Below, one piece after another: positions 1-64,000 of a DNA stretch of 64,000 nucleotides (positions are counted from its first letter, which is position 1; every line of letters begins with the position of its first letter). Position numbers and translations under genes: made by a program. Origin of the DNA: Novosphingobium decolorationis (GTDB lineage Bacteria > Pseudomonadota > Alphaproteobacteria > Sphingomonadales > Sphingomonadaceae). The notes below the pieces were generated by a model that saw only the letters and a list, made by a program, of their open reading frames with translations, was not told the DNA's origin and ran no database searches. The stretch spans positions 4,061,001 through 4,125,000 of the forward strand of contig NZ_CP054856.1 in assembly GCF_018417475.1 (NCBI RefSeq). The letters run 5' to 3'.

Positions 1-839
1 AGCGGCACGCTGCCGAACGCCGGTTCAAGGCCCTGGGGCTTGGCGCCGTCGTCCTCTCGGTCGCGTTTCTGGCGCTGCTGCTTGTCATCATGCTCAAGAA
101 TGGGCTGGGGGGCCTCGACTGGTCGTTCCTCTCGGGCGCGGACTCCACCAACCCGGATCTTGCGGGTGTGTGGGGCGCGGCCAAGGGCTCGCTCCTGACC
201 ATGGTGGTGACGCTGCTGCTGGCCTTCCCGATGGGCGTGCTCGCCGCGATCTACCTTGAGGAATTCGCGCCCAAGAGCAAGTGGATCGACATCGTCGAGG
301 TCTCGATCAACAACCTGGCTGCCGTGCCCTCGATCATCTTCGGCCTGCTGGGCCTTGCTGTCTTCATCAACACGCTGCACCTGCCGCGTTCCTCGCCGAT
401 GGTCGGCGGCCTGACGCTGGCCCTGATGACGATGCCGGTCATCGTCATTTCCGGGCGCAACGCGATCAAGGCGGTTCCGCCCTCGATCCGCGAGGCCGCC
501 TACGGCATTGGCGCAAGCAAGGTGCAGACGACCTTCCACCACGTGCTGCCGCTGGCGCTTCCGGGCATTCTTACCGGCACGATCATCGGCATGGCCCGCG
601 CGCTGGGGGAAACCGCACCGCTGCTGATGATCGGCATGCGCGCCTTCGTCGCCACCCCTCCGGGCGGCGTCACCGACCCTTCGAGCGTGCTTCCGATGCA
701 GATTTTTCTGTGGTCGGACGAGATCGACAAGGGCTTTGTCCAGAACACCTCGGCTGCCATCATCGTCCTGCTGGTCTTCCTGCTGGCGATGAACGGCCTG
801 GCCATATACCTTCGAAACAAATTCGAGGTCCGCTGGTAG
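1..839 (+). CDS. pstA: Phosphate ABC transporter permease PstA (5' end outside window)
   Basis: This is one of the two inner-membrane channel subunits of the high-affinity phosphate importer PstSCAB. The reading frame is open to the first base of the window, so the N-terminus is missing; an internal ATG at 90 is not the real start. The visible part has several hydrophobic segments and the ABC-permease EAA loop ([11 protein letters not shown], then [11 protein letters not shown]), which docks on the ATPase. The next gene, pstB, begins only 4 bases after the stop, so the two are co-transcribed. pstS and pstC are expected just upstream, outside the window. The family assignment is secure from the conserved permease sequence and the pstB-phoU neighbours. 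Confidence 0.96.
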
Positions 840-843
840 GATT

Positions 844-1605
844 ATGACCGAACCCAAGCTTATTGCCCGCAACGTCGACGTCTTCTACGGCGAGAAAAAG
901 GCGATCGACAACGTCTCGATCGACATCGACAACGGCATCGTCACCGCCTTCATCGGCCCTTCGGGCTGCGGCAAGTCCACGTTCCTGCGTTCACTCAACC
1001 GCATGAACGACACCATCGCGGGAGCGAAGGTGACGGGCGAGATCCTGCTCGATGGCGAGGATATCTACGCGGCCTCGATGGACCCGGTTGCCCTGCGTGC
1101 GCGCGTGGGTATGGTGTTCCAGAAGCCCAACCCGTTCCCCAAGTCGATCTACGAGAACATCGCCTACGGGCCGCGCATCCACGGGCTTGCCCAGGGCAAG
1201 GCGCAGATGGACGAGATCGTGGAGCGCTCGCTCACCAAGGCGGGGCTGTGGGACGAGGTGAAGGATCGCCTCTCCGATGCAGGGACCGCGCTTTCGGGCG
1301 GCCAGCAGCAGCGCCTGTGCATCGCGCGCGCCATCGCGGTCAGTCCCGAGGTCATCCTCATGGACGAGCCGTGCTCCGCGCTCGACCCGATCGCGACCGC
1401 GCGCATCGAGGAGCTGATCGACGAGCTCAAGGACACGTACGCCATCGTCATCGTGACCCACTCGATGCAGCAGGCCGCGCGCGTGTCGCAGCGCACCGCC
1501 TTCTTCCACCTGGGGCACCTGGTCGAATACGGCGAGACGAGCGAGATCTTCACGACCCCGCGTGAGGATCGCACCAAGGACTACATTACCGGCCGCTACG
1601 GCTGA
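844..1605 (+). CDS. pstB: Phosphate ABC transporter ATP-binding protein PstB
   Basis: This cytoplasmic ATPase powers phosphate uptake through PstC/PstA. The 253-residue length is normal for PstB. The Walker A motif GPSGCGKST is at residues 38-46, the signature LSGGQQQR is near residue 150, and the Walker B region [12 protein letters not shown] follows, with the H-loop in VTHSMQQA. The ending ITGRYG is typical of PstB. It follows pstA by 4 bases and precedes phoU by 57 bases. Besides transport, the Pst complex is known to report phosphate sufficiency to PhoR through PhoU. Confidence 0.98.
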
Positions 1606-1662
1606 TAGCTTCAGTCCCGCTAGACCCCTGCAAAAGGGGCGCGGGCCAACAGGGACATTCGT

Positions 1663-2358
1663 ATGGTTGATCATACCGTCAAGGCCTTCGATTCCGAGAT
1701 CGGTCAGCTGCGCGGCCTCGTCGCCGAAATGGGCGGCCTCGCCGAAGTGGCCATTCGCGACGCGATCAAGGCGCTGACCCAGCACGACGACGAACTCGCG
1801 CGCGAGGTCGTGGCCAACGACGCCAAGCTCGACGCGCTCGAGGCCGAGGTGGACCGTCTTGCCGTGCGCACCATCGCGCTGCGCGCGCCCATGGCCGACG
1901 ATCTTCGCGACGTTATTGCCGCACTCAAGATCTCGGGCGTGATCGAGCGTATCGGCGACTACGCCAAGAACATCGCCAAGCGCATCGACGCGCTTGACCG
2001 CGCGGCCAACATCGATCCCGTGACCCTGGTCCCGACCATGGCCGAGATCGCCGAAGGCATGGTGCGCGACGTCCTCAACGCCTATGGCTCGCGCGATGCG
2101 CAGCTGGCCGTCGAGGTCATCCGCCGCGACGCCAAGCTCGACCACTTCTACAACACGCTGTTCCGTTCGCTGCTCACGCACATGATGGAGAACCCCTCCA
2201 CCATCACCGTGGCCGCGCAGATGCTGTTCATCGCGCGCAACCTCGAACGCATCGGCGACCACGCCACCAACGTGGCCGAGATGGTCTACTACGCCGCGAC
2301 GGGCGAATACTGCACCGAGCGCGACAGCCAGACCGACGATACCGGCGGCTTCGCCTGA
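1663..2358 (+). CDS. phoU: Phosphate signalling/transport regulator PhoU
   Basis: PhoU is a cytoplasmic helical-bundle protein that couples the Pst transporter to the PhoR/PhoB two-component system and keeps the Pho regulon off when phosphate is plentiful. The 231-residue protein has the two tandem three-helix repeats of the family. Repeat 1 runs from about residue 15 to 105 (IGDYAKNIAKR) and repeat 2 from about 115 to 210 (LERIGDHATNVAEMV); both carry the E/DxxxD-type metal-binding patches. The gene lies between pstB and phoB, the classical order. The ATG at 1663 gives the expected start (MVDHTVKAFD). Confidence 0.97.
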   Translation: MVDHTVKAFDSEIGQLRGLVAEMGGLAEVAIRDAIKALTQHDDELAREVVANDAKLDALEAEVDRLAVRTIALRAPMADDLRDVIAALKISGVIERIGDYAKNIAKRIDALDRAANIDPVTLVPTMAEIAEGMVRDVLNAYGSRDAQLAVEVIRRDAKLDHFYNTLFRSLLTHMMENPSTITVAAQMLFIARNLERIGDHATNVAEMVYYAATGEYCTERDSQTDDTGGFA

Positions 2359-2419
2359 ACCTTGTGAACCTGATCCGGGGGGCGCCGGGCAGGTGCCTCC
2401 CCCAGCTAGGGAAGATCCG

Positions 2420-3106
2420 ATGAACCCCTCGGTCCTTGTTGTCGAAGACGACGTCGCCTTGTGCGAACTGCTCACCTGGAATCTTTCGGCCGAAGGCTAT
2501 GACGTGCGCAGCACGGGCGATGGCGAGGAAGCCCTCGTCATGGTGCGCGAGCAGGCGCCCGACGCCATCGTGCTCGACTGGATGATCGAGCAGATCCCGG
2601 GCATCGAGGTCTGCCGCCAGCTGCGCAAGAGCCAGGAAACGGCGCAGATCCCCGTTATCATGGTCACCGCGCGCGGCGAGGAAGAGGACATGATCCGCGG
2701 CCTCAAGACGGGCGCCGACGACTACATGACCAAGCCCTTTTCCCCGCGCGAGCTGATGGCCCGGATCGAGGCGCTGCTGCGCCGCTCGCGTCCCAGCCTT
2801 GCGGGCAACGTCCTGCAGTGGGGCGATATCGAGCTTGACGCGACGAGCCACCGCGTGCGCCGTGGCGGTGAGCCGCTGCACTTGGGCCCCACCGAGTTTC
2901 GTCTCCTGCGCTACTTCATGGAGCGTCCCAACCGCGTGGTCTCGCGCCAGCAGATCCTTGACGGGGTGTGGGGCATGGACTCCGACATCGACGAGCGCAC
3001 GGTGGACGTCCATATCCGCCGCCTGCGCAAGGCCATCAATCGTGATGGTGAGGCCGATCCCATTCGCACGGTCCGAGCGGCGGGTTACGCGATGGACGTC
3101 AACTGA
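2420..3106 (+). CDS. phoB: Phosphate regulon response regulator PhoB
   Basis: PhoB is the OmpR-type activator that binds Pho boxes when phosphorylated by PhoR under phosphate limitation. I chose the ATG at 2420, preceded by AGGGAAG, rather than the in-frame GTG at 2393, which would add nine residues before the receiver. The 228-residue protein has an intact receiver: acidic pocket E9-D10-D11, phospho-acceptor D53 (VLDWMIEQIPG), T83 and K105 (MTKPFS). A winged-helix domain occupies about 130-225 (ERTVDVHIRRLRK). No phoR lies in the window; it may be upstream of pstC or elsewhere. A likely terminator follows the stop directly. Confidence 0.97.
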   Translation: MNPSVLVVEDDVALCELLTWNLSAEGYDVRSTGDGEEALVMVREQAPDAIVLDWMIEQIPGIEVCRQLRKSQETAQIPVIMVTARGEEEDMIRGLKTGADDYMTKPFSPRELMARIEALLRRSRPSLAGNVLQWGDIELDATSHRVRRGGEPLHLGPTEFRLLRYFMERPNRVVSRQQILDGVWGMDSDIDERTVDVHIRRLRKAINRDGEADPIRTVRAAGYAMDVN

Positions 3107-3111
3107 ATATC

Positions 3112-3145
3112 CGCCGGGGGCCCCAAGGCTCCCGGCGTTTTCATT
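3112..3145 (+). terminator. Intrinsic terminator after phoB
   Basis: The arms CGCCGGG (3112-3118) and CCCGGCG (3131-3137) form a GC-rich stem, followed by TTTTCATTT. It sits 6 bases after the phoB stop and before the converging agt gene, so it probably ends the pst-phoU-phoB transcript. Confidence 0.8.
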
Positions 3146-3184
3146 TCAGGGATGGCGTACGCCAGGGGCGGGAAGGGGAACTTC

Positions 3185-4258
3185 TCAGGCCGCTTCGTGC
3201 GCGCGGCCGTCCTCGGCCGCTTCGACGGCGCGGGTGATGGCGGTAAGGAACTGGTCCGTCGCCCGCTCCCAGGAGTAGAGGCTGCCCAGTGTCGCGGCAT
3301 CCTCGCGCGGGATCGCCAGCGCGCCCTCGATGGCGCGGGAAAGATCGGTGTCGAGCACGCCCGCCGGGCAGACGACCGGAAGATCCACGCCGCACCCGTC
3401 TTCGCCCAGGATATCGATCGGGCCGGTTACCGGATAAGCCGCCACGGGCACCCCGCAGGCGAGGGCCTCGATTACGACGAGGCCAAAGGTGTCGGTACGG
3501 CTGGGGAAGACGAAGCCGTCGGCCGCGCGATAGGCGCTTGCCAGTTCCTCGCCGCGCATCGGGCCGAGGAAGTGGACATCGGGGTAGCGGCGCTTGAGGC
3601 TTTCCAGAGCCGGCCCATCACCCACCACGACCTTGCTGCCCGGTACGTCGGCGTCGAGGAAGGCTTCCAGGTTCTTTTCCGGTGCGACGCGCCCGACGTT
3701 GAGAAGGACGGGGCCCGGCAATGTGGCCATCACCGGGTGACGCGGTCCTTCCGGGCGGAACAGGTCATGGTCGATCCCCCGGCTCCAGGGCATGGTGTTG
3801 GCGATCCCGCGCCCGGCCAGTTCGCGCGCGAAGCTGCGGGTCGAGACGAGGACCCCGCTCGACGGCGCGTGGAAGCGCTGCATGATCGGCCAGAACCGCT
3901 CGGCACTGATCCCGGTGCGCACGGCGGCATACTCGGGAAAGCGGGTGTGGAAGGCGCTGGTGAACGGCACCCCGCGTGAGAGGCACCAGCCGCGCGCAGC
4001 CCAGCCGATGGGACCTTCGGTGGCGATGTGGACGAGCTGCGGCTGGGCCGCATCGAGCATGCGCCGCACGCCAAAGCGCGGAGCCATTGCCAGCCGGATC
4101 TCGGCATAGCCGGGCATGGGCACGGTCAGGAACTTGTCGGGGGTGACGGTCTCGACGCTGTGGCCGCGGGCCGTCAATTCCTCAAGCGTGGCGCACAGGG
4201 ATCGGACGACACCGTTGACCTGCGGCAGCCAGGCATCGGTTGCTAGGGCCAGTCTCAT
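3185..4258 (-). CDS. agt: GT4-type glycosyltransferase, probable diacylglycerol glycosyltransferase Agt
   Basis: The 357-residue protein is a GT-B fold glycosyltransferase. It has an N-terminal acceptor domain (MRLALATDAWLPQVNGVV), a C-terminal nucleotide-sugar domain (LLNVGRVAPEKNLEAFL), and the acidic-x7-E motif in DTFGLVVIEAL. The start is the ATG at 4258, which overlaps the stop of the upstream gene as ATGA; the longer frame reaching 4711 runs antisense-like through that gene. In Agrobacterium, Phaeobacter and related alphaproteobacteria, plcP is followed by agt, whose product glycosylates the diacylglycerol released by PlcP during phosphate starvation. The overlap with a plcP-like gene, next to phoB, makes the same role likely here. 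The sugar (glucose, glucuronate or other) cannot be told from sequence. A more general lipid glycosyltransferase is the alternative. Confidence 0.82.
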   Translation of the reverse strand: MRLALATDAWLPQVNGVVRSLCATLEELTARGHSVETVTPDKFLTVPMPGYAEIRLAMAPRFGVRRMLDAAQPQLVHIATEGPIGWAARGWCLSRGVPFTSAFHTRFPEYAAVRTGISAERFWPIMQRFHAPSSGVLVSTRSFARELAGRGIANTMPWSRGIDHDLFRPEGPRHPVMATLPGPVLLNVGRVAPEKNLEAFLDADVPGSKVVVGDGPALESLKRRYPDVHFLGPMRGEELASAYRAADGFVFPSRTDTFGLVVIEALACGVPVAAYPVTGPIDILGEDGCGVDLPVVCPAGVLDTDLSRAIEGALAIPREDAATLGSLYSWERATDQFLTAITRAVEAAEDGRAHEAA

Positions 4259-5184
4259 GCAAGGGCTCCGGTTGCCGCTGGGGCGGGCAGGGGCGCAGGC
4301 GTGGGCTGCCCGGTGCCTTGGGACGTGTGCTCGGGCGCGGCGGCAGGTGCCGTGCGTCCGCCTGTCTCGGCGACCCAGTCGACAATCGAGATCGCGCCGG
4401 TGAAATCCTCGACCAGCGCGGTGCAGCTCTCCACCCAATCGCCGTCGTTGTAGTAGGTGATGCCGCCGAATTCGCGGATCTCGGCGCAGTGGATGTGGCC
4501 GCAGACCACCCCGTCGAAGCCGCGCTGGGTGGCTTCGGAGGCAACCGCTTCCTCGAACGAGGAGATATAGGCCACCGCGTTCTTCACGCGCTTCTTCATG
4601 TAGGCCGAGAGCGACCAGTAGGGCATCTTGAGACGGCGGCGCACCGCGTTGAAGACGATGTTCGCGCGCAGCAGCAGCCCGTAAGCCTGGTCGCCAAGGT
4701 AGGCGAGCCACTTGTGGTACAGGACGACGCCGTCATAGGCATCGCCGTGGGTGACAAGGAGGCGGCGCCCGTCCCGGGTCTCGTGGATCGCTTCCATGAC
4801 CAGTTCGACCCCGCCGAAGGTGAGCCCGGCGTAGTCGCGCAGCATTTCGTCGTGGTTGCCCGCGATGAAGACCACGCGGGTTCCGCGGTGCGCCATCTTG
4901 AGGATGCGGCGGATCACTTCGTTGTGCGCATCGGGCCAGTACCAGTTCTTGCGCAGGCGCCAGCCATCGACGATGTCGCCCACCAGATAGAGCGTGCGGC
5001 ACTCGACCGAGCGCAGAAAGTCGACGAGCATGTCGGCGTTGCACCCGCGCGTGCCCAGATGCACGTCCGAAATCCAGATGGTCTCATACTTGCGCTTTGG
5101 GCGAAAGCCCTTGGGGTCGGGCAGGTCGAGCCACTCGGGAATCTTGCCTGCCATCTCGAAAAGTGCGTCCACGTCCTTGGCCAT
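4255..5184 (-). CDS. plcP: Metallophosphoesterase of the LpxH-like/PlcP phospholipase C type
   Basis: This calcineurin-like phosphoesterase has its metal ligands in order: ISDVHLGTRG, LVGDIVDGW, FIAGNHDE, VTHGDAYD and VCGHIHCAEI. Such proteins are often labelled UDP-2,3-diacylglucosamine diphosphatase. However, the family includes PlcP, which cuts phosphatidylcholine and phosphatidylethanolamine to diacylglycerol plus head-group phosphate when phosphate is scarce. The PlcP assignment rests on the ATGA overlap with an Agt-like glycosyltransferase, the position beside phoB and a candidate Pho box about 60 bases upstream. I prefer the ATG at 5184 (MAKDVDALFEM; 309 residues) over the one at 5229. 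The C-terminal 40 residues are a proline/alanine-rich tail without catalytic motifs. Confidence 0.82.
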   Translation of the reverse strand: MAKDVDALFEMAGKIPEWLDLPDPKGFRPKRKYETIWISDVHLGTRGCNADMLVDFLRSVECRTLYLVGDIVDGWRLRKNWYWPDAHNEVIRRILKMAHRGTRVVFIAGNHDEMLRDYAGLTFGGVELVMEAIHETRDGRRLLVTHGDAYDGVVLYHKWLAYLGDQAYGLLLRANIVFNAVRRRLKMPYWSLSAYMKKRVKNAVAYISSFEEAVASEATQRGFDGVVCGHIHCAEIREFGGITYYNDGDWVESCTALVEDFTGAISIVDWVAETGGRTAPAAAPEHTSQGTGQPTPAPLPAPAATGALA

Positions 5185-5245
5185 GCGTGGCCTCCCCGGT
5201 TGCTCCAGCGTGTTCCTGTGGACTGCCATGAGGCCGTTGCGTGGG

Positions 5246-5274
5246 CGTGACGGTTGGGCGGCACTTGTGTGACA
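5246..5274 (-). promoter_or_regulatory. Candidate Pho box for plcP-agt
   Basis: On the minus strand GTCAC occurs twice, at plus positions 5269-5273 and 5247-5251. These are 22 bases (2 x 11) apart, with a weaker unit GCCGC centred between them. PhoB is known to bind direct repeats phased at 11 bp. The repeats face plcP, whose start lies about 62 bases downstream. Confidence 0.55.
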
Positions 5275-5313
5275 ATCTGTACCTGTGTGCCAAATTCACG
5301 CGGACGTCGCCGA

Positions 5314-5332
5314 TTTGTCACCTGCCCGTCAC
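5314..5332 (+). promoter_or_regulatory. Candidate Pho box for the PhoB paralogue
   Basis: TGTCAC at 5316 and CGTCAC at 5327 are exactly 11 bases apart and face the gene starting at 5378. The layout fits a PhoB dimer site replacing the -35 element. It lies in the 193-base divergent promoter region shared with plcP. Confidence 0.6.
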
Positions 5333-5377
5333 ACTTCGCCTGCAAGTAGCCGCGGAACCTTAGGGGAAAAGGGGCCA

Positions 5378-6052
5378 ATGCGGCGTATTGATATCCTGTT
5401 GGCCAGCGAACTCTCGGGCGGCTACGCGCCGTTTCGCCACGACGACTTCGACGTGGTGCTGCACCGCTGGACAGACTATTGCGAATTGCCGCTGATCGAG
5501 GGCGCCTTGTGGGTCTTCGTGGACTGGGTGCTCCCCGAAATGTCGGGTCTGGAGCTGTGCCGCCGCCTGCGCGCCGATGCGCTGACCGCGCATGCGCATG
5601 TGACAATGGTGCTCGAAGAGGACAATGTCGAGGATCGCAAGCGCGCGCTGCGCATGGGGGCGGATGACTACATGGTCGGCCCGCTCGTGCGCAATGCACT
5701 GCTTGACCGCGTGCTGGGGGGCAATGTCAGCGAACATGACGCCACCGGGATCCGCACTGTGGCCCAGGGCGACCTGACCGTCGATGTCGCGGCCTTCCAG
5801 GCGCGCTGGCAGGGCAAGCCCATTTCGCTCATGCCCAACGAGCTGCGTCTCCTGCGCTACTTCATCGAGCATCCGGGGCGGGTCTTTACCCGCGCGCAGC
5901 TGATCGCGGCGCTGGGCAAGCAGGAGCCGCCGGTCGACGAGCGCACCGTGGACGTGTGGATCGGGCGCCTGCGCCGCGCGCTCAAGGGCGTGGGGGCAGG
6001 CAATCCGCTGCGCACCGTGCGCTCGCTCGGCTACGTGTTCGACGCGGCCTGA
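5378..6052 (+). CDS. PhoB-like response regulator with a degenerate receiver
   Basis: The 224-residue protein is OmpR/PhoB-like: a receiver from about 1 to 125, then a winged-helix DNA-binding domain (RLLRYFIEHPGRVF, DERTVDVWIGRLRRAL) that closely matches PhoB at 2420-3106. The ATG at 5378, preceded by AGGGGAAAAGG, fits best; the earlier in-frame start at 5285 adds sequence overlapping the Pho box. The receiver keeps a probable acceptor D49 (VFVDWVLPEMSG). The acidic pocket is reduced (LLASEL), the conserved Thr is Leu (MVLEED) and the conserved Lys is Gly (YMVGPL). Phosphorylation-driven switching is therefore doubtful, and it may act constitutively or as a modulator of PhoB sites. It diverges from plcP and carries its own candidate Pho box. 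No partner kinase gene is adjacent. Confidence 0.85.
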   Translation: MRRIDILLASELSGGYAPFRHDDFDVVLHRWTDYCELPLIEGALWVFVDWVLPEMSGLELCRRLRADALTAHAHVTMVLEEDNVEDRKRALRMGADDYMVGPLVRNALLDRVLGGNVSEHDATGIRTVAQGDLTVDVAAFQARWQGKPISLMPNELRLLRYFIEHPGRVFTRAQLIAALGKQEPPVDERTVDVWIGRLRRALKGVGAGNPLRTVRSLGYVFDAA

Positions 6053-6084
6053 GCGGGCCGCGCCGTCACGCGCATTTCAGGCTG

Positions 6085-6549
6085 TCAGACCGCGCCCATC
6101 GCGTGCTCACCCGCGTCCTTCGCGTGGATCGGCTTGCCGGTGATGAGCTTGTAGACCTGCTTCAGGCCCATGTCGGCGGTCCACACTTCGCCATCTGCAA
6201 TGTCGAAGCGCAGCAGGACGACGTCGGGATCGTCCTTGCCTTCGGGAAACCAGGCCTCGACCGCGTTGTTCCAGAGGTCGCCCCGGCGCGTGACGCTGGT
6301 ATCTTCGGTGAGGGTGCCCGACAGACAGGCGAAGACGTCGTGGCCCTTGGTCATGACCTGGCCCATCGCCTGGCCGCCGCCCGCGATGCGGTTGGAGCGG
6401 CGGGCGAAGAACCAGATCGAATGGGTCGCATCCTTGTCGAGCATCGCCGTCATCGGTTCGGCGTGGCCGGGCGCATCGGACAGCTTCATCATGATGAAGG
6501 GGCTGTCGGCAAAGGCCTTCCAGAAGGTGTGCTGAACCTTGTCGTCCAT
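6085..6549 (-). CDS. Pyridoxamine 5'-phosphate oxidase-family (general stress protein 26-like) protein
   Basis: The 154-residue protein has the split-barrel flavin-binding fold of the general stress protein 26 group. Recognisable parts are FWKAFADSPFIMMKL, the strand THSIWFFARRSNRI and NAVEAWFPEGKDDPDVVLLRFDI. Such proteins bind FMN/FAD or F420-like cofactors, and most have no proven substrate. The start is the ATG at 6549, preceded by AGGAGA. The gene lies alone between the converging PhoB paralogue and the TMEM165-family gene, 70 bases downstream of the latter. True pyridoxine biosynthesis is unlikely because the catalytic PdxH sequence is not evident. Confidence 0.8.
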   Translation of the reverse strand: MDDKVQHTFWKAFADSPFIMMKLSDAPGHAEPMTAMLDKDATHSIWFFARRSNRIAGGGQAMGQVMTKGHDVFACLSGTLTEDTSVTRRGDLWNNAVEAWFPEGKDDPDVVLLRFDIADGEVWTADMGLKQVYKLITGKPIHAKDAGEHAMGAV

Positions 6550-6619
6550 GGCGTGTCTCCTCGTGTTGGTGTTTGCAACCTCAACGCGAGGGAGACGCCA
6601 TGCGTTCCGGCAGGAAAGA

Positions 6620-7198
6620 TCAGCCGAGCCAGCCCGCGGTCTGGACGAGCAGCCACAGGCCGATTGCCACGAACAGCAGCGCCGCGATCATGTGGACCAC
6701 GCGCATGGGGACGCGTTCGATGAGCGCATTGCCAAGGAATACGGCCGGCGCATTGGCGATCATCATGCCCAGCGTCGTGCCCAGCATGACCGGGATGACA
6801 CTCTCGAAGCGGGCGGCGAGCGCCACGGTCGCGATCTGGGTCTTGTCGCCCATCTCGACCAGGAAGAACGCGATCACGGTGGCCAGGAACGGCCCGAAGC
6901 GGCCCGGCTTGGGCTCGTCGTCCTCGTCGAACTTGTCGGGGATCAGCGTCCACAGGCCCATGACGATGAAGCTGGCCGCGACCAGGTAGCGGAACCATAG
7001 ACCGTCGAGGAAGGCTGCCGCCTGTTCGCCGACGAGGGCTGCGAGGAAGTGGTTGGCAAGGGTCGCGACGAAAATGCCGGCGACGATCGGCCAAGGCTTC
7101 TTGAAGCGGGTGGCGAGCACGATCGCAAGGAGTTGCGTCTTGTCGCCGACTTCGGCGAGCGCAACGACCGCGCTCGAGGTGAGAAAGGCTTCCATCAT
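6620..7198 (-). CDS. TMEM165/GDT1 (UPF0016) family cation transporter, probable Mn2+ exporter
   Basis: The 192-residue membrane protein has about six hydrophobic helices in two repeats, each with the family signature ExGDKT: AEVGDKTQLLAI near residue 16 and VEMGDKTQIATV near residue 112. A short charged loop (DEDDEPK) links the halves. The family moves Ca2+/Mn2+; bacterial members such as MneA of Vibrio export Mn2+. The leader carries a yybP-ykoY riboswitch, the class that senses Mn2+, which directly supports Mn2+ as substrate here. The two halves fit the usual duplicated architecture in one chain. Confidence 0.92.
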   Translation of the reverse strand: MMEAFLTSSAVVALAEVGDKTQLLAIVLATRFKKPWPIVAGIFVATLANHFLAALVGEQAAAFLDGLWFRYLVAASFIVMGLWTLIPDKFDEDDEPKPGRFGPFLATVIAFFLVEMGDKTQIATVALAARFESVIPVMLGTTLGMMIANAPAVFLGNALIERVPMRVVHMIAALLFVAIGLWLLVQTAGWLG

Positions 7199-7213
7199 GT
7201 CGAATTTCCATCA

Positions 7214-7262
7214 GGGCCGGGCGGGCATTGAACGCAAAGAGGCCATCGGCCCCCGCCCGGCC
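7214..7262 (-). promoter_or_regulatory. Riboswitch expression-platform hairpin
   Basis: Between the aptamer and the start codon at 7198 the minus strand can form a GC-rich stem. The arms are GGCCGGGCGGG (7251-7262 side) and GCCCGCCCGGCC (7214-7225 side), with a loop of about 25 bases. No run of T follows, so it looks more like a translation or anti-anti-structure switch than an intrinsic terminator. The ribosome-binding segment (TGATGGAAA) lies just after it. Confidence 0.55.
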
Positions 7263-7284
7263 AGGCGATGGCGTCCGGCGTCTC

Positions 7285-7435
7285 TGGTCTTGCCCGAAGC
7301 GCGCTGGGACGGTCCCTGGACCATTCCGCGCGATCTCCTGTGCGCCATGGCCTCTCGACCAAGTGTGTTGACGACAGGGCCTGCCGGAACCCGTGCGAGG
7401 ATGCAGGGGCGGGAGGGCAGGCGGCTACTCCCCGT
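7285..7435 (-). ncRNA. yybP-ykoY manganese riboswitch aptamer
   Basis: Reading the minus strand, the leader of the TMEM165-family gene contains the hallmark segments of this class in order. They are GGGGAGTAGC (7424-7433), GTCAACACACTTGG (7359-7372), CATGGCGCA (7341-7349) and GGGCAAGACC (7286-7295). These match the conserved loops remembered for yybP-ykoY RNAs before alx and mntP, which bind Mn2+ between two coaxial arms. The gene downstream belongs to a family known to be controlled by this riboswitch. Confidence 0.88.
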
Positions 7436-7513
7436 GTGACGAACCTGCCTCCTAGCCGCGCGATCACCTCGGCGCAAGTCAGACGTGTGGCCGATGTTCG
7501 CAGAGCGGCAGAC

Positions 7514-7549
7514 CAAAAAAAGGCCCGGCCGCATCGCTGCAGCCGGGCT
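7514..7549 (-). terminator. Intrinsic terminator after the TonB-dependent receptor gene
   Basis: On the minus strand the arms GCCCGGC and GCCGGGC, extended by TGCA/TGCG pairing, enclose a short loop and are followed by at least seven T. It lies about 55 bases after the receptor stop and before the riboswitch promoter. Confidence 0.88.
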
Positions 7550-7604
7550 ATGAGGTCACGTGGGGGAAGGGGGCTCCCCTACGTGTTCGCAAGAAACGGT
7601 CAGG

Positions 7605-10292
7605 TCAGAACTTGATCGAGGCCGAGGCCTTGAACACCCGGCCCAAGGCATAGGTGTTGAACTGGACGTCGCCGTCCTCGAAGCTCTGGTATTCCTTGTG
7701 GGCGCGGCCCGTGAGGTTGCGGCCCTCGAACTTCAGTTCCAGTTCGCTTGCCCCGATCATGATGCCCTGGCGCACGATCACGTCGATGGTGAAGCCGGGG
7801 TGTTCGAAGATGTCGGGCTGGCGGATGGTGCCGTTGACGCCGCGGCTGGTCACGCGCTTGGAGGCGTAGTTGAGCATGATCGTCTGCTGCGAGAGGCTGT
7901 CGGTGTCTTCCAGGCCGAACTGCAGGTTGGCGATGTGCTTGGACTGGCCGGTCAGTGGCGCGCCGTCGACGAAGTAGTTGGTCGCGGCCGAGAGGAAGCC
8001 GTTGACGTTGGTGATGTCATCGGCGGTCACGTTGAGCTGCGACTTGGTGTAGGTGTAGTTCGCGTTGAGCGCGATGCGGCGGGTCTCGAAGAACGAGCCC
8101 AGGTTGTAGAGGTCGAAGTACTTCTGCAGTTCGACTTCCGCACCGTAAAGGTCGGCACTGGGCGCGTTGGCGTAACGGGTGAAGTAGCCGTTCGAGTAGA
8201 GCAGGTAGCTCTCGATCGGGTTCTTGATGTGCTTGTAGAAGCCACCCAGCGAGACATGCTCGTCGCGGTTGAAGTACCACTCCCAGCGCGCTTCGGCGTT
8301 GTAGAGTTGGCTGTCGATGAGCTGCGGGTTGCCCTGATAGGTGCGGTTGGTTTCCGGATCGAAGAAGTTCTGGAAGATCAGCTCGCGGAACTGGGGCCGC
8401 GCGATGGTCTTCGAGCCGTTGATGCGGATCTGCATCTCGGGATCGATCTCGTAGGTCAGCGTGGCGGCCGGCAGGAAGTACTCGTTCTTCAGCGTCACGC
8501 CGCTTTCGGCCACGCCTTCGACCGGGACCAGCAGCGACTGCTCCTTGGCCCATTCCCAGCGCACACCGGCATCGAGGGTAAGGCCATCGGCGAGCGTGCC
8601 ATCGACCTTGCCGTAGAAGGCATGGTTGAGCAGGCGCGCGCGGTAGTTGGCGTAAGGCGCGGTCGGGTCCTGGAGCTGCAGGTCGTAGTCGAGCCCGGTG
8701 CGATCAAGGTACCACTGACCGGTCTGGAGCAGCACGTCGAGACGCGCGGTGCCCAGCGCTTCGATGAGTTCGGAGTCGCCGTTGGCGATAACCAGGAACT
8801 GGCGCTGGCGGCTCTCGCGCGAGTTGATCTGGTAGGCATAGCCGACCGTGCCCGACCAGTTGGTCGAGAAGCGGTGGCTGACATCGGCGCCCGCCGACCA
8901 CACGTCCTCGTTGAGGCGCGAGAAGGAGATCGAGGTGGGTGCCGAGCCTGTGCCGCTGCCCAGCGCGTTGGTGAACAGGTCACCCACACCGCCATCGCCC
9001 GTGTTGCGGCGGATGTAGCGCGAGACGATTTCGTAGGGCGCGAGGCGCTTGGAGTTCGCGTACCCGGCGCGCAGGTCGATCGTGGTGTCGTCGGCGGGCT
9101 TGAACTCGCCGGTGAACTGGCTGTCGATCAACTGGCGTTCGTACCAGCCCGTGCTCTGCTCCATGAAGTCCCAGTTCGCGTTCTGCTGGGGCTGCTTGAA
9201 GGAGGCAAGGGCGGCGTACTTGTCGGTGTCGTGGATGTAGACGTTGGTCCAGCGGATCGAGTTCTCACCCCACTCCAGGCCCAGGCCAAGGAGGCCATTG
9301 ACGATGACACGGTTGTCGCTCTGGACAGTGGTGCCGTCCTGGTCGCGGTCCTCGTAGGCGCCCGAAAGGAGCTGGGTCGACTGGCGCAGCGCCTGGCGGG
9401 TCTGCGTGGTGTTCGAATAGCCCGCGGTTGCGATCACGCCGAGCGTCGCGCCGCCAAGGTCGAAGGAGGTGCCGGCCGAAAGGTCGGCGCTGAAATTGGG
9501 CTGCGTGTTCTCGATGGTCTGGATCACCGAGTTGCGCGGCGTGAACAGGATCGAGCCGATGTCGTCGGCCAGCTCGCTGTTGGGGTTGAGCGCCAGGTTG
9601 CTGTCGAACAGCGCCTGCATGTCGTGGGGCACGCGGCGCAGGCCGTTGTCGTAGCCCGTCCAGTCGGTCTTGGAACCGTAGTAGGAATAGCTCAGCTTGT
9701 TGGTGGTCTCGCTGTCCCAGCCAATGCCGCCGCCGATCTTGAGGAAGCTTTCCTCGGGCACGGCCTGGGTGGTCAGGTTGATCACGCCGCCGCCGAATTC
9801 GCCCGGGAAGTTCACCGAGTAGCTCTTCTGGACCATCGAGGAGGCCACGACGCTGGTCGGGAAGAGGTCGAGGGGAACCACGCGCTTGAGCGGTTCGGGG
9901 CTGGGAAGGGGGGAGCCGTTGAGCAGCGCGAGCGAGTAGCGATCGCCCAGGCCGCGTACGTAGACATAGCCATTGCCCACGACCGAAAGGCCGGTGACGT
10001 GGCCCAGAGCGCCCGCAATGTCGCCTTCGCCAGTGCGCGCGATGTCTTCGCTGGAGAGAACCGAGAGGACCTCGGTCGCGGAGCGCTCGACGTTGACGAT
10101 GCGCCGACCGGTCACGATGATCGCGCCGCCCGGGATCGAGACGTCGGGAGCATCCCCTTCGGGTTCGTCCTGCGCCGTCTCGGCGGGAGCAGCAAGGGTT
10201 TCGGGCGTGGTAGTGCTGTCCTGCGCTTGCGCGATACCCGGCGTCATCACCGTGGAGAGAAGCAGGAGCGGGACGAGCCGCGACTTGGTCAT
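7605..10292 (-). CDS. TonB-dependent outer-membrane receptor
   Basis: The 895-residue precursor begins at the ATG at 10292 (MTKSRLVPLLLLST), with a Sec signal peptide ending near IAQA. The frame continues upstream of it but without receptor-like sequence. A plug domain follows at about residues 60-190 (IIVTGRRIVNVERS, VYVRGLGDRYSLALLNG, GEFGGGVINLTTQ), then a 22-strand-type barrel to the terminal Phe, as expected for an outer-membrane protein. It takes up some ligand with energy from TonB. The ligand cannot be read from sequence. It lies 91 bases downstream of the lipoprotein gene, whose promoter carries candidate Pho boxes, so an organophosphate or phosphate-linked substrate is inferred. Confidence 0.93.
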   Translation of the reverse strand: MTKSRLVPLLLLSTVMTPGIAQAQDSTTTPETLAAPAETAQDEPEGDAPDVSIPGGAIIVTGRRIVNVERSATEVLSVLSSEDIARTGEGDIAGALGHVTGLSVVGNGYVYVRGLGDRYSLALLNGSPLPSPEPLKRVVPLDLFPTSVVASSMVQKSYSVNFPGEFGGGVINLTTQAVPEESFLKIGGGIGWDSETTNKLSYSYYGSKTDWTGYDNGLRRVPHDMQALFDSNLALNPNSELADDIGSILFTPRNSVIQTIENTQPNFSADLSAGTSFDLGGATLGVIATAGYSNTTQTRQALRQSTQLLSGAYEDRDQDGTTVQSDNRVIVNGLLGLGLEWGENSIRWTNVYIHDTDKYAALASFKQPQQNANWDFMEQSTGWYERQLIDSQFTGEFKPADDTTIDLRAGYANSKRLAPYEIVSRYIRRNTGDGGVGDLFTNALGSGTGSAPTSISFSRLNEDVWSAGADVSHRFSTNWSGTVGYAYQINSRESRQRQFLVIANGDSELIEALGTARLDVLLQTGQWYLDRTGLDYDLQLQDPTAPYANYRARLLNHAFYGKVDGTLADGLTLDAGVRWEWAKEQSLLVPVEGVAESGVTLKNEYFLPAATLTYEIDPEMQIRINGSKTIARPQFRELIFQNFFDPETNRTYQGNPQLIDSQLYNAEARWEWYFNRDEHVSLGGFYKHIKNPIESYLLYSNGYFTRYANAPSADLYGAEVELQKYFDLYNLGSFFETRRIALNANYTYTKSQLNVTADDITNVNGFLSAATNYFVDGAPLTGQSKHIANLQFGLEDTDSLSQQTIMLNYASKRVTSRGVNGTIRQPDIFEHPGFTIDVIVRQGIMIGASELELKFEGRNLTGRAHKEYQSFEDGDVQFNTYALGRVFKASASIKF

Positions 10293-10333
10293 GGGAAGGT
10301 TCCCCCTCAGAAACACATAGATTCGGATCAGCG

Positions 10334-10364
10334 AAAGGGGCGGCCCGACAGACCGCCCCTTTCC
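10334..10364. terminator. Strong hairpin between lipoprotein and receptor genes
   Basis: AAAGGGGCGG (10335-10344) and CCGCCCCTTT (10354-10363) form a perfect 10-bp stem with a 9-base loop. In the direction of transcription (minus) it ends in CCCCTTT. It could be a partial terminator that lowers receptor mRNA relative to lipoprotein mRNA, or a 3'-end stabiliser. Confidence 0.6.
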
Positions 10365-10383
10365 CCGTTCAACGGGCGATCGT

Positions 10384-12006
10384 TCAGGCGACCGGAAGAC
10401 CGGTGCACAGGCTGCCGGTGCCGAAGTCGGCGGTGGCGTTGTCGCAGGTCCAGCCGCGGTACCAGGTGTCGTTGGCATCGCGCACGGCGCCGATGTAGTC
10501 GACGACGTCGAAGAAGCTCGAGAAGCTGGCGATGTTGGCGTAGGCCACGACACCGCTCTCGTTCGAGCCGTTGACGAAGGTGCTGGTCAGCGTCGAGGTG
10601 ATCGAGGCGTTGTTGTTGGTGCCGGCGTTGAACATGTCTGCCGCCGTGTTCGTGCCCGAGTACTGGCTACCCGTGCTCAGGAACGGACCGGTGTCACCGC
10701 AGGTCATGACGACCGAATTGGCGGTGAAGGTCGCCGAACCGGTGGCGGTACGACCATCGACGCGGATGCACTCGTTGCTCGGCGTGTTGATGATGCCGTT
10801 GACGAAGTTGATGTCCGCATCGCCGCGCACCAGGATGCTGGCTTCGTCCGAGTTGTCCGGACGGTTGCCCGACTGGATCGCGGTGAAGTTGGCGAAGGTC
10901 GAGCGCTGACGGTCGGCCGGATCGGAGTTGATGTTGTTGTTCGAGTCGATCTCGAAGAAGGCATCGCCCGCACCCGCACGCTGGAGCAGCAGCAGGTACT
11001 GGAAGTTGCCCTTGAGGCCGGTGTCGGTGTCGAGGCTGTCATCGTCGGCGTTGACCGCGATGTAGTGCTTCATGTTGACCGCGCCGCCGAAGAACTCCGA
11101 ACCGTCGTCCGAGCTGTTGACGGTCTGGATGTAGTCGAGCGTGGTGCCCGTGCCCAGGCCGCCGCCGGTGAGCGACTGGAGTTCGGCGTCGGGCGCCAGG
11201 TTGTAGCCCGAGTAGCGGATCTGCACGTAGCGCATCGAACCGGCGCTGTAGCCGTTGTTGCGGCCGCCGAAGGTGGCGGGGGTCGCTGCGCCTTCGGTCT
11301 CGCGCTGGCAATCGTCGGTGGCGACGCTGCCGCCCGCGGTGCAGTCGGTGATGATGCCGCGGCCAAGCAGCACGATGCCGCCCCACTGGCGATCCGAGCT
11401 GTCGGTGGCCGAGCCGACGACGTTCTGGCGGCTGGTGAAGACGATCGGCGAGGAGGCGGTGCCGTTGGCCTGGATCGTGTTGCCGCGGTTGACGGCGAGC
11501 CAGGCCGGATCGGCGGCGTTCTCGGCGTAGACGATGACGCCCGGATCGATGGTCAGCTCAACCGAGGTGTCCGAGGTCAGGCTCGAGATCCCGGCGTTGA
11601 GGCACGAGGCAGTGGTGGTGGTGTAGGGCGAGCCCGAGGACGGGACCGAGAAGCCGCCGTCGCAGCCCACGTCCACGCGGCCGTTGATGCGATAGAGAAC
11701 GCCCGCCTCGTTGGGCAGGCTGGAGCTCGCATCGACCAGCGCGGGCAGGGTGCAGATGCGCCAGGAGTTGCCGTTGGGGTCCTCGATGGTGCCGTCGTTC
11801 GAAAGGCCGCCCGTCGCGTTGAAGGTCGGGCATTCGGCAGCCGCTTCGATGATGCCGGTGGTCGGCGTGGGCGTCGGCGTGGGCGTGCCGCCGCCGTTGT
11901 TGACCACGACGCTGCCGGCACCCGGCGAGGCAATGTCGTCTGCGCCGCAGCCGGCGAGAGCGAGAGCGCTGCAGCCCAGAAGCATCAGGCCAGAGAATTT
12001 CTTCAC
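10384..12006 (-). CDS. Exported lipoprotein, predicted right-handed repeat fold, partner of the TonB receptor
   Basis: The 540-residue protein has a lipoprotein signal peptide with lipobox LALAGC (acylated Cys20). A flexible Gly/Pro/Thr linker (GGGTPTPTPTPTTG) follows, then a long Asx/Ser/Gly-rich body with IVFTSRQNVVG, WGGIVLLGRG and SSDDGSEFFGGAVNMKHY. The repeated short strands suggest a parallel beta-helix. Proteins of this look are commonly found beside TonB-dependent receptors in Sphingomonadales, Caulobacter and Xanthomonas and are usually unnamed. The receptor gene follows on the same strand. The region before the start holds several GTCAC units at 11-bp phase, so phosphate control is likely. 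A surface ligand-capturing role is inferred; enzymatic activity cannot be excluded. Confidence 0.78.
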   Translation of the reverse strand: MKKFSGLMLLGCSALALAGCGADDIASPGAGSVVVNNGGGTPTPTPTPTTGIIEAAAECPTFNATGGLSNDGTIEDPNGNSWRICTLPALVDASSSLPNEAGVLYRINGRVDVGCDGGFSVPSSGSPYTTTTASCLNAGISSLTSDTSVELTIDPGVIVYAENAADPAWLAVNRGNTIQANGTASSPIVFTSRQNVVGSATDSSDRQWGGIVLLGRGIITDCTAGGSVATDDCQRETEGAATPATFGGRNNGYSAGSMRYVQIRYSGYNLAPDAELQSLTGGGLGTGTTLDYIQTVNSSDDGSEFFGGAVNMKHYIAVNADDDSLDTDTGLKGNFQYLLLLQRAGAGDAFFEIDSNNNINSDPADRQRSTFANFTAIQSGNRPDNSDEASILVRGDADINFVNGIINTPSNECIRVDGRTATGSATFTANSVVMTCGDTGPFLSTGSQYSGTNTAADMFNAGTNNNASITSTLTSTFVNGSNESGVVAYANIASFSSFFDVVDYIGAVRDANDTWYRGWTCDNATADFGTGSLCTGLPVA

Positions 12007-12100
12007 GTGTATTCCCCCGTTGGATCGGTTTCGATCGGATGGATCAAATTCGACGATCGCGGCGGGCCCGCCATCGTTGGCGGCGTCCTAGGGGTGGGGG

Positions 12101-12159
12101 GTGACAATTTGTTGGCGTTGCCATGACAGAAATATGGACTTTTCTGACACTGGCGTGAC
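12101..12159 (-). promoter_or_regulatory. Candidate Pho box cluster for the lipoprotein-receptor operon
   Basis: On the plus strand, GTGAC at 12101, TTGGC at 12112 and ATGAC at 12123 are 11 bases apart. CTGAC at 12144 and GTGAC at 12155 are again 11 apart. Read on the minus strand these are GTCAC/GTCAT/GTCAG direct repeats facing the lipoprotein gene, whose start is 95 bases away. Confidence 0.6.
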
Positions 12160-12245
12160 TTCCATGTGTCAAGGAGGGCGCAGGTGGAAAATGGCTCGAG
12201 GCGACTCACGTATTTCTGCGGGGTTCGCATCAAGATTGCAGTTTT

Positions 12246-12261
12246 ATGACACTCTTGTCAT
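12246..12261. promoter_or_regulatory. Palindrome ATGACA-N4-TGTCAT in the divergent promoter region
   Basis: Two perfect 6-base arms, ATGACA (12246-12251) and TGTCAT (12256-12261), surround CTCT, 67 bases before the TPR gene. The half-site resembles a Pho half-site but is inverted rather than repeated. It may be an operator for the TPR gene. Confidence 0.4.
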
Positions 12262-12328
12262 TTTGCTTGAGGGCTGTGGCTTTTCGCGCACAATCGGTCG
12301 CATTGATGAACTCGAGGGAGAAAACCAC

Positions 12329-12706
12329 ATGTCCTTGACCGCCGCAGCCCTGGCTCTCCTTGCTGGCCAGTCCGCCCTTTCGCTCACGGTCGAACTGCCG
12401 CGCGCCGAATCGCAGGACGTGGCCTATTCCGAACTTGTGGCCGGACAGGACCAGGCGGCGCTTGCCAAGCTGCTGTCCGCGCGGGAGGTGCGCGGGGAGG
12501 ACCCTGCGCTGCTGATAAACCTGGGGGCTGCTTACACCCGCCTTGGCCGCGTCCACGAAGCGCGCAAGGCCTACGATGCGGCCATTGTCAGTGACGAGCG
12601 CTATGACCTCGAAACCGGCAGCGGCAAGTGGATCGATTCGCGCTACATCGCCCGCACCGCCAAGCGTGAAGGCCTCGACGCGCAGCGCACGCTCGCCATG
12701 CTCTGA
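12329..12706 (+). CDS. Small exported tetratricopeptide-repeat protein
   Basis: The 125-residue protein starts at the ATG at 12329, preceded by GAGGGAG; the frame extends upstream to 12101 but without a ribosome site. The first 20 or so residues (MSLTAAALALLAGQSALSLT) look like a short signal peptide. Residues 45-95 form one or two TPR units (PALLINLGAAYTRLGRVHEA, then RKAYDAAI). It is divergent from the lipoprotein-receptor operon and precedes the T4SS operon by about 300 bases. A scaffold role in the periplasm is likely for such proteins. No partner can be named. Confidence 0.75.
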   Translation: MSLTAAALALLAGQSALSLTVELPRAESQDVAYSELVAGQDQAALAKLLSAREVRGEDPALLINLGAAYTRLGRVHEARKAYDAAIVSDERYDLETGSGKWIDSRYIARTAKREGLDAQRTLAML

Positions 12707-12731
12707 GGTTTCGCCTCCCTTTTCGAGTACC

Positions 12732-12783
12732 AGGCCCACCCCCGACGCGCGCGCGAGTCTTTGGAATTCTGGGTGGGCCTTTG
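12732..12783 (+). terminator. Possible terminator after the TPR gene
   Basis: AGGCCCACCC (12732-12741) and GGGTGGGCCT (12771-12780) form a 10-bp stem with a long GC-rich loop, followed by only a short T stretch. It lies 26 bases after the stop. The rest of the gap up to 12958 holds a TGTCC-rich low-complexity run (12783-12815) and no gene. Confidence 0.5.
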
Positions 12784-12958
12784 TCCGTGTCCTCTTCCTG
12801 TCCCTGTCCCTGTCCTGCTCGTGAAGCGGAGCGCGAGATGTCCCCTGCGGGTCGCGCCAGCACCATTTAGATTGGCGTCTTGCTTCATCAGCGTCAGACG
12901 GGCCCCGTGGGCGCGCTGGCGCAGGGGAGTTGGGGGATTGACGCCTTCGCCGTGTGAT

Positions 12959-12979
12959 CGTCACAAGCTTGTCACAAGA
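12959..12979 (+). promoter_or_regulatory. Near-perfect Pho box upstream of the T4SS operon
   Basis: GTCACAAG at 12960-12967 is repeated exactly at 12971-12978, an 11-bp direct repeat with eight of eight identical bases. It faces virB2, whose ATG is 33 bases further on. This is the cleanest PhoB-type site in the window and places it where it would replace a -35 element. Confidence 0.72.
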
Positions 12980-13011
12980 TTCGCGCAATCCGCCCCCAGA
13001 CACAGGGCAGG

Positions 13012-13365
13012 ATGATTCGAGTTATGACGTTCGTTTGCGTTTCACGGCGATCGCTTTCCAAGGTTTTTTCGGGGCTTCTGGCTCTTGTGGCGATGCTTTG
13101 CATGCCCGTGCGCGCCTTCGCGCAAGTCGCCGGGCAGCAGGATCCTGCTGGTTCGGGCCCCATCGTCAACGCGCTCACCTGGCTGCAGGGAACCCTGCTC
13201 GGCAATGTGGCGACGGCGGTGGCCGTCATGGCGGTGGCCGCCGTCGGCTTCGGCATGCTGACGGGCCGCATGAACTGGCGCTTTGGTGCGACGGTCATCA
13301 TCGGCGTCTTCGTGCTGTTCGGTGCGGGCGCGATCGTATCGGGCATCCAGCAGGTCGCAGGCTGA
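13012..13365 (+). CDS. virB2: Type IV secretion pilin VirB2/TrbC
   Basis: The 117-residue protein has a long signal peptide ending near MPVRAFAQV and then two hydrophobic helices (LLGNVATAVAVMAVAAVGFG and FGATVIIGVFVLFGAGAIV) joined by a short basic loop. That is the layout of TrbC/VirB2 major pilins, which form the T4SS pilus. The ATG at 13012 is used; an ATG four codons later is possible. It is the first gene after the Pho box and is 6 bases before virB3. Mature pilin would be about 80 residues, a normal size. Confidence 0.88.
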   Translation: MIRVMTFVCVSRRSLSKVFSGLLALVAMLCMPVRAFAQVAGQQDPAGSGPIVNALTWLQGTLLGNVATAVAVMAVAAVGFGMLTGRMNWRFGATVIIGVFVLFGAGAIVSGIQQVAG

Positions 13366-13371
13366 GCCGCG

Positions 13372-13653
13372 ATGGCGCTGGCCCGCTTCCCCGTTCACAG
13401 GGCGCTGACCCGGCCGCAGATGTTTGCCGGAGTGACCTTCAGCTACTTCATCATCAACGGGATGGTGACGACCGAGGTCTTCCTGCTCACCAAGAACTTC
13501 GTGGCGCTGCTCGCCTTCGCGGTGATGCACGTGATCGGCTACCTTGCCTGCCTGCGTGAACCGCGGGTCTTCGATCTCTGGCTCAAGAAAGTCAGCAAGT
13601 GCCCCCGCGTGCGCAACTGGAAGCGCTGGGGCTGCAACAGTTACGCGCCCTGA
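13372..13653 (+). CDS. virB3: Type IV secretion protein VirB3
   Basis: VirB3 is a small inner-membrane protein that works with the VirB4 ATPase. The 93-residue product has the family start (FPVHRALTRPQMFAGV) and two hydrophobic stretches. These are followed by a cytoplasmic tail with the conserved EPRVFDLW segment. The gene lies between virB2 and virB4, as in most T4SS operons, with an 18-base gap before virB4. The cysteine-containing basic end (KCPRVRNWKRW) is also seen in plain VirB3 proteins. Confidence 0.92.
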   Translation: MALARFPVHRALTRPQMFAGVTFSYFIINGMVTTEVFLLTKNFVALLAFAVMHVIGYLACLREPRVFDLWLKKVSKCPRVRNWKRWGCNSYAP

Positions 13654-13671
13654 GGGGCGCTCGCGGGGGGA

Positions 13672-16113
13672 ATGACAATGGGTCGTCGCTTCAAGGACGT
13701 GCTGACGGGCTGGGCCGCCAGGGAAGCGGTGGCGGGCGACCGTCTGCCCTATGCGCAGCTTGTCGATGAAAGCGTTGTGCGCCTGCGCGATGGGTCGCTG
13801 GCGCTGGCGCTGATGGTGCCGGGCCTCGCGTTCGAGACCGCCGATACCGACGAACTCAACGCCCACGTGGCGACGCGCGAGGTGCTGCTGCGCTCCTCGC
13901 TCGATGCGCGCTTCGTGCTCTACCACCACGTCATCCGCCGCCGCGTCGAGGTCGAACTCGACGGCCACTTCGAGGACCCGCTCGCCGCGCATATCGACGC
14001 ACGCTGGCGTGAGCGGACGCGCTCGGGGGATCTGTTCGTCAACGACCAGTTCATTACCCTGGTGCGCCGTCCCGCACGCGGCAAGGCGGGCTGGGCCGAT
14101 CGTCTCTCGCGCAGCTTGCGGGGCAACACGAGCGAGGATGGCACCGGTATCGACCCCGCCGACGTGCGCGCGCTGCGTGCCGCTGCCACCGCGATGGTGG
14201 CCTCGCTCGGCGCCTACGGTGCGCGACTTCTGGGCGACTACGAAGGGACCACGGGGACCTGCTCGGAAGTCCTTGAACTGCTGAGCGCGCTCTACAACGG
14301 TGAGATGCGGCCCGTGCGTCGTCCGGCTGCGGGCACCGACATCGGCCACATGCTGCCCTATCGCCGCATCAACTTCGGGCTCGATGCACTGGAGCTGCGC
14401 GGGGCCGATGGCCGGCCTGCCTTCGGCGCCATGGTCAGCCTGAAGGAATACCCCGATGCGACTTCGCCCGGGCTGACCGACGCGCTGCTGCGCCTGCCCG
14501 CCGAGATGGTGCTGACCGAAACCTACGCTCCGTGTGATCGCCAGATCGCGCGCGAGCGCATCGATCTTGCCATTCGTCGCCTGCGTTCGGCTGACGAGGA
14601 AGCCATGGCCGAGCGGTCCGAAATGGTGTCCGCGCGCGACGCCCTGGGCACTGGCGCGGTCGGCTTTGGCGACCATCACCTCTCGGTGCTGGTGCGCGCC
14701 GACACGCTCGATGAACTCGACATGGTGAGCGCGGCCTGCGCCGCCTCGCTCGCCGATGCGGGCGCGGTTGCGGTGCGCGAGGACGCGAACCTGGAGCCCG
14801 CCTTCTGGGGGCAGTTCCCCGGGAACGAGGAATTCCTGGTGCGCCGCGCGCTCATTTCCAGTGCAAACATGGCGTGTTTCGGCTCGCTCCACGGCTTCTC
14901 GCTGGGCCAGGCGAGCGGCAACCACTGGGGCGAGGCAGTGACGCTGCTCGCGACCACCAGCTCGACCCCGTTCTTCTTCAACTTCCACCAGGGTGATCTT
15001 GGTAACTTCACCGTCATCGGGCCGTCGGGTTCGGGCAAGACGGTGGTCATGAACTTCCTTGCCGCGCAGGCGCAGAAGTTCGCGCCCCGCACGATCCTCT
15101 TCGACAAGGACCGCGGCGCCGAGGTTTTCCTGCGCGGCATCGGCGGCACCTACAGCCGCATCGCGGCGGGCCACCCGACCGGCTTCAATCCGCTCGCGCT
15201 GTCCGATACCGACGCCAACCGCGCGTTCCTGCGCGACTGGCTGGGCGTCCTGCTCGAGGCCAAGGGTGCCGAAGAGATGGCGACGATAGCGAGCGCAGTC
15301 GATGCGGCCTATCACAACGATGCCTCGCTGCGCCGTCTTTCGCACTTTCGCGAACTGCTGGCCGGCGCGCGCCGGCCCGAGCCGGGCGATCTTGCCTCGC
15401 GTCTCGATGCCTGGATTGCCGGGGGCGAGCATGGCTGGCTCTTCGACAACGCCGAGGACCGGCTCGATCTCGACACACGTGTCCTGGGTTTCGACATGAC
15501 CGCGCTCCTGGAAAGCCCGCGTCTGCGCACTCCGGTGATGATGTACCTGTTCCACCGCATCGACGAGCGTCTGGACGGCGAGCCGACCATGATCCTCATC
15601 GACGAGGGCTGGAAGGCGCTCGACGACGAGGTCTTCGCCGCGCGCATCCGCGACTGGCTCAAGACCCTGCGCAAGCGCAACGCGCTGGTCGGCTTTGCCA
15701 CCCAGTCCGCGCGCGACGCGCTCGACAGCCGTATTTCGACCGCGCTGGTCGAGCAGACCGCAACCATGCTCTTCATGCCGAACTCGCGCGCGCGGCCTGA
15801 GGATTACTGCGAGGGCTTCGGCCTGTCGCTCCACGAACTCGAAGTGATCCGCACGCTCCCGGCGCATTCGCGCTGCTTCCTCATCCGCCAGAGCGACGCC
15901 TCGGTCGTGGTGCGTCTCGACCTTTCGGGCAGTCCCGAGGTGCTGACGGTCCTGTCGGGCCGCGAGAGTACCGTGCGCAAGCTCGATGCCCTGCGCGAGC
16001 GCTACGGCGACGCGCCGCGCGCCTGGTACCCCGCGCTTACCGGCCAGCCTTGGCCGGGTGACAGCGGTGCCGCTGCGGCCGACGACGCGCTCTGGATCGA
16101 GGCGGCCGAGTAG
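13672..16113 (+). CDS. virB4: Type IV secretion ATPase VirB4
   Basis: The 813-residue protein is the hexameric AAA-type ATPase at the base of the T4SS. Walker A is at about residue 450 (GPSGSGKTVV), followed by FDKDRG. Walker B is near residue 640 (MILIDEGWKAL), with the downstream FATQSARDAL and FMPNSRA segments typical of VirB4. Length matches the usual 780-830 residues and the gene is intact, so the apparatus has its core motor. It is 5 bases upstream of virB6; no virB5 lies between. Confidence 0.96.
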   Translation: MTMGRRFKDVLTGWAAREAVAGDRLPYAQLVDESVVRLRDGSLALALMVPGLAFETADTDELNAHVATREVLLRSSLDARFVLYHHVIRRRVEVELDGHFEDPLAAHIDARWRERTRSGDLFVNDQFITLVRRPARGKAGWADRLSRSLRGNTSEDGTGIDPADVRALRAAATAMVASLGAYGARLLGDYEGTTGTCSEVLELLSALYNGEMRPVRRPAAGTDIGHMLPYRRINFGLDALELRGADGRPAFGAMVSLKEYPDATSPGLTDALLRLPAEMVLTETYAPCDRQIARERIDLAIRRLRSADEEAMAERSEMVSARDALGTGAVGFGDHHLSVLVRADTLDELDMVSAACAASLADAGAVAVREDANLEPAFWGQFPGNEEFLVRRALISSANMACFGSLHGFSLGQASGNHWGEAVTLLATTSSTPFFFNFHQGDLGNFTVIGPSGSGKTVVMNFLAAQAQKFAPRTILFDKDRGAEVFLRGIGGTYSRIAAGHPTGFNPLALSDTDANRAFLRDWLGVLLEAKGAEEMATIASAVDAAYHNDASLRRLSHFRELLAGARRPEPGDLASRLDAWIAGGEHGWLFDNAEDRLDLDTRVLGFDMTALLESPRLRTPVMMYLFHRIDERLDGEPTMILIDEGWKALDDEVFAARIRDWLKTLRKRNALVGFATQSARDALDSRISTALVEQTATMLFMPNSRARPEDYCEGFGLSLHELEVIRTLPAHSRCFLIRQSDASVVVRLDLSGSPEVLTVLSGRESTVRKLDALRERYGDAPRAWYPALTGQPWPGDSGAAAADDALWIEAAE

Positions 16114-16118
16114 AGGTC

Positions 16119-17354
16119 ATGGCCAGCGACACCTGTCAGCGCCTGACCGAACTTGCCTCTGAGGGGGTGGCCCCGGCCCTGCGCGCGGTTGACTGCGTGG
16201 CGAACGAGATGGCCGCGGGCGCTTTCGGGCGTCTGTTCGGCAGCGACGGCGCGCTCGTGCCGGCGATCTCGATCCTGCTCGCGCTCTACATCGCGCTTTT
16301 CGCTTTCCTGCTGATGACCGGCCGCGCTTCGGTGGGCGTGTCCTCGCTCATGCCGCGCATGATCACCATCGGCGTGGTCCTGCTCTTCACCAGCAGCTGG
16401 CTCGCCTATCAGGGCATGGTCTGGAGCTTTGCGCTGGCAGGTCCCGACTGGATTGCGGGGCAGCTGATGGGGGCGGACGGTTCGGCCACGCAGATCTTTG
16501 CCGACCGCATCGACATCGTCTTCGGTGTCATCAACGAGATCGGCACCAATGCCGGATCCGGCGGCGGCTCGGCCGGAGAGGCCGCCAAGGAGACGGCGGA
16601 CGCCGCCTCGATGATGTCGCCCGAAGGGCTGATGTGGATGGGCGCAATCCTGCTCCTGCTGGGCACGGTTGGCATTCTCCTCACCGCGCGCATTGCGCTG
16701 GGTATCCTCATCGCGCTGGGGCCGCTCTTTGTCATTCTGGGGCTGTTTGGCGCAACACGCGGGCTCACCGCGGGTTGGCTGCGTGGCATGGTGCTGACCG
16801 CCTTTACGCCGCTCTTCGTGGTCATGGGGGGAGGCATCATCCTCGAACTGCTCGTGCCGATCGTCTCCGCTCTGGTCACGTCGGCGCAGATGGGGGAGAT
16901 CGACGGGCGCGCGGCCATGGCCTTCTTCACGGTCGCGGCGGTCCACGTCGCGCTCATGGTCATGGTGTTCAAGGTGGCCGGCACGATGGTCTCGGGCTGG
17001 CGCGTCTTTGGCCTGGCGGCCAGCCGTGAAGAGCGGGCGGGACCGAGTGCCGCCGTGCCCGCACCTGCGCCCGTGGCCCCGATGCTCCAGCCGCTGGGCG
17101 TTGCCACCTCGCGCACCGGGCACATGAGCGCGTTGGCCGCCAGCCACGCTACGCAGGCAGGGCCAGGCGGCAACGGCGGGGAGGGCGCTTCGGGCCGCTC
17201 GGGTGAGCGGCGGACCGTCACCACCCACGTTACCGGCGGCGGCATTGCGCCCGCCGGAGCCGGACAGGACATGCGCGCGAAGGGCATTGGCAGCCGCTTT
17301 CGCAGCGCCTCGAACGACACCGGCCGCGCGCCGGTCAAGGAGAAGACACGATGA
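16119..17354 (+). CDS. virB6: Type IV secretion inner-membrane protein VirB6/TrbL
   Basis: The 411-residue polytopic protein has about seven hydrophobic segments between residues 45 and 290. They include ISILLALYIALFAFLLM, LLGTVGILLTARIALGI and AVHVALMVMVFKVAG, with the invariant Trp-containing central region. A soluble Ala/Gly/Pro-rich tail of about 120 residues follows. VirB6 forms part of the inner-membrane channel. The gene overlaps virB9 by 4 bases, leaving no room for virB7 or virB8, which normally stand here. The N-terminal 40 residues are soluble (CQRLTELASEGVAPALRAVD). Confidence 0.9.
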   Translation: MASDTCQRLTELASEGVAPALRAVDCVANEMAAGAFGRLFGSDGALVPAISILLALYIALFAFLLMTGRASVGVSSLMPRMITIGVVLLFTSSWLAYQGMVWSFALAGPDWIAGQLMGADGSATQIFADRIDIVFGVINEIGTNAGSGGGSAGEAAKETADAASMMSPEGLMWMGAILLLLGTVGILLTARIALGILIALGPLFVILGLFGATRGLTAGWLRGMVLTAFTPLFVVMGGGIILELLVPIVSALVTSAQMGEIDGRAAMAFFTVAAVHVALMVMVFKVAGTMVSGWRVFGLAASREERAGPSAAVPAPAPVAPMLQPLGVATSRTGHMSALAASHATQAGPGGNGGEGASGRSGERRTVTTHVTGGGIAPAGAGQDMRAKGIGSRFRSASNDTGRAPVKEKTR

Positions 17355-18199
17355 CGCACGCCTTCACGCTGCGCACCACATTTTCGCGCCTGATGCTGGG
17401 GTCGGTTCTCGCCGCAGGGCTGCTGAGCGCCCCTGTCCGCGCCGACGACCGCCTGGTCGAGCACGCCTACCGCGCCGACGAGGTCGTCACCATTCCCGGG
17501 CGCACCACGGTTCAGGCCACCATCGCCTTTGGCCGCAACGAAGCGATCGAGAACGTCGCGGTGGGTGACAGTTCGCAGTGGCAGATCACGCCGAACAAGC
17601 GGGCTGATCTGCTGTTTGTGAAGCCGCTGGAGACCAGTGCGCGCACCAACATGACGGTTGTCACCAACAAGCGGACCTACTTCTTCGACCTCGTCGCAGG
17701 AGCCAGGGCCAAGCCGCTCTACATGCTGCGTTTCACCTATGCGGACGAGGAAGAGCCGGTCGATGACACCCCGCTTGCCCGCCCCAGCGAGGCGGAGCGC
17801 CTGGCCCATCTCGATCCGGCCGAGCGTGCTGTGGCCGAGGGCGATCCCCTGGCGATGCCCGCCGAGGTCGCCGCACTCAACTTCGCGTGGGAGCGCAAGG
17901 GCGCGGCCAAGCTGCAGCCGGTCCGGGTCTACGACGACGGGCAGGCTACGTACCTCGTCTGGCCCGAACAGACGCCGAACCTGCCCGCCATCCTTGTCGA
18001 GAACGAGAAGGGCGACGAAGGGCCGGTCAACTATGCCGTGCGCGGCCCCACCATCGTGGTGAGCGATGTGCCCGACCGCATCATCCTGCGCCGCGGCAAG
18101 GACGTGGCCGAACTGCTCAACACCGTTCCGCTTGGCGAACGGCCTGCGCCGGCACTCGCGCAGCGTGCAGGTACAACCCCGCCGGTTTCGGCACAGTGA
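17351..18199 (+). CDS. virB9: Type IV secretion outer-membrane-complex protein VirB9
   Basis: The 282-residue precursor has a Sec signal peptide ending near APVRA. The N-terminal VirB9 domain (IAFGRNEAIENVAVGDSSQW, LLFVKPL, TNMTVVTNKRTYFFDL) is followed by a linker. The C-terminal beta-sandwich (LNFAWERKGA, VWPEQTPNLPAI, YAVRGPTIVV) contacts VirB10. VirB9 and VirB10 build the core ring across the periplasm and outer membrane. The GTC-ATG junction with virB6 indicates translational coupling. No small VirB7 lipoprotein is adjacent, so the core complex may lack this lipid anchor. Confidence 0.93.
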   Translation: MTHAFTLRTTFSRLMLGSVLAAGLLSAPVRADDRLVEHAYRADEVVTIPGRTTVQATIAFGRNEAIENVAVGDSSQWQITPNKRADLLFVKPLETSARTNMTVVTNKRTYFFDLVAGARAKPLYMLRFTYADEEEPVDDTPLARPSEAERLAHLDPAERAVAEGDPLAMPAEVAALNFAWERKGAAKLQPVRVYDDGQATYLVWPEQTPNLPAILVENEKGDEGPVNYAVRGPTIVVSDVPDRIILRRGKDVAELLNTVPLGERPAPALAQRAGTTPPVSAQ

Positions 18200-18213
18200 G
18201 AAGGGCCTGAACG

Positions 18214-19314
18214 ATGGCGCCCCATTCCTCTTCCGTTTCCGCCCTTCACGAGCGTCGCTTCGGCGCCAACGCGACCGACCCGCGCGAGGGTGAGGGGGCT
18301 GAGGTTATCGACCTTGCCACCCGCAATGTCCTGCCCCAGGTCTCGCAGCGCAAGAAGGCCGATGGTCTGGGCCTGGTCGCGGGGATCGTCTTCGTCGCCG
18401 CGCTGGGCGGCCTTACCTTGTGGATGATGGACGGCGCGCGCAACGCGGCGCCCGAACAGGATCTTGCCGCCGCGCCCGCGCCGGTCCCCGAGGCGCCGGT
18501 GCCGACGCCGTCGGTGCGCCCCGCGCCGGTGCCGGTGGCGCGTCCGGCCGCTCCGCTGGCCGCGCCCGCGCCCGCGCCCGTTCTTGCCAACGATCCCAAC
18601 GCCCAGGCCGGCCCCCAGGGCAACCCTTACGCCAACCCCACGGTCGTCTATGACGCCAGTGCAGGCGCGGTCGGCGCGCCGGGCCCGGCTGGAGGAGATG
18701 GGAAGGCAGGCGGCGCCCCGAACGATGACTTTGCCTCGCGTCTTGCGGGCACGAACTCGACCGCGGCGGCCGCGCGCACCTTCAATCCGGCGACCACGGT
18801 CACACAGGGCACGCTGATCCCGGCGGTTCTTGAAACCGCGATCGATACCGAAGTGCCCGGCTACGTGCGCGCCATCGTTTCGACCGACGTGCGCAGCTTC
18901 GATGGCAAGAAGGTGCTGATCCCGCGCTCCTCGCGCCTCATCGGCCAGTACAAGAGCGGTCTTACCGCCGGACAGAAGCGCGCCTACGTGATCTGGACCC
19001 GCGTGATCCGTCCCGATGGCGTGTCGGTCGACATCGGTTCGCCCGCGATTGCCTTTGGCGGGGAGACGGGCCTTCCGGGCAAGGTCAACACCCACTTCTT
19101 CGAGCGCTTCGGTTCGGCCATGCTGCTCTCGGTCGTCGATGGCCTGACGACGCTGGCAACCGGCGGTGCGTCGGTCGTTGTGGCGGGCGGTTCTTCGGCG
19201 GCTGCGCAGGCCGTGCAGGGCAGCTCGAACATCGGCCCGACGATCCGCGTGCGCCAGGGTGAGCCCATCCGCGTCTTCACCGCCAAGGATCTCGACTTCG
19301 GTCCGGTGCAGTGA
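18214..19314 (+). CDS. virB10: Type IV secretion core protein VirB10
   Basis: VirB10 spans both membranes and relays ATPase energy to the outer-membrane pore. The 366-residue protein has a cytoplasmic N-terminus, one transmembrane helix at about 52-73 and a proline-rich periplasmic arm (about 80-130). The conserved C-terminal barrel follows: TVTQGTLIPAVLETAIDTEV, LIPRSSRLIGQYKSG and GLPGKVNTHFFERFG, which includes the pore-helix region. The ending (IRVRQGEPIRVFTAKDLDF) is typical. The gene is intact and sits 14 bases after virB9 and 33 before virB11. Confidence 0.95.
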   Translation: MAPHSSSVSALHERRFGANATDPREGEGAEVIDLATRNVLPQVSQRKKADGLGLVAGIVFVAALGGLTLWMMDGARNAAPEQDLAAAPAPVPEAPVPTPSVRPAPVPVARPAAPLAAPAPAPVLANDPNAQAGPQGNPYANPTVVYDASAGAVGAPGPAGGDGKAGGAPNDDFASRLAGTNSTAAAARTFNPATTVTQGTLIPAVLETAIDTEVPGYVRAIVSTDVRSFDGKKVLIPRSSRLIGQYKSGLTAGQKRAYVIWTRVIRPDGVSVDIGSPAIAFGGETGLPGKVNTHFFERFGSAMLLSVVDGLTTLATGGASVVVAGGSSAAAQAVQGSSNIGPTIRVRQGEPIRVFTAKDLDFGPVQ

Positions 19315-19347
19315 TCGTCCACGCAATTACCAAGGCAGGATTTCGCC

Positions 19348-20412
19348 ATGGCCGACGTTCTATCGCTGGTGCCTGCGGCTGCGGGCACGCCGATGTCTGA
19401 GAACATGCCCGAGGTGCAGGTGGAAGCGTCGGTTCCGCGCAGCGTCTATCTCGACGCCTACCTGGCTCCTTTGCGCCCCTGGCTCGACCGTGAGACGGTG
19501 ACCGAGATCCTGGTCAACCGTCCGGGCGAGATCTGGGTGGAGGATGCCGCGCACGCCGATGGCGGTGCGGGAATGAAGTGCATCGCGCTTCCCGAGATGG
19601 ACAACCGCCTGCTCCAGCGCCTCGCCGAGCAGGTGGCGCGGATCAGCCATCAGGGCATCAACCGCGAGCATCCGCTGCTCTCGGCAACGCTTCCGGCCTA
19701 CGCCGGGCAGTCCAGTGCGCGCATCCAGCTGGTCGGACCGCCCGCGACGCGCAGCAACTGGGCCATGGCGATCCGCCGTCACCGCTTGCTGAACCTGCCG
19801 CTCGATGCCTATGACCGCGGTCCCATTACTCCGCCTGAGGAAGCGCCTACACCCGATCCGATGGCGCAGCCCATCGCCTTCCTCAAGGACGCGATCCAGC
19901 GCCGCCGCACGATCCTGATTTCGGGCGGTACCTCGACCGGCAAGACCACGTTCCTCAACGCCATGCTGGCCGAGATCCCGCAGGACGAGCGTGTCGTGCT
20001 GGTGGAGGACACCGCCGAACTCAAGCTGCCGGGCGCCAATGGTGTCGGCCTTATCGCGGTCAAGGGTGAGCTGGGCGAGGCCAAGGTCTCGGCCAACGAC
20101 CTGCTTCAGGCGGCGCTGCGCCTGCGCCCCGACCGCATCGTGCTGGGCGAGCTGCGCGGGACCGAGACGGTCTCGTTCCTGCGCGCCATCAACACCGGCC
20201 ACCCCGGCTCGTTTTCGACCGTCCACGCCAACACGCCGCGCGGCGCGCTGGAGCAGATCGCGCTCATGGCGATGCAGTCGAACATTGGCCTCACCCGCGC
20301 CGAGACGCTGGAATACGCCGCCAGCGTGATCGACATCGTCGTCCAGCTGGACCGTCAGGACGGCAAGCGCGGGATCGGCCAGATCGCCGAGAGCCGCACA
20401 CTGGTGGGCTGA
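19348..20412 (+). CDS. virB11: Type IV secretion ATPase VirB11
   Basis: The 354-residue protein is a hexameric traffic ATPase of the VirB11/GspE superfamily. The N-terminal domain (LAPLRPWLDRETVTEILVNR) precedes Walker A at about 192 (ISGGTSTGKTTFLNA), the Asp box (LVEDTAELKL), Walker B (RPDRIVLGELRG) and the His box (TGHPGSFSTVHAN). It is the last gene of the operon, followed by a GC hairpin. VirB11 helps pilus formation and substrate translocation; its presence suggests a working secretion or pilus machine rather than remnants. Confidence 0.95.
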   Translation: MADVLSLVPAAAGTPMSENMPEVQVEASVPRSVYLDAYLAPLRPWLDRETVTEILVNRPGEIWVEDAAHADGGAGMKCIALPEMDNRLLQRLAEQVARISHQGINREHPLLSATLPAYAGQSSARIQLVGPPATRSNWAMAIRRHRLLNLPLDAYDRGPITPPEEAPTPDPMAQPIAFLKDAIQRRRTILISGGTSTGKTTFLNAMLAEIPQDERVVLVEDTAELKLPGANGVGLIAVKGELGEAKVSANDLLQAALRLRPDRIVLGELRGTETVSFLRAINTGHPGSFSTVHANTPRGALEQIALMAMQSNIGLTRAETLEYAASVIDIVVQLDRQDGKRGIGQIAESRTLVG

Positions 20413-20414
20413 GA

Positions 20415-20440
20415 GGGAAGGGCGCCACGTGCGCCCTCCC
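20415..20440. terminator. Hairpin between converging virB11 and porin genes
   Basis: GGGCGC (20420-20425) and GCGCCC (20431-20436) pair around CACGT, with outer GGG/CCC extending the stem. There is no T run, so Rho-dependent or bidirectional ending is likely. Confidence 0.45.
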
Positions 20441-20448
20441 GTCCAGTC

Positions 20449-21996
20449 TCAGAACGCGGCCTGCACGCCGGTGACCAGCACATTGCTGCGGGCGGAATGG
20501 ACCGACCAGGTCGACCCGTCGGGGAAGTTGCCGCCGCTCAGGAAGTTGAGCGGTACGTAGCCCACTGTGTGGACGTACTCGCCAAAGAGGTCGACGCTGT
20601 CGGCCAGGCGGTGCGAGAGGCCAGCCACCCATTGCTCCTGGCGCTCCCACGGCGCGCCGTCAGGGCCGGAGTTGAAGCGGCTGAACTCGAAGCTGACGTT
20701 CGTCTCGCGCACCGAAACCGGCAGGTTGTAGCGCGCGCCCAGCGTCAGCGAGGAGATGCGGCTGGCGGAGTAGTGCGCCAGGTCCGGGTTCACCGCGTCC
20801 GGCACCTGCGTACCGGGCAGGACCCGAATGGTGCGTGCAAAGTCGCCGATGAGGTGCAGGCGTCCGGCATCGAGCTTGCCGTAGATCCCCCAGGCCGGAT
20901 TGCGCCCCTCGCACGGGTTGAAGTGGAAGACCGGGTAGCTCTGGCAATAGGCCGTGCCATGCAGGTAGCTGCCGCCAAGGCGCAGCTGCGTAGTGGGGGC
21001 AAGGTTCAACGTGTAGCTGGCATCAAGCGCGAAGTTGTTGACCTTGGAGGGCACGTTGGTGCCGTCGACCGAGGTGTTTGCGCCTCGGAACTGCGAGCCG
21101 CCCACGATCGCCATCGCGCGCAGCGACAGCCCCTTGTCGTAGTACCCGGCAAGCCCGCCATAGGCGAGCGGGGCAAAGGCGTGCCAGTTGGTCGAATTGG
21201 TGAAGGGGCTGACCGTGTCCTGCAGGCCGAAGGGCACGTCCATCTTGCCGATCGCGGCATAGAGCGGGCTGCGCGATAGGTCACCGGCCATGACCCACGC
21301 CTTGCGCAGCTGGACCTGGTTGCGGCTCAAGGTGGTTATCGTGCCCGCACCAAAGCTCTGTTCGGGATCGTAGAGCATTTCGGCGTAGGCGGTGATGCCG
21401 CGCGTGGGCGCCACGGTGAAGGCGAGCTGCGCGCTGTGAAGCACGATTTCCTGCGTGGCGCGGGTGCGCTCGTTGCTGCCGGTCGGATGGCGCATCAGGT
21501 AGCCGAACTTGTTGGTCGTGTTCGACCACTGCGCGTCGGCAATGGCGGTCACCGCGCCGCTCAGCGTGACCATTGCGTCCAGTTCGCCATCGCGCCGCGC
21601 TTCGAGCTGGAGGATCTGGCGCCGGTTGATGTTCTCGGCATGGTCGAGGAGCGCGTAGCCATAGGCGGGCGCAATACCCAGTGCAGGACCGCTTGCGGAG
21701 TTGGTCGCGGCTGCAGGGAGGCTTGTGGCCGTGCCGGGCGCAGCTGCGCGGACAGGCTGGGCGGCAGCACGTGCGGTTGCAGCGGTCGGTGCTTGCGGCA
21801 TCGGGGGCGTGGAGCTGTGCTCCTGGGCCTGGCGCAGGCGTTCGACTTCGGCGGTCAGTCGGGCGTTAGCGTCCTCAAGGGCGCCAAGACGTGCGACGAG
21901 TTCGGCAATGCTCGGCTCGGATGCCTCCTGCGCGCGGCTCGCCGAAGAAAAAAGGGTGGCCGTTACAACGCACCCGAGCGCGATTTGTTTGCGCAT
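20449..21996 (-). CDS. Phosphate/polyphosphate-type porin of the OprO/OprP family
   Basis: The 515-residue precursor has a signal peptide ending near SASRAQ and an N-terminal coiled coil (IAELVARLGALEDANARL) that probably forms a periplasmic trimer stalk. A 16-strand-type barrel then ends in Phe (TGVQAAF), as outer-membrane proteins do. The sequence FGLQDTVSPFTNSTNW and the adjoining barrel fit the OprO/OprP-like group, which passes phosphate or pyrophosphate. Specificity cannot be proven without the arginine ladder. It faces virB11 tail-to-tail and lies downstream of the sulfatase gene on the same strand, in a phosphate-linked neighbourhood. A 16-base palindrome lies 42 bases before its start. 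Confidence 0.8.
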   Translation of the reverse strand: MRKQIALGCVVTATLFSSASRAQEASEPSIAELVARLGALEDANARLTAEVERLRQAQEHSSTPPMPQAPTAATARAAAQPVRAAAPGTATSLPAAATNSASGPALGIAPAYGYALLDHAENINRRQILQLEARRDGELDAMVTLSGAVTAIADAQWSNTTNKFGYLMRHPTGSNERTRATQEIVLHSAQLAFTVAPTRGITAYAEMLYDPEQSFGAGTITTLSRNQVQLRKAWVMAGDLSRSPLYAAIGKMDVPFGLQDTVSPFTNSTNWHAFAPLAYGGLAGYYDKGLSLRAMAIVGGSQFRGANTSVDGTNVPSKVNNFALDASYTLNLAPTTQLRLGGSYLHGTAYCQSYPVFHFNPCEGRNPAWGIYGKLDAGRLHLIGDFARTIRVLPGTQVPDAVNPDLAHYSASRISSLTLGARYNLPVSVRETNVSFEFSRFNSGPDGAPWERQEQWVAGLSHRLADSVDLFGEYVHTVGYVPLNFLSGGNFPDGSTWSVHSARSNVLVTGVQAAF

Positions 21997-22037
21997 GCTC
22001 TTTTGTTCCCCCCACTCTCACAATTGAGGGGAGGTAG

Positions 22038-22053
22038 TGTTCAACAGTGAACA
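22038..22053. promoter_or_regulatory. Palindromic operator candidate before the porin gene
   Basis: TGTTCA (22038-22043) and TGAACA (22048-22053) are perfect inverted arms around ACAG, 42 bases upstream of the porin start on the minus strand. The position would overlap a promoter. No Pho-type direct repeat was found here. Confidence 0.45.
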
Positions 22054-22139
22054 GAGTCAAGGCATTGAAATTCGCAAATGATCTACCTCATTGAAAAGGC
22101 GGTTGCCGCTCCGGCAGATATTGCCGGAGCGGTGCGCGA

Positions 22140-23747
22140 TCAATTGGTCTGGGCGCTGTAGGCCGAGCTCATCATTTCATCGACATCGAGGTCGAAGCTC
22201 TTCTGGCGCGGCGGATATTCCTGCAAGGTGGCCATGAACTTGGCGACCTGTTGCCCGGCCGCACCCAGCGTCCAGGAATGGTTTTCCTGCCATTCGTCAT
22301 ACCCGCGCGCCTCGAGGAAGCGCTCGAAGGGATCGAGCTTGAGGTTGATGATGTAGGGGGTGACGAGCTGCTCCTGCACGCCGTTGAACCACTTGTCCTG
22401 GCTCTTGAACAGGAACTTCCAGTCCCCGTAGCGCAGCCCGTGCAGGGTGGTTTCGGTGAAGTAGTAGAACTCCTTGCGCTTGGTGGGGCCACGCCCGGAG
22501 ACCAGGTCGGTCTGGTCGACGCCATCGAGGTGGACCTTGTAGGTCATGTTGCCGATGCGCTTGCCGCTCTTGAGCTCGGCGACCAGATTGGGCTGCCCGA
22601 GATGGGACATGATGGTGGGGACCCAGTCCTCCATGGTCATGAATTCGCCAGTCGTGGTGCCCGCCGGAATGTGCCCGGGCCAGGACACCATCATGGGGAC
22701 GCGGAAGCCGCCTTCCCAGCCACCCACGCCCTTTTCGCCATGGAACGGGGTGTTGCCGCCATCGGGCCAGGAATTGCAGGCAGGGCCGTTGTCGGTCGAG
22801 AACATGACCATGGTGTTGTCGGCCACGCCCAGCTCCTCGAGAAGGTCGAGCAACTGGCCAACCTGATCGTCGAGCTGTTCCATGCCATCGGCGTAAAGGC
22901 CATAGCCGGTGACGCCGTCGTACTCGGGCGGCAGGTTGGTGCGGTAGTGCATGCGCGTGGTGTTGTGCCACACGAAGAAGGGCGTTCCGGCGCGGGCTGC
23001 GTCGCTTATGAAGCGTTTGGATTCCTTGAGGAATTCATCGTCGAGATGGCGCTGGCGCTCCTGTCCGAAGGGGCCCAGGTCCTCGATCTTCTGGCCACCT
23101 TTGCCGTCCGCCCAAGTGTGGACCACGCCGCGTTGCTGGAAGGCGGGATTGTCCTTGGGGTAGTCGTACTGCTCGGGATATTCGCCCGCGTTCAGGTGGT
23201 AGAGAATACCCATGAACTCGTCGAAGCCGTGCGCGGTGGGCAGGTGCTCATCGCGGTCGCCCAGGTGGTTCTTGCCGAACTGGCCGGTCGCATAGCCCAG
23301 CGGCTTGAGCATCTCGGCAAGCGTCGGGTCTTCCTTCTGGAGGCCGAGCTCGGAGCCGGGCAGGCCGACCGTGCTCATGCCGGTGCGGATCGGGTACTGG
23401 CCGGTGATGAAGGCGGCGCGGCCCGCCGTGCACGAGGCCTGCGCGTAGTGGTCCATGAACAGCATGCCCTTCTGGGCGATGCGGTCGATGTTGGGCGTCT
23501 TGTGGCCCATCATGCCGCGGTGGTAGGCGCTGAGGTTCCACATGCCCACGTCATCGGCCCAGATGACGAGAATGTTGGGGCGGCTGGCGCTACCCGATTG
23601 GGCGAGCGCGCGGCGCGGTGCGGCGAGCTTGCCGATGACCGGAAGGGCGGCCAGCAGGCTGGAGCCCTGGAGCAGCTTGCGCCGTGAGACGTCGGACGGC
23701 GCGCGCTTTTCGGTAAGTGTGAGGGGAGGGCGGTTCTCTGTGTCCAT
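22140..23747 (-). CDS. Tat-exported arylsulfatase-family hydrolase
   Basis: The 535-residue precursor starts at the ATG at 23747 and has a twin-arginine signal (SRRKLLQGSSLLAALPVIG) ending near RRALAQ. The sulfatase fold begins with PNILVIWADDVGMWNLSAY, whose Asp pair binds Ca2+. The modification motif is CTAGR, fitting C-x-(P/A)-x-R, in which Cys becomes formylglycine. Later metal ligands appear in FSTDNGP. The superfamily also contains phosphonate monoester and phosphodiester hydrolases, so in this phosphate region the substrate may be a phosphate or sulfate ester. No formylglycine-generating enzyme gene is in the window. The gene lies between ppx and the porin on the same strand. Confidence 0.88.
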   Translation of the reverse strand: MDTENRPPLTLTEKRAPSDVSRRKLLQGSSLLAALPVIGKLAAPRRALAQSGSASRPNILVIWADDVGMWNLSAYHRGMMGHKTPNIDRIAQKGMLFMDHYAQASCTAGRAAFITGQYPIRTGMSTVGLPGSELGLQKEDPTLAEMLKPLGYATGQFGKNHLGDRDEHLPTAHGFDEFMGILYHLNAGEYPEQYDYPKDNPAFQQRGVVHTWADGKGGQKIEDLGPFGQERQRHLDDEFLKESKRFISDAARAGTPFFVWHNTTRMHYRTNLPPEYDGVTGYGLYADGMEQLDDQVGQLLDLLEELGVADNTMVMFSTDNGPACNSWPDGGNTPFHGEKGVGGWEGGFRVPMMVSWPGHIPAGTTTGEFMTMEDWVPTIMSHLGQPNLVAELKSGKRIGNMTYKVHLDGVDQTDLVSGRGPTKRKEFYYFTETTLHGLRYGDWKFLFKSQDKWFNGVQEQLVTPYIINLKLDPFERFLEARGYDEWQENHSWTLGAAGQQVAKFMATLQEYPPRQKSFDLDVDEMMSSAYSAQTN

Positions 23748-23936
23748 GAGCCGGTTTCCAGTCCTTGCAATGGGCGTGTCGCCGATGGCGACGACCGGCA
23801 GCAAGGCTGGCGCAGGGCTGGAGAGAACCCCATCGGGATAAACCCTGATGCGAGCAGGGGATGTGCTGGAGATACCGAAAACAAACGCTTTTTCGTGTGC
23901 GGAGAGGGCGAAGCCTGGGATCCGGGGGGGCTGGGA

Positions 23937-25493
23937 TCAGCCTTCGGCGATCACCTCGTCGTCCGGGCCCAGCACGCGCCAGGAGCGGCCCAGCCATTCG
24001 CCCAGCGCCTTGATGTCCTTGGCGGCGGCCGGGTTGAACAGCGGCAGGCCGCGCTCCTGCAGTGAGAGCGTGATGATCTCGGGCGTCGTGGCAAGCTGGC
24101 TGAGATCGAGGGCGGTATGGCATCCGCCGTGAAGGCGGCGGCACAGGCGGATGGCAAGGCCCCAGCCGATCGCGCGGTCGAGATCGGCGCGCGTCGCAAG
24201 CCGGTCGAAGGGTTCGGGAATGCCCGAGAGACCCGCGTTGGCAAAAACGGTCATGGCCATCATCCCGCGCCCGCGCATGTCAAGCCCGATCCAGCGCTTG
24301 CGCAGCGCCCAGGTCGTGGCTTCCTCGGTGCGCAGGTTGGGCTCGGTGCGCATGGCGGCCAGGGCCAGAAGCGTGGAGGCTTGGCGCAGGATGCGGTCGT
24401 TCTCGTTGCCCGGGCCGTGCCCGTTGCTGTCTTCGCCATCGTCGCAGACGGGCGCAGTCCACTTGGCCACCGCGACCGCTTCCTCGGCCGAGACCCGTAC
24501 GCCAAGCGCGAAACCGGCGACGCTGGCGAGCATCGGTGGTTCGGCCTGCACTTCGGGTTCGAGCTGGGCGTAGAGCAGGCCTTCACGAAGCCCCCAGGAG
24601 GAGAACACGATCTCGCTCGGCTGGAGGGCGATCACCAGTTCGGCGAGCAGCGCAGCCGCGTCGGGCAGGCTGGCGAGGCGTGAGGAGGAAATGCGCGGGT
24701 CCGGGTTCTCGATCCGGCCCTTGGCGAACTGGCGGGCGATGCGCAGCACATCGTCGGCGGGAAGCGCGAAGCCGTGGGGGTCATCGACCGGCCATTTCAA
24801 TTCGCGCATGGCCTGTTGGGCGAGCGCGCGCCAGGAACCGCCCACGATATAGAGCGGCTCGTCCTTGCCGCCGTTCCAGCCGTTGGCCGCGAGGCGCTCG
24901 TGCACCACGGTGGAGAAGGCCTTGGCGTCATTGCTGCGCAGGCCCGGCAGGCGCAGGGTGCCGAACGGCATGGTGATGCCGCGCGGGCTGATCGTGCCGT
25001 TCTCCACGCCGATGAGTTCCAGGCTGCCGCCGCCAAGGTCGGCCACGGTGCCATGCGCACCAGGAAAGGCGGCGATGACCGCATGGGCGCTGGCGCGCGC
25101 TTCCTCGTTGCCCGAAAGCAGGCGGGGCGAGAGGCCAAAGCCGCGCACGGCCTCCAGGAACTGGGGGCCATTGCTGGCATCACGCGCGGCGGCCGTCGCC
25201 ACGCAGTCGACATCGCGCACCCGGTGCAGGGCCAGCAGGCGCGAAAAGCGCCCCAGCGCGCCCAGCGCGGTCTTCAAGGCTTTTTCCGAGAGCGTTCCGT
25301 CGCGATCAAGATCACGGCCGAGGCGCGCGTTGACCTTCTCGTTCAGCATCACGACGGGCGCGCGCAGCGGCCCGTTGTAGATGACGAGGCGCACGGTGTT
25401 CGAACCGATGTCGATAATCGCGCGCTTTTCGCTCGAGTGGCTGATGCCGATCATGCTTTCCAGACGAATCCGAGAGGGACCTTGTTCCGACAC
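23937..25493 (-). CDS. ppx: Exopolyphosphatase / guanosine pentaphosphatase family protein
   Basis: The 518-residue protein belongs to the actin-like ASKHA phosphatases. The phosphate-1 loop is AIIDIGSNTVRLVIY near residue 25. The phosphate-2 loop is in TVADLGGGSLELIGV near residue 145, and VATAAARDASNG carries the catalytic Glu region. A C-terminal HD-like domain follows. It degrades polyphosphate from its ends, or pppGpp. It is separated from ppk by 26 bases on the same strand, an operon in which synthesis and breakdown are paired. An in-frame Met 13 codons later (MIGISHSSEKRA) may be the true start. Confidence 0.94.
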   Translation of the reverse strand: MSEQGPSRIRLESMIGISHSSEKRAIIDIGSNTVRLVIYNGPLRAPVVMLNEKVNARLGRDLDRDGTLSEKALKTALGALGRFSRLLALHRVRDVDCVATAAARDASNGPQFLEAVRGFGLSPRLLSGNEEARASAHAVIAAFPGAHGTVADLGGGSLELIGVENGTISPRGITMPFGTLRLPGLRSNDAKAFSTVVHERLAANGWNGGKDEPLYIVGGSWRALAQQAMRELKWPVDDPHGFALPADDVLRIARQFAKGRIENPDPRISSSRLASLPDAAALLAELVIALQPSEIVFSSWGLREGLLYAQLEPEVQAEPPMLASVAGFALGVRVSAEEAVAVAKWTAPVCDDGEDSNGHGPGNENDRILRQASTLLALAAMRTEPNLRTEEATTWALRKRWIGLDMRGRGMMAMTVFANAGLSGIPEPFDRLATRADLDRAIGWGLAIRLCRRLHGGCHTALDLSQLATTPEIITLSLQERGLPLFNPAAAKDIKALGEWLGRSWRVLGPDDEVIAEG

Positions 25494-25519
25494 TCTTGTG
25501 TCAGAACTTGGGCCCTATG

Positions 25520-27775
25520 TCAGATATTCCCCCGTCGAAGCGAGAGCTTGGGCACTTTTCGTCCACTGGCAAGCGAAGCACCGCGCCCCGAAAGCGAGGG
25601 GTTGGTCATGAAATAGCGGTGCAGGTTGAAGGGCTCCTCGACCTCGCCCACGCGTTCGGAGGTGCCGTCGGGGTGGAGCAGCCAGGACTGCTCGGTGTCG
25701 ATGAAGTTGGCCAGCATGACCTGGTCGAGCACCTGGTCGTGGACCGTCTTGTTGCGCATCGGGATCATGATCTCCACGCGCCGGTCGAGGTTGCGGCTCA
25801 TTCCGTCGGCCGAGGTGATGAGCACTTCGGCCTGGCGGCTGGGCAGGTCCGCGCCGTTGGCGAAGGCCCAGATGCGGCTGTGTTCGAGGAAGCGGCCGAT
25901 CACCGACTTGACCGAGATGTTCTCCGAGAAGCCCTCGATGCCGGGCCTGAGGCAACAGATGCCACGGATCACGAGGTCGACGTCCACGCCCGCCTGGCTG
26001 GCGGTGTAGAGATGGTCGATCAGCTCGGGATCGGTAAGCGAGTTCATCTTGGCCCAGATCGCGGCGGGCTTGCCTTCCCTGGCGTTCGCGATCTCGACAT
26101 CGATCAGTTCATAAAGTCGCGAGCGCAGCGTCATGGGCGAGATGGCGAGCAGTTCGGTCTCGTCCGGCTCGACGTAGCCGGTCACGAAGTTGAAGAGCTT
26201 GCCCGCATCGCGGCCCGCCGCCGGATCGGCCGTGAAATACGAAAGGTCGGTGTAGATGCGCGCGGTGATCGGGTGGTAGTTGCCCGTGCCGAAGTGGCAG
26301 TAGGTGCGATAGCCGCCCCGGCCATTGCCCAGGTCGCTTTCGCGGCGCACCACCATCGAGACCTTGCCGTGGGTCTTCCAGTCGATGAAGCCGTAGATCA
26401 CCTGGACGCCCGCGCGTTCGAGCTGGCCGGCCCACAGCAGGTTCTGCTCCTCGTCGAAGCGGGCCTTGATCTCGACCACGGCGGTCACCGACTTGCCCTG
26501 TTCGGCCGCCGCGATGAGGGCGGAGATGATCGCGGACTGCTTGCCGGCCCGGTAGAGCGTCTGCTTGATCGCAATCACGTCCGGATCGCGCGCGGCCTGG
26601 CGCAGGAAGTCGATCACCACCTCGAAGCTTTCGTAAGGGTGGTGGATGATGATGTCCTTCTCGCGGATCGCGGCGAAGATGTCGCCGTCATGCTCGAGGA
26701 CGCGTTCGGGATAGCGGGGCGAATAGGGCTCGAACTTGAGTTCCGGGCGGTCCTCGTCGCAGATTGCCGAGACGCCCGAGAAGCCGATCAGTCCCTCGGT
26801 CTTCATGATCAGCGCCTGGTCGAGGCCGAGCTGGCCGCGCAGCATTTCCTCGGCCGCCGGATCGAACTTGCCCTGAAGCTGGAGCACGATGACAAGGCCG
26901 CGGCGGCGGCGCTGGATCGCCGAGCGGAAGTAGCGCACGAGGTCTTCGGCGTCTTCCTCGATCTCGAGGTCGGAATCGCGCAGGATGCGGAACACGCCGT
27001 GCCCGCCCACCTTGAAGCCGGGGAAGAGGGTCCCTGCGTTGCGGCAGATGAGGTCCTCGATGGAGATCCACGCCGCCTCATCGCCGGGGATGCGCACGAA
27101 GCGCGGCAAGGGCGCTGGGATCAGCACCATCTCCATGACCGGCGCGTTGTCGGCGATGCGGTTGAGCGAGAAGAGCACGCCGATCCCCTGGTTCGCAACG
27201 AAGGGGAAGGGGTGCGCCGGGTCGATCGCCTGGGGCGTGATGACCGGCATGATGTCGGTCGCGAAATAGTCCTTGAGCCACTGCTCACGCTCAGGGTCGA
27301 GGGTCTCATCGCCAATCACCGCGATGCCCGCCTCGGCCATCTCGGCCTTGAGCCCGGCCCAGGTCTTCTGCTGGATCGTTTCCAGCTCGAGCACCTTCTC
27401 GTGCGTGGCGGCGAGCGCCTGCCCGGGGGTGAGCCCGTCGATCGAGGCTTCCTCGATCTGACGGCGCACCTGCCCGGCAAGGCCCGCCACGCGCACCATC
27501 AGGAATTCGTCGATATTGCTGCCCGAGATCGAGAGGAAGCGCAGGCGCTCGAGCAGGGGGTAGTTCATGTTCGAGGCTTCGGCGAGCACGCGCTCGTTGA
27601 AGGCCAGCCAGCTCAATTCGCGGTTGAAGAAGCGCGAGGGGCAGGAGGCAAGCGCGGCAGGATCGATCATGGGGGGCGCGTCGGCTTCCGCAGGTGCGGG
27701 TACCTGCGCACGGGCGGGCGACGTCGTATCCGTATCTCCGGTCGGCTGCATTACGGTACCTGTCGTCTCGTCCAT
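25520..27775 (-). CDS. ppk1: Polyphosphate kinase 1
   Basis: PPK1 makes polyphosphate from ATP through a phosphohistidine. The 751-residue protein begins at the ATG at 27775 (MDETTGTVMQ), preceded by AGAGGG. Its family blocks are FFNRELSWLAFNERVLAEA, GSNIDEFLMVRVAGL, IKQTLYRAGKQSAII and WKTHGKVSMVVRR, which holds the autophosphorylated His. The second catalytic His region is SRIWAFANG. The first 60 residues are a disordered extension. It is transcribed with ppx and diverges from the transglutaminase-like gene. No clear Pho box was found upstream. Confidence 0.97.
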   Translation of the reverse strand: MDETTGTVMQPTGDTDTTSPARAQVPAPAEADAPPMIDPAALASCPSRFFNRELSWLAFNERVLAEASNMNYPLLERLRFLSISGSNIDEFLMVRVAGLAGQVRRQIEEASIDGLTPGQALAATHEKVLELETIQQKTWAGLKAEMAEAGIAVIGDETLDPEREQWLKDYFATDIMPVITPQAIDPAHPFPFVANQGIGVLFSLNRIADNAPVMEMVLIPAPLPRFVRIPGDEAAWISIEDLICRNAGTLFPGFKVGGHGVFRILRDSDLEIEEDAEDLVRYFRSAIQRRRRGLVIVLQLQGKFDPAAEEMLRGQLGLDQALIMKTEGLIGFSGVSAICDEDRPELKFEPYSPRYPERVLEHDGDIFAAIREKDIIIHHPYESFEVVIDFLRQAARDPDVIAIKQTLYRAGKQSAIISALIAAAEQGKSVTAVVEIKARFDEEQNLLWAGQLERAGVQVIYGFIDWKTHGKVSMVVRRESDLGNGRGGYRTYCHFGTGNYHPITARIYTDLSYFTADPAAGRDAGKLFNFVTGYVEPDETELLAISPMTLRSRLYELIDVEIANAREGKPAAIWAKMNSLTDPELIDHLYTASQAGVDVDLVIRGICCLRPGIEGFSENISVKSVIGRFLEHSRIWAFANGADLPSRQAEVLITSADGMSRNLDRRVEIMIPMRNKTVHDQVLDQVMLANFIDTEQSWLLHPDGTSERVGEVEEPFNLHRYFMTNPSLSGRGASLASGRKVPKLSLRRGNI

Positions 27776-27984
27776 GTGACCCTCTTCTGGTGGTCTTGCG
27801 GTGCGGTCCAGGGCGCGGATTTCGGCCCGTGGCACGTACGTGTCTCTAAAAACGCGGCCCTTGCCAGTTCTCGATGACGCTTTTGCGGCAAATGGTACAC
27901 GTAAAGGGCACTGTAACGAAAACTCTTTCTAGGCCAAGTGAACAGCGTTGCAGTGCAGCAGCGTTTCGCGCAAAGTCACCCGCG
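27776..27984. other. Divergent promoter region of ppk and the peptide-ligase cluster
   Basis: These 209 bases separate two divergent operons. They hold a single GTCAC (27975) without an 11-bp partner and an AT-richer stretch around 27,890-27,940. No gene, hairpin or repeat is evident. Confidence 0.5.
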
Positions 27985-30900
27985 ATGATAAAAGCGGCAC
28001 TGCACCACCTCACTCGCTACCGCTACTCCAAGCGGATCAAGCTCGGCCCCCAGGTGATCCGGCTTCGTCCGGCGCCGCATTCGCGCACGCAGGTGCCGAA
28101 TTATTCGCTCAAGATCTCTCCGCCTGAGCATTTCATCAACTGGCAGCAGGACCCGCACGGCAACTGGCTGGCGCGGATCGTCTTTCCCGATCCGGTCGAC
28201 CATTTCCAGATCGAGGTCGATCTGCTGGCCGAACTGGCGGTCATCAACCCCTTCGATTTCTTCGTGGAGCCCGACGCCGAGGAATACCCGTTCCAGTACA
28301 CGGATACGATGAAGGCGGACCTGGCCGCCTATTTCGACGTGGAAGAGCAGGGCCCGCTCTTCGAGGACCTGGTCAAGCAGTACGAAGGCCACGAGGGGCG
28401 TACGGTCGACTTCCTGGTCGAGATCAACCGCCAGCTTGAACAGCGCATCGACTACGTGATCCGCATGGAGCCGGGCGTGATGACGCCCGAGGAGACGCTG
28501 GAGGCGGGGCGGGGCTCGTGCCGCGATTCGGCCTGGCTGCTCGTCCACCTGCTGCGCCGCCTGGGGTTCGCCGCGCGCTTTGTCTCGGGCTACTCGATCC
28601 AGCTGGTCGCCGACGTGATCCCCAAGGAAGGCCCGCAGGGCGTGCTCCAGGACGTGACCGACCTGCACGCCTGGGCCGAGGCCTTCGTGCCGGGCGCGGG
28701 GTGGATCGCGCTCGACGCGACTTCGGGCATGTTCGCGGGCGAGGGGCACATTCCCTTGTGCGCCACGCCCCACTACCGTTCGGCGACACCCATCGAAGGG
28801 CTGGCCGAACCGGCCGAAGTCGATTTCGATTTCAAGATGGACGTCAGTCGCATTGCCGAGGCGGTGCGCATCACCAAGCCCTTCACGCCCGAGCGCTGGG
28901 AGAACATGCTGGCGCTCGGCGACAAGGTCGATGCGGATCTCGTTGCGAACGGCGTCAACCTCACCATGGGCGGCGAGCCGACCTTCATTGCCGACGGCGA
29001 CTTTGAAGCGGGCGAATGGAACGGCGAGGCGGTCGGCCCGACCAAGGCGGCCTATGCCGACCAGTTGATCCGCCTCCTGCGCCACAAGTTCTCGCCCGGT
29101 TCGCTCCTCCACCACGGGCAGGGCAAGTGGTATCCGGGCGAGACGCTGCCGCGCTGGGGATACTCGATCTACTGGCGCAAGGACGGTGAGCCGATCTGGC
29201 GCGACGATTCTCTGCTGGCAGGGGAAAAGCCGCTGGAGAAGGACGGCGATCCCGATCCGGTGCCTTCCATCGACGTACAACAGGCCGCGAAGGTTCTGAA
29301 GCAGGCCGCCGCGAACCTGGGGGTCGAGCCCGAGTTCGTCCAGCCGGTCTATGAAGATTCGGGCGTCTGGATGCTGCGCGAGGACGAACTTCCGGTGAAC
29401 ACCACGCCGATGGACCCGGCCATCGAGGACGAGGAACTGGCCCGCCGCTTCAAGCGCACCTACCGCCGGGGCCTGGAAAGGCCGGTGGGCTTCGTGCTCC
29501 CGATCCAGCGCTGGCAGACGAGGGTCGCGCCGATCCAGCGCCATTGGCAGAGCGAGTTGTGGCGCGTGCGCAAGGGCGTCCTGACCGCCGTACCTGGCGA
29601 CAGCTCGCTGGGCTACCGCCTGCCGCTTGGCTCGCTGCCGCATGTGCCGCCCGCCGACTATCCCTATATCCATCCGCGCGACACCGCCGAGCCGCGCGAA
29701 CCTCTGGCCGATATCCGCGCGCAGGTGACCCAGCGCGGTCGCCAGATGCGCGAGGAACTGGCCAGCCAGCGCTTTGAGACCGTGCCCGAACCTGCGCAGT
29801 TCGGCCCGCAGATCGTGGAGCAGGACATCATCGAGGGCGCGGTGCGCACCGCGCTCACGGTGGAGCCGCGCGGGGATTACCTTGCCGTCTTCATTCCGCC
29901 GACCGAGTGGCTGGAGGACTACCTCGAACTTGTCGCTGCGATTGAGCAGGTGGCCGAGGAGATGGGCCTTCCGGTCCGCATCGAGGGCTATCCCCCGCCG
30001 CCCGACCCGCGCCTCACGGTCCTCAAGGTCACCCCCGATCCGGGCGTGATCGAGGTCAACATCCACCCCAGCGCCTCCTGGCGCGAGACGGTGGAGATCA
30101 CCGAGACGCTTTACGACTGCGCGCGCGAGATCGGCCTGACCGCCGACAAGTTCATGGTCGATGGGCGCTCGATCGGCACAGGCGGTGGCAACCACATCGT
30201 GCTGGGCGGGCCGAGCCTGCTCGACAGCCCCTTCATTCGCCGTCCGGACCTGCTCAAGAGCTTCGTGCTCTACTGGCAGCGCCACCCCTCGCTTTCCTAC
30301 CTGTTCTCGGGTCTTTTCATTGGTCCGACGAGCCAGGCCCCGCGCATCGACGAGGCGCGCCATGACGCGCTTTACGAGCTGGAAATCGCGCTGGCGCAAG
30401 TGCCCGGGCCGCAGGCGCCGCAGCCCGCGCCCTGGGTAGTCGACCGCCTGTTCCGCAATCTCCTGGTCGATGTCACCGGCAACACCCACCGCACCGAGAT
30501 CTGCATCGACAAGATGTTCTCGCCCGATGGGCCCACGGGGCGCCTCGGCCTGGTCGAGTTCCGCGGCTTCGAGATGCCGCCAGACGGCAAGATGAGCCTC
30601 GCTCAGCAGCTGCTCCTGCGCGCCCTCACCGCCTGGTTCTGGAAGGAGCCGCAGCAGGGCGACCTCGTGCGCTGGGGGACGCAGCTCCACGACAAGTTCA
30701 TGCTTGGCCACTTCGTCTGGGACGATTTCCTCGACGTCCTCGCCGACCTTGGCCGCGCGGGCTACCAGTTCGATCCGGCCTGGTTCGAAGCGCAGCGCAT
30801 GTTCCGTTTCCCCGTCCACGGCGAAGTCGAGGGCGGCGGTGTGAGCCTGGAGATCAGCCATGCGCTCGAACCCTGGAACGTGCTGGGCGAGACCGGGGCA

Positions 30901-31356
30901 ATCGGGGGGACCGTGCGCTATGTCGACAGTTCGACCGAGCGCCTGCAGGTCAAGGCCACGGGGCTCGTCAAGGGACGCCACGTTATCACCTGCAACGGGC
31001 GCCGTGTGCCCATGACGATGACCGGGCCCGAAGAAGGCGTGGGCGGCGTGCGCTACAAGGCGTGGTGGCCGGCCGAGTGTCTGCATCCGCTGCTGGAGCC
31101 GCACACCCCGCTCACCTTCGACATCTTCGACACCTGGAATGGACGTTCGCTGGGTGGCTGTGTCTACGAGGTCGCCCATCCGGGCGGGCGCAATTACGAC
31201 ACCGTGCCCGTCAACGGCTACGAGGCCGAGGCGCGGCGCAAGGCGCGCTTCACACCGCACGGCCATTCGCCAGGCCCCATGGCGCCGCCGCCCGAGGAAC
31301 TGCCGGGCGAGTTTCCCCATGCCCTCGATCTGAGACGTCCGCCGCGTGTCCACTAG
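27985..31356 (+). CDS. Giant transglutaminase-like protein with DUF2126 domain
   Basis: The 1,123-residue protein has a transglutaminase N-terminal domain (about 1-85) and a papain-like transglutaminase core near 165-260 with [20 protein letters not shown] (Cys) and [19 protein letters not shown] (His, Asp). The large C-terminal DUF2126 follows ([46 protein letters not shown]). In the upstream frame the first Met is at 27874, but the family sequence begins at 27985 ([14 protein letters not shown]). The family accompanies circularly permuted ATP-grasp and alpha-E proteins and was proposed to serve peptide synthesis and cleavage; no biochemical role is proven. The next gene overlaps by 11 bases. 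Confidence 0.9.
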
Positions 31357-33841
31357 CCCCTCGTCCCGGCGGCCGGTGCGCTCGCGGGGATGGCTCGATC
31401 GCTATTCCGCAGGGCCCGAGGGCGGCGATCTCTACACCGACGCACCCAGTTGGGTGGGGGAGCGCTGGCGCGCGGTCGCCGCCGAACTCGCGCGGCTGGG
31501 TGAGAATGACGCCGCCGCCTTGCAGGAAGCGACCAGTCGCAACGCCGCCGACCTGGGCCTGACCTTCCGCGTCACCGGCGATGAAGAAGAACGCGCCTGG
31601 CCGGTCAATGCCATGCCGCTTGTCATTGGCGCGGACGAATGGGCCAAGCTCGAACGCGGCCTCGTCCAGCGCGCCGACATGCTGGAGAAGCTGGCCGCCG
31701 ATATCTACGGCGAGCAGAAGCTGGTGAAGGGCGGGCACCTGCCCGCAGCCGTCATCGCCGGAAATCCCTTCTTCGTGCGCCGCATGATCGGCCATCCCCC
31801 GGCCTGCGGGCGCTTCCTGCAGGTCTATTCGGCCGAGCTGGCGCGCGGACCGCGCGGGCAATGGCGGATCCTCCAGGACCGGGTGCGGCTGGCCAGCGGC
31901 ATTGGCTACACACTGGAGAACCGCCTGGCCCTTTCGCGCACGACGGGCGATCTGCTTGCGGCAAGCCATGTGCGCCGCACGGCTGGGTTCTTTGGCGCGA
32001 TGCGCGAGGGCATGGCCGCGGCCTGCGGGCGCGAGCGGCCGCGCGTTGCGCTCCTGACCCCGGGCCGCTTCAACCAGACTTACGCGGAGCAGGCGCATCT
32101 TGCGCGCTATCTCGGCCTGCCGCTGGTGGAGGGGAGAGACCTCTCGGTGCTCGACAACCGCCTCTACGTCGGCACCATCGCGGGGCCCAAGCGGGTCGAT
32201 GGTATCTGGCGCTGGATCAATACCGACCTGCTCGATCCGCTCGCTTTCGATGCGCGCTCGCAGATCGGTGTCGCCAACCTGTTCGAGGCCTGGACCTCGG
32301 GCGGGGTAGGCATCGCGAATGCGCCGGGCAGCGAGGTCCTCGAGTCGGCAGCGCTCGCCGCCTTCATGCCGCGCCTGTGCCGCCTCCTGATGGACGAGGA
32401 GCCGCTCCTGCCCAGTATCGCGACCTGGTGGTGCGGGCAGGCCAGCGAGGGCGCCACCGTGGCCCGCCGGTTCGACGATCTGGCACTGCTTCCCGCCTTC
32501 GGGCAGCCGGTGGAAGGGTTGGCGGGGCGCGATCCGGTGGCGGGGGCCTCGCTTACGCCGGAAGAGCGCGCGCTCTTCGCCGAGGCCCTGCGCCGCCGTC
32601 CCATGGACTATTGCGGGCAGGAGATCGTCCAGCTCTCCACCGCGCCCGCGATCATCGACGGTGAAATCGTTCCGCGCCCCTTCACGCTGCGCGCCTTTGT
32701 CGCGCGCCGTGCCGATGGCGGCTGGACGGTGATGCCCGGCGGGTTCGCACGTCTGTCCTCCAGCCGTGACTTGCCAACCACGATGATGGGGGCGGGTGAT
32801 CTCTCCGCCGATGTCTGGGTGGTCGATGAGACGTCGGCCGAGCAGCACCAGCGCACCACGCTTCAGGACTCCCCTCCGATCTCGCGCGGGGGCGGCATTC
32901 TTGCCAGCCAGGCGGCGGACAACCTCTACTGGTTCGGACGCTACAACCAGCGTGCCGAACTGGTGCTGCGGGTGGTCCGCTCGCTGTTGGGCAATTCGAT
33001 GGAAGGGGAAAGTGGGCCGACCGGTGGCGGGGCGGTCGCGGCCAGCCTTGTCGGCTTGCTCGAATACTGGGGCGCGGCCGATGCAGGTTCGGTTGGCAAG
33101 AAGCTGGAAGATGTCTGCGCGCAGGCCCTACTTTCATCCCACCTGCCGGGCTCGGTGGCGACGCTGCTCAAGCGCCGCATGGACGTAGGCATGAGCCTGC
33201 GCGAGCGTTTCGCGCGCGACTTCTGGCGCATCGTCAGCCGTCCGATGCCGCCTGTCACTGTCTCACGCCCGCAGGCCATGCTCGAAAGCGCGCGCTGGCT
33301 GGGCGAGCATTTCAGTGCGCTCTCTGGCCTTGTCGCGGAAAACATGGTGCGCTCCTCGGCCTGGCGCTTTCTTAAGATCGGCGAGCGGATCGAGCGCGCG
33401 CAGGCCATCTGCCGCATGACGCACGACCTTTCCGCTTTCACGGGCGAGAGCGAGGACGTGGCAAGCGGTGTTCTCCTTGACCTGTGCGATAGCCAGATCG
33501 TCTACCGCACCCGCTACCTCACCGCGCCGATGCCCGATCCGGTGCGGGATCTGGTGCTTCTTGACCCTGACAATCCCCGAGCCCTGGCTTTCCAGATTGC
33601 CGATATTGCCACGCACCTCCAGGCGCTGCCGAGTGTTCGGGATGACAACGTGCCCGAAGCGCCCCTGCGCTCGGCCCGTGCGTTGCAGGGCGAGCTTCAG
33701 GCCGCGCTGGTCGAGGACATGACCCGTGCGCGCCTGCGCACTCTTGAGGGGCGCCTGTTCGCGCTTTCCGATGCGATTTCGCAGCGGTATTTTCTCCAGT
33801 TCGACCGCGAAGGCGCCGAACGCCGCACGAGACTTCTGTGA
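31346..33841 (+). CDS. Circularly permuted ATP-grasp / alpha-E fusion protein
   Basis: The 831-residue protein starts with GTG at 31346, inside the end of the previous gene. Residues from about 70 to 480 form the circularly permuted ATP-grasp type 2 domain ([41 protein letters not shown]). The rest is the all-helical alpha-E domain ([45 protein letters not shown]). In many bacteria these are two separate genes; here they are fused. Predicted amide-bond ligase activity is inferred from the ATP-grasp fold. It overlaps the next gene by one base, so three genes act as one operon. Confidence 0.9.
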
Positions 33842-34722
33842 TGCGCTATGCCGTCAGCCACAAGACCACGCTGTCCTACGCAGCGCCGGTGCGCCTCGCC
33901 CAGTTCAACGTGCGCCTGCGCCCCGCGGCCTGGCCCGGGCAGAGCGTCTCCGACTATTCCCTCAGCGTCGATCCCCGTCCTGCCGCGATCTCCGAAGGGG
34001 AGGGCAGCTACCACGTCAACGAAGCGCGCTTCGGGCTTCAGGAACCGATCAGTCGCCTGGTCATCGAGAGCCGCTTCACGGTCGAGCGCGAGGATGCCCC
34101 CTTTTTCTTCGCCGAGGCCAAGGGGCCCGCGCTTGTCGAACTGCGCGAAAAGGCCATGGCGCTTCCCGACCTTTCCGCGCTGGGGCCTGCGTCCTACAGC
34201 TTTGCCTCGCCCATTGCGGTGCCCGAGCACGAGATCGCCGTCTGGGCGGGCGAATATCTGGTCGAAGAGATGCCGGTGATGGACGCGGGGCGCACGCTGA
34301 TGGAGGCGATCCATCGCGAATTCAGCTTTGATTCGCGGGCCACGGCCACCGACACGCCGCCGATCGAGGCCTTCCGCAATCGCCATGGGGTCTGTCAGGA
34401 CTTCACCCATGTCATGATCATCGCGGCGCGGGCACGCGGTATCCCGGCGGCCTACGTCAGCGGCTACCTGCGTACGATCCCGCCTGCGGGGAAGGCGCGG
34501 CTGGTCGGCGCGGACGCCATGCACGCCTGGGTCAACCTGTGGTGCGGCGAGGAACTGGGATGGGTGGGCTTCGATCCGACCAACAACAAGCTGGCCGATG
34601 CCGACCATATCTTCATCGGCATGGGGCGTGACTATTCCGATGTCGCGCCACTCGATGGGACGTTCCGGGGAAGCTCGGAGCAGACGATGCACTTCGCCGT
34701 CGACGTTGCGCCGCTGGACTGA
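33841..34722 (+). CDS. Transglutaminase-like cysteine peptidase family protein
   Basis: The 293-residue protein has the bacterial transglutaminase N-terminal beta domain ([20 protein letters not shown]) and a papain-like core. Cys is in RHGVCQDFTHVMIIAARA, His in MHAWVNLWCGEELGWVGFD, and the Asp is in that same stretch (GFDPTNN). Members of this group usually stand next to alpha-E and CP-ATP-grasp genes and are presumed to cleave or join peptides. The ATG at 33841 shares a base with the stop of the ATP-grasp gene. No Anbu-type HslV-like peptidase gene, often linked to this set, is nearby. Confidence 0.9.
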   Translation: MRYAVSHKTTLSYAAPVRLAQFNVRLRPAAWPGQSVSDYSLSVDPRPAAISEGEGSYHVNEARFGLQEPISRLVIESRFTVEREDAPFFFAEAKGPALVELREKAMALPDLSALGPASYSFASPIAVPEHEIAVWAGEYLVEEMPVMDAGRTLMEAIHREFSFDSRATATDTPPIEAFRNRHGVCQDFTHVMIIAARARGIPAAYVSGYLRTIPPAGKARLVGADAMHAWVNLWCGEELGWVGFDPTNNKLADADHIFIGMGRDYSDVAPLDGTFRGSSEQTMHFAVDVAPLD

Positions 34723-34734
34723 GAGGCCCGCGTC

Positions 34735-35034
34735 ATGCCTGTCCCCATCGAACCGGCCTTTCTGGTTGGCGCTCTTGTGGCGCTCAATGCGGTGACGTTC
34801 CTGCTGTTCGGCTGGGACAAGCGCCAGGCCCGGCGGGGTGGGCGGCGTGTACCCGAGGCTCGGTTGCTGCTCCTCGCCGCTCTTGGCGGCACTCCTGGTG
34901 CCTACGCCGCGCGCCGCCATTTCCGCCACAAGACGCGCAAGCAACCGTTCGTGGGTCAATTGCACGCATTGGCTGTACTGCAGGTCCTGGCGATGGCGGC
35001 GTTGATCGGCTGGAGCGCGGGTTCGCCGCTCTAA
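34735..35034 (+). CDS. DUF1294 small membrane protein
   Basis: The 99-residue protein has three hydrophobic segments and the family core NAVTFLLFGWDKRQARRGGRRVPE, then GGTPGAYAARRHFRHKTRKQPF. DUF1294 proteins occur alone or fused to a cold-shock domain; their function is unknown. It follows the peptide-ligase operon by 12 bases and may be transcribed with it. A hairpin CCGAGGGC/GCCCTCGG lies at about 35,124-35,143 downstream. Confidence 0.88.
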   Translation: MPVPIEPAFLVGALVALNAVTFLLFGWDKRQARRGGRRVPEARLLLLAALGGTPGAYAARRHFRHKTRKQPFVGQLHALAVLQVLAMAALIGWSAGSPL

Positions 35035-35167
35035 GGCATGGTGCCTTCCGGCCCTGGAAGCGTTGTCCTCGCCTCCCTGAGCCCGGCTCGAGTGCCTTCG
35101 GTGCGCTGGACAGTTTGGGGAGCCCGAGGGCGGTGGCCCTCGGATCACCTGGTCTCCCCCTCAAGGT

Positions 35168-35614
35168 TCAATCGCGGGGGCCGCGCACGGGCGCGACCTC
35201 ACCGGGAAAGATCCCGGCGATGGCCATGGCCGCCCCAATGCGGGTGAGGGTGTCGAGCAGGTCGCCGACCGCGTCTTCGGCGACGACGAGTTCGAGCGTC
35301 TGGCGTGTCTCGCCAGCTCCGCGTTCGCGCAGGGACGTGACCAGTTCCAGCAGGATCGCCTCGTGTTCGGAGACGTGGTTGCAGCCCACCGGACAGAACT
35401 GGAGGGTGTCGAGCGCTTCGCGGTTGAGAATCAGCATGAGACGGTGGAAGGGCTGAAGAGCGCCGATCAGGCGCCAGCGGGCGAAGGCGGGCGCGAGCAT
35501 CTGCGCGGGGCAGTTGCGCCTGGAAATCGCGGTGACCCAACCGCGCATGGAAGCAACGAGAAAGCGGCAGCCTTCATCGAGCGTGCTGAGCGGGCGGTCG
35601 ACATATTTGTACAT
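35168..35614 (-). CDS. Conserved hypothetical protein near a Fur-like site
   Basis: I do not recognise a named family for this 148-residue soluble protein. It begins MYKYVDRPLSTLDEGCRFLV and has a mixed helix pattern, with one Cys-x3-Cys-like spacing (QFCPVGCNHVSEHE) next to histidines. That spacing could bind a metal. No signal peptide or transmembrane segment is seen. It converges on DUF1294 and its upstream region contains a perfect AATGAT-T-ATCATT palindrome about 115 bases before the start. Codon use and GC are like the neighbours. Iron-linked control is inferred from the palindrome only. Confidence 0.7.
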   Translation of the reverse strand: MYKYVDRPLSTLDEGCRFLVASMRGWVTAISRRNCPAQMLAPAFARWRLIGALQPFHRLMLILNREALDTLQFCPVGCNHVSEHEAILLELVTSLRERGAGETRQTLELVVAEDAVGDLLDTLTRIGAAMAIAGIFPGEVAPVRGPRD

Positions 35615-35717
35615 GCGAGTCTCTCCATCGGGGCTCTGGCCGCGGGTGCGGGCTGCGGTTCAGAACGACAATTTCTCAGCGACTTGGCTAAATCTCACGG
35701 CGATGTGAAATTAGGGG

Positions 35718-35746
35718 TTGTAGCTGCGAATGATTATCATTAGCTA
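35718..35746 (+). promoter_or_regulatory. Promoter overlapped by a Fur-like palindrome
   Basis: TTGTAG (35718-35723) and TAGCTA (35741-35746) are 17 bases apart, a plausible -35/-10 pair on the plus strand. The spacer contains AATGAT-T-ATCATT (35729-35741), a perfect 6-1-6 palindrome matching the core of Fur boxes. Iron-loaded Fur bound here would block the promoter. The same site could also act on the minus-strand gene at 35614. Confidence 0.6.
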
Positions 35747-35752
35747 TTGATA

Positions 35753-35886
35753 CGCGGCTTGATGCTTCCGTCAAGCCCCCGGGAAACGAAGTCAGAGCCG
35801 TCCGGCTCGCGTCATGGGGCTTCGATTTTCCCATCCTGTGTCCTTGGCCGGGGCGGCTCCTTGCCTTGCCCGCCCCGGCCTTTTTT
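35753..35886 (+). ncRNA. Candidate small RNA, structured, ending in an intrinsic terminator
   Basis: No protein gene on the plus strand explains the strong terminator at 35846-35886. The stretch before it folds well. GGCTTGA/TCAAGCC (35756-35777) makes a 7-bp hairpin. GGGAAACGAAG (35781-35791) pairs with CTTCG-AT-TTTCCC (35820-35832), enclosing GAGCC/GGCTC (35795-35808). The expected transcript is about 134 bases and starts just after the Fur-overlapped promoter. An iron-responsive regulatory RNA is inferred. No named RNA family was recognised. Confidence 0.5.
35846..35886 (+). terminator. Strong intrinsic terminator
   Basis: GGCCGGGGCGG (35846-35856) and CCGCCCCGGCC (35870-35880) form an 11-bp stem, followed directly by TTTTTT (35881-35886). 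It is one of the clearest terminators in the window and has no upstream plus-strand CDS closer than 800 bases. Confidence 0.9.
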
Positions 35887-35905
35887 GCGTGCGCCGCCAG
35901 TGCGT

Positions 35906-36041
35906 AGATGCACAGCTTTTACGCAGCCTATCTTCAACTCTTGCTCAAGTTGTGCACAGTGTTGTCGACATCAGGTGCGCAGAGAAAATTGTCCTCAGCT
36001 TGCCAACCGCTTCTGAACATTTTGGGAACAGGTTATGCACA
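35906..36041. other. AT-richer gap with three DnaA-box-like sequences
   Basis: AGATGCACA (35906), TTGTGCACA (35950) and TTATGCACA (36033) resemble the DnaA box TTWTNCACA, the last matching it fully. They lie in a gene-free stretch (35,887-36,147) that is less GC-rich than its surroundings. No gene was found here. DnaA control or chance are both possible. Confidence 0.3.
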
Positions 36042-36147
36042 GGCTTGTCGCCAGGGGCTCAAGGGCGTGCAGCCTCAAGGCTTCGTAGGATAGGCAGGGG
36101 AGGGAGCCTGATGCCGTGCCAGCCGGACAAAGGGCCCGCTGGCGATG

Positions 36148-36807
36148 TCAGCCGCGTGCGGCGCGCACCGCGGCACCGCCGGCAAACGGGGCGATGGCCA
36201 GAAGGACAAGGCTGGCCGCCGCGGTCAGGGCAAGGCCGCTTTCCCCGCCAATGGCAAGGCTTCCGGCTCCAAAGATCAGGATGGGGACAGCCATCGGAAT
36301 GACGAGCAGGCCGGCAAGGGCGGTGCCACCGCGCAGGCCTGCGGTCAGAGCCGCTACGGTGACGCCCAGCGCGGCGAGACCCGGGGTTCCGGCGAGGAGT
36401 CCCAGCTCGACGATGCCCAGTGTTCCGGCCTCAAGCCCGAGCAGGGCTGCTGCGGGGAGGGTGGCCAGCATGAGCGGAGGCCCGAAGCTGAGCCAGTGGG
36501 CCAGGACGCGCACCGCGATCACCAGTTCCTCGGAAATTCCGCGCAAGGCCCACTGGTCGAACTGGCCCTGTTCGATGTCGGGCTCCACCAACCGGTCGAG
36601 CGGCAGGATCGCAGCGAGAAGCGCGGCCACCCAGATCACGCCGCCACCGGTGCGGGCCAGGAGCGGCGCGTCCGGCCCGACCGCGAAGGGATAGAGCATC
36701 GCGACCGAGAGAAAGAACAGCACCGGCATCAGCGCGCCGCCCCCGCGCCCACCTAGCAGCAGGCGCGCAAGGTCGCGCTTCAGGAGGGCGAAGACCCGGC
36801 CGGTCAC
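36148..36807 (-). CDS. ccmB: Heme exporter protein CcmB
   Basis: CcmB is the inner-membrane channel subunit of the CcmABCD ABC complex, which releases heme-loaded CcmE for cytochrome c maturation. The 219-residue protein has six hydrophobic segments and family blocks (LLKRDLARLLLGGRGG, FDQWALRGISEELVIAVRVLAHW, GLAALGVTVAALTAGLRGG). It starts with GTG at 36807, overlapping the ccmA stop as GTGA. ccmC, ccmD and ccmE do not follow, so the pair is split from the rest of the system. Length is standard. Confidence 0.93.
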   Translation of the reverse strand: MTGRVFALLKRDLARLLLGGRGGGALMPVLFFLSVAMLYPFAVGPDAPLLARTGGGVIWVAALLAAILPLDRLVEPDIEQGQFDQWALRGISEELVIAVRVLAHWLSFGPPLMLATLPAAALLGLEAGTLGIVELGLLAGTPGLAALGVTVAALTAGLRGGTALAGLLVIPMAVPILIFGAGSLAIGGESGLALTAAASLVLLAIAPFAGGAAVRAARG

Positions 36808-37394
36808 GCGGCGTAGTCCGCCAGGGCAAGGCGCTGGAGCCCCTCGACCCGAAAGGGCTGGTGCGAGGCGACAAGAGCAATGCCCCCGCCCGCACAATGC
36901 TCGGCAACGATCGCTTCGGTCAGTTCGACCGCATGGACATCGAGGCCGTTGAGTGGTTCGTCCAGAAGCCAGAGCGGGGCGGCCTGGCCGATCAGGCGGG
37001 CCAGCGCGGCGCGCTTCTTCTGGCCGGTCGACAAGTAGCGCACGGGGACGTCGAGAAGGTCGGCGAGGCCGAGCCGGTCGCGGGCCGCCTGTGCTGCATT
37101 CTCCGAAGTGCCATCGATCCGCGCCCAGAAGGCTAGCGCGTCGCCGAGCGCGTGTGAGGTGTCGAGCGCGGGACGTTCGTCGACCAGGCCAATGGCGCCT
37201 TCGCGCTCCACCGTGCCGGCAAAGGCCGGGGCGAGCCCGGCAACGATGCGCAGCAGGCTCGACTTGCCGATTCCGTTGCCGCCCGCAACCTGCAGCGCCT
37301 CGCCTGCGTTGAGGGCAAGCGACAGGCCGCGAAAAAGCACCCTGTCGCCGCGGCGACAGGCAAGGTCACGGATCGCGATCTTGGCCTCTTGCAT
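36804..37394 (-). CDS. ccmA: Heme exporter ATP-binding protein CcmA
   Basis: The 196-residue ABC ATPase has Walker A GGNGIGKSSLL near residue 40, a variant signature YLSTGQKKRAALARL typical of CcmA, and Walker B LWLLDEPLNGLD. With CcmB it forms the ATPase-driven part of cytochrome c biogenesis system I. The ATG at 37394 (MQEAKIAIRD) is used because upstream in-frame sequence runs into the divergent phhB gene. It is translationally coupled to ccmB. Confidence 0.94.
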   Translation of the reverse strand: MQEAKIAIRDLACRRGDRVLFRGLSLALNAGEALQVAGGNGIGKSSLLRIVAGLAPAFAGTVEREGAIGLVDERPALDTSHALGDALAFWARIDGTSENAAQAARDRLGLADLLDVPVRYLSTGQKKRAALARLIGQAAPLWLLDEPLNGLDVHAVELTEAIVAEHCAGGGIALVASHQPFRVEGLQRLALADYAA

Positions 37395-37472
37395 GACGCC
37401 GTGCCCTAGTGGAAAGGCCCTGATCTGCCAAGCGTTCTGACGCGGCAGGCGATTCGAGGAAAGGTATCGCGC

Positions 37473-37781
37473 ATGTCTGTCACCCCGCTCTCCGCCACCG
37501 AACTGAAATCGCTGCTGGAAAAGCACGCTGCGTGGCATTTGCGCGGTGATGGCAAGGCGATCGAACGCACCCTGAAATTTGCCGATTTCAACGCCGCTTT
37601 CGGCTTCATGACTCGGGTCGCGCTGCACGCGGACAAGGCCGATCACCACCCTGAATGGTCGAACGTCTACAACACCGTGGAGATCACGCTGACGACCCAC
37701 GATTGCGGTGGCCTGTCCGGCCGCGATGCGGACATGGCGCAGTTCATCGACACGGCGGCAACGGCTGCCGGGGCCGACTGA
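37473..37781 (+). CDS. phhB: 4a-hydroxytetrahydrobiopterin dehydratase (pterin-4a-carbinolamine dehydratase)
   Basis: The 102-residue cytosolic enzyme dehydrates the carbinolamine formed by aromatic-amino-acid hydroxylases and regenerates the pterin cofactor. The active-site block [20 protein letters not shown], then GGLS, carries the paired His and the conserved Trp. Length matches the family. No phenylalanine hydroxylase gene is in the window; stand-alone copies also occur in bacteria that use molybdopterin. It diverges from ccmA and precedes the acyltransferase by 34 bases. Confidence 0.95.
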
Positions 37782-37815
37782 GCGCGCACCCCGAACCCGT
37801 CCCGAGCCCGCCGCC

Positions 37816-38925
37816 ATGCAGAGCCCTTTCCTGACCCGGCCACTGTCGGTCGTGCTCGATTTCGTGCGCTTCCTGGCCGCGTTCCTGGTGGTGGTGGGGC
37901 ACAGCGTGCAGCTTCAGCTCTACACCGGGCCCTATCCGTTCTCGGGGCGGCTCCAGCACTACTGCGTGATCGTCTTTTTCGTGCTGTCGGGTCTTGTCAT
38001 CGCGACCTCGGTGACGGCGCGTCGCTCCAGCCTCGCGCGCTACACCATCGCGCGCGTCAGCCGTATCCTGCCGGTCGCGGTGCCCGCGCTGCTGTTCGCG
38101 GCGCTTTCGGCCTACCTTCTGGCGGGGGACGCGCACGTGCGCATCGACAACAGCCCCGACGATCCGCTGCTCTTTGCCGAGCGTATCCTTCCGCCCCTGG
38201 TCTTCCTGAGCGCCTGGCCGGGAATGCCCGCACCGGTCTGGAACCCGCCGTACTGGTCGCTGTGCTACGAGGTCTGGTACTACGCGATCTTTGCGCTGGC
38301 CTTCTTCCTCAGGGGCTGGGCGCGCGTGGCGGCGGTTGTAGTGGCGTGTCTTCTGGCGGGGCCGACGCTGCTGCTCCTCTTTCCTGTCTGGCTGATGGGC
38401 GTGGCGCTGACCGCCATGACGTCGGCGCAAAGATTGCCTCTGCGCCTCGCGCCCCTGGTTCTGGCGGGCTGCGGATTTGCGGCCTGGGGGCTGTTCCAGA
38501 TCGATATGACGGTTCTCAACCCACTGGCGGCGCGGATCTGGCCCGAACCGCTGAAGTGGTCCAATTGGGTGCTGTCGGACCTGCTGATGGGCGCGATCAT
38601 GGCCTGCGCCGTCGTCGCGCTGCGTCCGCTTGCCGCGCGCCTCGAAGCTCCGATCCTGCGCACGCGAGGCGTGGCGCATGCGCTCGCGGGCTTCTCCTTC
38701 ACGCTTTACCTGTTCCATTGGCCGCTGATCCAGTTGCTGCGTTCGCACGGGATCGAGGCAGGGCGCAGCCTGCTCGTCTGGGCGGGGTTGCTGGTGCTGG
38801 TGTGCGGGCTTTGCGCGCTGCTTTCACGGACGACGGAGGGCATGACGCCGCATCTGCGTCGCTGGATGGAGCGGCGTTTTCAGCGCGCTGTCGCAGGGAC
38901 AAAGGTTCAGGCGGCTATCGTCTGA
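37816..38925 (+). CDS. Membrane acyltransferase of the OafA/YrhL (acyltransferase 3) family
   Basis: The 369-residue protein has about ten hydrophobic helices and family motifs: LDFVRFLAAFLVVVGHS with its catalytic-type His, FFVLSGLVIA, and RVSRILPVAVPALL with the Arg of the R-x-x-R region. Such enzymes move acyl groups, often acetyl, onto sugars of exopolysaccharide, O-antigen or peptidoglycan. The ATG at 37816 is chosen because upstream in-frame sequence overlaps phhB in another frame. No polysaccharide genes are adjacent, so the acceptor is unknown. Confidence 0.9.
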   Translation: MQSPFLTRPLSVVLDFVRFLAAFLVVVGHSVQLQLYTGPYPFSGRLQHYCVIVFFVLSGLVIATSVTARRSSLARYTIARVSRILPVAVPALLFAALSAYLLAGDAHVRIDNSPDDPLLFAERILPPLVFLSAWPGMPAPVWNPPYWSLCYEVWYYAIFALAFFLRGWARVAAVVVACLLAGPTLLLLFPVWLMGVALTAMTSAQRLPLRLAPLVLAGCGFAAWGLFQIDMTVLNPLAARIWPEPLKWSNWVLSDLLMGAIMACAVVALRPLAARLEAPILRTRGVAHALAGFSFTLYLFHWPLIQLLRSHGIEAGRSLLVWAGLLVLVCGLCALLSRTTEGMTPHLRRWMERRFQRAVAGTKVQAAIV

Positions 38926-38973
38926 ACCGCGCGTGCTTTGCATCGCCAGGGAACGGGCGCTAAGGCGCGGGCC

Positions 38974-39333
38974 ATGCGCACCTTCGACAAGATCATTTCC
39001 GACAGAGGCTCGAAATACGCCGTCTCGGGCGCGCCGTGCCGCGACGCGGAAGAGGCGCGCACGCTCATCGAAGGGCTCAAGAAGGCGAAGAAGTTCGCCA
39101 AGGCGACGCACAATTCGTGGGGCCTCCTGGGCGCGGACGGCCCGGTCAAGAACGACGACGGCGAAAGCGGGGCAGGGATGATCATCCTCCAGCAGCTCGA
39201 AGCGGCCGGGCTGGAGGGGCACCTTGTCGTGGTGACCCGCTGGTATGGGGGCAAGCACCTTGGCGGCGACCGCTTTCGCCACGTGCGCGATGCGGTCACC
39301 CATTATCTGGACGCGGTGAGGGCGGAAGGCTGA
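38974..39333 (+). CDS. YigZ/IMPACT (UPF0029) N-terminal domain protein
   Basis: The 119-residue protein contains the UPF0029 core: KYAVSGAPCRDAEEARTLIE, the acidic KNDDGESGAGMIILQQLE and VVVTRWYGGKHLGG. E. coli YigZ and yeast YIH1/IMPACT members are about 200 residues with a second C-terminal domain, which is absent here. The short form is complete in frame with its stop. The family is linked to translation control and ribosome stress, but the single-domain version is not studied as far as I know. Confidence 0.85.
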   Translation: MRTFDKIISDRGSKYAVSGAPCRDAEEARTLIEGLKKAKKFAKATHNSWGLLGADGPVKNDDGESGAGMIILQQLEAAGLEGHLVVVTRWYGGKHLGGDRFRHVRDAVTHYLDAVRAEG

Positions 39334-39339
39334 GGCGCC

Positions 39340-39582
39340 TCAGCCTGCGAGCGCGCTTTCACGAACGGGGACATGCACCAGCGGTGCGATCCGGTCGGAG
39401 GCGGGTGTGCGCACCCGGCGAATGGTGCACAGCCGCGTTTCCTCCAGCCACAGTTCGGCGTTGCGGTCCTGGGCTTCCTTGTGCGCGAAGATCAGGGCTT
39501 CGCTCGAATCGGCAGCGGTGAACTCAAGCCGCTGGGCAAGGCCCACTTCGTCTTCGGCGAAGCGCAACTGGTAGACTGGCAT
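39340..39582 (-). CDS. Small conserved hypothetical protein
   Basis: The start at 39582 (MPVYQLRFAEDEVG) gives 80 residues with a pattern of alternating strands and one helix. There is no signal peptide, membrane helix or recognised motif. The long in-frame upstream extension to 40092 looks like antisense shadow of other genes. It converges on the YigZ-like gene with 6 bases between. Similar small proteins seem common in Sphingomonadales, but I cannot name a family. Confidence 0.6.
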   Translation of the reverse strand: MPVYQLRFAEDEVGLAQRLEFTAADSSEALIFAHKEAQDRNAELWLEETRLCTIRRVRTPASDRIAPLVHVPVRESALAG

Positions 39583-39826
39583 CTGGCATCCTCGGGTTTC
39601 CGCCGTACGCGCCCGGTTCCGGGCTGCGCACTCTCTCTCACTCTCTGCGATGGCAGACGCGGCAGGGCATATCCTTGACCTTGCGCAATTTGCCATCGCG
39701 GCGGGAATGCGAGTTGGAGGAATTTGGTTCCCGTCCGAGGCGAGGGAGGAGAGGGCCGCGCGACCGGGCGTGGCGCGCCTGCGCCGGAACAGAGAAGGCG
39801 CCGTGCTTTCAGCGGTTTGGCACGTG

Positions 39827-40444
39827 TCAGAGAGCCGCATTGTTGTAGCAGTGCCAGGTGAAGATCGCCGCAGCGCCCCGGTGTGGTCGCCAGTTTTCGG
39901 CGAGCGCGCGGGTCTCCTTCTCGCTCGGCCTTTCGGCAAGGCCCAGGATCTTGCCGATGCCGACCTGGACGGCGAGGTCGCCGGCGGGCCAGATGTCGGG
40001 GCGTCCCTCGGCAAAGAGCAGATAGATCTCGGCCGACCAGCGGCCGATGCCCTTGATGCGGACCAGCTCGGCAATGGCGGCCTCGTCGTCATCGGGGAGG
40101 TTTGCCAGGTCGAGTTCGCCCGCCACGACCAGTTCGCACAGCGAGCGTGCGTAGCCCTGCTTCTGGCGCGAGAGGCCGCAGCCGCGCAGCGCGTCGAACT
40201 CGGCGGCGAGGAGGTCTTCGGGCTTCAGCTCGGGCCCCAGCAGCGATTCGAGCCTGGCCCAGACTGAACTTGCCGCGGCGACCGAGACTTGCTGGCCCAC
40301 GATGGTGCGAAGAAGTGTCGCATAGCCGGTGGGGCGGGGGCGTGGTTCGGGATAGCCGCACGCCTCCAGCGCCCGGGCGATACCCGGCTCGATACCGGCC
40401 AGGGTATCGAGCCCATACTCAATCTGTTGTGCGCCCAGCGCCAT
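39827..40444 (-). CDS. DNA-3-methyladenine glycosylase II-type (HhH-GPD) protein
   Basis: The 205-residue repair enzyme has the helix-hairpin-helix (LVRIKGIGRWSAEIYLLFA) followed by the catalytic Asp in PAGDLAVQVGIG. Upstream is the GPD core (LRTIVGQQVSVAAASSVWARL). It removes alkylated bases such as 3-methyladenine. The start at 40444 (MALGAQQIEYG) has an AGAGAGA ribosome site and gives the compact form without the AlkA N-terminal domain; the longer frame to 40618 adds atypical residues. No ada-like gene is adjacent. Confidence 0.92.
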   Translation of the reverse strand: MALGAQQIEYGLDTLAGIEPGIARALEACGYPEPRPRPTGYATLLRTIVGQQVSVAAASSVWARLESLLGPELKPEDLLAAEFDALRGCGLSRQKQGYARSLCELVVAGELDLANLPDDDEAAIAELVRIKGIGRWSAEIYLLFAEGRPDIWPAGDLAVQVGIGKILGLAERPSEKETRALAENWRPHRGAAAIFTWHCYNNAAL

Positions 40445-40595
40445 GATGCATCTCTCTTGTTGAAGTATGAACTTCTGGCGATTTGGTATTATCAAATCGG
40501 CTTGCCAAAGCCGAATGGCGCTTCTAGCACCTCCTGTCAGAGGCGTGTAGAAGCGCCGCCGACCAACCCGGTTTACCAAGAGGGGACACAGGACA

Positions 40596-40913
40596 ATGCC
40601 GCAGATCACCGTCGTCAATCACGCGGGCGAGGAATCGAGCGTCGAGGCCAGCGAAGGCCGCACGCTCATGGAAACCATCCGCGACAGCGGTTTCGATGAA
40701 CTTCTGGCGCTGTGTGGCGGCTGCTGCTCGTGCGCGACCTGCCATGTCCACGTCGATCCGGCCTACATGGACAAGCTGCCCGAGATGAGTGAAGACGAGA
40801 ACGACCTGCTCGACAGCTCGGACCACCGCAACGAGTACTCGCGTCTCTCCTGCCAGATCCCCATCACCGCGGCGCTTGAAGGCTGCAAGGTGACGATCGC
40901 CGCCGAGGATTGA
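40596..40913 (+). CDS. Plant-type-like [2Fe-2S] ferredoxin
   Basis: The 105-residue electron carrier binds its cluster with cysteines in [10 protein letters not shown] (C-x5-C-x2-C) and a fourth Cys in [10 protein letters not shown]. This is the adrenodoxin/putidaredoxin-like spacing used to serve monooxygenases such as P450s or the assembly machinery. It begins [13 protein letters not shown] and ends CKVTIAAED. No P450 or ferredoxin reductase gene is nearby. It is a single-gene unit with a terminator directly downstream. Confidence 0.93.
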
Positions 40914-40933
40914 TCCGGAGCCTTCGGGCTTGC

Positions 40934-40993
40934 GAAAAGGGGCGCAAGGTCTGCTCCGGGCACTCTGTCCGGCTGGCCCTGCGCCCCTTTTTC
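40934..40993 (+). terminator. Intrinsic terminator after ferredoxin gene
   Basis: GAAAAGGGGCGCA (from 40934) and TGCGCCCCTTTTTC (to 40993) form a long stem with a T run. It ends the ferredoxin transcript. Confidence 0.88.
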
Positions 40994-41109
40994 GTATCGG
41001 ATGCAGACAATCGCGAGGAGGGCGCTGCGCGTTAACCCTCGGTCCAGCTTTTTACGCCTAAAGCGCAATTCGATTGCGACATGCAGGGACACTTCCTAAG
41101 TCAGCGGCC

Positions 41110-42120
41110 ATGACAGCACCAAACGCCACGCCTTCCTCGATCGACCTGATCGGCAACACCCCGCTCGTACTTCTCAAGGGGCCCAGCGCCGCCGCCGGCT
41201 GCGAAATCTGGGGCAAGTGCGAATTCGCCAACCCCGGCGCCTCGGTCAAGGACCGCGCGGCGCTCTGGATCGTGCGCGACGCCGAAGCGCGCGGCGAGTT
41301 GAAGCCGGGCGGTACGGTGATCGAAGGTACGGCGGGCAATACCGGCATCGGTATCGCGCTGGTGGCCAATGCGCGCGGCTACAAGTCGGTCATCGTCATG
41401 CCCGACAACCAGTCGAAGGAAAAGATGGACACGCTGCGCGCGCTCGGCGCCGAGCTGGTCCTCGTGCCGCCCACCAAGTTTGCCGACCCCAACCACTTCG
41501 TCCACACCTCGCGCCGTCTGGCCGAGGAAACCGAAGGGGCCGTCTGGGCCAACCAGTTCGACAACGTCGCCAACCGCAAGGCGCACATCGAGAGCACCGC
41601 ACCGGAAATCTGGGAGCAGCTGGGTGGCCGCATCGATGGCTTCACCTGTGCGGCGGGCACTGGCGGCACGATTGCGGGTACGGGCCTTGGCCTCAAGGCT
41701 TTCGACGAGAACATCGTGGTTGCGCTGACCGATCCGTATGGCGCGGCGCTCTACAACTATTACGCCAACGGCGAGCTGAAGGCCGAAGGGTCTTCGGTGG
41801 CCGAGGGCATCGGCCAGGGCCGCATCACCGCCAACCTCGAGGGCGCGCCGATCGACACCCAGTTCCGCATGTCGGACGAGGAAGGCCTCGAGTGGGTGCG
41901 TCGTCTGCTGGCCGAAGAAGGCCTTTGCCTGGGGCTGTCCTCGGGCATCAACGTGGCGGGCGCGGTGGCGCTTGGCCAGAAGCTCGTCGCCGAAGGCCGC
42001 AAGGATGCGCGGGTTGCCACGATCCTGTGCGACACCGGCTTCCGGTACTTGTCCACACTTTACAACCCCGAGTGGCTCGAAACCAAGGGTCTGCCCGTCT
42101 TCCCGTGGCTGGTGCGCTGA
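41110..42120 (+). CDS. cysK: Cysteine synthase A family (O-acetylserine sulfhydrylase)
   Basis: The 336-residue enzyme is PLP-dependent and makes cysteine from O-acetylserine and sulfide. The PLP lysine lies in NPGASVKDRAAL. The substrate loop is EGTAGNTGIGIAL, where CysK usually has TSGNTG; the change to TAGNTG is seen in a related subgroup, so a cystathionine beta-synthase-like variant is a lesser alternative. The phosphate-binding loop GTGGTIAGTG is present. The ATG at 41110 is chosen over 41074. It precedes the small membrane gene by 17 bases. Confidence 0.9.
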   Translation: MTAPNATPSSIDLIGNTPLVLLKGPSAAAGCEIWGKCEFANPGASVKDRAALWIVRDAEARGELKPGGTVIEGTAGNTGIGIALVANARGYKSVIVMPDNQSKEKMDTLRALGAELVLVPPTKFADPNHFVHTSRRLAEETEGAVWANQFDNVANRKAHIESTAPEIWEQLGGRIDGFTCAAGTGGTIAGTGLGLKAFDENIVVALTDPYGAALYNYYANGELKAEGSSVAEGIGQGRITANLEGAPIDTQFRMSDEEGLEWVRRLLAEEGLCLGLSSGINVAGAVALGQKLVAEGRKDARVATILCDTGFRYLSTLYNPEWLETKGLPVFPWLVR

Positions 42121-42137
42121 GGTAACCTTTCGCCGCG

Positions 42138-42530
42138 ATGGCAACCAAGCTCCCCCCCCAGGTCGTCGAACCACTGACCACCCCGCAGCATTTTGCGGAA
42201 CCGTCCTCGCGCGAGTTGCGCTCGCAGGCGATGCACCGGTTGCAGGTGGGGCTCTTCGGTCTGTGCGCGATGCTGCTCATCGTCGGGCTGGCGAGCATCA
42301 TCATGGAGCGCGCGCGCCTTGCGGATGAGGAAGATCCCATCCGCGAGGTCGTCGCGGCCGATGCGCCCGAGAAGAAGCCGGCAAGCGATCCGCTCGCCGA
42401 TATCGGCGTCATGCCCGCGGCCGAACCTTCGCCCAAGGCCAAGGAGGCCGAAGGCACGTCGGCGCGCGATGTGGAAGGGCCGCTCGATCCGCGCGCAGCG
42501 CCTTTCGATGCGCCGCTGCGCGAGGAATAG
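42138..42530 (+). CDS. Hypothetical single-span membrane protein
   Basis: The 130-residue protein has one transmembrane helix at about residues 36-55 (VGLFGLCAMLLIVGLASIIM). It is preceded by a cytoplasmic start and followed by an acidic, alanine/proline-rich extracytoplasmic tail. No domain is recognised. It follows cysK by 17 bases and is the last gene before the 0.9 kb gap upstream of mraZ. Co-transcription with cysK is likely. Confidence 0.65.
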   Translation: MATKLPPQVVEPLTTPQHFAEPSSRELRSQAMHRLQVGLFGLCAMLLIVGLASIIMERARLADEEDPIREVVAADAPEKKPASDPLADIGVMPAAEPSPKAKEAEGTSARDVEGPLDPRAAPFDAPLREE

Positions 42531-43452
42531 ACCTCGTCCCTCGCTCTGGACGCGGTGTGCGTAGGCCTTCGTGCCGCGCAGGCATCCTGAGAATCACCTA
42601 AAGATTTGCACCCGACTTTCGGTCTGCGTCCGTTCCTCGTGGGGAGCGGACGGGGATTGGCAGGTCGACCTGCCGTCTCTCCTCCCGGACTATCCCTCAG
42701 GGCGATTGCCCAGGCTTGGGCGGAGTGAAACCTCGTCCCGGTCTGGGGAGGGCTGGGGACAGACCGGTGAACTACGGAGAGTTCCCTGGCTTCCGGTCTC
42801 CTCATTCTCGCACAGTATTGCGCAATTGCGGCTTGGTGCGGGTCCTTATGGGGATCTGCGGGGAAGGGTGTGAGCCGTTTCGGGGAAGGTCGGGGATTGG
42901 TTGCCTCCCTATGGGGGCGCTATGGGGGCGCGCCGGTCCTGTTTTTCGTGGTGAAGGGCCACCTGAAGCACGGAAAGCCGGGACTTGTTGCCATGGTGGC
43001 GCCAGTAGACCTCTGCGTTGGGCGAAACGGGGAGATCGTGGGATCTTATGCTCGTGGTGGCTGCAATCCGTGTTTTTACGCAGGTGCTTCCGGCAGGTGT
43101 GGGGATGGCCGGGGATGGTGGTGAGTTGGGCTGTCTTCGCACTCGCAAACCCAGTGAAACTACATAAAATTACACAAATTCAAGGGTATTGTTGGATAAC
43201 ATGATATTAATAAGCCCTGTGGAAAGTATGTGGGTAAAGTTCCCGGGGTGGCTGATCTCGTGAAAATTCCCGTCATTCCCCAAATTTCCCTTTTATCCCC
43301 CAAGGGGGCAAGGTAGAAGGAATCGCAATCGGAATGCCTGAGTCCCGCCGCGCCGTGTTCGGTTGGTGCGGACCCTGTCGCGCATCTGCGCTTCGGGGGT
43401 GGCCTCGGTCATGCTTCGAGGCGGCAAAACCCACGGGGATCAACAGGGCGGC
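42531..43452. promoter_or_regulatory. Gene-free region upstream of mraZ with paired GGGGA repeats
   Basis: No supported gene occurs in these 922 bases; the open frames here lack protein-like composition. On the plus strand GGGGA or TGGGA units occur in pairs 10 bases apart at 42745/42755, 42850/42860, 42882/42892, 43029/43039 and 43101/43111, with an 11-base pair at 42641/42652. MraZ is known to bind GGG-containing repeats separated by five bases. An AT-rich stretch at 43,150-43,212 may hold the promoter. TCCC repeats with 9-10 base steps (43268-43300) lie nearest to mraZ. Confidence 0.65.
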
Positions 43453-43956
43453 ATGGCTGGGCAACCAACCATCTACAGCGGACAGGGCTTCTCGCTTATA
43501 CGCGACAAGAAGCGCTTCGTGCTGCCCAACACCCTTCGCCCCACGGTCCGGGAATCGAGCGGCAAGGACATCATGTGCCTGGCCAAGCATCCCGAGTGGA
43601 AGTGCCTCGTCGCCTTCGGCTTGTCGCGCGTGGACGACTTTGAAAAGCAGCTCGACGCCGAGGAAGAGCGCGCGGACCGCGCCGGACGTCCCTTCAACCG
43701 CGACAAGCGTGCGATGCAGCTCTACTCGTTCCAGCAGGTTCCCTTCGACGGCTCGGGCCGTTTTGTCCTGCCCGAGGCGCTGTCGGGTCTCGCCAACATC
43801 GAGGACCAGCTCTTCTTCCAGGGCGTGGGCCGCTTCATCACCATCTGGAACCCGGCCGAGCTCTATGCGCTCGCCGAGGATCCCGAGATGGAAACCATCG
43901 TCGCCACCTGCCGTTCGCTGGCCGACGCCGAACTTGCCAAGGCGAAGAACAAGTGA
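43453..43956 (+). CDS. mraZ: Transcriptional regulator MraZ
   Basis: MraZ is the ring-forming regulator encoded first in dcw clusters; it binds repeats before its own gene and represses the cluster. The ATG at 43453 ([13 protein letters not shown], then SLIRDKKRF) gives 167 residues; the frame is open further upstream. The two AbrB-like repeats carry the signatures [11 protein letters not shown] and [10 protein letters not shown]. The protein is slightly longer than E. coli MraZ (about 150). The stop overlaps the rsmH start, and the upstream gap carries repeats of the type MraZ binds. Confidence 0.93.
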
Positions 43957-44936
43957 GCGAGGCTCCCCACATCCCCGTCCTCCTGGACGAAGTCGAAGCC
44001 GCGTTGCTGCCGCTTGAAGGCCAGGTGGTCGTCGATGCGACCTTCGGGGCGGGGGGCTATACCCGCCGTCTGCTGGATGCCGGCGCGACCGTCCACGCCT
44101 TCGACCGCGATCCCGACGCCATCGCGGCCGTCCACGCGAACCCTGAACGCTGGCCCGAACTTTCCAGCGTGCCGCCCCGCCTGGTCCTGCATCCCCGCCG
44201 CTTTTCCGAGATGGTCGATGCCCTGCACGATGCAGGTATCGAAACCGTCGACGGGATCGTGGCCGACATCGGTGTCTCCTCGATGCAGCTCGACCAGGCG
44301 GAGCGCGGGTTCGCCTTTGCCAGCGACGGTCCGCTCGACATGCGCATGAGCCAAGATGGCTATTCCGCGGCCGATTTCGTGAACGAGGGCGAGGAGAGCG
44401 CGATTGCCGATGTGCTCTACCTCTACGGTGAAGAGCGCCAGTCGCGCCGCGTCGCGCGCGCCATCGTTGCCGCGCGTCCGATCACCACGACGGGCGAGTT
44501 GGCGCGCGTCATCCGCAAGGCGCTCGGCCACCGTCCCGGCGCGCCCAAGGATCCCGCGACGCGCAGCTTCCAGGCGATCCGCATCCACGTGAACGGTGAG
44601 CTCGACGAGCTCGAGGCCGCGCTGGCCGCTGCCGAGGAATTGCTGCGCGAAGGCGGGCGACTGGCCGTGGTCACGTTCCACTCGCTGGAAGACCGCATCG
44701 TCAAGCGCTTCCTCAAGGAGGCGAGCGGGCAGGCGCGCTCCACCTCGCGCCACCTGCCGCTCGTCGATACCGGCCCCGAGGCGACCTTTGCGAAAGTGGC
44801 CAAGCCGGTAAAGCCCGGCGCCGCAGAGCTGGAGGTCAACCCCCGGTCCCGTTCCTCCACCCTGCGCAGCGCCATCCGTACCCACGCTCCCGCCCGTTTC
44901 GCACAAACCCGCTCGTCCTCAAGGAAAAACCCATGA
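43953..44936 (+). CDS. rsmH: 16S rRNA (cytosine-1402-N4)-methyltransferase RsmH
   Basis: The enzyme methylates C1402 in the decoding centre. The 327-residue protein starts with GTG at 43953 ([14 protein letters not shown]). It has the SAM-binding block [19 protein letters not shown] and the family segments [20 protein letters not shown] and [19 protein letters not shown]. The C-terminus [12 protein letters not shown] is typical. It overlaps both mraZ and the ftsL-like gene by 4 bases, the usual dcw arrangement. Confidence 0.97.
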
Positions 44937-45514
44937 ACCTGACCCAAGATCGCGTTCGCTCCATCGGGTGGATCACGGTGCTCGCCATCTGCGCGGCTAT
45001 GCTCGTGGCGCTGACCTTGCGCGTCAACGCGGTGAAGAGCGAGGTCTACGCGGCCGAGAAGCGGATCGTGTACACCCAGCAGCAGATCAACTTCCTTGAG
45101 ACCGAATTCCAGACGCGGGCCAACCAGCAGGCGCTCAAGAAGCTCAACGATCTGGAGTTCGGGTACGCGGCACCGGGGGCGGGCCAGTATCTGGAAGGGG
45201 AGCGCCAGCTGGCCGCACTGGGCGCCGCGCCGGGCCCCGATGCGCCCGCGCCGATCCGCTACGCCAACGCCGAGCCGGCCGACATGCCGGGTGAGGACGT
45301 GGCCGAGCGCGCCGAGGAGAAGGCCGGCTCGCTGCTCGCCATGGTCAATCCGGTGAGCGGCGCGACGGCCGCGGCCATGCCCGAGGAAGAGCGCCGCCGC
45401 GAAGTGGCGGCCGCCAAGACGCGCGACGCAGATCGCGAGGCCCTGCGCGCGGAAGCCGCCGACCTGTCGCGCCGTCTCGCCAGCATCAATATCGCGGAGG
45501 CGCCCAACCAGTGA
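44933..45514 (+). CDS. ftsL: FtsL-like divisome protein with long tail
   Basis: The 193-residue protein has a short cytoplasmic start, one transmembrane helix at about 12-31 ([19 protein letters not shown]) and a coiled coil (about 35-70, [19 protein letters not shown]) ending in LNDLEFGY. These are FtsL features, as is the place between rsmH and ftsI. FtsL forms the FtsQLB complex that activates FtsW/FtsI. The extra tail of roughly 120 Ala/Glu-rich residues, rich in short helices, is unusual against E. coli FtsL (121 residues). Assignment relies on context plus helix and coil. Confidence 0.82.
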
Positions 45515-47289
45515 CCGCGCTGGCTCTTCAGTCGACGGTTCCGGTCACGGTCTCGACGGGCTCACGCGGGCTCGTCAACGAACGCCAGCGCTCGCTGCTC
45601 ATGGCCAAGGCGCGCACCCTCTGGGTGCTCGTTGCGTTTGTGCTGGTGGGGATGATCGCTGCGCTGCGCATTGCCTACCTCGGCACTACGGGTCCGTCGC
45701 CGCGCGAGGTGCGTCTGGCCGATCTGCTGACCCCCCAGCGCGGCGAGATCGTCGATCGCAACGGGGCGCCGCTGGCTCGCGACTTCCGGGTCTATTCGCT
45801 CTGGTTCAACCCTAAGGCGATGACCGAGGGCGAGCCGCTGATTCATTCGCCCAAGGAAATCGCGGCGGGTCTCGCGCGGATCTTTCCCGACATCGACCAG
45901 GACGAGGTGATCGAAAAGCTCTCGTCGGGCAAGGCGGGCTACATCCGCAAGTCGCTGCTCCCCGAGGATGCCAACCGTGTCCACGAACTGGGTGAGCCTG
46001 CACTGGAGTTCCCGCTCGAGACGACGCGGTACTACCCGCAAGGCTCGCTCGCCGCGCACGTGCTGGGCTATGTCGACAGCTACGGCCACGGTAAGGTCGG
46101 CATGGAGCAGTACTTCGACAAGGAACTGGTGAGCCCGGAAGGCCGCTCGGCGCCTTCGGTGATCTCCATCGACTTTCGCGTTCAGAGCGCGCTCGAGGAC
46201 GAACTTGCCAAGGGCATGGCGCTGTCCGAGGCCAAGGGTGCCGCTGGCGTGGTGCTCGATGTCGACACCGGCGAAGTCATGGCGCTGGCCTCGCTTCCCG
46301 GGTTCGACCCCAACCACGTGAAGCCCAACGACATGGTCGTGACGCCCGAAGAGGCCAAGGAGGGCGAGGTGCCCAAGGGCTTCAACCGCGCGACCAACCA
46401 GGTCTACGAGCTGGGCTCGACCTTCAAGCCGATCACGGTCGCGGCCGCGCTCGATGCCGGCACGGTCACGAACCTGGCGCGCCGCTGGCCCGCCGCGCCG
46501 CTTCATGTCGGGCGCTTCACGATCAAGGACAGCCACGCGATGGGCGCTTCGCTCAACGTGCCCGAGACGCTGATCCACTCCTCGAACGTGGTGACAGCCC
46601 AGATCGCCGATGAACTGGGCGGAGAGCGGCTCAAGGCCAAGCTCAAGGTGCTGGGCATGAACACGCGGCCCGCCATCGAGCTTCCTGCGCGCGGCTTTCC
46701 GATCTGGGACAACGGCAAGTGGCGGCGCCTGCGCACGATGACGGTATCCTACGGGCACGGCGTGGCGGTTACCCCGCTGCACCTCGCCACGGCCTATGCC
46801 GCGCTCGTCAATGGGGGCATGTGGCGCCCGGCGACCCTGCGCAAGCTGAGCGCGGGCGAGGTACCCGAAGGGCGCCGGGTGTTTAGCGCGGCGACCTCGG
46901 CGCGTATCCGCCAGCTTTTGCGCATGATCGTGCTCTACGGTACGGGCCGCAAGGGCGATGCGCCGGGCTTCCGGATCGGTGGCAAGACCGGCTCGGCGGA
47001 AAAGCCGGGCAACGGGGGGTATCGCCACCACTCGCTGATTTCCACGTTCGCGGCGGCCTTCCCCATGGACAAGCCGCGCTATGTCGTCATAGCCATGATG
47101 GACGAGCCCAAGGGTACGGCGGCGACCAGCTACCAGCGCACCGCCGCCTGGAACGCAGCGCCGGTGGTGGCGCGCGTGGTCCCGCGTATCGGGCCGCTCC
47201 TGGGCATCATGCCCGACGAGACCCGCGATATCGACATCTCGGATCTCAAGCCTCTCATCCCCCATGAAGTGAGCGAAGCCGAAGAATGA
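45511..47289 (+). CDS. ftsI: Septal peptidoglycan transpeptidase FtsI (PBP3, class B)
   Basis: The 592-residue protein cross-links peptidoglycan at the septum together with FtsW. It has one N-terminal transmembrane helix at about 33-55, the pedestal domain (RGEIVDRNGAPLARDFRVYS) and the transpeptidase domain. The catalytic SxxK is STFK in ELGSTFKPITVAAAL; SxN is SSN (LIHSSNVVTAQIA) and KTG is GGKTGSAEKPGNG. It starts with GTG at 45511, overlapping ftsL by 4 bases, and overlaps murE by 4 at its end. It is a likely beta-lactam target. Confidence 0.97.
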   Translation: MTALALQSTVPVTVSTGSRGLVNERQRSLLMAKARTLWVLVAFVLVGMIAALRIAYLGTTGPSPREVRLADLLTPQRGEIVDRNGAPLARDFRVYSLWFNPKAMTEGEPLIHSPKEIAAGLARIFPDIDQDEVIEKLSSGKAGYIRKSLLPEDANRVHELGEPALEFPLETTRYYPQGSLAAHVLGYVDSYGHGKVGMEQYFDKELVSPEGRSAPSVISIDFRVQSALEDELAKGMALSEAKGAAGVVLDVDTGEVMALASLPGFDPNHVKPNDMVVTPEEAKEGEVPKGFNRATNQVYELGSTFKPITVAAALDAGTVTNLARRWPAAPLHVGRFTIKDSHAMGASLNVPETLIHSSNVVTAQIADELGGERLKAKLKVLGMNTRPAIELPARGFPIWDNGKWRRLRTMTVSYGHGVAVTPLHLATAYAALVNGGMWRPATLRKLSAGEVPEGRRVFSAATSARIRQLLRMIVLYGTGRKGDAPGFRIGGKTGSAEKPGNGGYRHHSLISTFAAAFPMDKPRYVVIAMMDEPKGTAATSYQRTAAWNAAPVVARVVPRIGPLLGIMPDETRDIDISDLKPLIPHEVSEAEE

Positions 47290-48758
47290 AACTCTCCGCC
47301 CTCTGCGCCACCGCCGGCCTTGCGCTTCCCGGTCCCGATGCAGAGGTGACCGGCTTCGCCATCGACCACAGGAAGGTCGCGCCCGGCACCGTCTTTGGCG
47401 CCTTCAAGGGCGCGCGCTTCAACGGCGAGGACTACATCGCGGACGCCATCGCGTCGGGCGCGGTCGCCGTCGTCTCGGCCAGCGAGGCTCCTGTCGAGGG
47501 CGCAGTGTCCTTCGTCGATTCCGAGCCGCGCCGCCTTTTCGCCCAGCTGGCCGCGCCGTTCTATCGTCCGGTGCCCGAAACGCTCGTCGCGGTGACCGGG
47601 ACCAACGGCAAGACCTCGACGGTCGAGCTCACGCGCCAGATCTGGAACATGGTGGGGGAGCGCGCGGCCTCCATCGGCACGCTGGGTGTGACCACCGGAG
47701 ATGCGCGCGTTTCGACCGGGCTGACCACGCCGGACGTGGTGACCTTCCTCGGCAATCTGGCGGGTCTCGCCCGCGAAGGCGTCAGCCACGTCGCCTACGA
47801 AGCCTCCAGCCACGGTCTCTCGCAGTACCGCATCGAGGGGCCGCGCGTGGCAGCGGGGGCCTTTACCAATCTCAGCCGCGATCACCTCGATTACCACGCG
47901 ACCATGGAAGAGTACTTCGCGGCCAAGATGCGCCTGTTTGGCGAAGTGGTGGCAGATGCGGGGACGGCGGTGATCTGGGCCGACGATGTCTGGTCGCAGC
48001 GGGCCATCGTCCATGCCCGGGCGCGGGGCCTCAAGGTCTTCACCGTGGGCGAGCAGGGCGAGGATATGCGGCTTGCTGCGCGCACGCCGGGTGGCCTGGG
48101 CCAGCAGCTCGAAGTCCAGTACGCGGGCGTTTCGCGCATGATCCCGCTCCCGCTGATCGGCGCCTACCAGGCCGCCAACGCGCTGGTTGCGGCAGGGCTG
48201 GTCCTGGCAACGGGCGGGAATGCGGACTTGGTGTTCGACGCGATGAAGCGGCTTGTCACCGTGCGCGGCCGTCTCGAGCGCGCCGCGATCACGCCCTCGG
48301 GCGCGCCGGTCTATGTCGATTACGCCCACACGCCCGACGGACTGGAGGCCGCGATTGCCGCGCTGCGCCCGCACGTTTCGGGGCGTCTCATAGTCGTGTT
48401 CGGGGCCGGGGGCGACCGCGATACCGGCAAGCGCGCGCCGATGGGGCGCGTGGCCAGCGAACTGGCCGACATCGCCATCGTTACTGATGACAACCCGCGC
48501 GGCGAGGACCCGGCCGCGATCCGCGCAATGGTGCTCGAAGGAACGCAGGCGGGCGCCCGCGAAATCGGCGACCGGCGCGAGGCTATCGGTGCCGCGCTGG
48601 CCGAAGCGAAGGGCGGGGACATCGTCCTCATTGCAGGCAAGGGGCACGAGCAGGGGCAGATCATCGGCCGTGGCGAGGCCATGCGCGTGCTGCCCTTCGA
48701 TGACGTGGACGTGGCGCGCGAGATGGCAGGCGCGCTGGCGAAAGGAGGTGACGCATGA
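47286..48758 (+). CDS. murE: UDP-MurNAc-L-Ala-D-Glu:meso-diaminopimelate ligase MurE
   Basis: MurE adds the third stem-peptide residue to the peptidoglycan precursor. The 490-residue cytosolic protein has the ATP loop AVTGTNGKTSTVELT near residue 103 and the middle and C-terminal domains of Mur ligases. The DNPR motif (TDDNPRGEDPAAIR) is specific for meso-diaminopimelate-adding enzymes, so the cell wall is DAP type, as expected for a Gram-negative. It overlaps ftsI and murF by 4 bases each. Confidence 0.97.
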   Translation: MKLSALCATAGLALPGPDAEVTGFAIDHRKVAPGTVFGAFKGARFNGEDYIADAIASGAVAVVSASEAPVEGAVSFVDSEPRRLFAQLAAPFYRPVPETLVAVTGTNGKTSTVELTRQIWNMVGERAASIGTLGVTTGDARVSTGLTTPDVVTFLGNLAGLAREGVSHVAYEASSHGLSQYRIEGPRVAAGAFTNLSRDHLDYHATMEEYFAAKMRLFGEVVADAGTAVIWADDVWSQRAIVHARARGLKVFTVGEQGEDMRLAARTPGGLGQQLEVQYAGVSRMIPLPLIGAYQAANALVAAGLVLATGGNADLVFDAMKRLVTVRGRLERAAITPSGAPVYVDYAHTPDGLEAAIAALRPHVSGRLIVVFGAGGDRDTGKRAPMGRVASELADIAIVTDDNPRGEDPAAIRAMVLEGTQAGAREIGDRREAIGAALAEAKGGDIVLIAGKGHEQGQIIGRGEAMRVLPFDDVDVAREMAGALAKGGDA

Positions 48759-50254
48759 CGGCACTGGCACGCATTCTCGATTGGCCTGCACCCGAGGCGG
48801 AAGAGCAGGGGCAGGGCCTTTGGGATTCCGCGACGCTCGAACGCGCCTTGCGCGGCTCGGCGAGTGGTCCTTTCACCGTATCGGGCGTCGAGATCGACAG
48901 CCGCGATGTCGAGCCGGGTGACCTGTTCTTCGCCCTCAAGGGCGAGAGCATGGACGGCCACCGCTTCGTCGAGATGGCCTTCGCCAAAGGCGCGGCGGCC
49001 TGCGTCGTCGACCGTCCGGTCGAAGGGCCGCACATCCTTGTCAAGGACACCACCGAGGCGTTGGAGCGTCTGGGCGCCGCGTCGCGCCAGCGCGCGCGCG
49101 GGCCGGTGATCGGGGTGACCGGGTCGGTCGGCAAGACCGGCGTCAAGGAGATGATCTTCGAAGGCCTTGAGCGTGCGACGCGCGGCGATGCGCACCGTTC
49201 GGTCAAGAGCTACAACAACCACGTGGGCGTCCCGCTCAGCCTTGCGCGCATGCCTGCCCGGGCTCGCTTCGGCGTGTTCGAGATGGGGATGAACCACGAA
49301 GGCGAGATCGCCGCGCTGACGCGCCAGGTCCGTCCGCATGTCGCGGTCATCACCACCATCGCGCCCGCCCACATCGAGAACCTGGGGTCCGAAGAGGCCA
49401 TTGCCGACGCCAAGGCGGAGATATTCCAGGGGCTCGAACGTGGCGGCACGGCGGTGATCCCGGCCGACAGTCCGCATTACGAGCGCCTGCGCAAGGCGGC
49501 GCTGCGCTGCGGGGCGCGGGTCGTCGCCTTTGGGCGAGGAGCCAATGCCGACGTGCGTCTGCTCGACGCGGTCGATGCCATCGGCGGCGGATCGCTCGTC
49601 ACCGCGGACATGGGCGACCGGCGCGTGTGCTACACGGTCGCCGCGCCGGGCGAGCACCAGGTGACAAACTCGCTTGCGGTCATGGCGGCCATCCGCGCCG
49701 TGGGCGGCGATCTGGGCGCAGCGGGCGTAGCGCTTGCCGAAATGGGCGGCCTTGCCGGACGCGGAGCGCGCCTTGAAATCGCGGTTTCAGGGGGGGAGGC
49801 CAACGCGGACGGTTCGCGCAGCGCGCTCCTCATCGATGAAAGCTACAACGCCAATCCGGCCTCGATGCGCGCGACGCTTGCGCAGCTCGGGCGCACCAAC
49901 GCCCGGCGGCGCATTGCCGTGCTGGGCGCGATGAAGGAGCTGGGCACCCACGGTCCGGGCTATCACGCCGCGCTCGAAGAGCCGATCCGCGAGGCCGGTG
50001 TCGACTATCTGGTGCTGGTCGGCGATGAAATGCTCCCGCTCGTCCGGGAACTCGAAACCCGCGCGGATGCGGGGGAAAACGCCGCCTCCTCGCTTGGCAA
50101 ACCGGTTGCCTTCGCGCATTGCCAGAGTGTGAGGGAGGCTGTGGATCGTGTGCGCGCTTTCGGGCTTGAAAGCGGGGATGCCATTCTCGTCAAAGGGTCC
50201 AATTCAGTGGGCCTGGCCTCGCTCGTTTCGGAGCTGAACAAGCAGGAAGGGTGA
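48755..50254 (+). CDS. murF: UDP-MurNAc-tripeptide:D-Ala-D-Ala ligase MurF
   Basis: MurF completes the UDP-MurNAc-pentapeptide. The 499-residue protein has the ATP loop [15 protein letters not shown] near residue 126. Its other family blocks are [20 protein letters not shown] and [16 protein letters not shown], plus the C-terminal domain. It is slightly longer than E. coli MurF (452) because of a variable N-terminal part and small insertions. The gene starts at 48755 inside murE and is followed after 16 bases by mraY. Confidence 0.96.
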
Positions 50255-50270
50255 GGGTCGCTCCCGCAAC

Positions 50271-51341
50271 ATGCTGTATCTTTTCGCAGATTGGTTCGAT
50301 TATCAGGGGCTTGCCAACCTCTTCCGCTACCAGACCTTCCGGGCCGGTGGTGCGCTTCTGTTTGCGCTGTTCGTCGGTCTTCTGATCGGTCCGAAGTTCA
50401 TCAACATGCTGCGCGTGCGCCAGGGCAAGGGGCAGCCGATCCGCGAGGACGGCCCGCAGAGCCACCTTGCCAAGCGCGGTACGCCGACGATGGGCGGGCT
50501 GATGATCCTGACCGCGCTGATCGCGGCGATGGTCCTGTTCATGGACGTGACCAACCCGTTCGTGTGGGCCTGCATCGCGGTCACCATCGGCTTTGGCGCA
50601 ATCGGCTTCATGGATGACTACGACAAGGTCGCCAAGCGCAGCACGGCGGGCGTTCCCGGGCGCGTGCGCCTGCTCATGGAATTCGCCGTGGCGGGCCTTG
50701 CCTCGTACATCATCGTCAGCCAGCTGAACACCAACCTCTACGTGCCTTTCCTGACCGGACGCTATATTCCGCTGGGGCCGCTCTATTATGTCTTCGCGGC
50801 CTTCGTGATCGTGGGCGCGGGCAATGCGGTGAACCTGACCGACGGGCTTGACGGTCTGGCGACCTTCCCGGTCTTCGTCGCGGCGGGGACCTTCGCGATC
50901 ATCTGCTACCTGGCGGGCCGCGTCGACTTTGCGACGTACCTGGGCATTCCGCACGTCCCGGGCGCAGGCGAACTTGCGATCTTCTGCACTGGCATCATGG
51001 GCGCGTGTCTCGCCTTCCTGTGGTTCAACGCGCCGCCTGCGGCCGTGTTCATGGGCGATACCGGGAGCCTGGCACTCGGCGGTGCGCTGGGCTGCATCGC
51101 GGTCGCCGCGCACCACGAGATCGTGCTGGCGGTCGTGGGTGGTCTCTTCGTGCTGGAAGCCGCTTCGGTCATCATCCAGGTCTTCTGGTTCAAGCGCACC
51201 GGCCGCCGGGTCTTCCGCATGGCGCCGATCCACCACCATTTCGAACAGTTGGGCTGGAAGGAATCGACGGTCGTCGTGCGCTTCTGGATCATCTCGCTCG
51301 TGCTGGCCGTCCTGGGCCTCGCCACGCTGAAACTGCGATAA
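50271..51341 (+). CDS. mraY: Phospho-MurNAc-pentapeptide transferase MraY
   Basis: MraY makes lipid I by moving phospho-MurNAc-pentapeptide to undecaprenyl phosphate at the inner membrane. The 356-residue protein has ten helices. It carries the catalytic Asp block [18 protein letters not shown], then [13 protein letters not shown] and the His motif [13 protein letters not shown]. Sites [11 protein letters not shown] and [12 protein letters not shown] are conserved. It follows murF by 16 bases; murD begins 9 bases after its stop with an AGGAG site. Confidence 0.98.
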
Positions 51342-51349
51342 GGAGAACT

Positions 51350-52753
51350 GTGCAGGTGATCGTCTCCCCCGCCTTTGCCGGCAAACGCTACGCGGTCCTC
51401 GGGCTTGCCCGTTCGGGGATGACGGCGGTGCGCTCGCTGCTGGCGAGTGGGGCCCACGTGATGGCGTGGGACAGCCGCGACGAGCCGCGCCAGGCGCTGC
51501 TGCGGGACTGCGAGGCGGGCACCTGCGAGATCGCCGATCCCACGAGCGCGGACCTTTCCGGCTACGACGGGGTCGTTGTCTCGCCGGGCGTGCCGCTCAA
51601 CAGCCATCCGATTGCCGCAGCCGCAGCGCGGGCGGGTGTGCCGGTCATCGGTGACATCGAACTCTTCGCGCTCGCCCGCGCCAGCCTGCCGGAGCATCGG
51701 GTGGTGGGCATCACCGGCACCAATGGCAAGTCGACGACAACGGCGCTCGTGCGCCACCTCCTGGAAAAGGCCGGAGTACCGGCGCGCATGGGCGGCAACA
51801 TTGGCCTGCCGATCCTGGGAACGGTGCCGCTCGAGCCCAACGCGAACGGTTCGGGCGTCTATGTGCTGGAGCTTTCCAGCTACCAGATCGACCTCACCCA
51901 CAGCCTCGATTGCGACGTGGCGGCGCTTCTCAACGTAACGCCCGATCACCTCGATCGCTACGATGGCTTTGCCGCCTACGCCGCCTCCAAGGCGCGTCTT
52001 TTCGCAATGCAGACGCCCGGCCACGCGGCGGTCTTCGGCAAGGGCGATGCGCAGACGCTGGGCGTGGCCCGGCGCGAGGAAGCCCGGCGCGAAGGCAAAG
52101 GCGTTGCCCGTGTCGACGGTGCCGACCTCGACGCGCTGCAGAAGGACTGGCCTTCGCTCCAGGGGCCGCACAACCTCCAGAATGCCGCGGTCGCTATCGC
52201 CATTGTCGAGGCGCTGGGGATCGCGCGCGCCGATTGGGAACCGGGTCTTCGCGACTTTCGCGGGCTGCCGCACCGCATGGAATGCGTCGCGCGCGCCGAT
52301 GGGGTCGATTACATCAACGACAGCAAGGCCACCAACCCGGCTTCGGCCGCGCCTGCCATTGCCGCTTTCCCGCCCGATCCTGCACCGCGCATCCACTGGA
52401 TCGTGGGCGGTCTGCCCAAGGGCGAGGACCTCGACGAGTGCAAGCCCTGGTTCGGGCATATCAAGGCGGCCTACACCATCGGCGATGCGGGCCCGCTCTT
52501 TGCCGAGATCCTGGAGCCCTATACCCCCATCGTGCGCAGCGAGATGATGGCGCAGGCGATCCGCCAGGCCATGGATGCCGCCGTTCCCGGCGATGTCGTC
52601 CTGCTCTCGCCTGCGTGTGCCAGCTTCGACCAGTTCCGCGACTATGAAGCGCGCGGCGAGGCCTTCCGCCAGATCGTCGAGGCGCTGCTCGCGCCTGAGG
52701 ATGGGGACGCGAAGGACGGGGAGGGGCGCGGCCAGGGAGGAGCAGCGGGCTGA
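51350..52753 (+). CDS. murD: UDP-MurNAc-L-Ala:D-Glu ligase MurD
   Basis: MurD adds D-glutamate to UDP-MurNAc-L-Ala. The start is GTG at 51350, directly after AGGAG; the frame runs further upstream through mraY but this is a shadow. The 467-residue protein has the N-terminal substrate domain (GKRYAVLGLARSGMTAVRSL), the ATP loop GITGTNGKSTTTALV near residue 120 and the C-terminal DSKATNP block. The last 20 residues are a low-complexity glycine-rich tail. It shares one base with ftsW (TGATG). Confidence 0.96.
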   Translation: MQVIVSPAFAGKRYAVLGLARSGMTAVRSLLASGAHVMAWDSRDEPRQALLRDCEAGTCEIADPTSADLSGYDGVVVSPGVPLNSHPIAAAAARAGVPVIGDIELFALARASLPEHRVVGITGTNGKSTTTALVRHLLEKAGVPARMGGNIGLPILGTVPLEPNANGSGVYVLELSSYQIDLTHSLDCDVAALLNVTPDHLDRYDGFAAYAASKARLFAMQTPGHAAVFGKGDAQTLGVARREEARREGKGVARVDGADLDALQKDWPSLQGPHNLQNAAVAIAIVEALGIARADWEPGLRDFRGLPHRMECVARADGVDYINDSKATNPASAAPAIAAFPPDPAPRIHWIVGGLPKGEDLDECKPWFGHIKAAYTIGDAGPLFAEILEPYTPIVRSEMMAQAIRQAMDAAVPGDVVLLSPACASFDQFRDYEARGEAFRQIVEALLAPEDGDAKDGEGRGQGGAAG

Positions 52754-54030
52754 TGGCAAGTATTGCACCCGAGGGCCCGCAGGGCTTCACCATTCCCATG
52801 GCCGGAGCGCATCGCGGCGCGGTGAGCGGGCATTTCGCGCCCGCTACGGGCCCGCTGCCTGGCGGCAAGGGCCCTGGAGCCCGTACCCGGCGCCAGAGGC
52901 TGGCCGTTTGGTGGCAGGAGATCGACCGCTTTGCCTTGTACATCGTCCTGATCCTGATGGGGATCGGCGCGGTAGCGGTGGCGGCGGGATCGCCCGCCTC
53001 GGCGCGGCGTCTGTCGACCTCGGCCGAGCGGCTTCCCGATCTCTACTTCTTCTTCCTCCACATGCGCTGGCAGCTTGTGGGTATCGGCGCGCTGCTCTGG
53101 GCCTCCAGCCTCGACAAGGACGCGGCCCGGCGCTTTGGGATCCTGATCGCCGGCATCATGTTTGCTGCGCTCTTCCTCGTGCCGGTGGTCGGCTCGGAAG
53201 TGAACGGGGCGAAGCGCTGGCTGCGTCTGGGCTTCTCGCTCCAGCCCTCCGAGTTCCTCAAGGTGGGCTGGCCGATCCTGCTGGCCTGGATCCTGTCCTG
53301 GCGCGCGCGCGACCCGCACATCCCCGTCGTGGGCATCTGCGCCGCGCTGATGGTGGTTCTGGGCGGCCTGCTCATGCTCCAGCCCGACTTCGGCTCGACC
53401 ATGCTGTTTTCGGGCAGCTTTGCGGTGATGGTGCTGCTGTCGGGCTTCGACTGGCGCCGCCTGGCGGCGCTGGGCGGCGTGGGCGTGGTCGGGCTCGTCA
53501 TCATGTATTTCACCTATGACAACGGCCGCAACCGCATCGACAACTTCCTCTTCGGGGGCACGGCCTACGACCAGGTGGATCTTGCCGAGCGCACGCTGCT
53601 GAACGGCGGGTGGACGGGCCAGGGGTTCTGGATGGGCGTGCGCAAGATGTCGCTGCCCGAGGCCCATACCGACTATATCTTCTCGGTCATCGGCGAGGAG
53701 TTCGGCCTGCTGGCCTGCATGGTCATCGTCGCGCTCTACATCGCCTTCCTGGTGCGCGTGTTGATGCGCACGATCGATGAGGAAGATCTCTTCTCGGTGC
53801 TGGCCGCGGCGGGCATTGCCGCGCAGTTCGGCGGGCAGGCCTTCATCAACATCCTCGTCAACCTGCAGCTCTTTCCCTCCAAGGGCATGACGCTGCCGCT
53901 CATCAGCTATGGTGGTTCGTCTACCATTGCGCTGTGCCTGACGATGGGCCTTCTTCTCGCCATCACCCGGCGCAATCCCTTTATCCAGCGCGAGCGTTTT
54001 ACCTTGCGCACCAATGGAGAGCTTTCATGA
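52753..54030 (+). CDS. ftsW: Peptidoglycan glycosyltransferase FtsW
   Basis: FtsW is the SEDS-family glycan polymerase that works with FtsI at the septum. The 425-residue protein has about ten transmembrane helices. It shows SEDS segments GAKRWLRLGFSLQPSEFLK, the Asp-containing LMLQPDFGSTMLF and the later SKGMTLPLISYGGSSTIA. A hydrophilic, Gly/Pro-rich extension of about 60 residues precedes the first helix. The start shares a base with murD; the stop overlaps murG as ATGA. Confidence 0.96.
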   Translation: MASIAPEGPQGFTIPMAGAHRGAVSGHFAPATGPLPGGKGPGARTRRQRLAVWWQEIDRFALYIVLILMGIGAVAVAAGSPASARRLSTSAERLPDLYFFFLHMRWQLVGIGALLWASSLDKDAARRFGILIAGIMFAALFLVPVVGSEVNGAKRWLRLGFSLQPSEFLKVGWPILLAWILSWRARDPHIPVVGICAALMVVLGGLLMLQPDFGSTMLFSGSFAVMVLLSGFDWRRLAALGGVGVVGLVIMYFTYDNGRNRIDNFLFGGTAYDQVDLAERTLLNGGWTGQGFWMGVRKMSLPEAHTDYIFSVIGEEFGLLACMVIVALYIAFLVRVLMRTIDEEDLFSVLAAAGIAAQFGGQAFINILVNLQLFPSKGMTLPLISYGGSSTIALCLTMGLLLAITRRNPFIQRERFTLRTNGELS

Positions 54031-55309
54031 GCGGCCCCTCGCGGCACTACGTTCTTGCGGCCGGTGGTACCGGCGGCCACCTGATCCCGGCCTTTGCGCT
54101 GGCCGCCGAGCTTCACGCGCGCGGGCACCATGTCGCGCTGATCACCGACGAGCGCGGCGCGAAGATTCCCGGCAAGCCCGACTACCTGACGACGCACGTC
54201 CTCCCGCAGGGCCGCATCGCGGGCAAGAACCCGCTGAGCTGGCTCAAGGGCGCGCGCGGCGTGCTGAAGGGACGGAGCATGGCCAAGCGCTTGTTCGAGA
54301 GCTTCCAGCCCAGTGCCGTGATCGGCTTTGGCGGCTATCCCTCGCTCCCCACCATGCTGGCGGCCAGCGCGATGAAGATCCCGACCGTCCTGCACGAGCA
54401 GAACGCGGTGCTGGGGCGGGTGAACCGCTATTTCGCCAAGCGCGTCAATGCCATCGCCACCCCGTGCGAGGATGTCGACTTCCTCGATGCGCGCCATGAG
54501 AACAAGGTCACGCTGGTTGGCAATCCGGTCCGCGAGCAGGTGCTGTCCCTGCGCGAGGAGCCGTTCCCGGACTTCTCGGAAGACAGCCTGTTTCGCATTC
54601 TCGTGACCGGCGGCAGCCAGGGCGCGCGGATCCTGAGCCAGGTCATCCCCGAGGCGCTGGCGATGCTTCCGCCCACGCTGTGCTCGCGCCTTCAGGTGAT
54701 CCAGCAGTGCCGCCCCGAAGACATCGACGGCGTGCGCCAGCGCTACGCGCATCACGGTATTCCGGCCGAGCTTGCGACCTATTTCGAGGACATGGCCGAG
54801 CGGCTTGCCGGCGCGCACCTGTTCATCGGGCGCTCGGGAGCCTCGACGATTGCCGAGCTGACCGCCGTGGGCCGTCCGGCGATCCTGATCCCGCTGCCTT
54901 ACGCGATGGACGACCACCAGGTCGCCAACACGCGTGAGATCGTGGCGGCGGGCGGGGCGCGCGTCATCCGCCAGCCCGCGATCACGACCGAGGACCCGGA
55001 CCTTCTGACGGGTGACAAGCGCAACGCGCTGCTGCGCGAGCAGGGCGCGATCTTCGACAAGATGGCCAAGGACATCTGCCTCCAGGTCCAGGCCATTGCC
55101 AAGAACCCGCAGACGCTCGCCAACGCGGCGCATGCCTCGTGGAACTGCGGCTATCCCAAGGCGGCCAAGGACCTTGCCGATCTTGTCGAAAGCTTCGGGG
55201 CCGCGCCGATCATGGACGTGCTGCGCGTCGTGCCCGAAGGCGGAGCCCCTGCGCGGGGCGGCGAGGCGCTCGCCCGCTCCGTTTCTGCGACCAACAAGGA
55301 ATTTGCCCA

Positions 55310-55313
<4 letters not shown>
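54027..55313 (+). CDS. murG: UDP-GlcNAc:lipid I GlcNAc transferase MurG
   Basis: MurG makes lipid II at the inner face of the cytoplasmic membrane. The 428-residue GT-B protein begins at 54027 ([14 protein letters not shown]), with the lipid I-binding G-loop [14 protein letters not shown]. The second loop [24 protein letters not shown] and [19 protein letters not shown] are also present. A stretch of about 60 residues at the C-terminus exceeds E. coli MurG (355). It overlaps ftsW and murC by 4 bases each. Confidence 0.96.
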
Positions 55314-56727
<1,414 letters not shown>

Positions 56728-56731
<4 letters not shown>

Positions 56732-57630
56732 GCGATCTCGCGGCCTCCCTTCCGCCCGTCCGGGGCAAGCTGACGGCGAACGCGCCGCTGGCCCCGCTCG
56801 TCTGGTTCAAGGCGGGTGGATGCGCGCAGTGGCTGTTCGAGCCCAAGGATACCGAGGACCTGCAGGCGTTCCTCAAGGACCTTGATCCTACGGTTCCGGT
56901 CATGGCCCTGGGACTGGGCTCCAACATGATCGTGCGCGACGGCGGCGTTGCCGGCGTGGTGATCCGGCTGGGCAAGCCCTTTGCCAAAGTGACTGCGGGC
57001 GAGGATCTCACGCTCGAATGCGGGGGCGGGGCGAGCGGTATCCTGGTTTCTTCCACCGCGCGCGATGCGGGGATTGCGGGAACCGAGTTTCTGCGTTCGA
57101 TCCCGGGCACGGTGGGCGGCTTTGTGCGCATGAACGGCGGCGCCTATGGTGGCGAGGTCAAGGACATCCTGGTCGCGTGCGACGTGGTCCTGCGCGACGG
57201 ATCGCTGCGCACGCTGGCCAACGCGGATCTGGGCTACACCTACCGCCATTCCGAACTCCCGGCAGGCGCGGTGGTTGTCGCCGCGCGCTTCCAGGGCCGT
57301 GCGGGCGATCCCGCCGAGATTCAGGCCGAGATGGACCGCATTTCGGCGAGCCGCGAAGCCTCGCAGCCGCTGCGCTCCAAGACCGGCGGCTCCACGTTCA
57401 AGAACCCGCAAGGGACCTCGGCGTGGAAGCTGGTCGACGAGGCCGGGTGCCGGGGGCTCCAGCTGGGCGGGGCGCAGGTTTCGGAAAAACACACCAACTT
57501 TCTTCTCAACACCGGCGATGCCACCGCCAGCGACATCGAGGCGCTGGGCGAGGAAGTGCGCCGCCGGGTCAAGGAAGCCTCGGGCGTCACGCTCGAGTGG
57601 GAAATTCAACGAGTAGGATCGCATAAGTGA
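56728..57630 (+). CDS. murB: UDP-N-acetylenolpyruvoylglucosamine reductase MurB
   Basis: MurB reduces the enolpyruvyl ether to UDP-MurNAc using FAD and NADPH. The ATG at 56728 overlaps the murC stop. The 300-residue protein has the FAD-binding segments [20 protein letters not shown] and [20 protein letters not shown]. The catalytic region is [20 protein letters not shown], with Ser as proton donor. It lacks the extra C-terminal loop of E. coli-type MurB, which marks type II enzymes. It overlaps ddl by 4. Confidence 0.96.
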
Positions 57631-58583
57631 CACTCCCCAAGCTCCACGTCGCCGTCCTGATGGGTGGCTGGTCGAACGAACGTCCCGTCTCGCTGATGAG
57701 CGGCGAAGGCGTGGCCAAGGCGCTTGAGAGCAAGGGCCACAAGGTCACGCGCATCGACATGGACCGCGAGGTCGCGCAGCGCCTCGCCGAGGCGAAGCCC
57801 GATGTTGTCTTCAACGCGCTGCACGGCGCGCCGGGCGAGGACGGTACGGTGCAGGGCATGATGGACCTGATGGGCCTCACCTACACGCATTCAGGGCTCG
57901 CGACTTCGGTCATCGCGATCGACAAGGAACTGACCAAGCAGGCGCTCGTCCCGCATGGCGTGCCCATGCCCGGCGGCCGCGTGGTCGAGACCGAGACGCT
58001 GTTCACGAAGGACCCGCTGCCCCGTCCTTACGTGCTCAAGCCCGTCAACGAAGGCTCGTCGGTGGGCGTCGCCATCGTCACGGAGGAGGGCAATTACGGG
58101 AACCCGATCAGCCGAGAGGCCAAGGGCCCCTGGCAGGAATTCGCGACGCTCCTGGCCGAGCCCTACATTCGCGGCCGCGAGCTGACGACGGCGGTGATCG
58201 GTGAGCGCGCGCTGCTCGTCACCGAACTCAAGCCCAAGTCCGGTTTCTACGACTTCGATTCCAAGTACACCGACGGCATGACCGAGCATGTCTGCCCCGC
58301 CGACGTCCCCGCCGAGATCACCGAGGCGTGCAAGGCGCTGGCGTTGCGCGCGCACCAGCTCCTGGGGTGCAAGGGCACCAGCCGTTCGGACTTCCGCTGG
58401 GATGACACGCAAGGGGTGGAGGGGCTGTTCCTGCTGGAGACCAACACCCAGCCCGGCATGACCCCGCTCAGCCTCGTTCCCGAACAGGCCAAGGCCTGCG
58501 GGATCGAGTACCCCGACCTTGTCGAGGCGATCATTGCCGAGGCGCTGGCCGATGTGAAACCGCACAAGGCCACTTCGCCATGA
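57627..58583 (+). CDS. ddl: D-alanine--D-alanine ligase
   Basis: Ddl joins two D-alanines for MurF. The 318-residue ATP-grasp protein has the N-terminal HVAVLMGGWSNERPVSLMS and the ATP-lid region ELTKQALVPHGVPMPG. Its metal and substrate blocks are KPVNEGSSVGVAIV and LLETNTQPGMTPLSLVPEQA. The initiator is GTG at 57627, overlapping murB by 4 bases, and the stop overlaps ftsQ. It is the DdlB-type gene usual within dcw clusters. Confidence 0.96.
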   Translation: MTLPKLHVAVLMGGWSNERPVSLMSGEGVAKALESKGHKVTRIDMDREVAQRLAEAKPDVVFNALHGAPGEDGTVQGMMDLMGLTYTHSGLATSVIAIDKELTKQALVPHGVPMPGGRVVETETLFTKDPLPRPYVLKPVNEGSSVGVAIVTEEGNYGNPISREAKGPWQEFATLLAEPYIRGRELTTAVIGERALLVTELKPKSGFYDFDSKYTDGMTEHVCPADVPAEITEACKALALRAHQLLGCKGTSRSDFRWDDTQGVEGLFLLETNTQPGMTPLSLVPEQAKACGIEYPDLVEAIIAEALADVKPHKATSP

Positions 58584-59518
58584 GCCAGACGATCAAGCGC
58601 AAGGGCAAGACCGCCCGCAAGGCCGCAGCCGCGCAGGGCAACCGCGCCAAGGTGCGCAGCGCCAAGGCCACCGGCGGCAGCGCGCTCGACATGGCGATGG
58701 GCTGGCTGCCTTTCACCGAAGCGCAGCTCCAGCGCCTGTTCGTGCTCGCAATTCTGGCGGCCGTGGCCGCGCTGGCCTGGGTCGTGGCGTCCGCCGCCGG
58801 GGTGCCCGGGATGGCCGAAGCGCGCTTCGCGCAGATCTCCAAGCAGGCCGGTTTCGAGGTCAAGCACATCGAACTGCGCGGTGTGAAGAACATCAACGAG
58901 CTCAAGATCTACGAGCGCGCGCTGGCGCAGAAGTACCGCGCGATGCCGCTGGTTGATCTGGAGCAGTTGCGCAGTGAGCTGCTTGAACTGCCCTGGGTCG
59001 AGGACGCGCGCGTCTCGCGCCAGCTGCCCACCACGCTGGTCATCGACATCGTCGAGCGCTCACCGCGTGCGGTGCTGCGCAAGGCCGATACCTATGCGCT
59101 GATCGATGAGACCGGGCACGAACTCGAAGTGATCGACCGTTCGGCGGCCAAGGGCAAGCTCATCGTCTCGGGCGAGGGGGCAGGGCAGGAGATCATCCAG
59201 CTCTCGCACCTCCTGGAGGCCGCTCCCGCGCTCAAGCCCCGCGTGCGCGAGGCGCAGTGGGTCGGCAATCGGCGCTGGAACCTCGTGTTCGAGACAGGCC
59301 AGGTCCTGGCGCTTCCCGAAGGCGTCAAGGAATCGGCCGGGGCGCTTGTCACCTTCGCGCGTCTGGACGGCACCAACCGCCTGATCGGGGGCAGGGCCAT
59401 CGCCATCGACATGCGCGCGCCTGATCGGGTCTACTTGCGCGTGCCAGAGGGCGAGGTTCAGGAGATTTCGACCCAGGGCGGCGCCGTGGCGCTCGCTTCG
59501 GGCGGGAACGGGCAGTGA
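58580..59518 (+). CDS. ftsQ: Cell division protein FtsQ
   Basis: FtsQ is a bitopic divisome protein. The 312-residue protein has a basic cytoplasmic part of about 50 residues and one transmembrane helix near 54-75 (LFVLAILAAVAALAWVVAS). The POTRA domain is at about 95-165 (FEVKHIELRGVKNINELKI, PLVDLEQLRSELLELPWVE), then the beta domain (PTTLVIDIVERSPRAVL). It starts at 58580, overlapping ddl, and ftsA starts 49 bases after its stop. Length is near E. coli FtsQ (276) with a longer C-terminal end. Confidence 0.95.
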   Translation: MSQTIKRKGKTARKAAAAQGNRAKVRSAKATGGSALDMAMGWLPFTEAQLQRLFVLAILAAVAALAWVVASAAGVPGMAEARFAQISKQAGFEVKHIELRGVKNINELKIYERALAQKYRAMPLVDLEQLRSELLELPWVEDARVSRQLPTTLVIDIVERSPRAVLRKADTYALIDETGHELEVIDRSAAKGKLIVSGEGAGQEIIQLSHLLEAAPALKPRVREAQWVGNRRWNLVFETGQVLALPEGVKESAGALVTFARLDGTNRLIGGRAIAIDMRAPDRVYLRVPEGEVQEISTQGGAVALASGGNGQ

Positions 59519-59567
59519 GGCTCCGCGTGGCGCATGGGCGCGCGGCAACAGGGGAAGGGCACGCCTG

Positions 59568-60848
59568 ATGGCGGCGACACGCATCAGCAAGGTTTTCGGG
59601 GCGGTCAACATCGGCTCGTTCCGCATTTCCGCAATCATTGCGGGTATCTCCGAGAGCGGTGAGCTTGTCGTGCTCGGTTCGGGCCATCGCGCCAGCCAGG
59701 GCATCAAGCGCGGCTTCGTGACCGACATGGCGGCCGCGACCTACGCGGTGCGCGACGCCATCGAGCGCGCCGAGCGCATGGCGGATGTCTCGGTCCAGAA
59801 GGTGTGGATCGGCTGTTCCGGGGCGGGGCTTGCCAGCCGTCTCCAGCCCTTCGATGCCGAGATCGGCGGACGCCGGATCGAGCAGGAGGACATCGACCAG
59901 CTTCTCGTCGCCGCGCGCGATGCGATCCAGCCCGATGGGCGCATGGTGCTTCACGCCCAGCCCGCGCAGTACCGGCTCGACGGAGCGCACGGCGTAGGCG
60001 ATCCTTGCGGCCTCCACGCCGAGCGGCTTGGCGTCGATATCCATGTCATGCTGGCCGACGGGGCCCCGATCCGCAACCTGACCGAAGCGGTGCAGTCCGC
60101 CCACCTCGAGGTTGAGGCGGTGGTAGGCTCGCCGATTGCGGCCGGGCAGGCCTGTCTCTCGCCCGAGGAGAGGGATCTGGGCGTCGCGCTCGTCGAATTC
60201 GGCGCGGAAGTGACCAATGTCTCGCTCTATGCAGGCGGCATGCTGCGCGACATGATTTCGAATCCCATCGGTTCGGCCGATATCACCGACGCGATTGCCT
60301 CGGCGTTCGGCATCCGTCGCTATCAGGCCGAGCGGCTGAAGTGCGTGAACGGTTCGGCCATCGCCTCGCCGCATGACCATCGCGAAATGATCCCGGTGAA
60401 CGCGCCGGGCGAAGAGGGGACCGGGCCCATCGCGCGCCACGCCGATGACAAGAACCGCATTCCGCGCGCCGAACTGATCGGTGTCATCACCGGGCAGCTT
60501 GGCATGCTGATGGAAGAAGTCAGCAAGGCTCTGAAGGTCATGCAGTTTTCCAGCCAGCGCGGCAAACAGGTGGTCTTCACCGGCGGCGGCGCGGAACTGG
60601 TGGGGCTGGCCGATTACGCGCAGGCGGCGCTCGGCCGTCCGGTCCGCATCGGACGCGTGCCGCACCTTCCCGGGCTTGCCGAAGCGCACCTCAAGCCCGG
60701 CTTCTCGACGCTGACGGGGCTGGTTCTCTACGCCGCCAACGACCCGGTCGACATTCGCAGTTTTGCCCGTCCTTCGAACAGAACCGTGAAATTGGGCTGG
60801 AACACAATGTTTTCCCGGATCTTTCAAGCGGTTCGAGAGTATTTCTGA
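59568..60848 (+). CDS. ftsA: Cell division protein FtsA
   Basis: FtsA is an actin-like ATPase that anchors FtsZ at the membrane. The 426-residue protein has the phosphate-1 region FGAVNIGSFRISAIIAGI, subdomain 1C (SQGIKRGFVTDMAAATYAVR) and the ATP-binding block GVALVEFGAEVTNVSLY. It ends in an amphipathic membrane-targeting helix (MFSRIFQAVREYF). The usual Asp of the phosphate loop is replaced by Asn (VNIGS), which is a notable change. It precedes ftsZ by 206 bases. Confidence 0.96.
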   Translation: MAATRISKVFGAVNIGSFRISAIIAGISESGELVVLGSGHRASQGIKRGFVTDMAAATYAVRDAIERAERMADVSVQKVWIGCSGAGLASRLQPFDAEIGGRRIEQEDIDQLLVAARDAIQPDGRMVLHAQPAQYRLDGAHGVGDPCGLHAERLGVDIHVMLADGAPIRNLTEAVQSAHLEVEAVVGSPIAAGQACLSPEERDLGVALVEFGAEVTNVSLYAGGMLRDMISNPIGSADITDAIASAFGIRRYQAERLKCVNGSAIASPHDHREMIPVNAPGEEGTGPIARHADDKNRIPRAELIGVITGQLGMLMEEVSKALKVMQFSSQRGKQVVFTGGGAELVGLADYAQAALGRPVRIGRVPHLPGLAEAHLKPGFSTLTGLVLYAANDPVDIRSFARPSNRTVKLGWNTMFSRIFQAVREYF

Positions 60849-61054
60849 ACGCGGCTGCCGTGCGTTCGGTTCCCGGCCCGAATAGAGGCTGTGGACAGGA
60901 CGTGCCAGAGGCGCGACAACGTGGCAGAAACCGCCGGTATCGGGCGTTTTTGCCTGTGGACAACACAAGGCCATCCTTTGCCTCGCCAAGTCGAAGCGTG
61001 CAATCAGGATGGTCGAGAAATATCTGACGCGCATGTGTCTGGCAGGAGTCACTA
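60849..61054. promoter_or_regulatory. ftsA-ftsZ spacer, probable ftsZ promoter region
   Basis: These 206 bases have no gene. A repeated TGTGGACA occurs at about 60891 and 60955, and a GAGTC (GANTC type, CcrM-methylatable) lies at 61045-61049, 6 bases before ftsZ. In other alphaproteobacteria ftsZ has its own promoter here. No terminator hairpin is clear. Confidence 0.45.
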
Positions 61055-62620
61055 ATGAGCATTAACATCGGACTGCCGACGATCGACGAACTTCGCCCGC
61101 GTATCGTCGTCATCGGCGTAGGCGGGGCGGGCGGCAACGCCATCGCCAACATGATTGAGGCGCAGGTCGAAGGGGTCGATTTCGTCGTCGCCAACACCGA
61201 TGCGCAGGCTCTCAACAACTCGATCGCGGAAACCCGCATCCAGCTCGGCCACGAGATCACGCAAGGTCTCGGCGCCGGGGCGCGTCCCGAGGTCGGCCGT
61301 GCGGCCGCCGAGGAATCGATCGAAGAGATCGGACGCATCCTCGATGGCGTGCACATGGTCTTCATCGCGGCCGGCATGGGCGGCGGCACCGGCACCGGTG
61401 CGGCCCCGATCATCGCCCAGGCCGCACGTGAACGCGGCATTCTGACGGTCGGCGTCGTCTGCAAGCCGTTCCTGTTCGAAGGCACGCGCCGCATGCGCGC
61501 GGCCGAGGCGGGCATCGAGGAGCTGCAGAAGAACGTCGACACGCTCATCGTCATTCCCAACCAGAACCTGTTCCTCATCGCCAAGGCGGAGACCACCTTC
61601 AAGGAGGCGTTCCAGCTTGCGGACGAGGTTCTGCAGCAGGGCGTGCGCTCGATCACCGACCTGATGATCATGCCCGGCCTGATCAACCTCGACTTCGCCG
61701 ACGTGCGCTCGGTCATGGGTGAGATGGGCAAGGCGATGATGGGCACCGGTGAGGGCGAGGGCCCCAACCGTGCGCTCGAGGCGGCCGAACACGCCATCGC
61801 CAACCCGCTGCTGGATGGTGTTTCGATGCAGGGCGCCAAGGGCGTCATCATCTCGATCATCGGCGGCGAGGACATGAAGCTTCTCGAAGTCGACGAAGCG
61901 GCGAACCATATCCGCGAACTCGTCGATGCGGATGCGAACATCATCTGGGGGTCGGCCTTCAATCCCGAGCTTGACGGCAAGATCCGGGTTTCGGTTGTCG
62001 CGACCGGCATCGAGCAGACGGCCGAGCAGGCCGATGCACCGGCGCGCCCGATGGCGATTGGCGGCGGGCGTGGTCCTGTCCGTCCGGCCGTGCAGGCGCC
62101 CGCGTCCAGCGCACCGGCGGCACCTGCTCCGGTTCCGGCGCCCGAGCCTGCCCCGCTCGATCTCTCCACCCCGGCTCCCGAAGCCGAGAGCGAGAAGACC
62201 CCGGAGGCGGCCAGTGGCTCCAAGCCTTATGTGCCCGAACCGTTCTCGCCGTCTGCGGAACTGGAGCTTGGCGCGACCGAAGAGCTTGAGGACGAAGGTC
62301 AGGACGACACCGACGAGAGCAACTACGCCAGCATTTCGGGCTCGCGCAGCTTTGCTCCGCGCAGTCCGCAGCAGATCCCGCCGACCCGCCAGGACGAGCT
62401 GTTCGGCGGTGAGAACAAGGCCGCGGCGCCCGTACCGAGCCCGGCGCCCGCGCCTGCCCCGCAGCGCCCTGTTGGCGGCGGTGGCAGCACCCTGTTCGAG
62501 CGCATGACCAGCCTTTCGCGGCCCAAGCCTGCGGCGCCTTCGCGCGAGGGCGGTGAGGGCGAGGACGATAGCGGATCGCTCAGCATCCCGCGTTTCCTCA
62601 ACCGCCAGAACAACCAGTAA
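61055..62620 (+). CDS. ftsZ: Cell division GTPase FtsZ
   Basis: FtsZ forms the division ring. The 521-residue protein has the tubulin/FtsZ GTP motif [12 protein letters not shown] near residue 110. The synergy-type loop is seen in [14 protein letters not shown], and the C-terminal sheet ends near residue 320. A linker of about 170 Pro/Ala/Glu-rich residues follows, typical of alphaproteobacterial FtsZ. The terminal peptide [14 protein letters not shown] matches the conserved FtsA-binding tail, with PRFL in place of the common PAFL. It is the last dcw gene; lpxC does not follow. Confidence 0.98.
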
Positions 62621-62637
62621 GGCCAAGCCATAAGGGC

Positions 62638-62777
62638 GCCCGAAGCAGGGGAACTGCTCCGGGCTGCCTCTAGCCAGGCTTCACAGTAGGAAGGGCCATG
62701 GATGCGCGCAGCAGCGCATCTGTGGCCCTTCGTCCATCCGGTGGGCGGTATACCGCTTGGCGGGATGGGGCGGGCCG
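62638..62777. repeat. Three successive inverted repeats downstream of ftsZ
   Basis: GCCCGAAGCAG/CTGCTCCGGGC lies at about 62639-62664. AAGGGCCATGGATGCGC (62691-62707) pairs with GCGCATCTGTGGCCCTT (62714-62730), with one central TG/TG mismatch. CCATCC (62734-) to GGGATGG (-62767) encloses GCGGTATACCGC. None has a T run. The gap 62,621-62,902 holds no gene otherwise. They could end or protect the ftsZ mRNA or be a repeat element. Confidence 0.55.
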
Positions 62778-62902
62778 TGGGGGCGCTGCGGCCAGAGCGC
62801 TTGGCCTTCGGGCTCTGTGAGGATATGGTGTATCCCAGATAACAGATGGTCCGAGGTCGCCGTGGCTGCGCGGACCCCATGATACGAGATGCAAGGTCCC
62901 AG

Positions 62903-64000
62903 ATGATCCGGCCCAAGGCCCCGAGCGTACTTCGCGCTGCCCTGCGCGCGTCCATTCCCGCTTCCCGTCCGACGTTTCCTGCGCTTCGCTATGCGCTGGG
63001 TTGCGCCCTGCTGACCGGGGTGTCCGGCCTGGCCGTGCAACCCGCCATGGCCAGCGAAGTGGTCCAGGCGCTTCCCGATCCCAACACGGCGCGGCTCGGT
63101 GATGCGCTGACCCGTCTGGCGCGCGACCAGAACGATCTGGAGGCGTTGCTGGACGCGGGCAACGCGGCGCGCGAACTGGGTGATTTCGATGCGGCCAAGG
63201 GCTTCTTCGAGCGGGCGCAGGACGTGGCTCCGCGCGATGGCCGGATCGCGGAAGGCCTGGCTCGCACCACGCTTCGTGCAGGTGACCCGGTCGGCGCGAT
63301 CACGTATTTCGAGGATGCGCGCAAGGCCGGGCGCCCCGTTGCAGCCCTGGCAAGCGATCAGGCCCTTGCCTACGACATGGTGGGAGATACGCTCGCCGCG
63401 CAGGCGCTCTATCGCCGCGTTCTCTCGGGAGGCGCGCTTACGTCGGATGAGGAAAACCTGGTGCGCAGGCGGCTTGCGGTCAGCCAGGCGATCGGCGGTG
63501 ATCTCGAGGGTTCCGAAGGCACGCTGATGCCGCTCCTGCGGGCGCAGGATAAGCCCGGTTGGCGCACGCGCGCCTTCACGCTGGCGATTGCCGGCGACAC
63601 CAAGGAGGCGGTGCAACTGGCCGAGCGCATCCTGCCTGCGCCGCTTGCCGAGGATGTCGCGCCCTATCTTCGTTACATGCCGCGCCTGACCGCCGCCCAG
63701 CAGGCGGCCGCCGCCAATCTGGGGCGCTTCCCCAGGGCATCGGAGATCGGTCGCGACAGCGCGCGGATCGCGGCCTACGAACCCGCTCAGCCCAGCGTGC
63801 CTGCCGCTACGACGAGCTCGGGCGCGCCTGTCGCCAGTACGGCGAAGTCTGCACGCTCGACCGAGGCGCAGGCAGCGAGCCGCCCTGCACGCCGTTCACG
63901 ACGCTCGCTGCGTCTGGGCGAGCGTAATGTGGACGAGTCCGTGCCGCGGGAAAGCGCGCGTCGTCCCGTTCGTGAGCTGGAGCCGGAAGCCGAGGCTGAA
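62903..64000 (+). CDS. Exported TPR protein (3' end outside window)
   Basis: The frame from the ATG at 62903 is open to the last base (366 codons seen). The start carries a long basic region and hydrophobic segment to about residue 50 (YALGCALLTGVSGLAVQPAMA), a likely signal peptide. TPR-type repeats at about 60-220 follow (LLDAGNAARELGDFDAAKGF, FFERAQDVAPRDGRIAEGLA). The rest is a disordered Ala/Ser/Arg/Glu-rich stretch, as in TPR-SPOR proteins. Placed after ftsZ it may act in division or cell-wall growth, but this is inference; a C-terminal SPOR domain would be beyond the window. Confidence 0.8.
   Translation, partial: MIRPKAPSVLRAALRASIPASRPTFPALRYALGCALLTGVSGLAVQPAMASEVVQALPDPNTARLGDALTRLARDQNDLEALLDAGNAARELGDFDAAKGFFERAQDVAPRDGRIAEGLARTTLRAGDPVGAITYFEDARKAGRPVAALASDQALAYDMVGDTLAAQALYRRVLSGGALTSDEENLVRRRLAVSQAIGGDLEGSEGTLMPLLRAQDKPGWRTRAFTLAIAGDTKEAVQLAERILPAPLAEDVAPYLRYMPRLTAAQQAAAANLGRFPRASEIGRDSARIAAYEPAQPSVPAATTSSGAPVASTAKSARSTEAQAASRPARRSRRSLRLGERNVDESVPRESARRPVRELEPEAEAE

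Follow-up and report, generated by a model that had tools for sequence, protein, structure and literature searches.

A minimal virB operon behind a conserved Pho-box-like repeat in Novosphingobium decolorationis, with a possible part in phosphate scavenging

The window analysed here, a stretch of 64,000 nucleotides of Novosphingobium decolorationis (C1:4061001-4125000; the genome comprises 4.75 Mb on two contigs), carries a seven-gene type IV secretion system (T4SS) operon headed by a Pho-box-like direct repeat. The operon and the features discussed with it are as follows, in window coordinates.

5306-5332, plus strand: Pho-box-like element before the second OmpR-type regulator gene (ATG 5378), from a one-mismatch match and its score
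7605-10553 (ORF as listed), minus strand: TonB-dependent receptor (Pfam; gene linkage)
10384-12006, minus strand: putative lipoprotein of ElpS-like kind (its relatives have a precomputed PF28492 match; gene linkage)
12144-12170, minus strand: weak Pho-box-like element of three half-sites, oriented towards the ElpS-like gene (one-mismatch matches; score 18.6)
12326-12706, plus strand: small gene with TPR repeats, flanked by the ElpS-like gene and the virB operon (weak TPR matches below cut-offs; linkage)
12958-12978 (scored stretch 12958-12975), plus strand: Pho-box-like direct repeat heading the virB operon (sequence reading; locus comparison)
13012-13365, plus strand: virB2, pilin (Pfam TrbC)
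13372-13653, plus strand: virB3 (Pfam VirB3)
13672-16113, plus strand: virB4, ATPase (Pfam CagE_TrbE_VirB; TIGR00929 above cut-off; Walker A motif)
16119-17354, plus strand: virB6, inner-membrane channel protein (Pfam TrbL)
17351-18199, plus strand: virB9, outer-membrane core (Pfam CagX)
18214-19314, plus strand: virB10, core scaffold (Pfam TrbI)
19348-20412, plus strand: virB11, ATPase (TIGR02788 above cut-off; Walker A motif)

The description of virB2-3-4-6-9-10-11 as seven intact genes, put forward in an earlier note on this DNA, holds: all seven ORFs are open and exceed the curated cut-offs of their Pfam families (TrbC/VirB2, VirB3, CagE_TrbE_VirB, TrbL/VirB6, CagX/VirB9, TrbI/VirB10 and T2SSE/VirB11), and NCBIfam matches were of the same kinds. 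With VirB4 accompanied by VirB3, VirB6, VirB9, VirB10, a VirB2 pilin and VirB11, the system belongs to the VirB-type (type IVA) machines. Novosphingobium sp. BW1 has a VirB4 97% identical to that of the window. Close orthologues of this protein (74% identity or more) occur in 88 of the 296 Sphingomonadales genomes sampled, with a single copy per carrier among the candidates scored (at most three per genome) and a gap in identity down to 69% and below. The Walker A motif is retained in 81 of 81 VirB4 rows and 68 of 68 VirB11 rows, and six comparisons gave dN/dS values of 0.035-0.14, which together indicate that the virB machine is in use. A decayed remnant of a mobile element was considered and ruled out by the close orthologues in these 88 genomes, by the dN/dS values and by the conserved neighbours.

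The same note had placed the operon in a phosphate region, most of which could be recovered: a pstA-type permease, a pstB-type ATPase, PhoU, a PhoB-type regulator, a metallophosphoesterase, the TonB receptor, Ppx and Ppk are confirmed neighbours in the window. Its label of an OprO-type porin for 20449-21996 fared less well, as the matches to Porin_4 and to an LbtU-type porin both lie below their cut-offs; a clear OprO/P porin stands just outside the window, before pstS (L114:4751-6187). Among relatives, the ElpS-like lipoprotein, the TonB receptor and the small TPR gene are frequent neighbours of virB, and the second OmpR-type regulator (5378-6052) is a conserved neighbour in many loci. The name ElpS-like, and with it the link to Cc0170, rests on gene order and description. 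The listed receptor ORF overlaps the next gene, so that its true start probably lies at about 10292. In Phenylobacterium deserti (L038) the lipoprotein, the receptor, virB1 and the genes from virB2 onward all run in one direction.

The repeat at the operon head reads GTCACAAG-N3-GTCACAAG, with copies at 12960-12967 and 12971-12978; the 8/8 identity, the 11-bp step and the 33 nt separating it from the virB2 ATG at 13012, all previously noted, can be read directly in the sequence. When GTCAC-N6-GTCAC was searched for with one mismatch in the window only, 5 matches were found against 3.65 expected, and 38 of 100 shuffles reached 5, which is not significant. Over the whole 4.75-Mb genome, the pattern YGTCAYN5YGTCAY has 10 sites and its reversed form 0. 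Two overlapping (tandem) sites precede pstS, a gene of phosphate-binding-protein type with a pstC-type permease gene behind it; one of the remaining sites precedes the second OmpR-type regulator and one precedes virB2, while six of the ten lie elsewhere without a clear phosphate link. One of these six adjoins a NUDIX/PhoU-like gene and faces away from it.

A related VirB4 is present in 287 loci. In the best 80 of these, conservation of the repeat was assessed by scoring PhoB-like half-site pairs at an 11-bp step (with hand-set weights) within 300 nt upstream of the codon at which the alignment of the first operon gene begins, with a threshold score of at least 20. The count leaves out L058, which has 5 nt of upstream sequence, and L069 and L074, which have no virB2 hit. 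On the coding strand, a site reaching the threshold precedes the first operon gene in 68 of the 78 loci counted, or in 67 of 77 once the window itself is set aside, these loci sharing ancestry and not being 78 independent trials. The opposite strand gave 1 of 78 and the starts of internal virB genes 0 of 78, and in each of the 68 loci 0 of 100 dinucleotide shuffles matched the real score. Ten loci score below 20 at the head (L028, L031, L038, L049, L050, L052, L064, L065, L066 and L078), of which L031 (20.5) and L078 (20.9) have a site near the head, beyond the slice used in the 78-locus count. L038 and L052 fall below the threshold despite their ElpS-like/TonB/virB gene order. A chance repeat was ruled out by these locus-comparison controls, for which the window-only search would not have sufficed.

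The position of the box follows the composition of the operon. virB1, coding for an SLT transglycosylase, lies upstream of virB2 in 49 loci and is missing from the clade of the window; the box stands ahead of virB1 in 41 of the 49 virB1-headed loci and ahead of virB2 in 27 of the 29 virB1-less ones, and thus marks the operon head, being placed before virB1 where this gene is present and otherwise before virB2. The 29 clearly virB1-less rows form one clade of the VirB4 tree (L058, L069 and L074, which have no virB1 call and are either cut close to the end of a contig or without a virB2 hit, were excluded from this count), and boxes occur in both main halves of the tree, on either side of its midpoint root, which points to a single loss of virB1 and to an old box. 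The seven-gene form as the original state was ruled out by the 49 virB1-bearing loci and the confinement of virB1-less rows to one clade. Further away, a VirB4 match at E up to 1e-240 was found in 7 of 385 genomes spread over the class. The distant systems L125-L129 (VirB4 about 52-68%) have no site of at least 20 and no ElpS-like pair in the stretch, so that phosphate control seems, from sequence comparison, to be a trait of one sub-lineage within a broader minimal VirB lineage; L128 has a site of 19.0 ahead of virB1, in the right direction.

The earlier note had proposed that a chromosomal T4SS stands under a PhoB-type promoter in a phosphate region, and had suggested searching for the same Pho box before virB2 orthologues in other Sphingomonadales. 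The repeat and its neighbourhood both proved to be conserved in relatives, with a Pho-box-like site close upstream of the operon in 68 of 78 loci as scored with hand-set weights. Pho control of the virB operon, predicted from this comparison, is well supported and in our view very probable; that PhoB itself would bind the repeat is what we infer. Another OmpR-family regulator, either the second regulator at 5378-6052 or one of ChvI type, could bind the repeat instead, in which case the signal would perhaps not be phosphate alone. OmpR-family binding sites resemble one another, the second regulator is conserved near virB in many loci, and in L125 and L126 a different OmpR-type regulator gene adjoins virB2. 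Yet the same motif is found in tandem ahead of pstS and likewise upstream of the second regulator, where 18 of the 18 loci whose stretch includes plcP have it, a pattern expected of PhoB targets that makes another regulator a decidedly unlikely explanation. Ahead of the lipoprotein gene, a site of at least 20 is present in 20 of 66 loci and one of at least 19 in 44 of 66, against 0 of 660 shuffles.

What the operon lacks bears on what it may do. A Pfam scan and the gene gaps revealed no VirD4, VirB5, VirB7 or VirB8 in the window's virB operon, and its widest intergenic gap is 33 nt, into which virB5, virB7, virB8 or virD4 cannot fit. The VirB7 lipoprotein is too small for a family search. In relatives, gaps between aligned parts reach 387 nt (virB6-virB9) and 526 nt (virB9-virB10). 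Genome-wide, among the 80 of 88 carriers queried, no match was found to VirB8 (PF04335) in 55, to VirB5 (PF07996) in 79, the window genome included, and to the VirD4 family in 40. In the window genome, VirB8 and VirD4 are encoded elsewhere, in two regions at about 3.53-3.54 and 3.84-3.85 Mb, and contig 2 carries pieces of VirD4. A conjugation system would have VirD4 beside its transfer genes, and in the window genome VirD4 sits in other regions only; no relaxase was found among the part of the window ORFs that was scanned with Pfam. To our knowledge, VirB8-less systems have no characterised precedent.

Three uses are known or proposed for VirD4-less T4SSs, namely protein export by Ptl, DNA uptake by ComB and the making of pili by Trw, according to a recent review (PMC12857230). 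A fourth, in which the operon would serve as a weapon or as a DNA-release machine against neighbours when phosphate is short, has a parallel in bacteria-killing T4SSs (PMC6536674); with VirD4 missing from the operon, and with no VirD4-family match in half of the carriers queried, we consider it very unlikely.

A cargo-free pilus or surface organelle, serving attachment or biofilm formation at phosphate limitation, would account for the retention of the pilin, VirB6, the core proteins and both ATPases without a coupling protein. Its model is Trw of Bartonella, which is without VirD4 and has been proposed to make pili; Trw has many virB2 copies, against the single one of the window operon (PMC12857230). 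The Pfam VirB5 family, that of the pilus tip, is also absent in nearly all carriers, and we regard a mere pilus as improbable.

Protein export offers a closer parallel. Ptl of Bordetella, which has a VirB8 homologue, shares with the window operon a VirB-type core and the absence of both VirD4 and VirB5; the window operon differs from it in having a Pho-box-like control site. The protein that Ptl releases into the medium is taken from the periplasm, and Ptl has a VirB7 homologue (PMC12857230); in the window operon VirB8 was not found and there is no apparent room for VirB7. In lacking VirD4 and VirB5 the operon agrees with a Ptl-like two-step exporter, with VirD4 encoded elsewhere in some genomes, and the want of a VirD4 of its own makes two-step working the most likely mode.

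The distribution of the type II secretion system (T2SS) gives a further indication. Its secretin GspD (E up to 1e-60) was found in 142 of the 296 genomes, 139 of them above the cut-off, and T4SS and T2SS occur together in 3 genomes against 42 expected (Fisher p 4e-27, uncorrected for phylogeny). Of the three, G030 is above the GspD cut-off and G194 and G220 lie near 278 bits; 69 of the 296 genomes have neither system. Of the 16 genomes from the window's genus, 7 carry the T4SS and 5 the T2SS; none carries both systems, and 4 are without either. The window genome has no GspD above the cut-off, and the secretin matches below it in all 80 carriers queried (of 88) were taken as other secretins. 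At odds with this exclusion, T2SS and T4SS were both said to be overrepresented in Qipengyuania (PMC9241875).

The ElpS-like/TonB pair links the two kinds of system. In the Caulobacter cluster of elpS, TonB receptor and T2SS, as in the window, the lipoprotein-receptor pair directly adjoins a secretion system, which is of type II in Caulobacter and of type IV in the window; Caulobacter ElpS is made under phosphate starvation and its secretion requires the T2SS (PMC2996285). Among the 18 T2SS loci fetched (L094-L110 and L112, without L111), 6 have the pair in the stretch, and in L101 gspC and gspD directly follow the TonB receptor. No ElpS-like pair was found within the roughly 20 kb fetched around the T2SS loci of the window's genus (L094-L098). 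The T2SS exclusion and the lipoprotein/receptor pair together favour periplasmic protein export over DNA uptake or pili.

DNA uptake nonetheless has points in its favour. DNA can be used as a phosphorus source, and a phosphate-induced importer, with the VirB2 pilus drawing in extracellular DNA in the manner of ComB, would suit such a use. Helicobacter ComB, like the window operon, is without VirD4 and VirB5 and has VirB2-VirB4, VirB6, VirB9 and VirB10, but it has VirB7 and VirB8 and is without VirB11 (PMC12857230), apparently the reverse of the window operon. The same seven genes form a virB operon in Citromicrobium, for which DNA import was proposed, with phosphate control unmentioned in what was seen of that report (PMC3338782). 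The Citromicrobium loci L054 and L056 belong to the window's family, and they differ from the window in having virB1 behind the Pho-box-like site. An importer leaves the T2SS exclusion unexplained, and the exclusion pattern is better matched by a channel that secretes scavenging proteins; we think import unlikely.

The reading that we lean towards, tentatively and with slightly less than even confidence, is that the operon encodes a PhoB-controlled, VirD4-less T4SS that moves Sec- or Tat-exported scavenging proteins across the outer membrane in place of the T2SS. When phosphate runs out, PhoB would switch on the chromosomal VirB system (B2-B3-B4-B6-B9-B10-B11, joined by VirB1 in most relatives outside the window's clade). 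Scavenging proteins (hydrolases, for example, or the surface lipoprotein of ElpS-like kind) would be carried by Sec or Tat into the periplasm, from which the VirB channel or pilus, powered by VirB4 and VirB11, would move or release them over the outer membrane, and the VirB machine would thereby fill the role held by the T2SS in relatives. The direction of transport, the cargo and the induction of this exporter by PhoB are what we infer. As to its origin, we put forward as a possibility, rated rather below even, that in an ancestor common to Erythrobacteraceae and Novosphingobium a T4SS without VirD4 and VirB8 was brought under PhoB and took over from the T2SS beside the ElpS-like/TonB pair.

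T4SSs have usually been studied as movers of DNA or as virulence machines. We recognised no report of a phosphate-controlled virB operon in these bacteria in the open-licence literature, consulted mostly as titles and abstract openings, and the words 'phosphate', 'Caulobacter' and 'Sphingo' do not occur in the main text of a 2025 review of T4SSs (PMC12857230). If the proposed export function is true, many environmental bacteria would keep a housekeeping T4SS with which to scavenge nutrients, a physiological role new to those of the family. It could account for the missing T2SS in these genomes, and secretion that does without VirD4 and VirB8 could be studied in a harmless model. Simple phosphate limitation would then put to the test why chromosomal virB operons are so often 'incomplete', a puzzle of long standing. 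If the replacement reading is also true, one whole secretion machine would have been swapped for another as the exporter of phosphate starvation.

A second OmpR-type regulator gene in the window has its own Pho-box-like element upstream, and a box scoring at least 20 (PhoB-like half-site pairs at an 11-bp step, weights set by hand) faces this regulator in all 18 loci that hold plcP in the fetched stretch. Because its receiver domain is matched by the Pfam profile only from position 46 onward, the regulator may be atypical. The features considered here are as follows.

Features within and just before the window
5306-5332, Pho-box-like element before the second OmpR-type regulator gene
5378-6052, plus strand, second OmpR-type regulator gene
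22140-23804, minus strand, sulfatase-family enzyme, adjoining the porin gene
27874-34722, plus strand, three consecutive genes past ppk
L114 (stretch just before the window) 4751-6187, plus strand, OprO/P phosphate-selective porin gene (PF07396)

On the pstS side, the OprO/P porin gene is followed by a tandem Pho-box-like site and then by the pstS-type gene. Elsewhere in the genome, one of the ten sites of the motif YGTCAYN5YGTCAY (L118:1501-1606) lies about 100 nt upstream of a NUDIX and PhoU-like (PF01865) gene, but is oriented away from it.

The sulfatase, whose N-terminus has a Tat-like start (SRRKLLQG, judged by eye), is a possible candidate for a secreted hydrolase; among the best 80 of 287 loci with a related VirB4, it recurs in one only (L008). 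The row past ppk holds genes for three proteins: a DUF2126 amidoligase/transglutaminase, one with a circularly permuted ATP-grasp/Alpha-E make-up, and a further one of transglutaminase type.

In a family of more distant relatives (L125 and L126), whose VirB4 proteins are about 67% identical to that of the window, the same seven virB genes adjoin a divergent OmpR-type regulator gene in place of phosphate neighbours, a hint that the signal there may differ.
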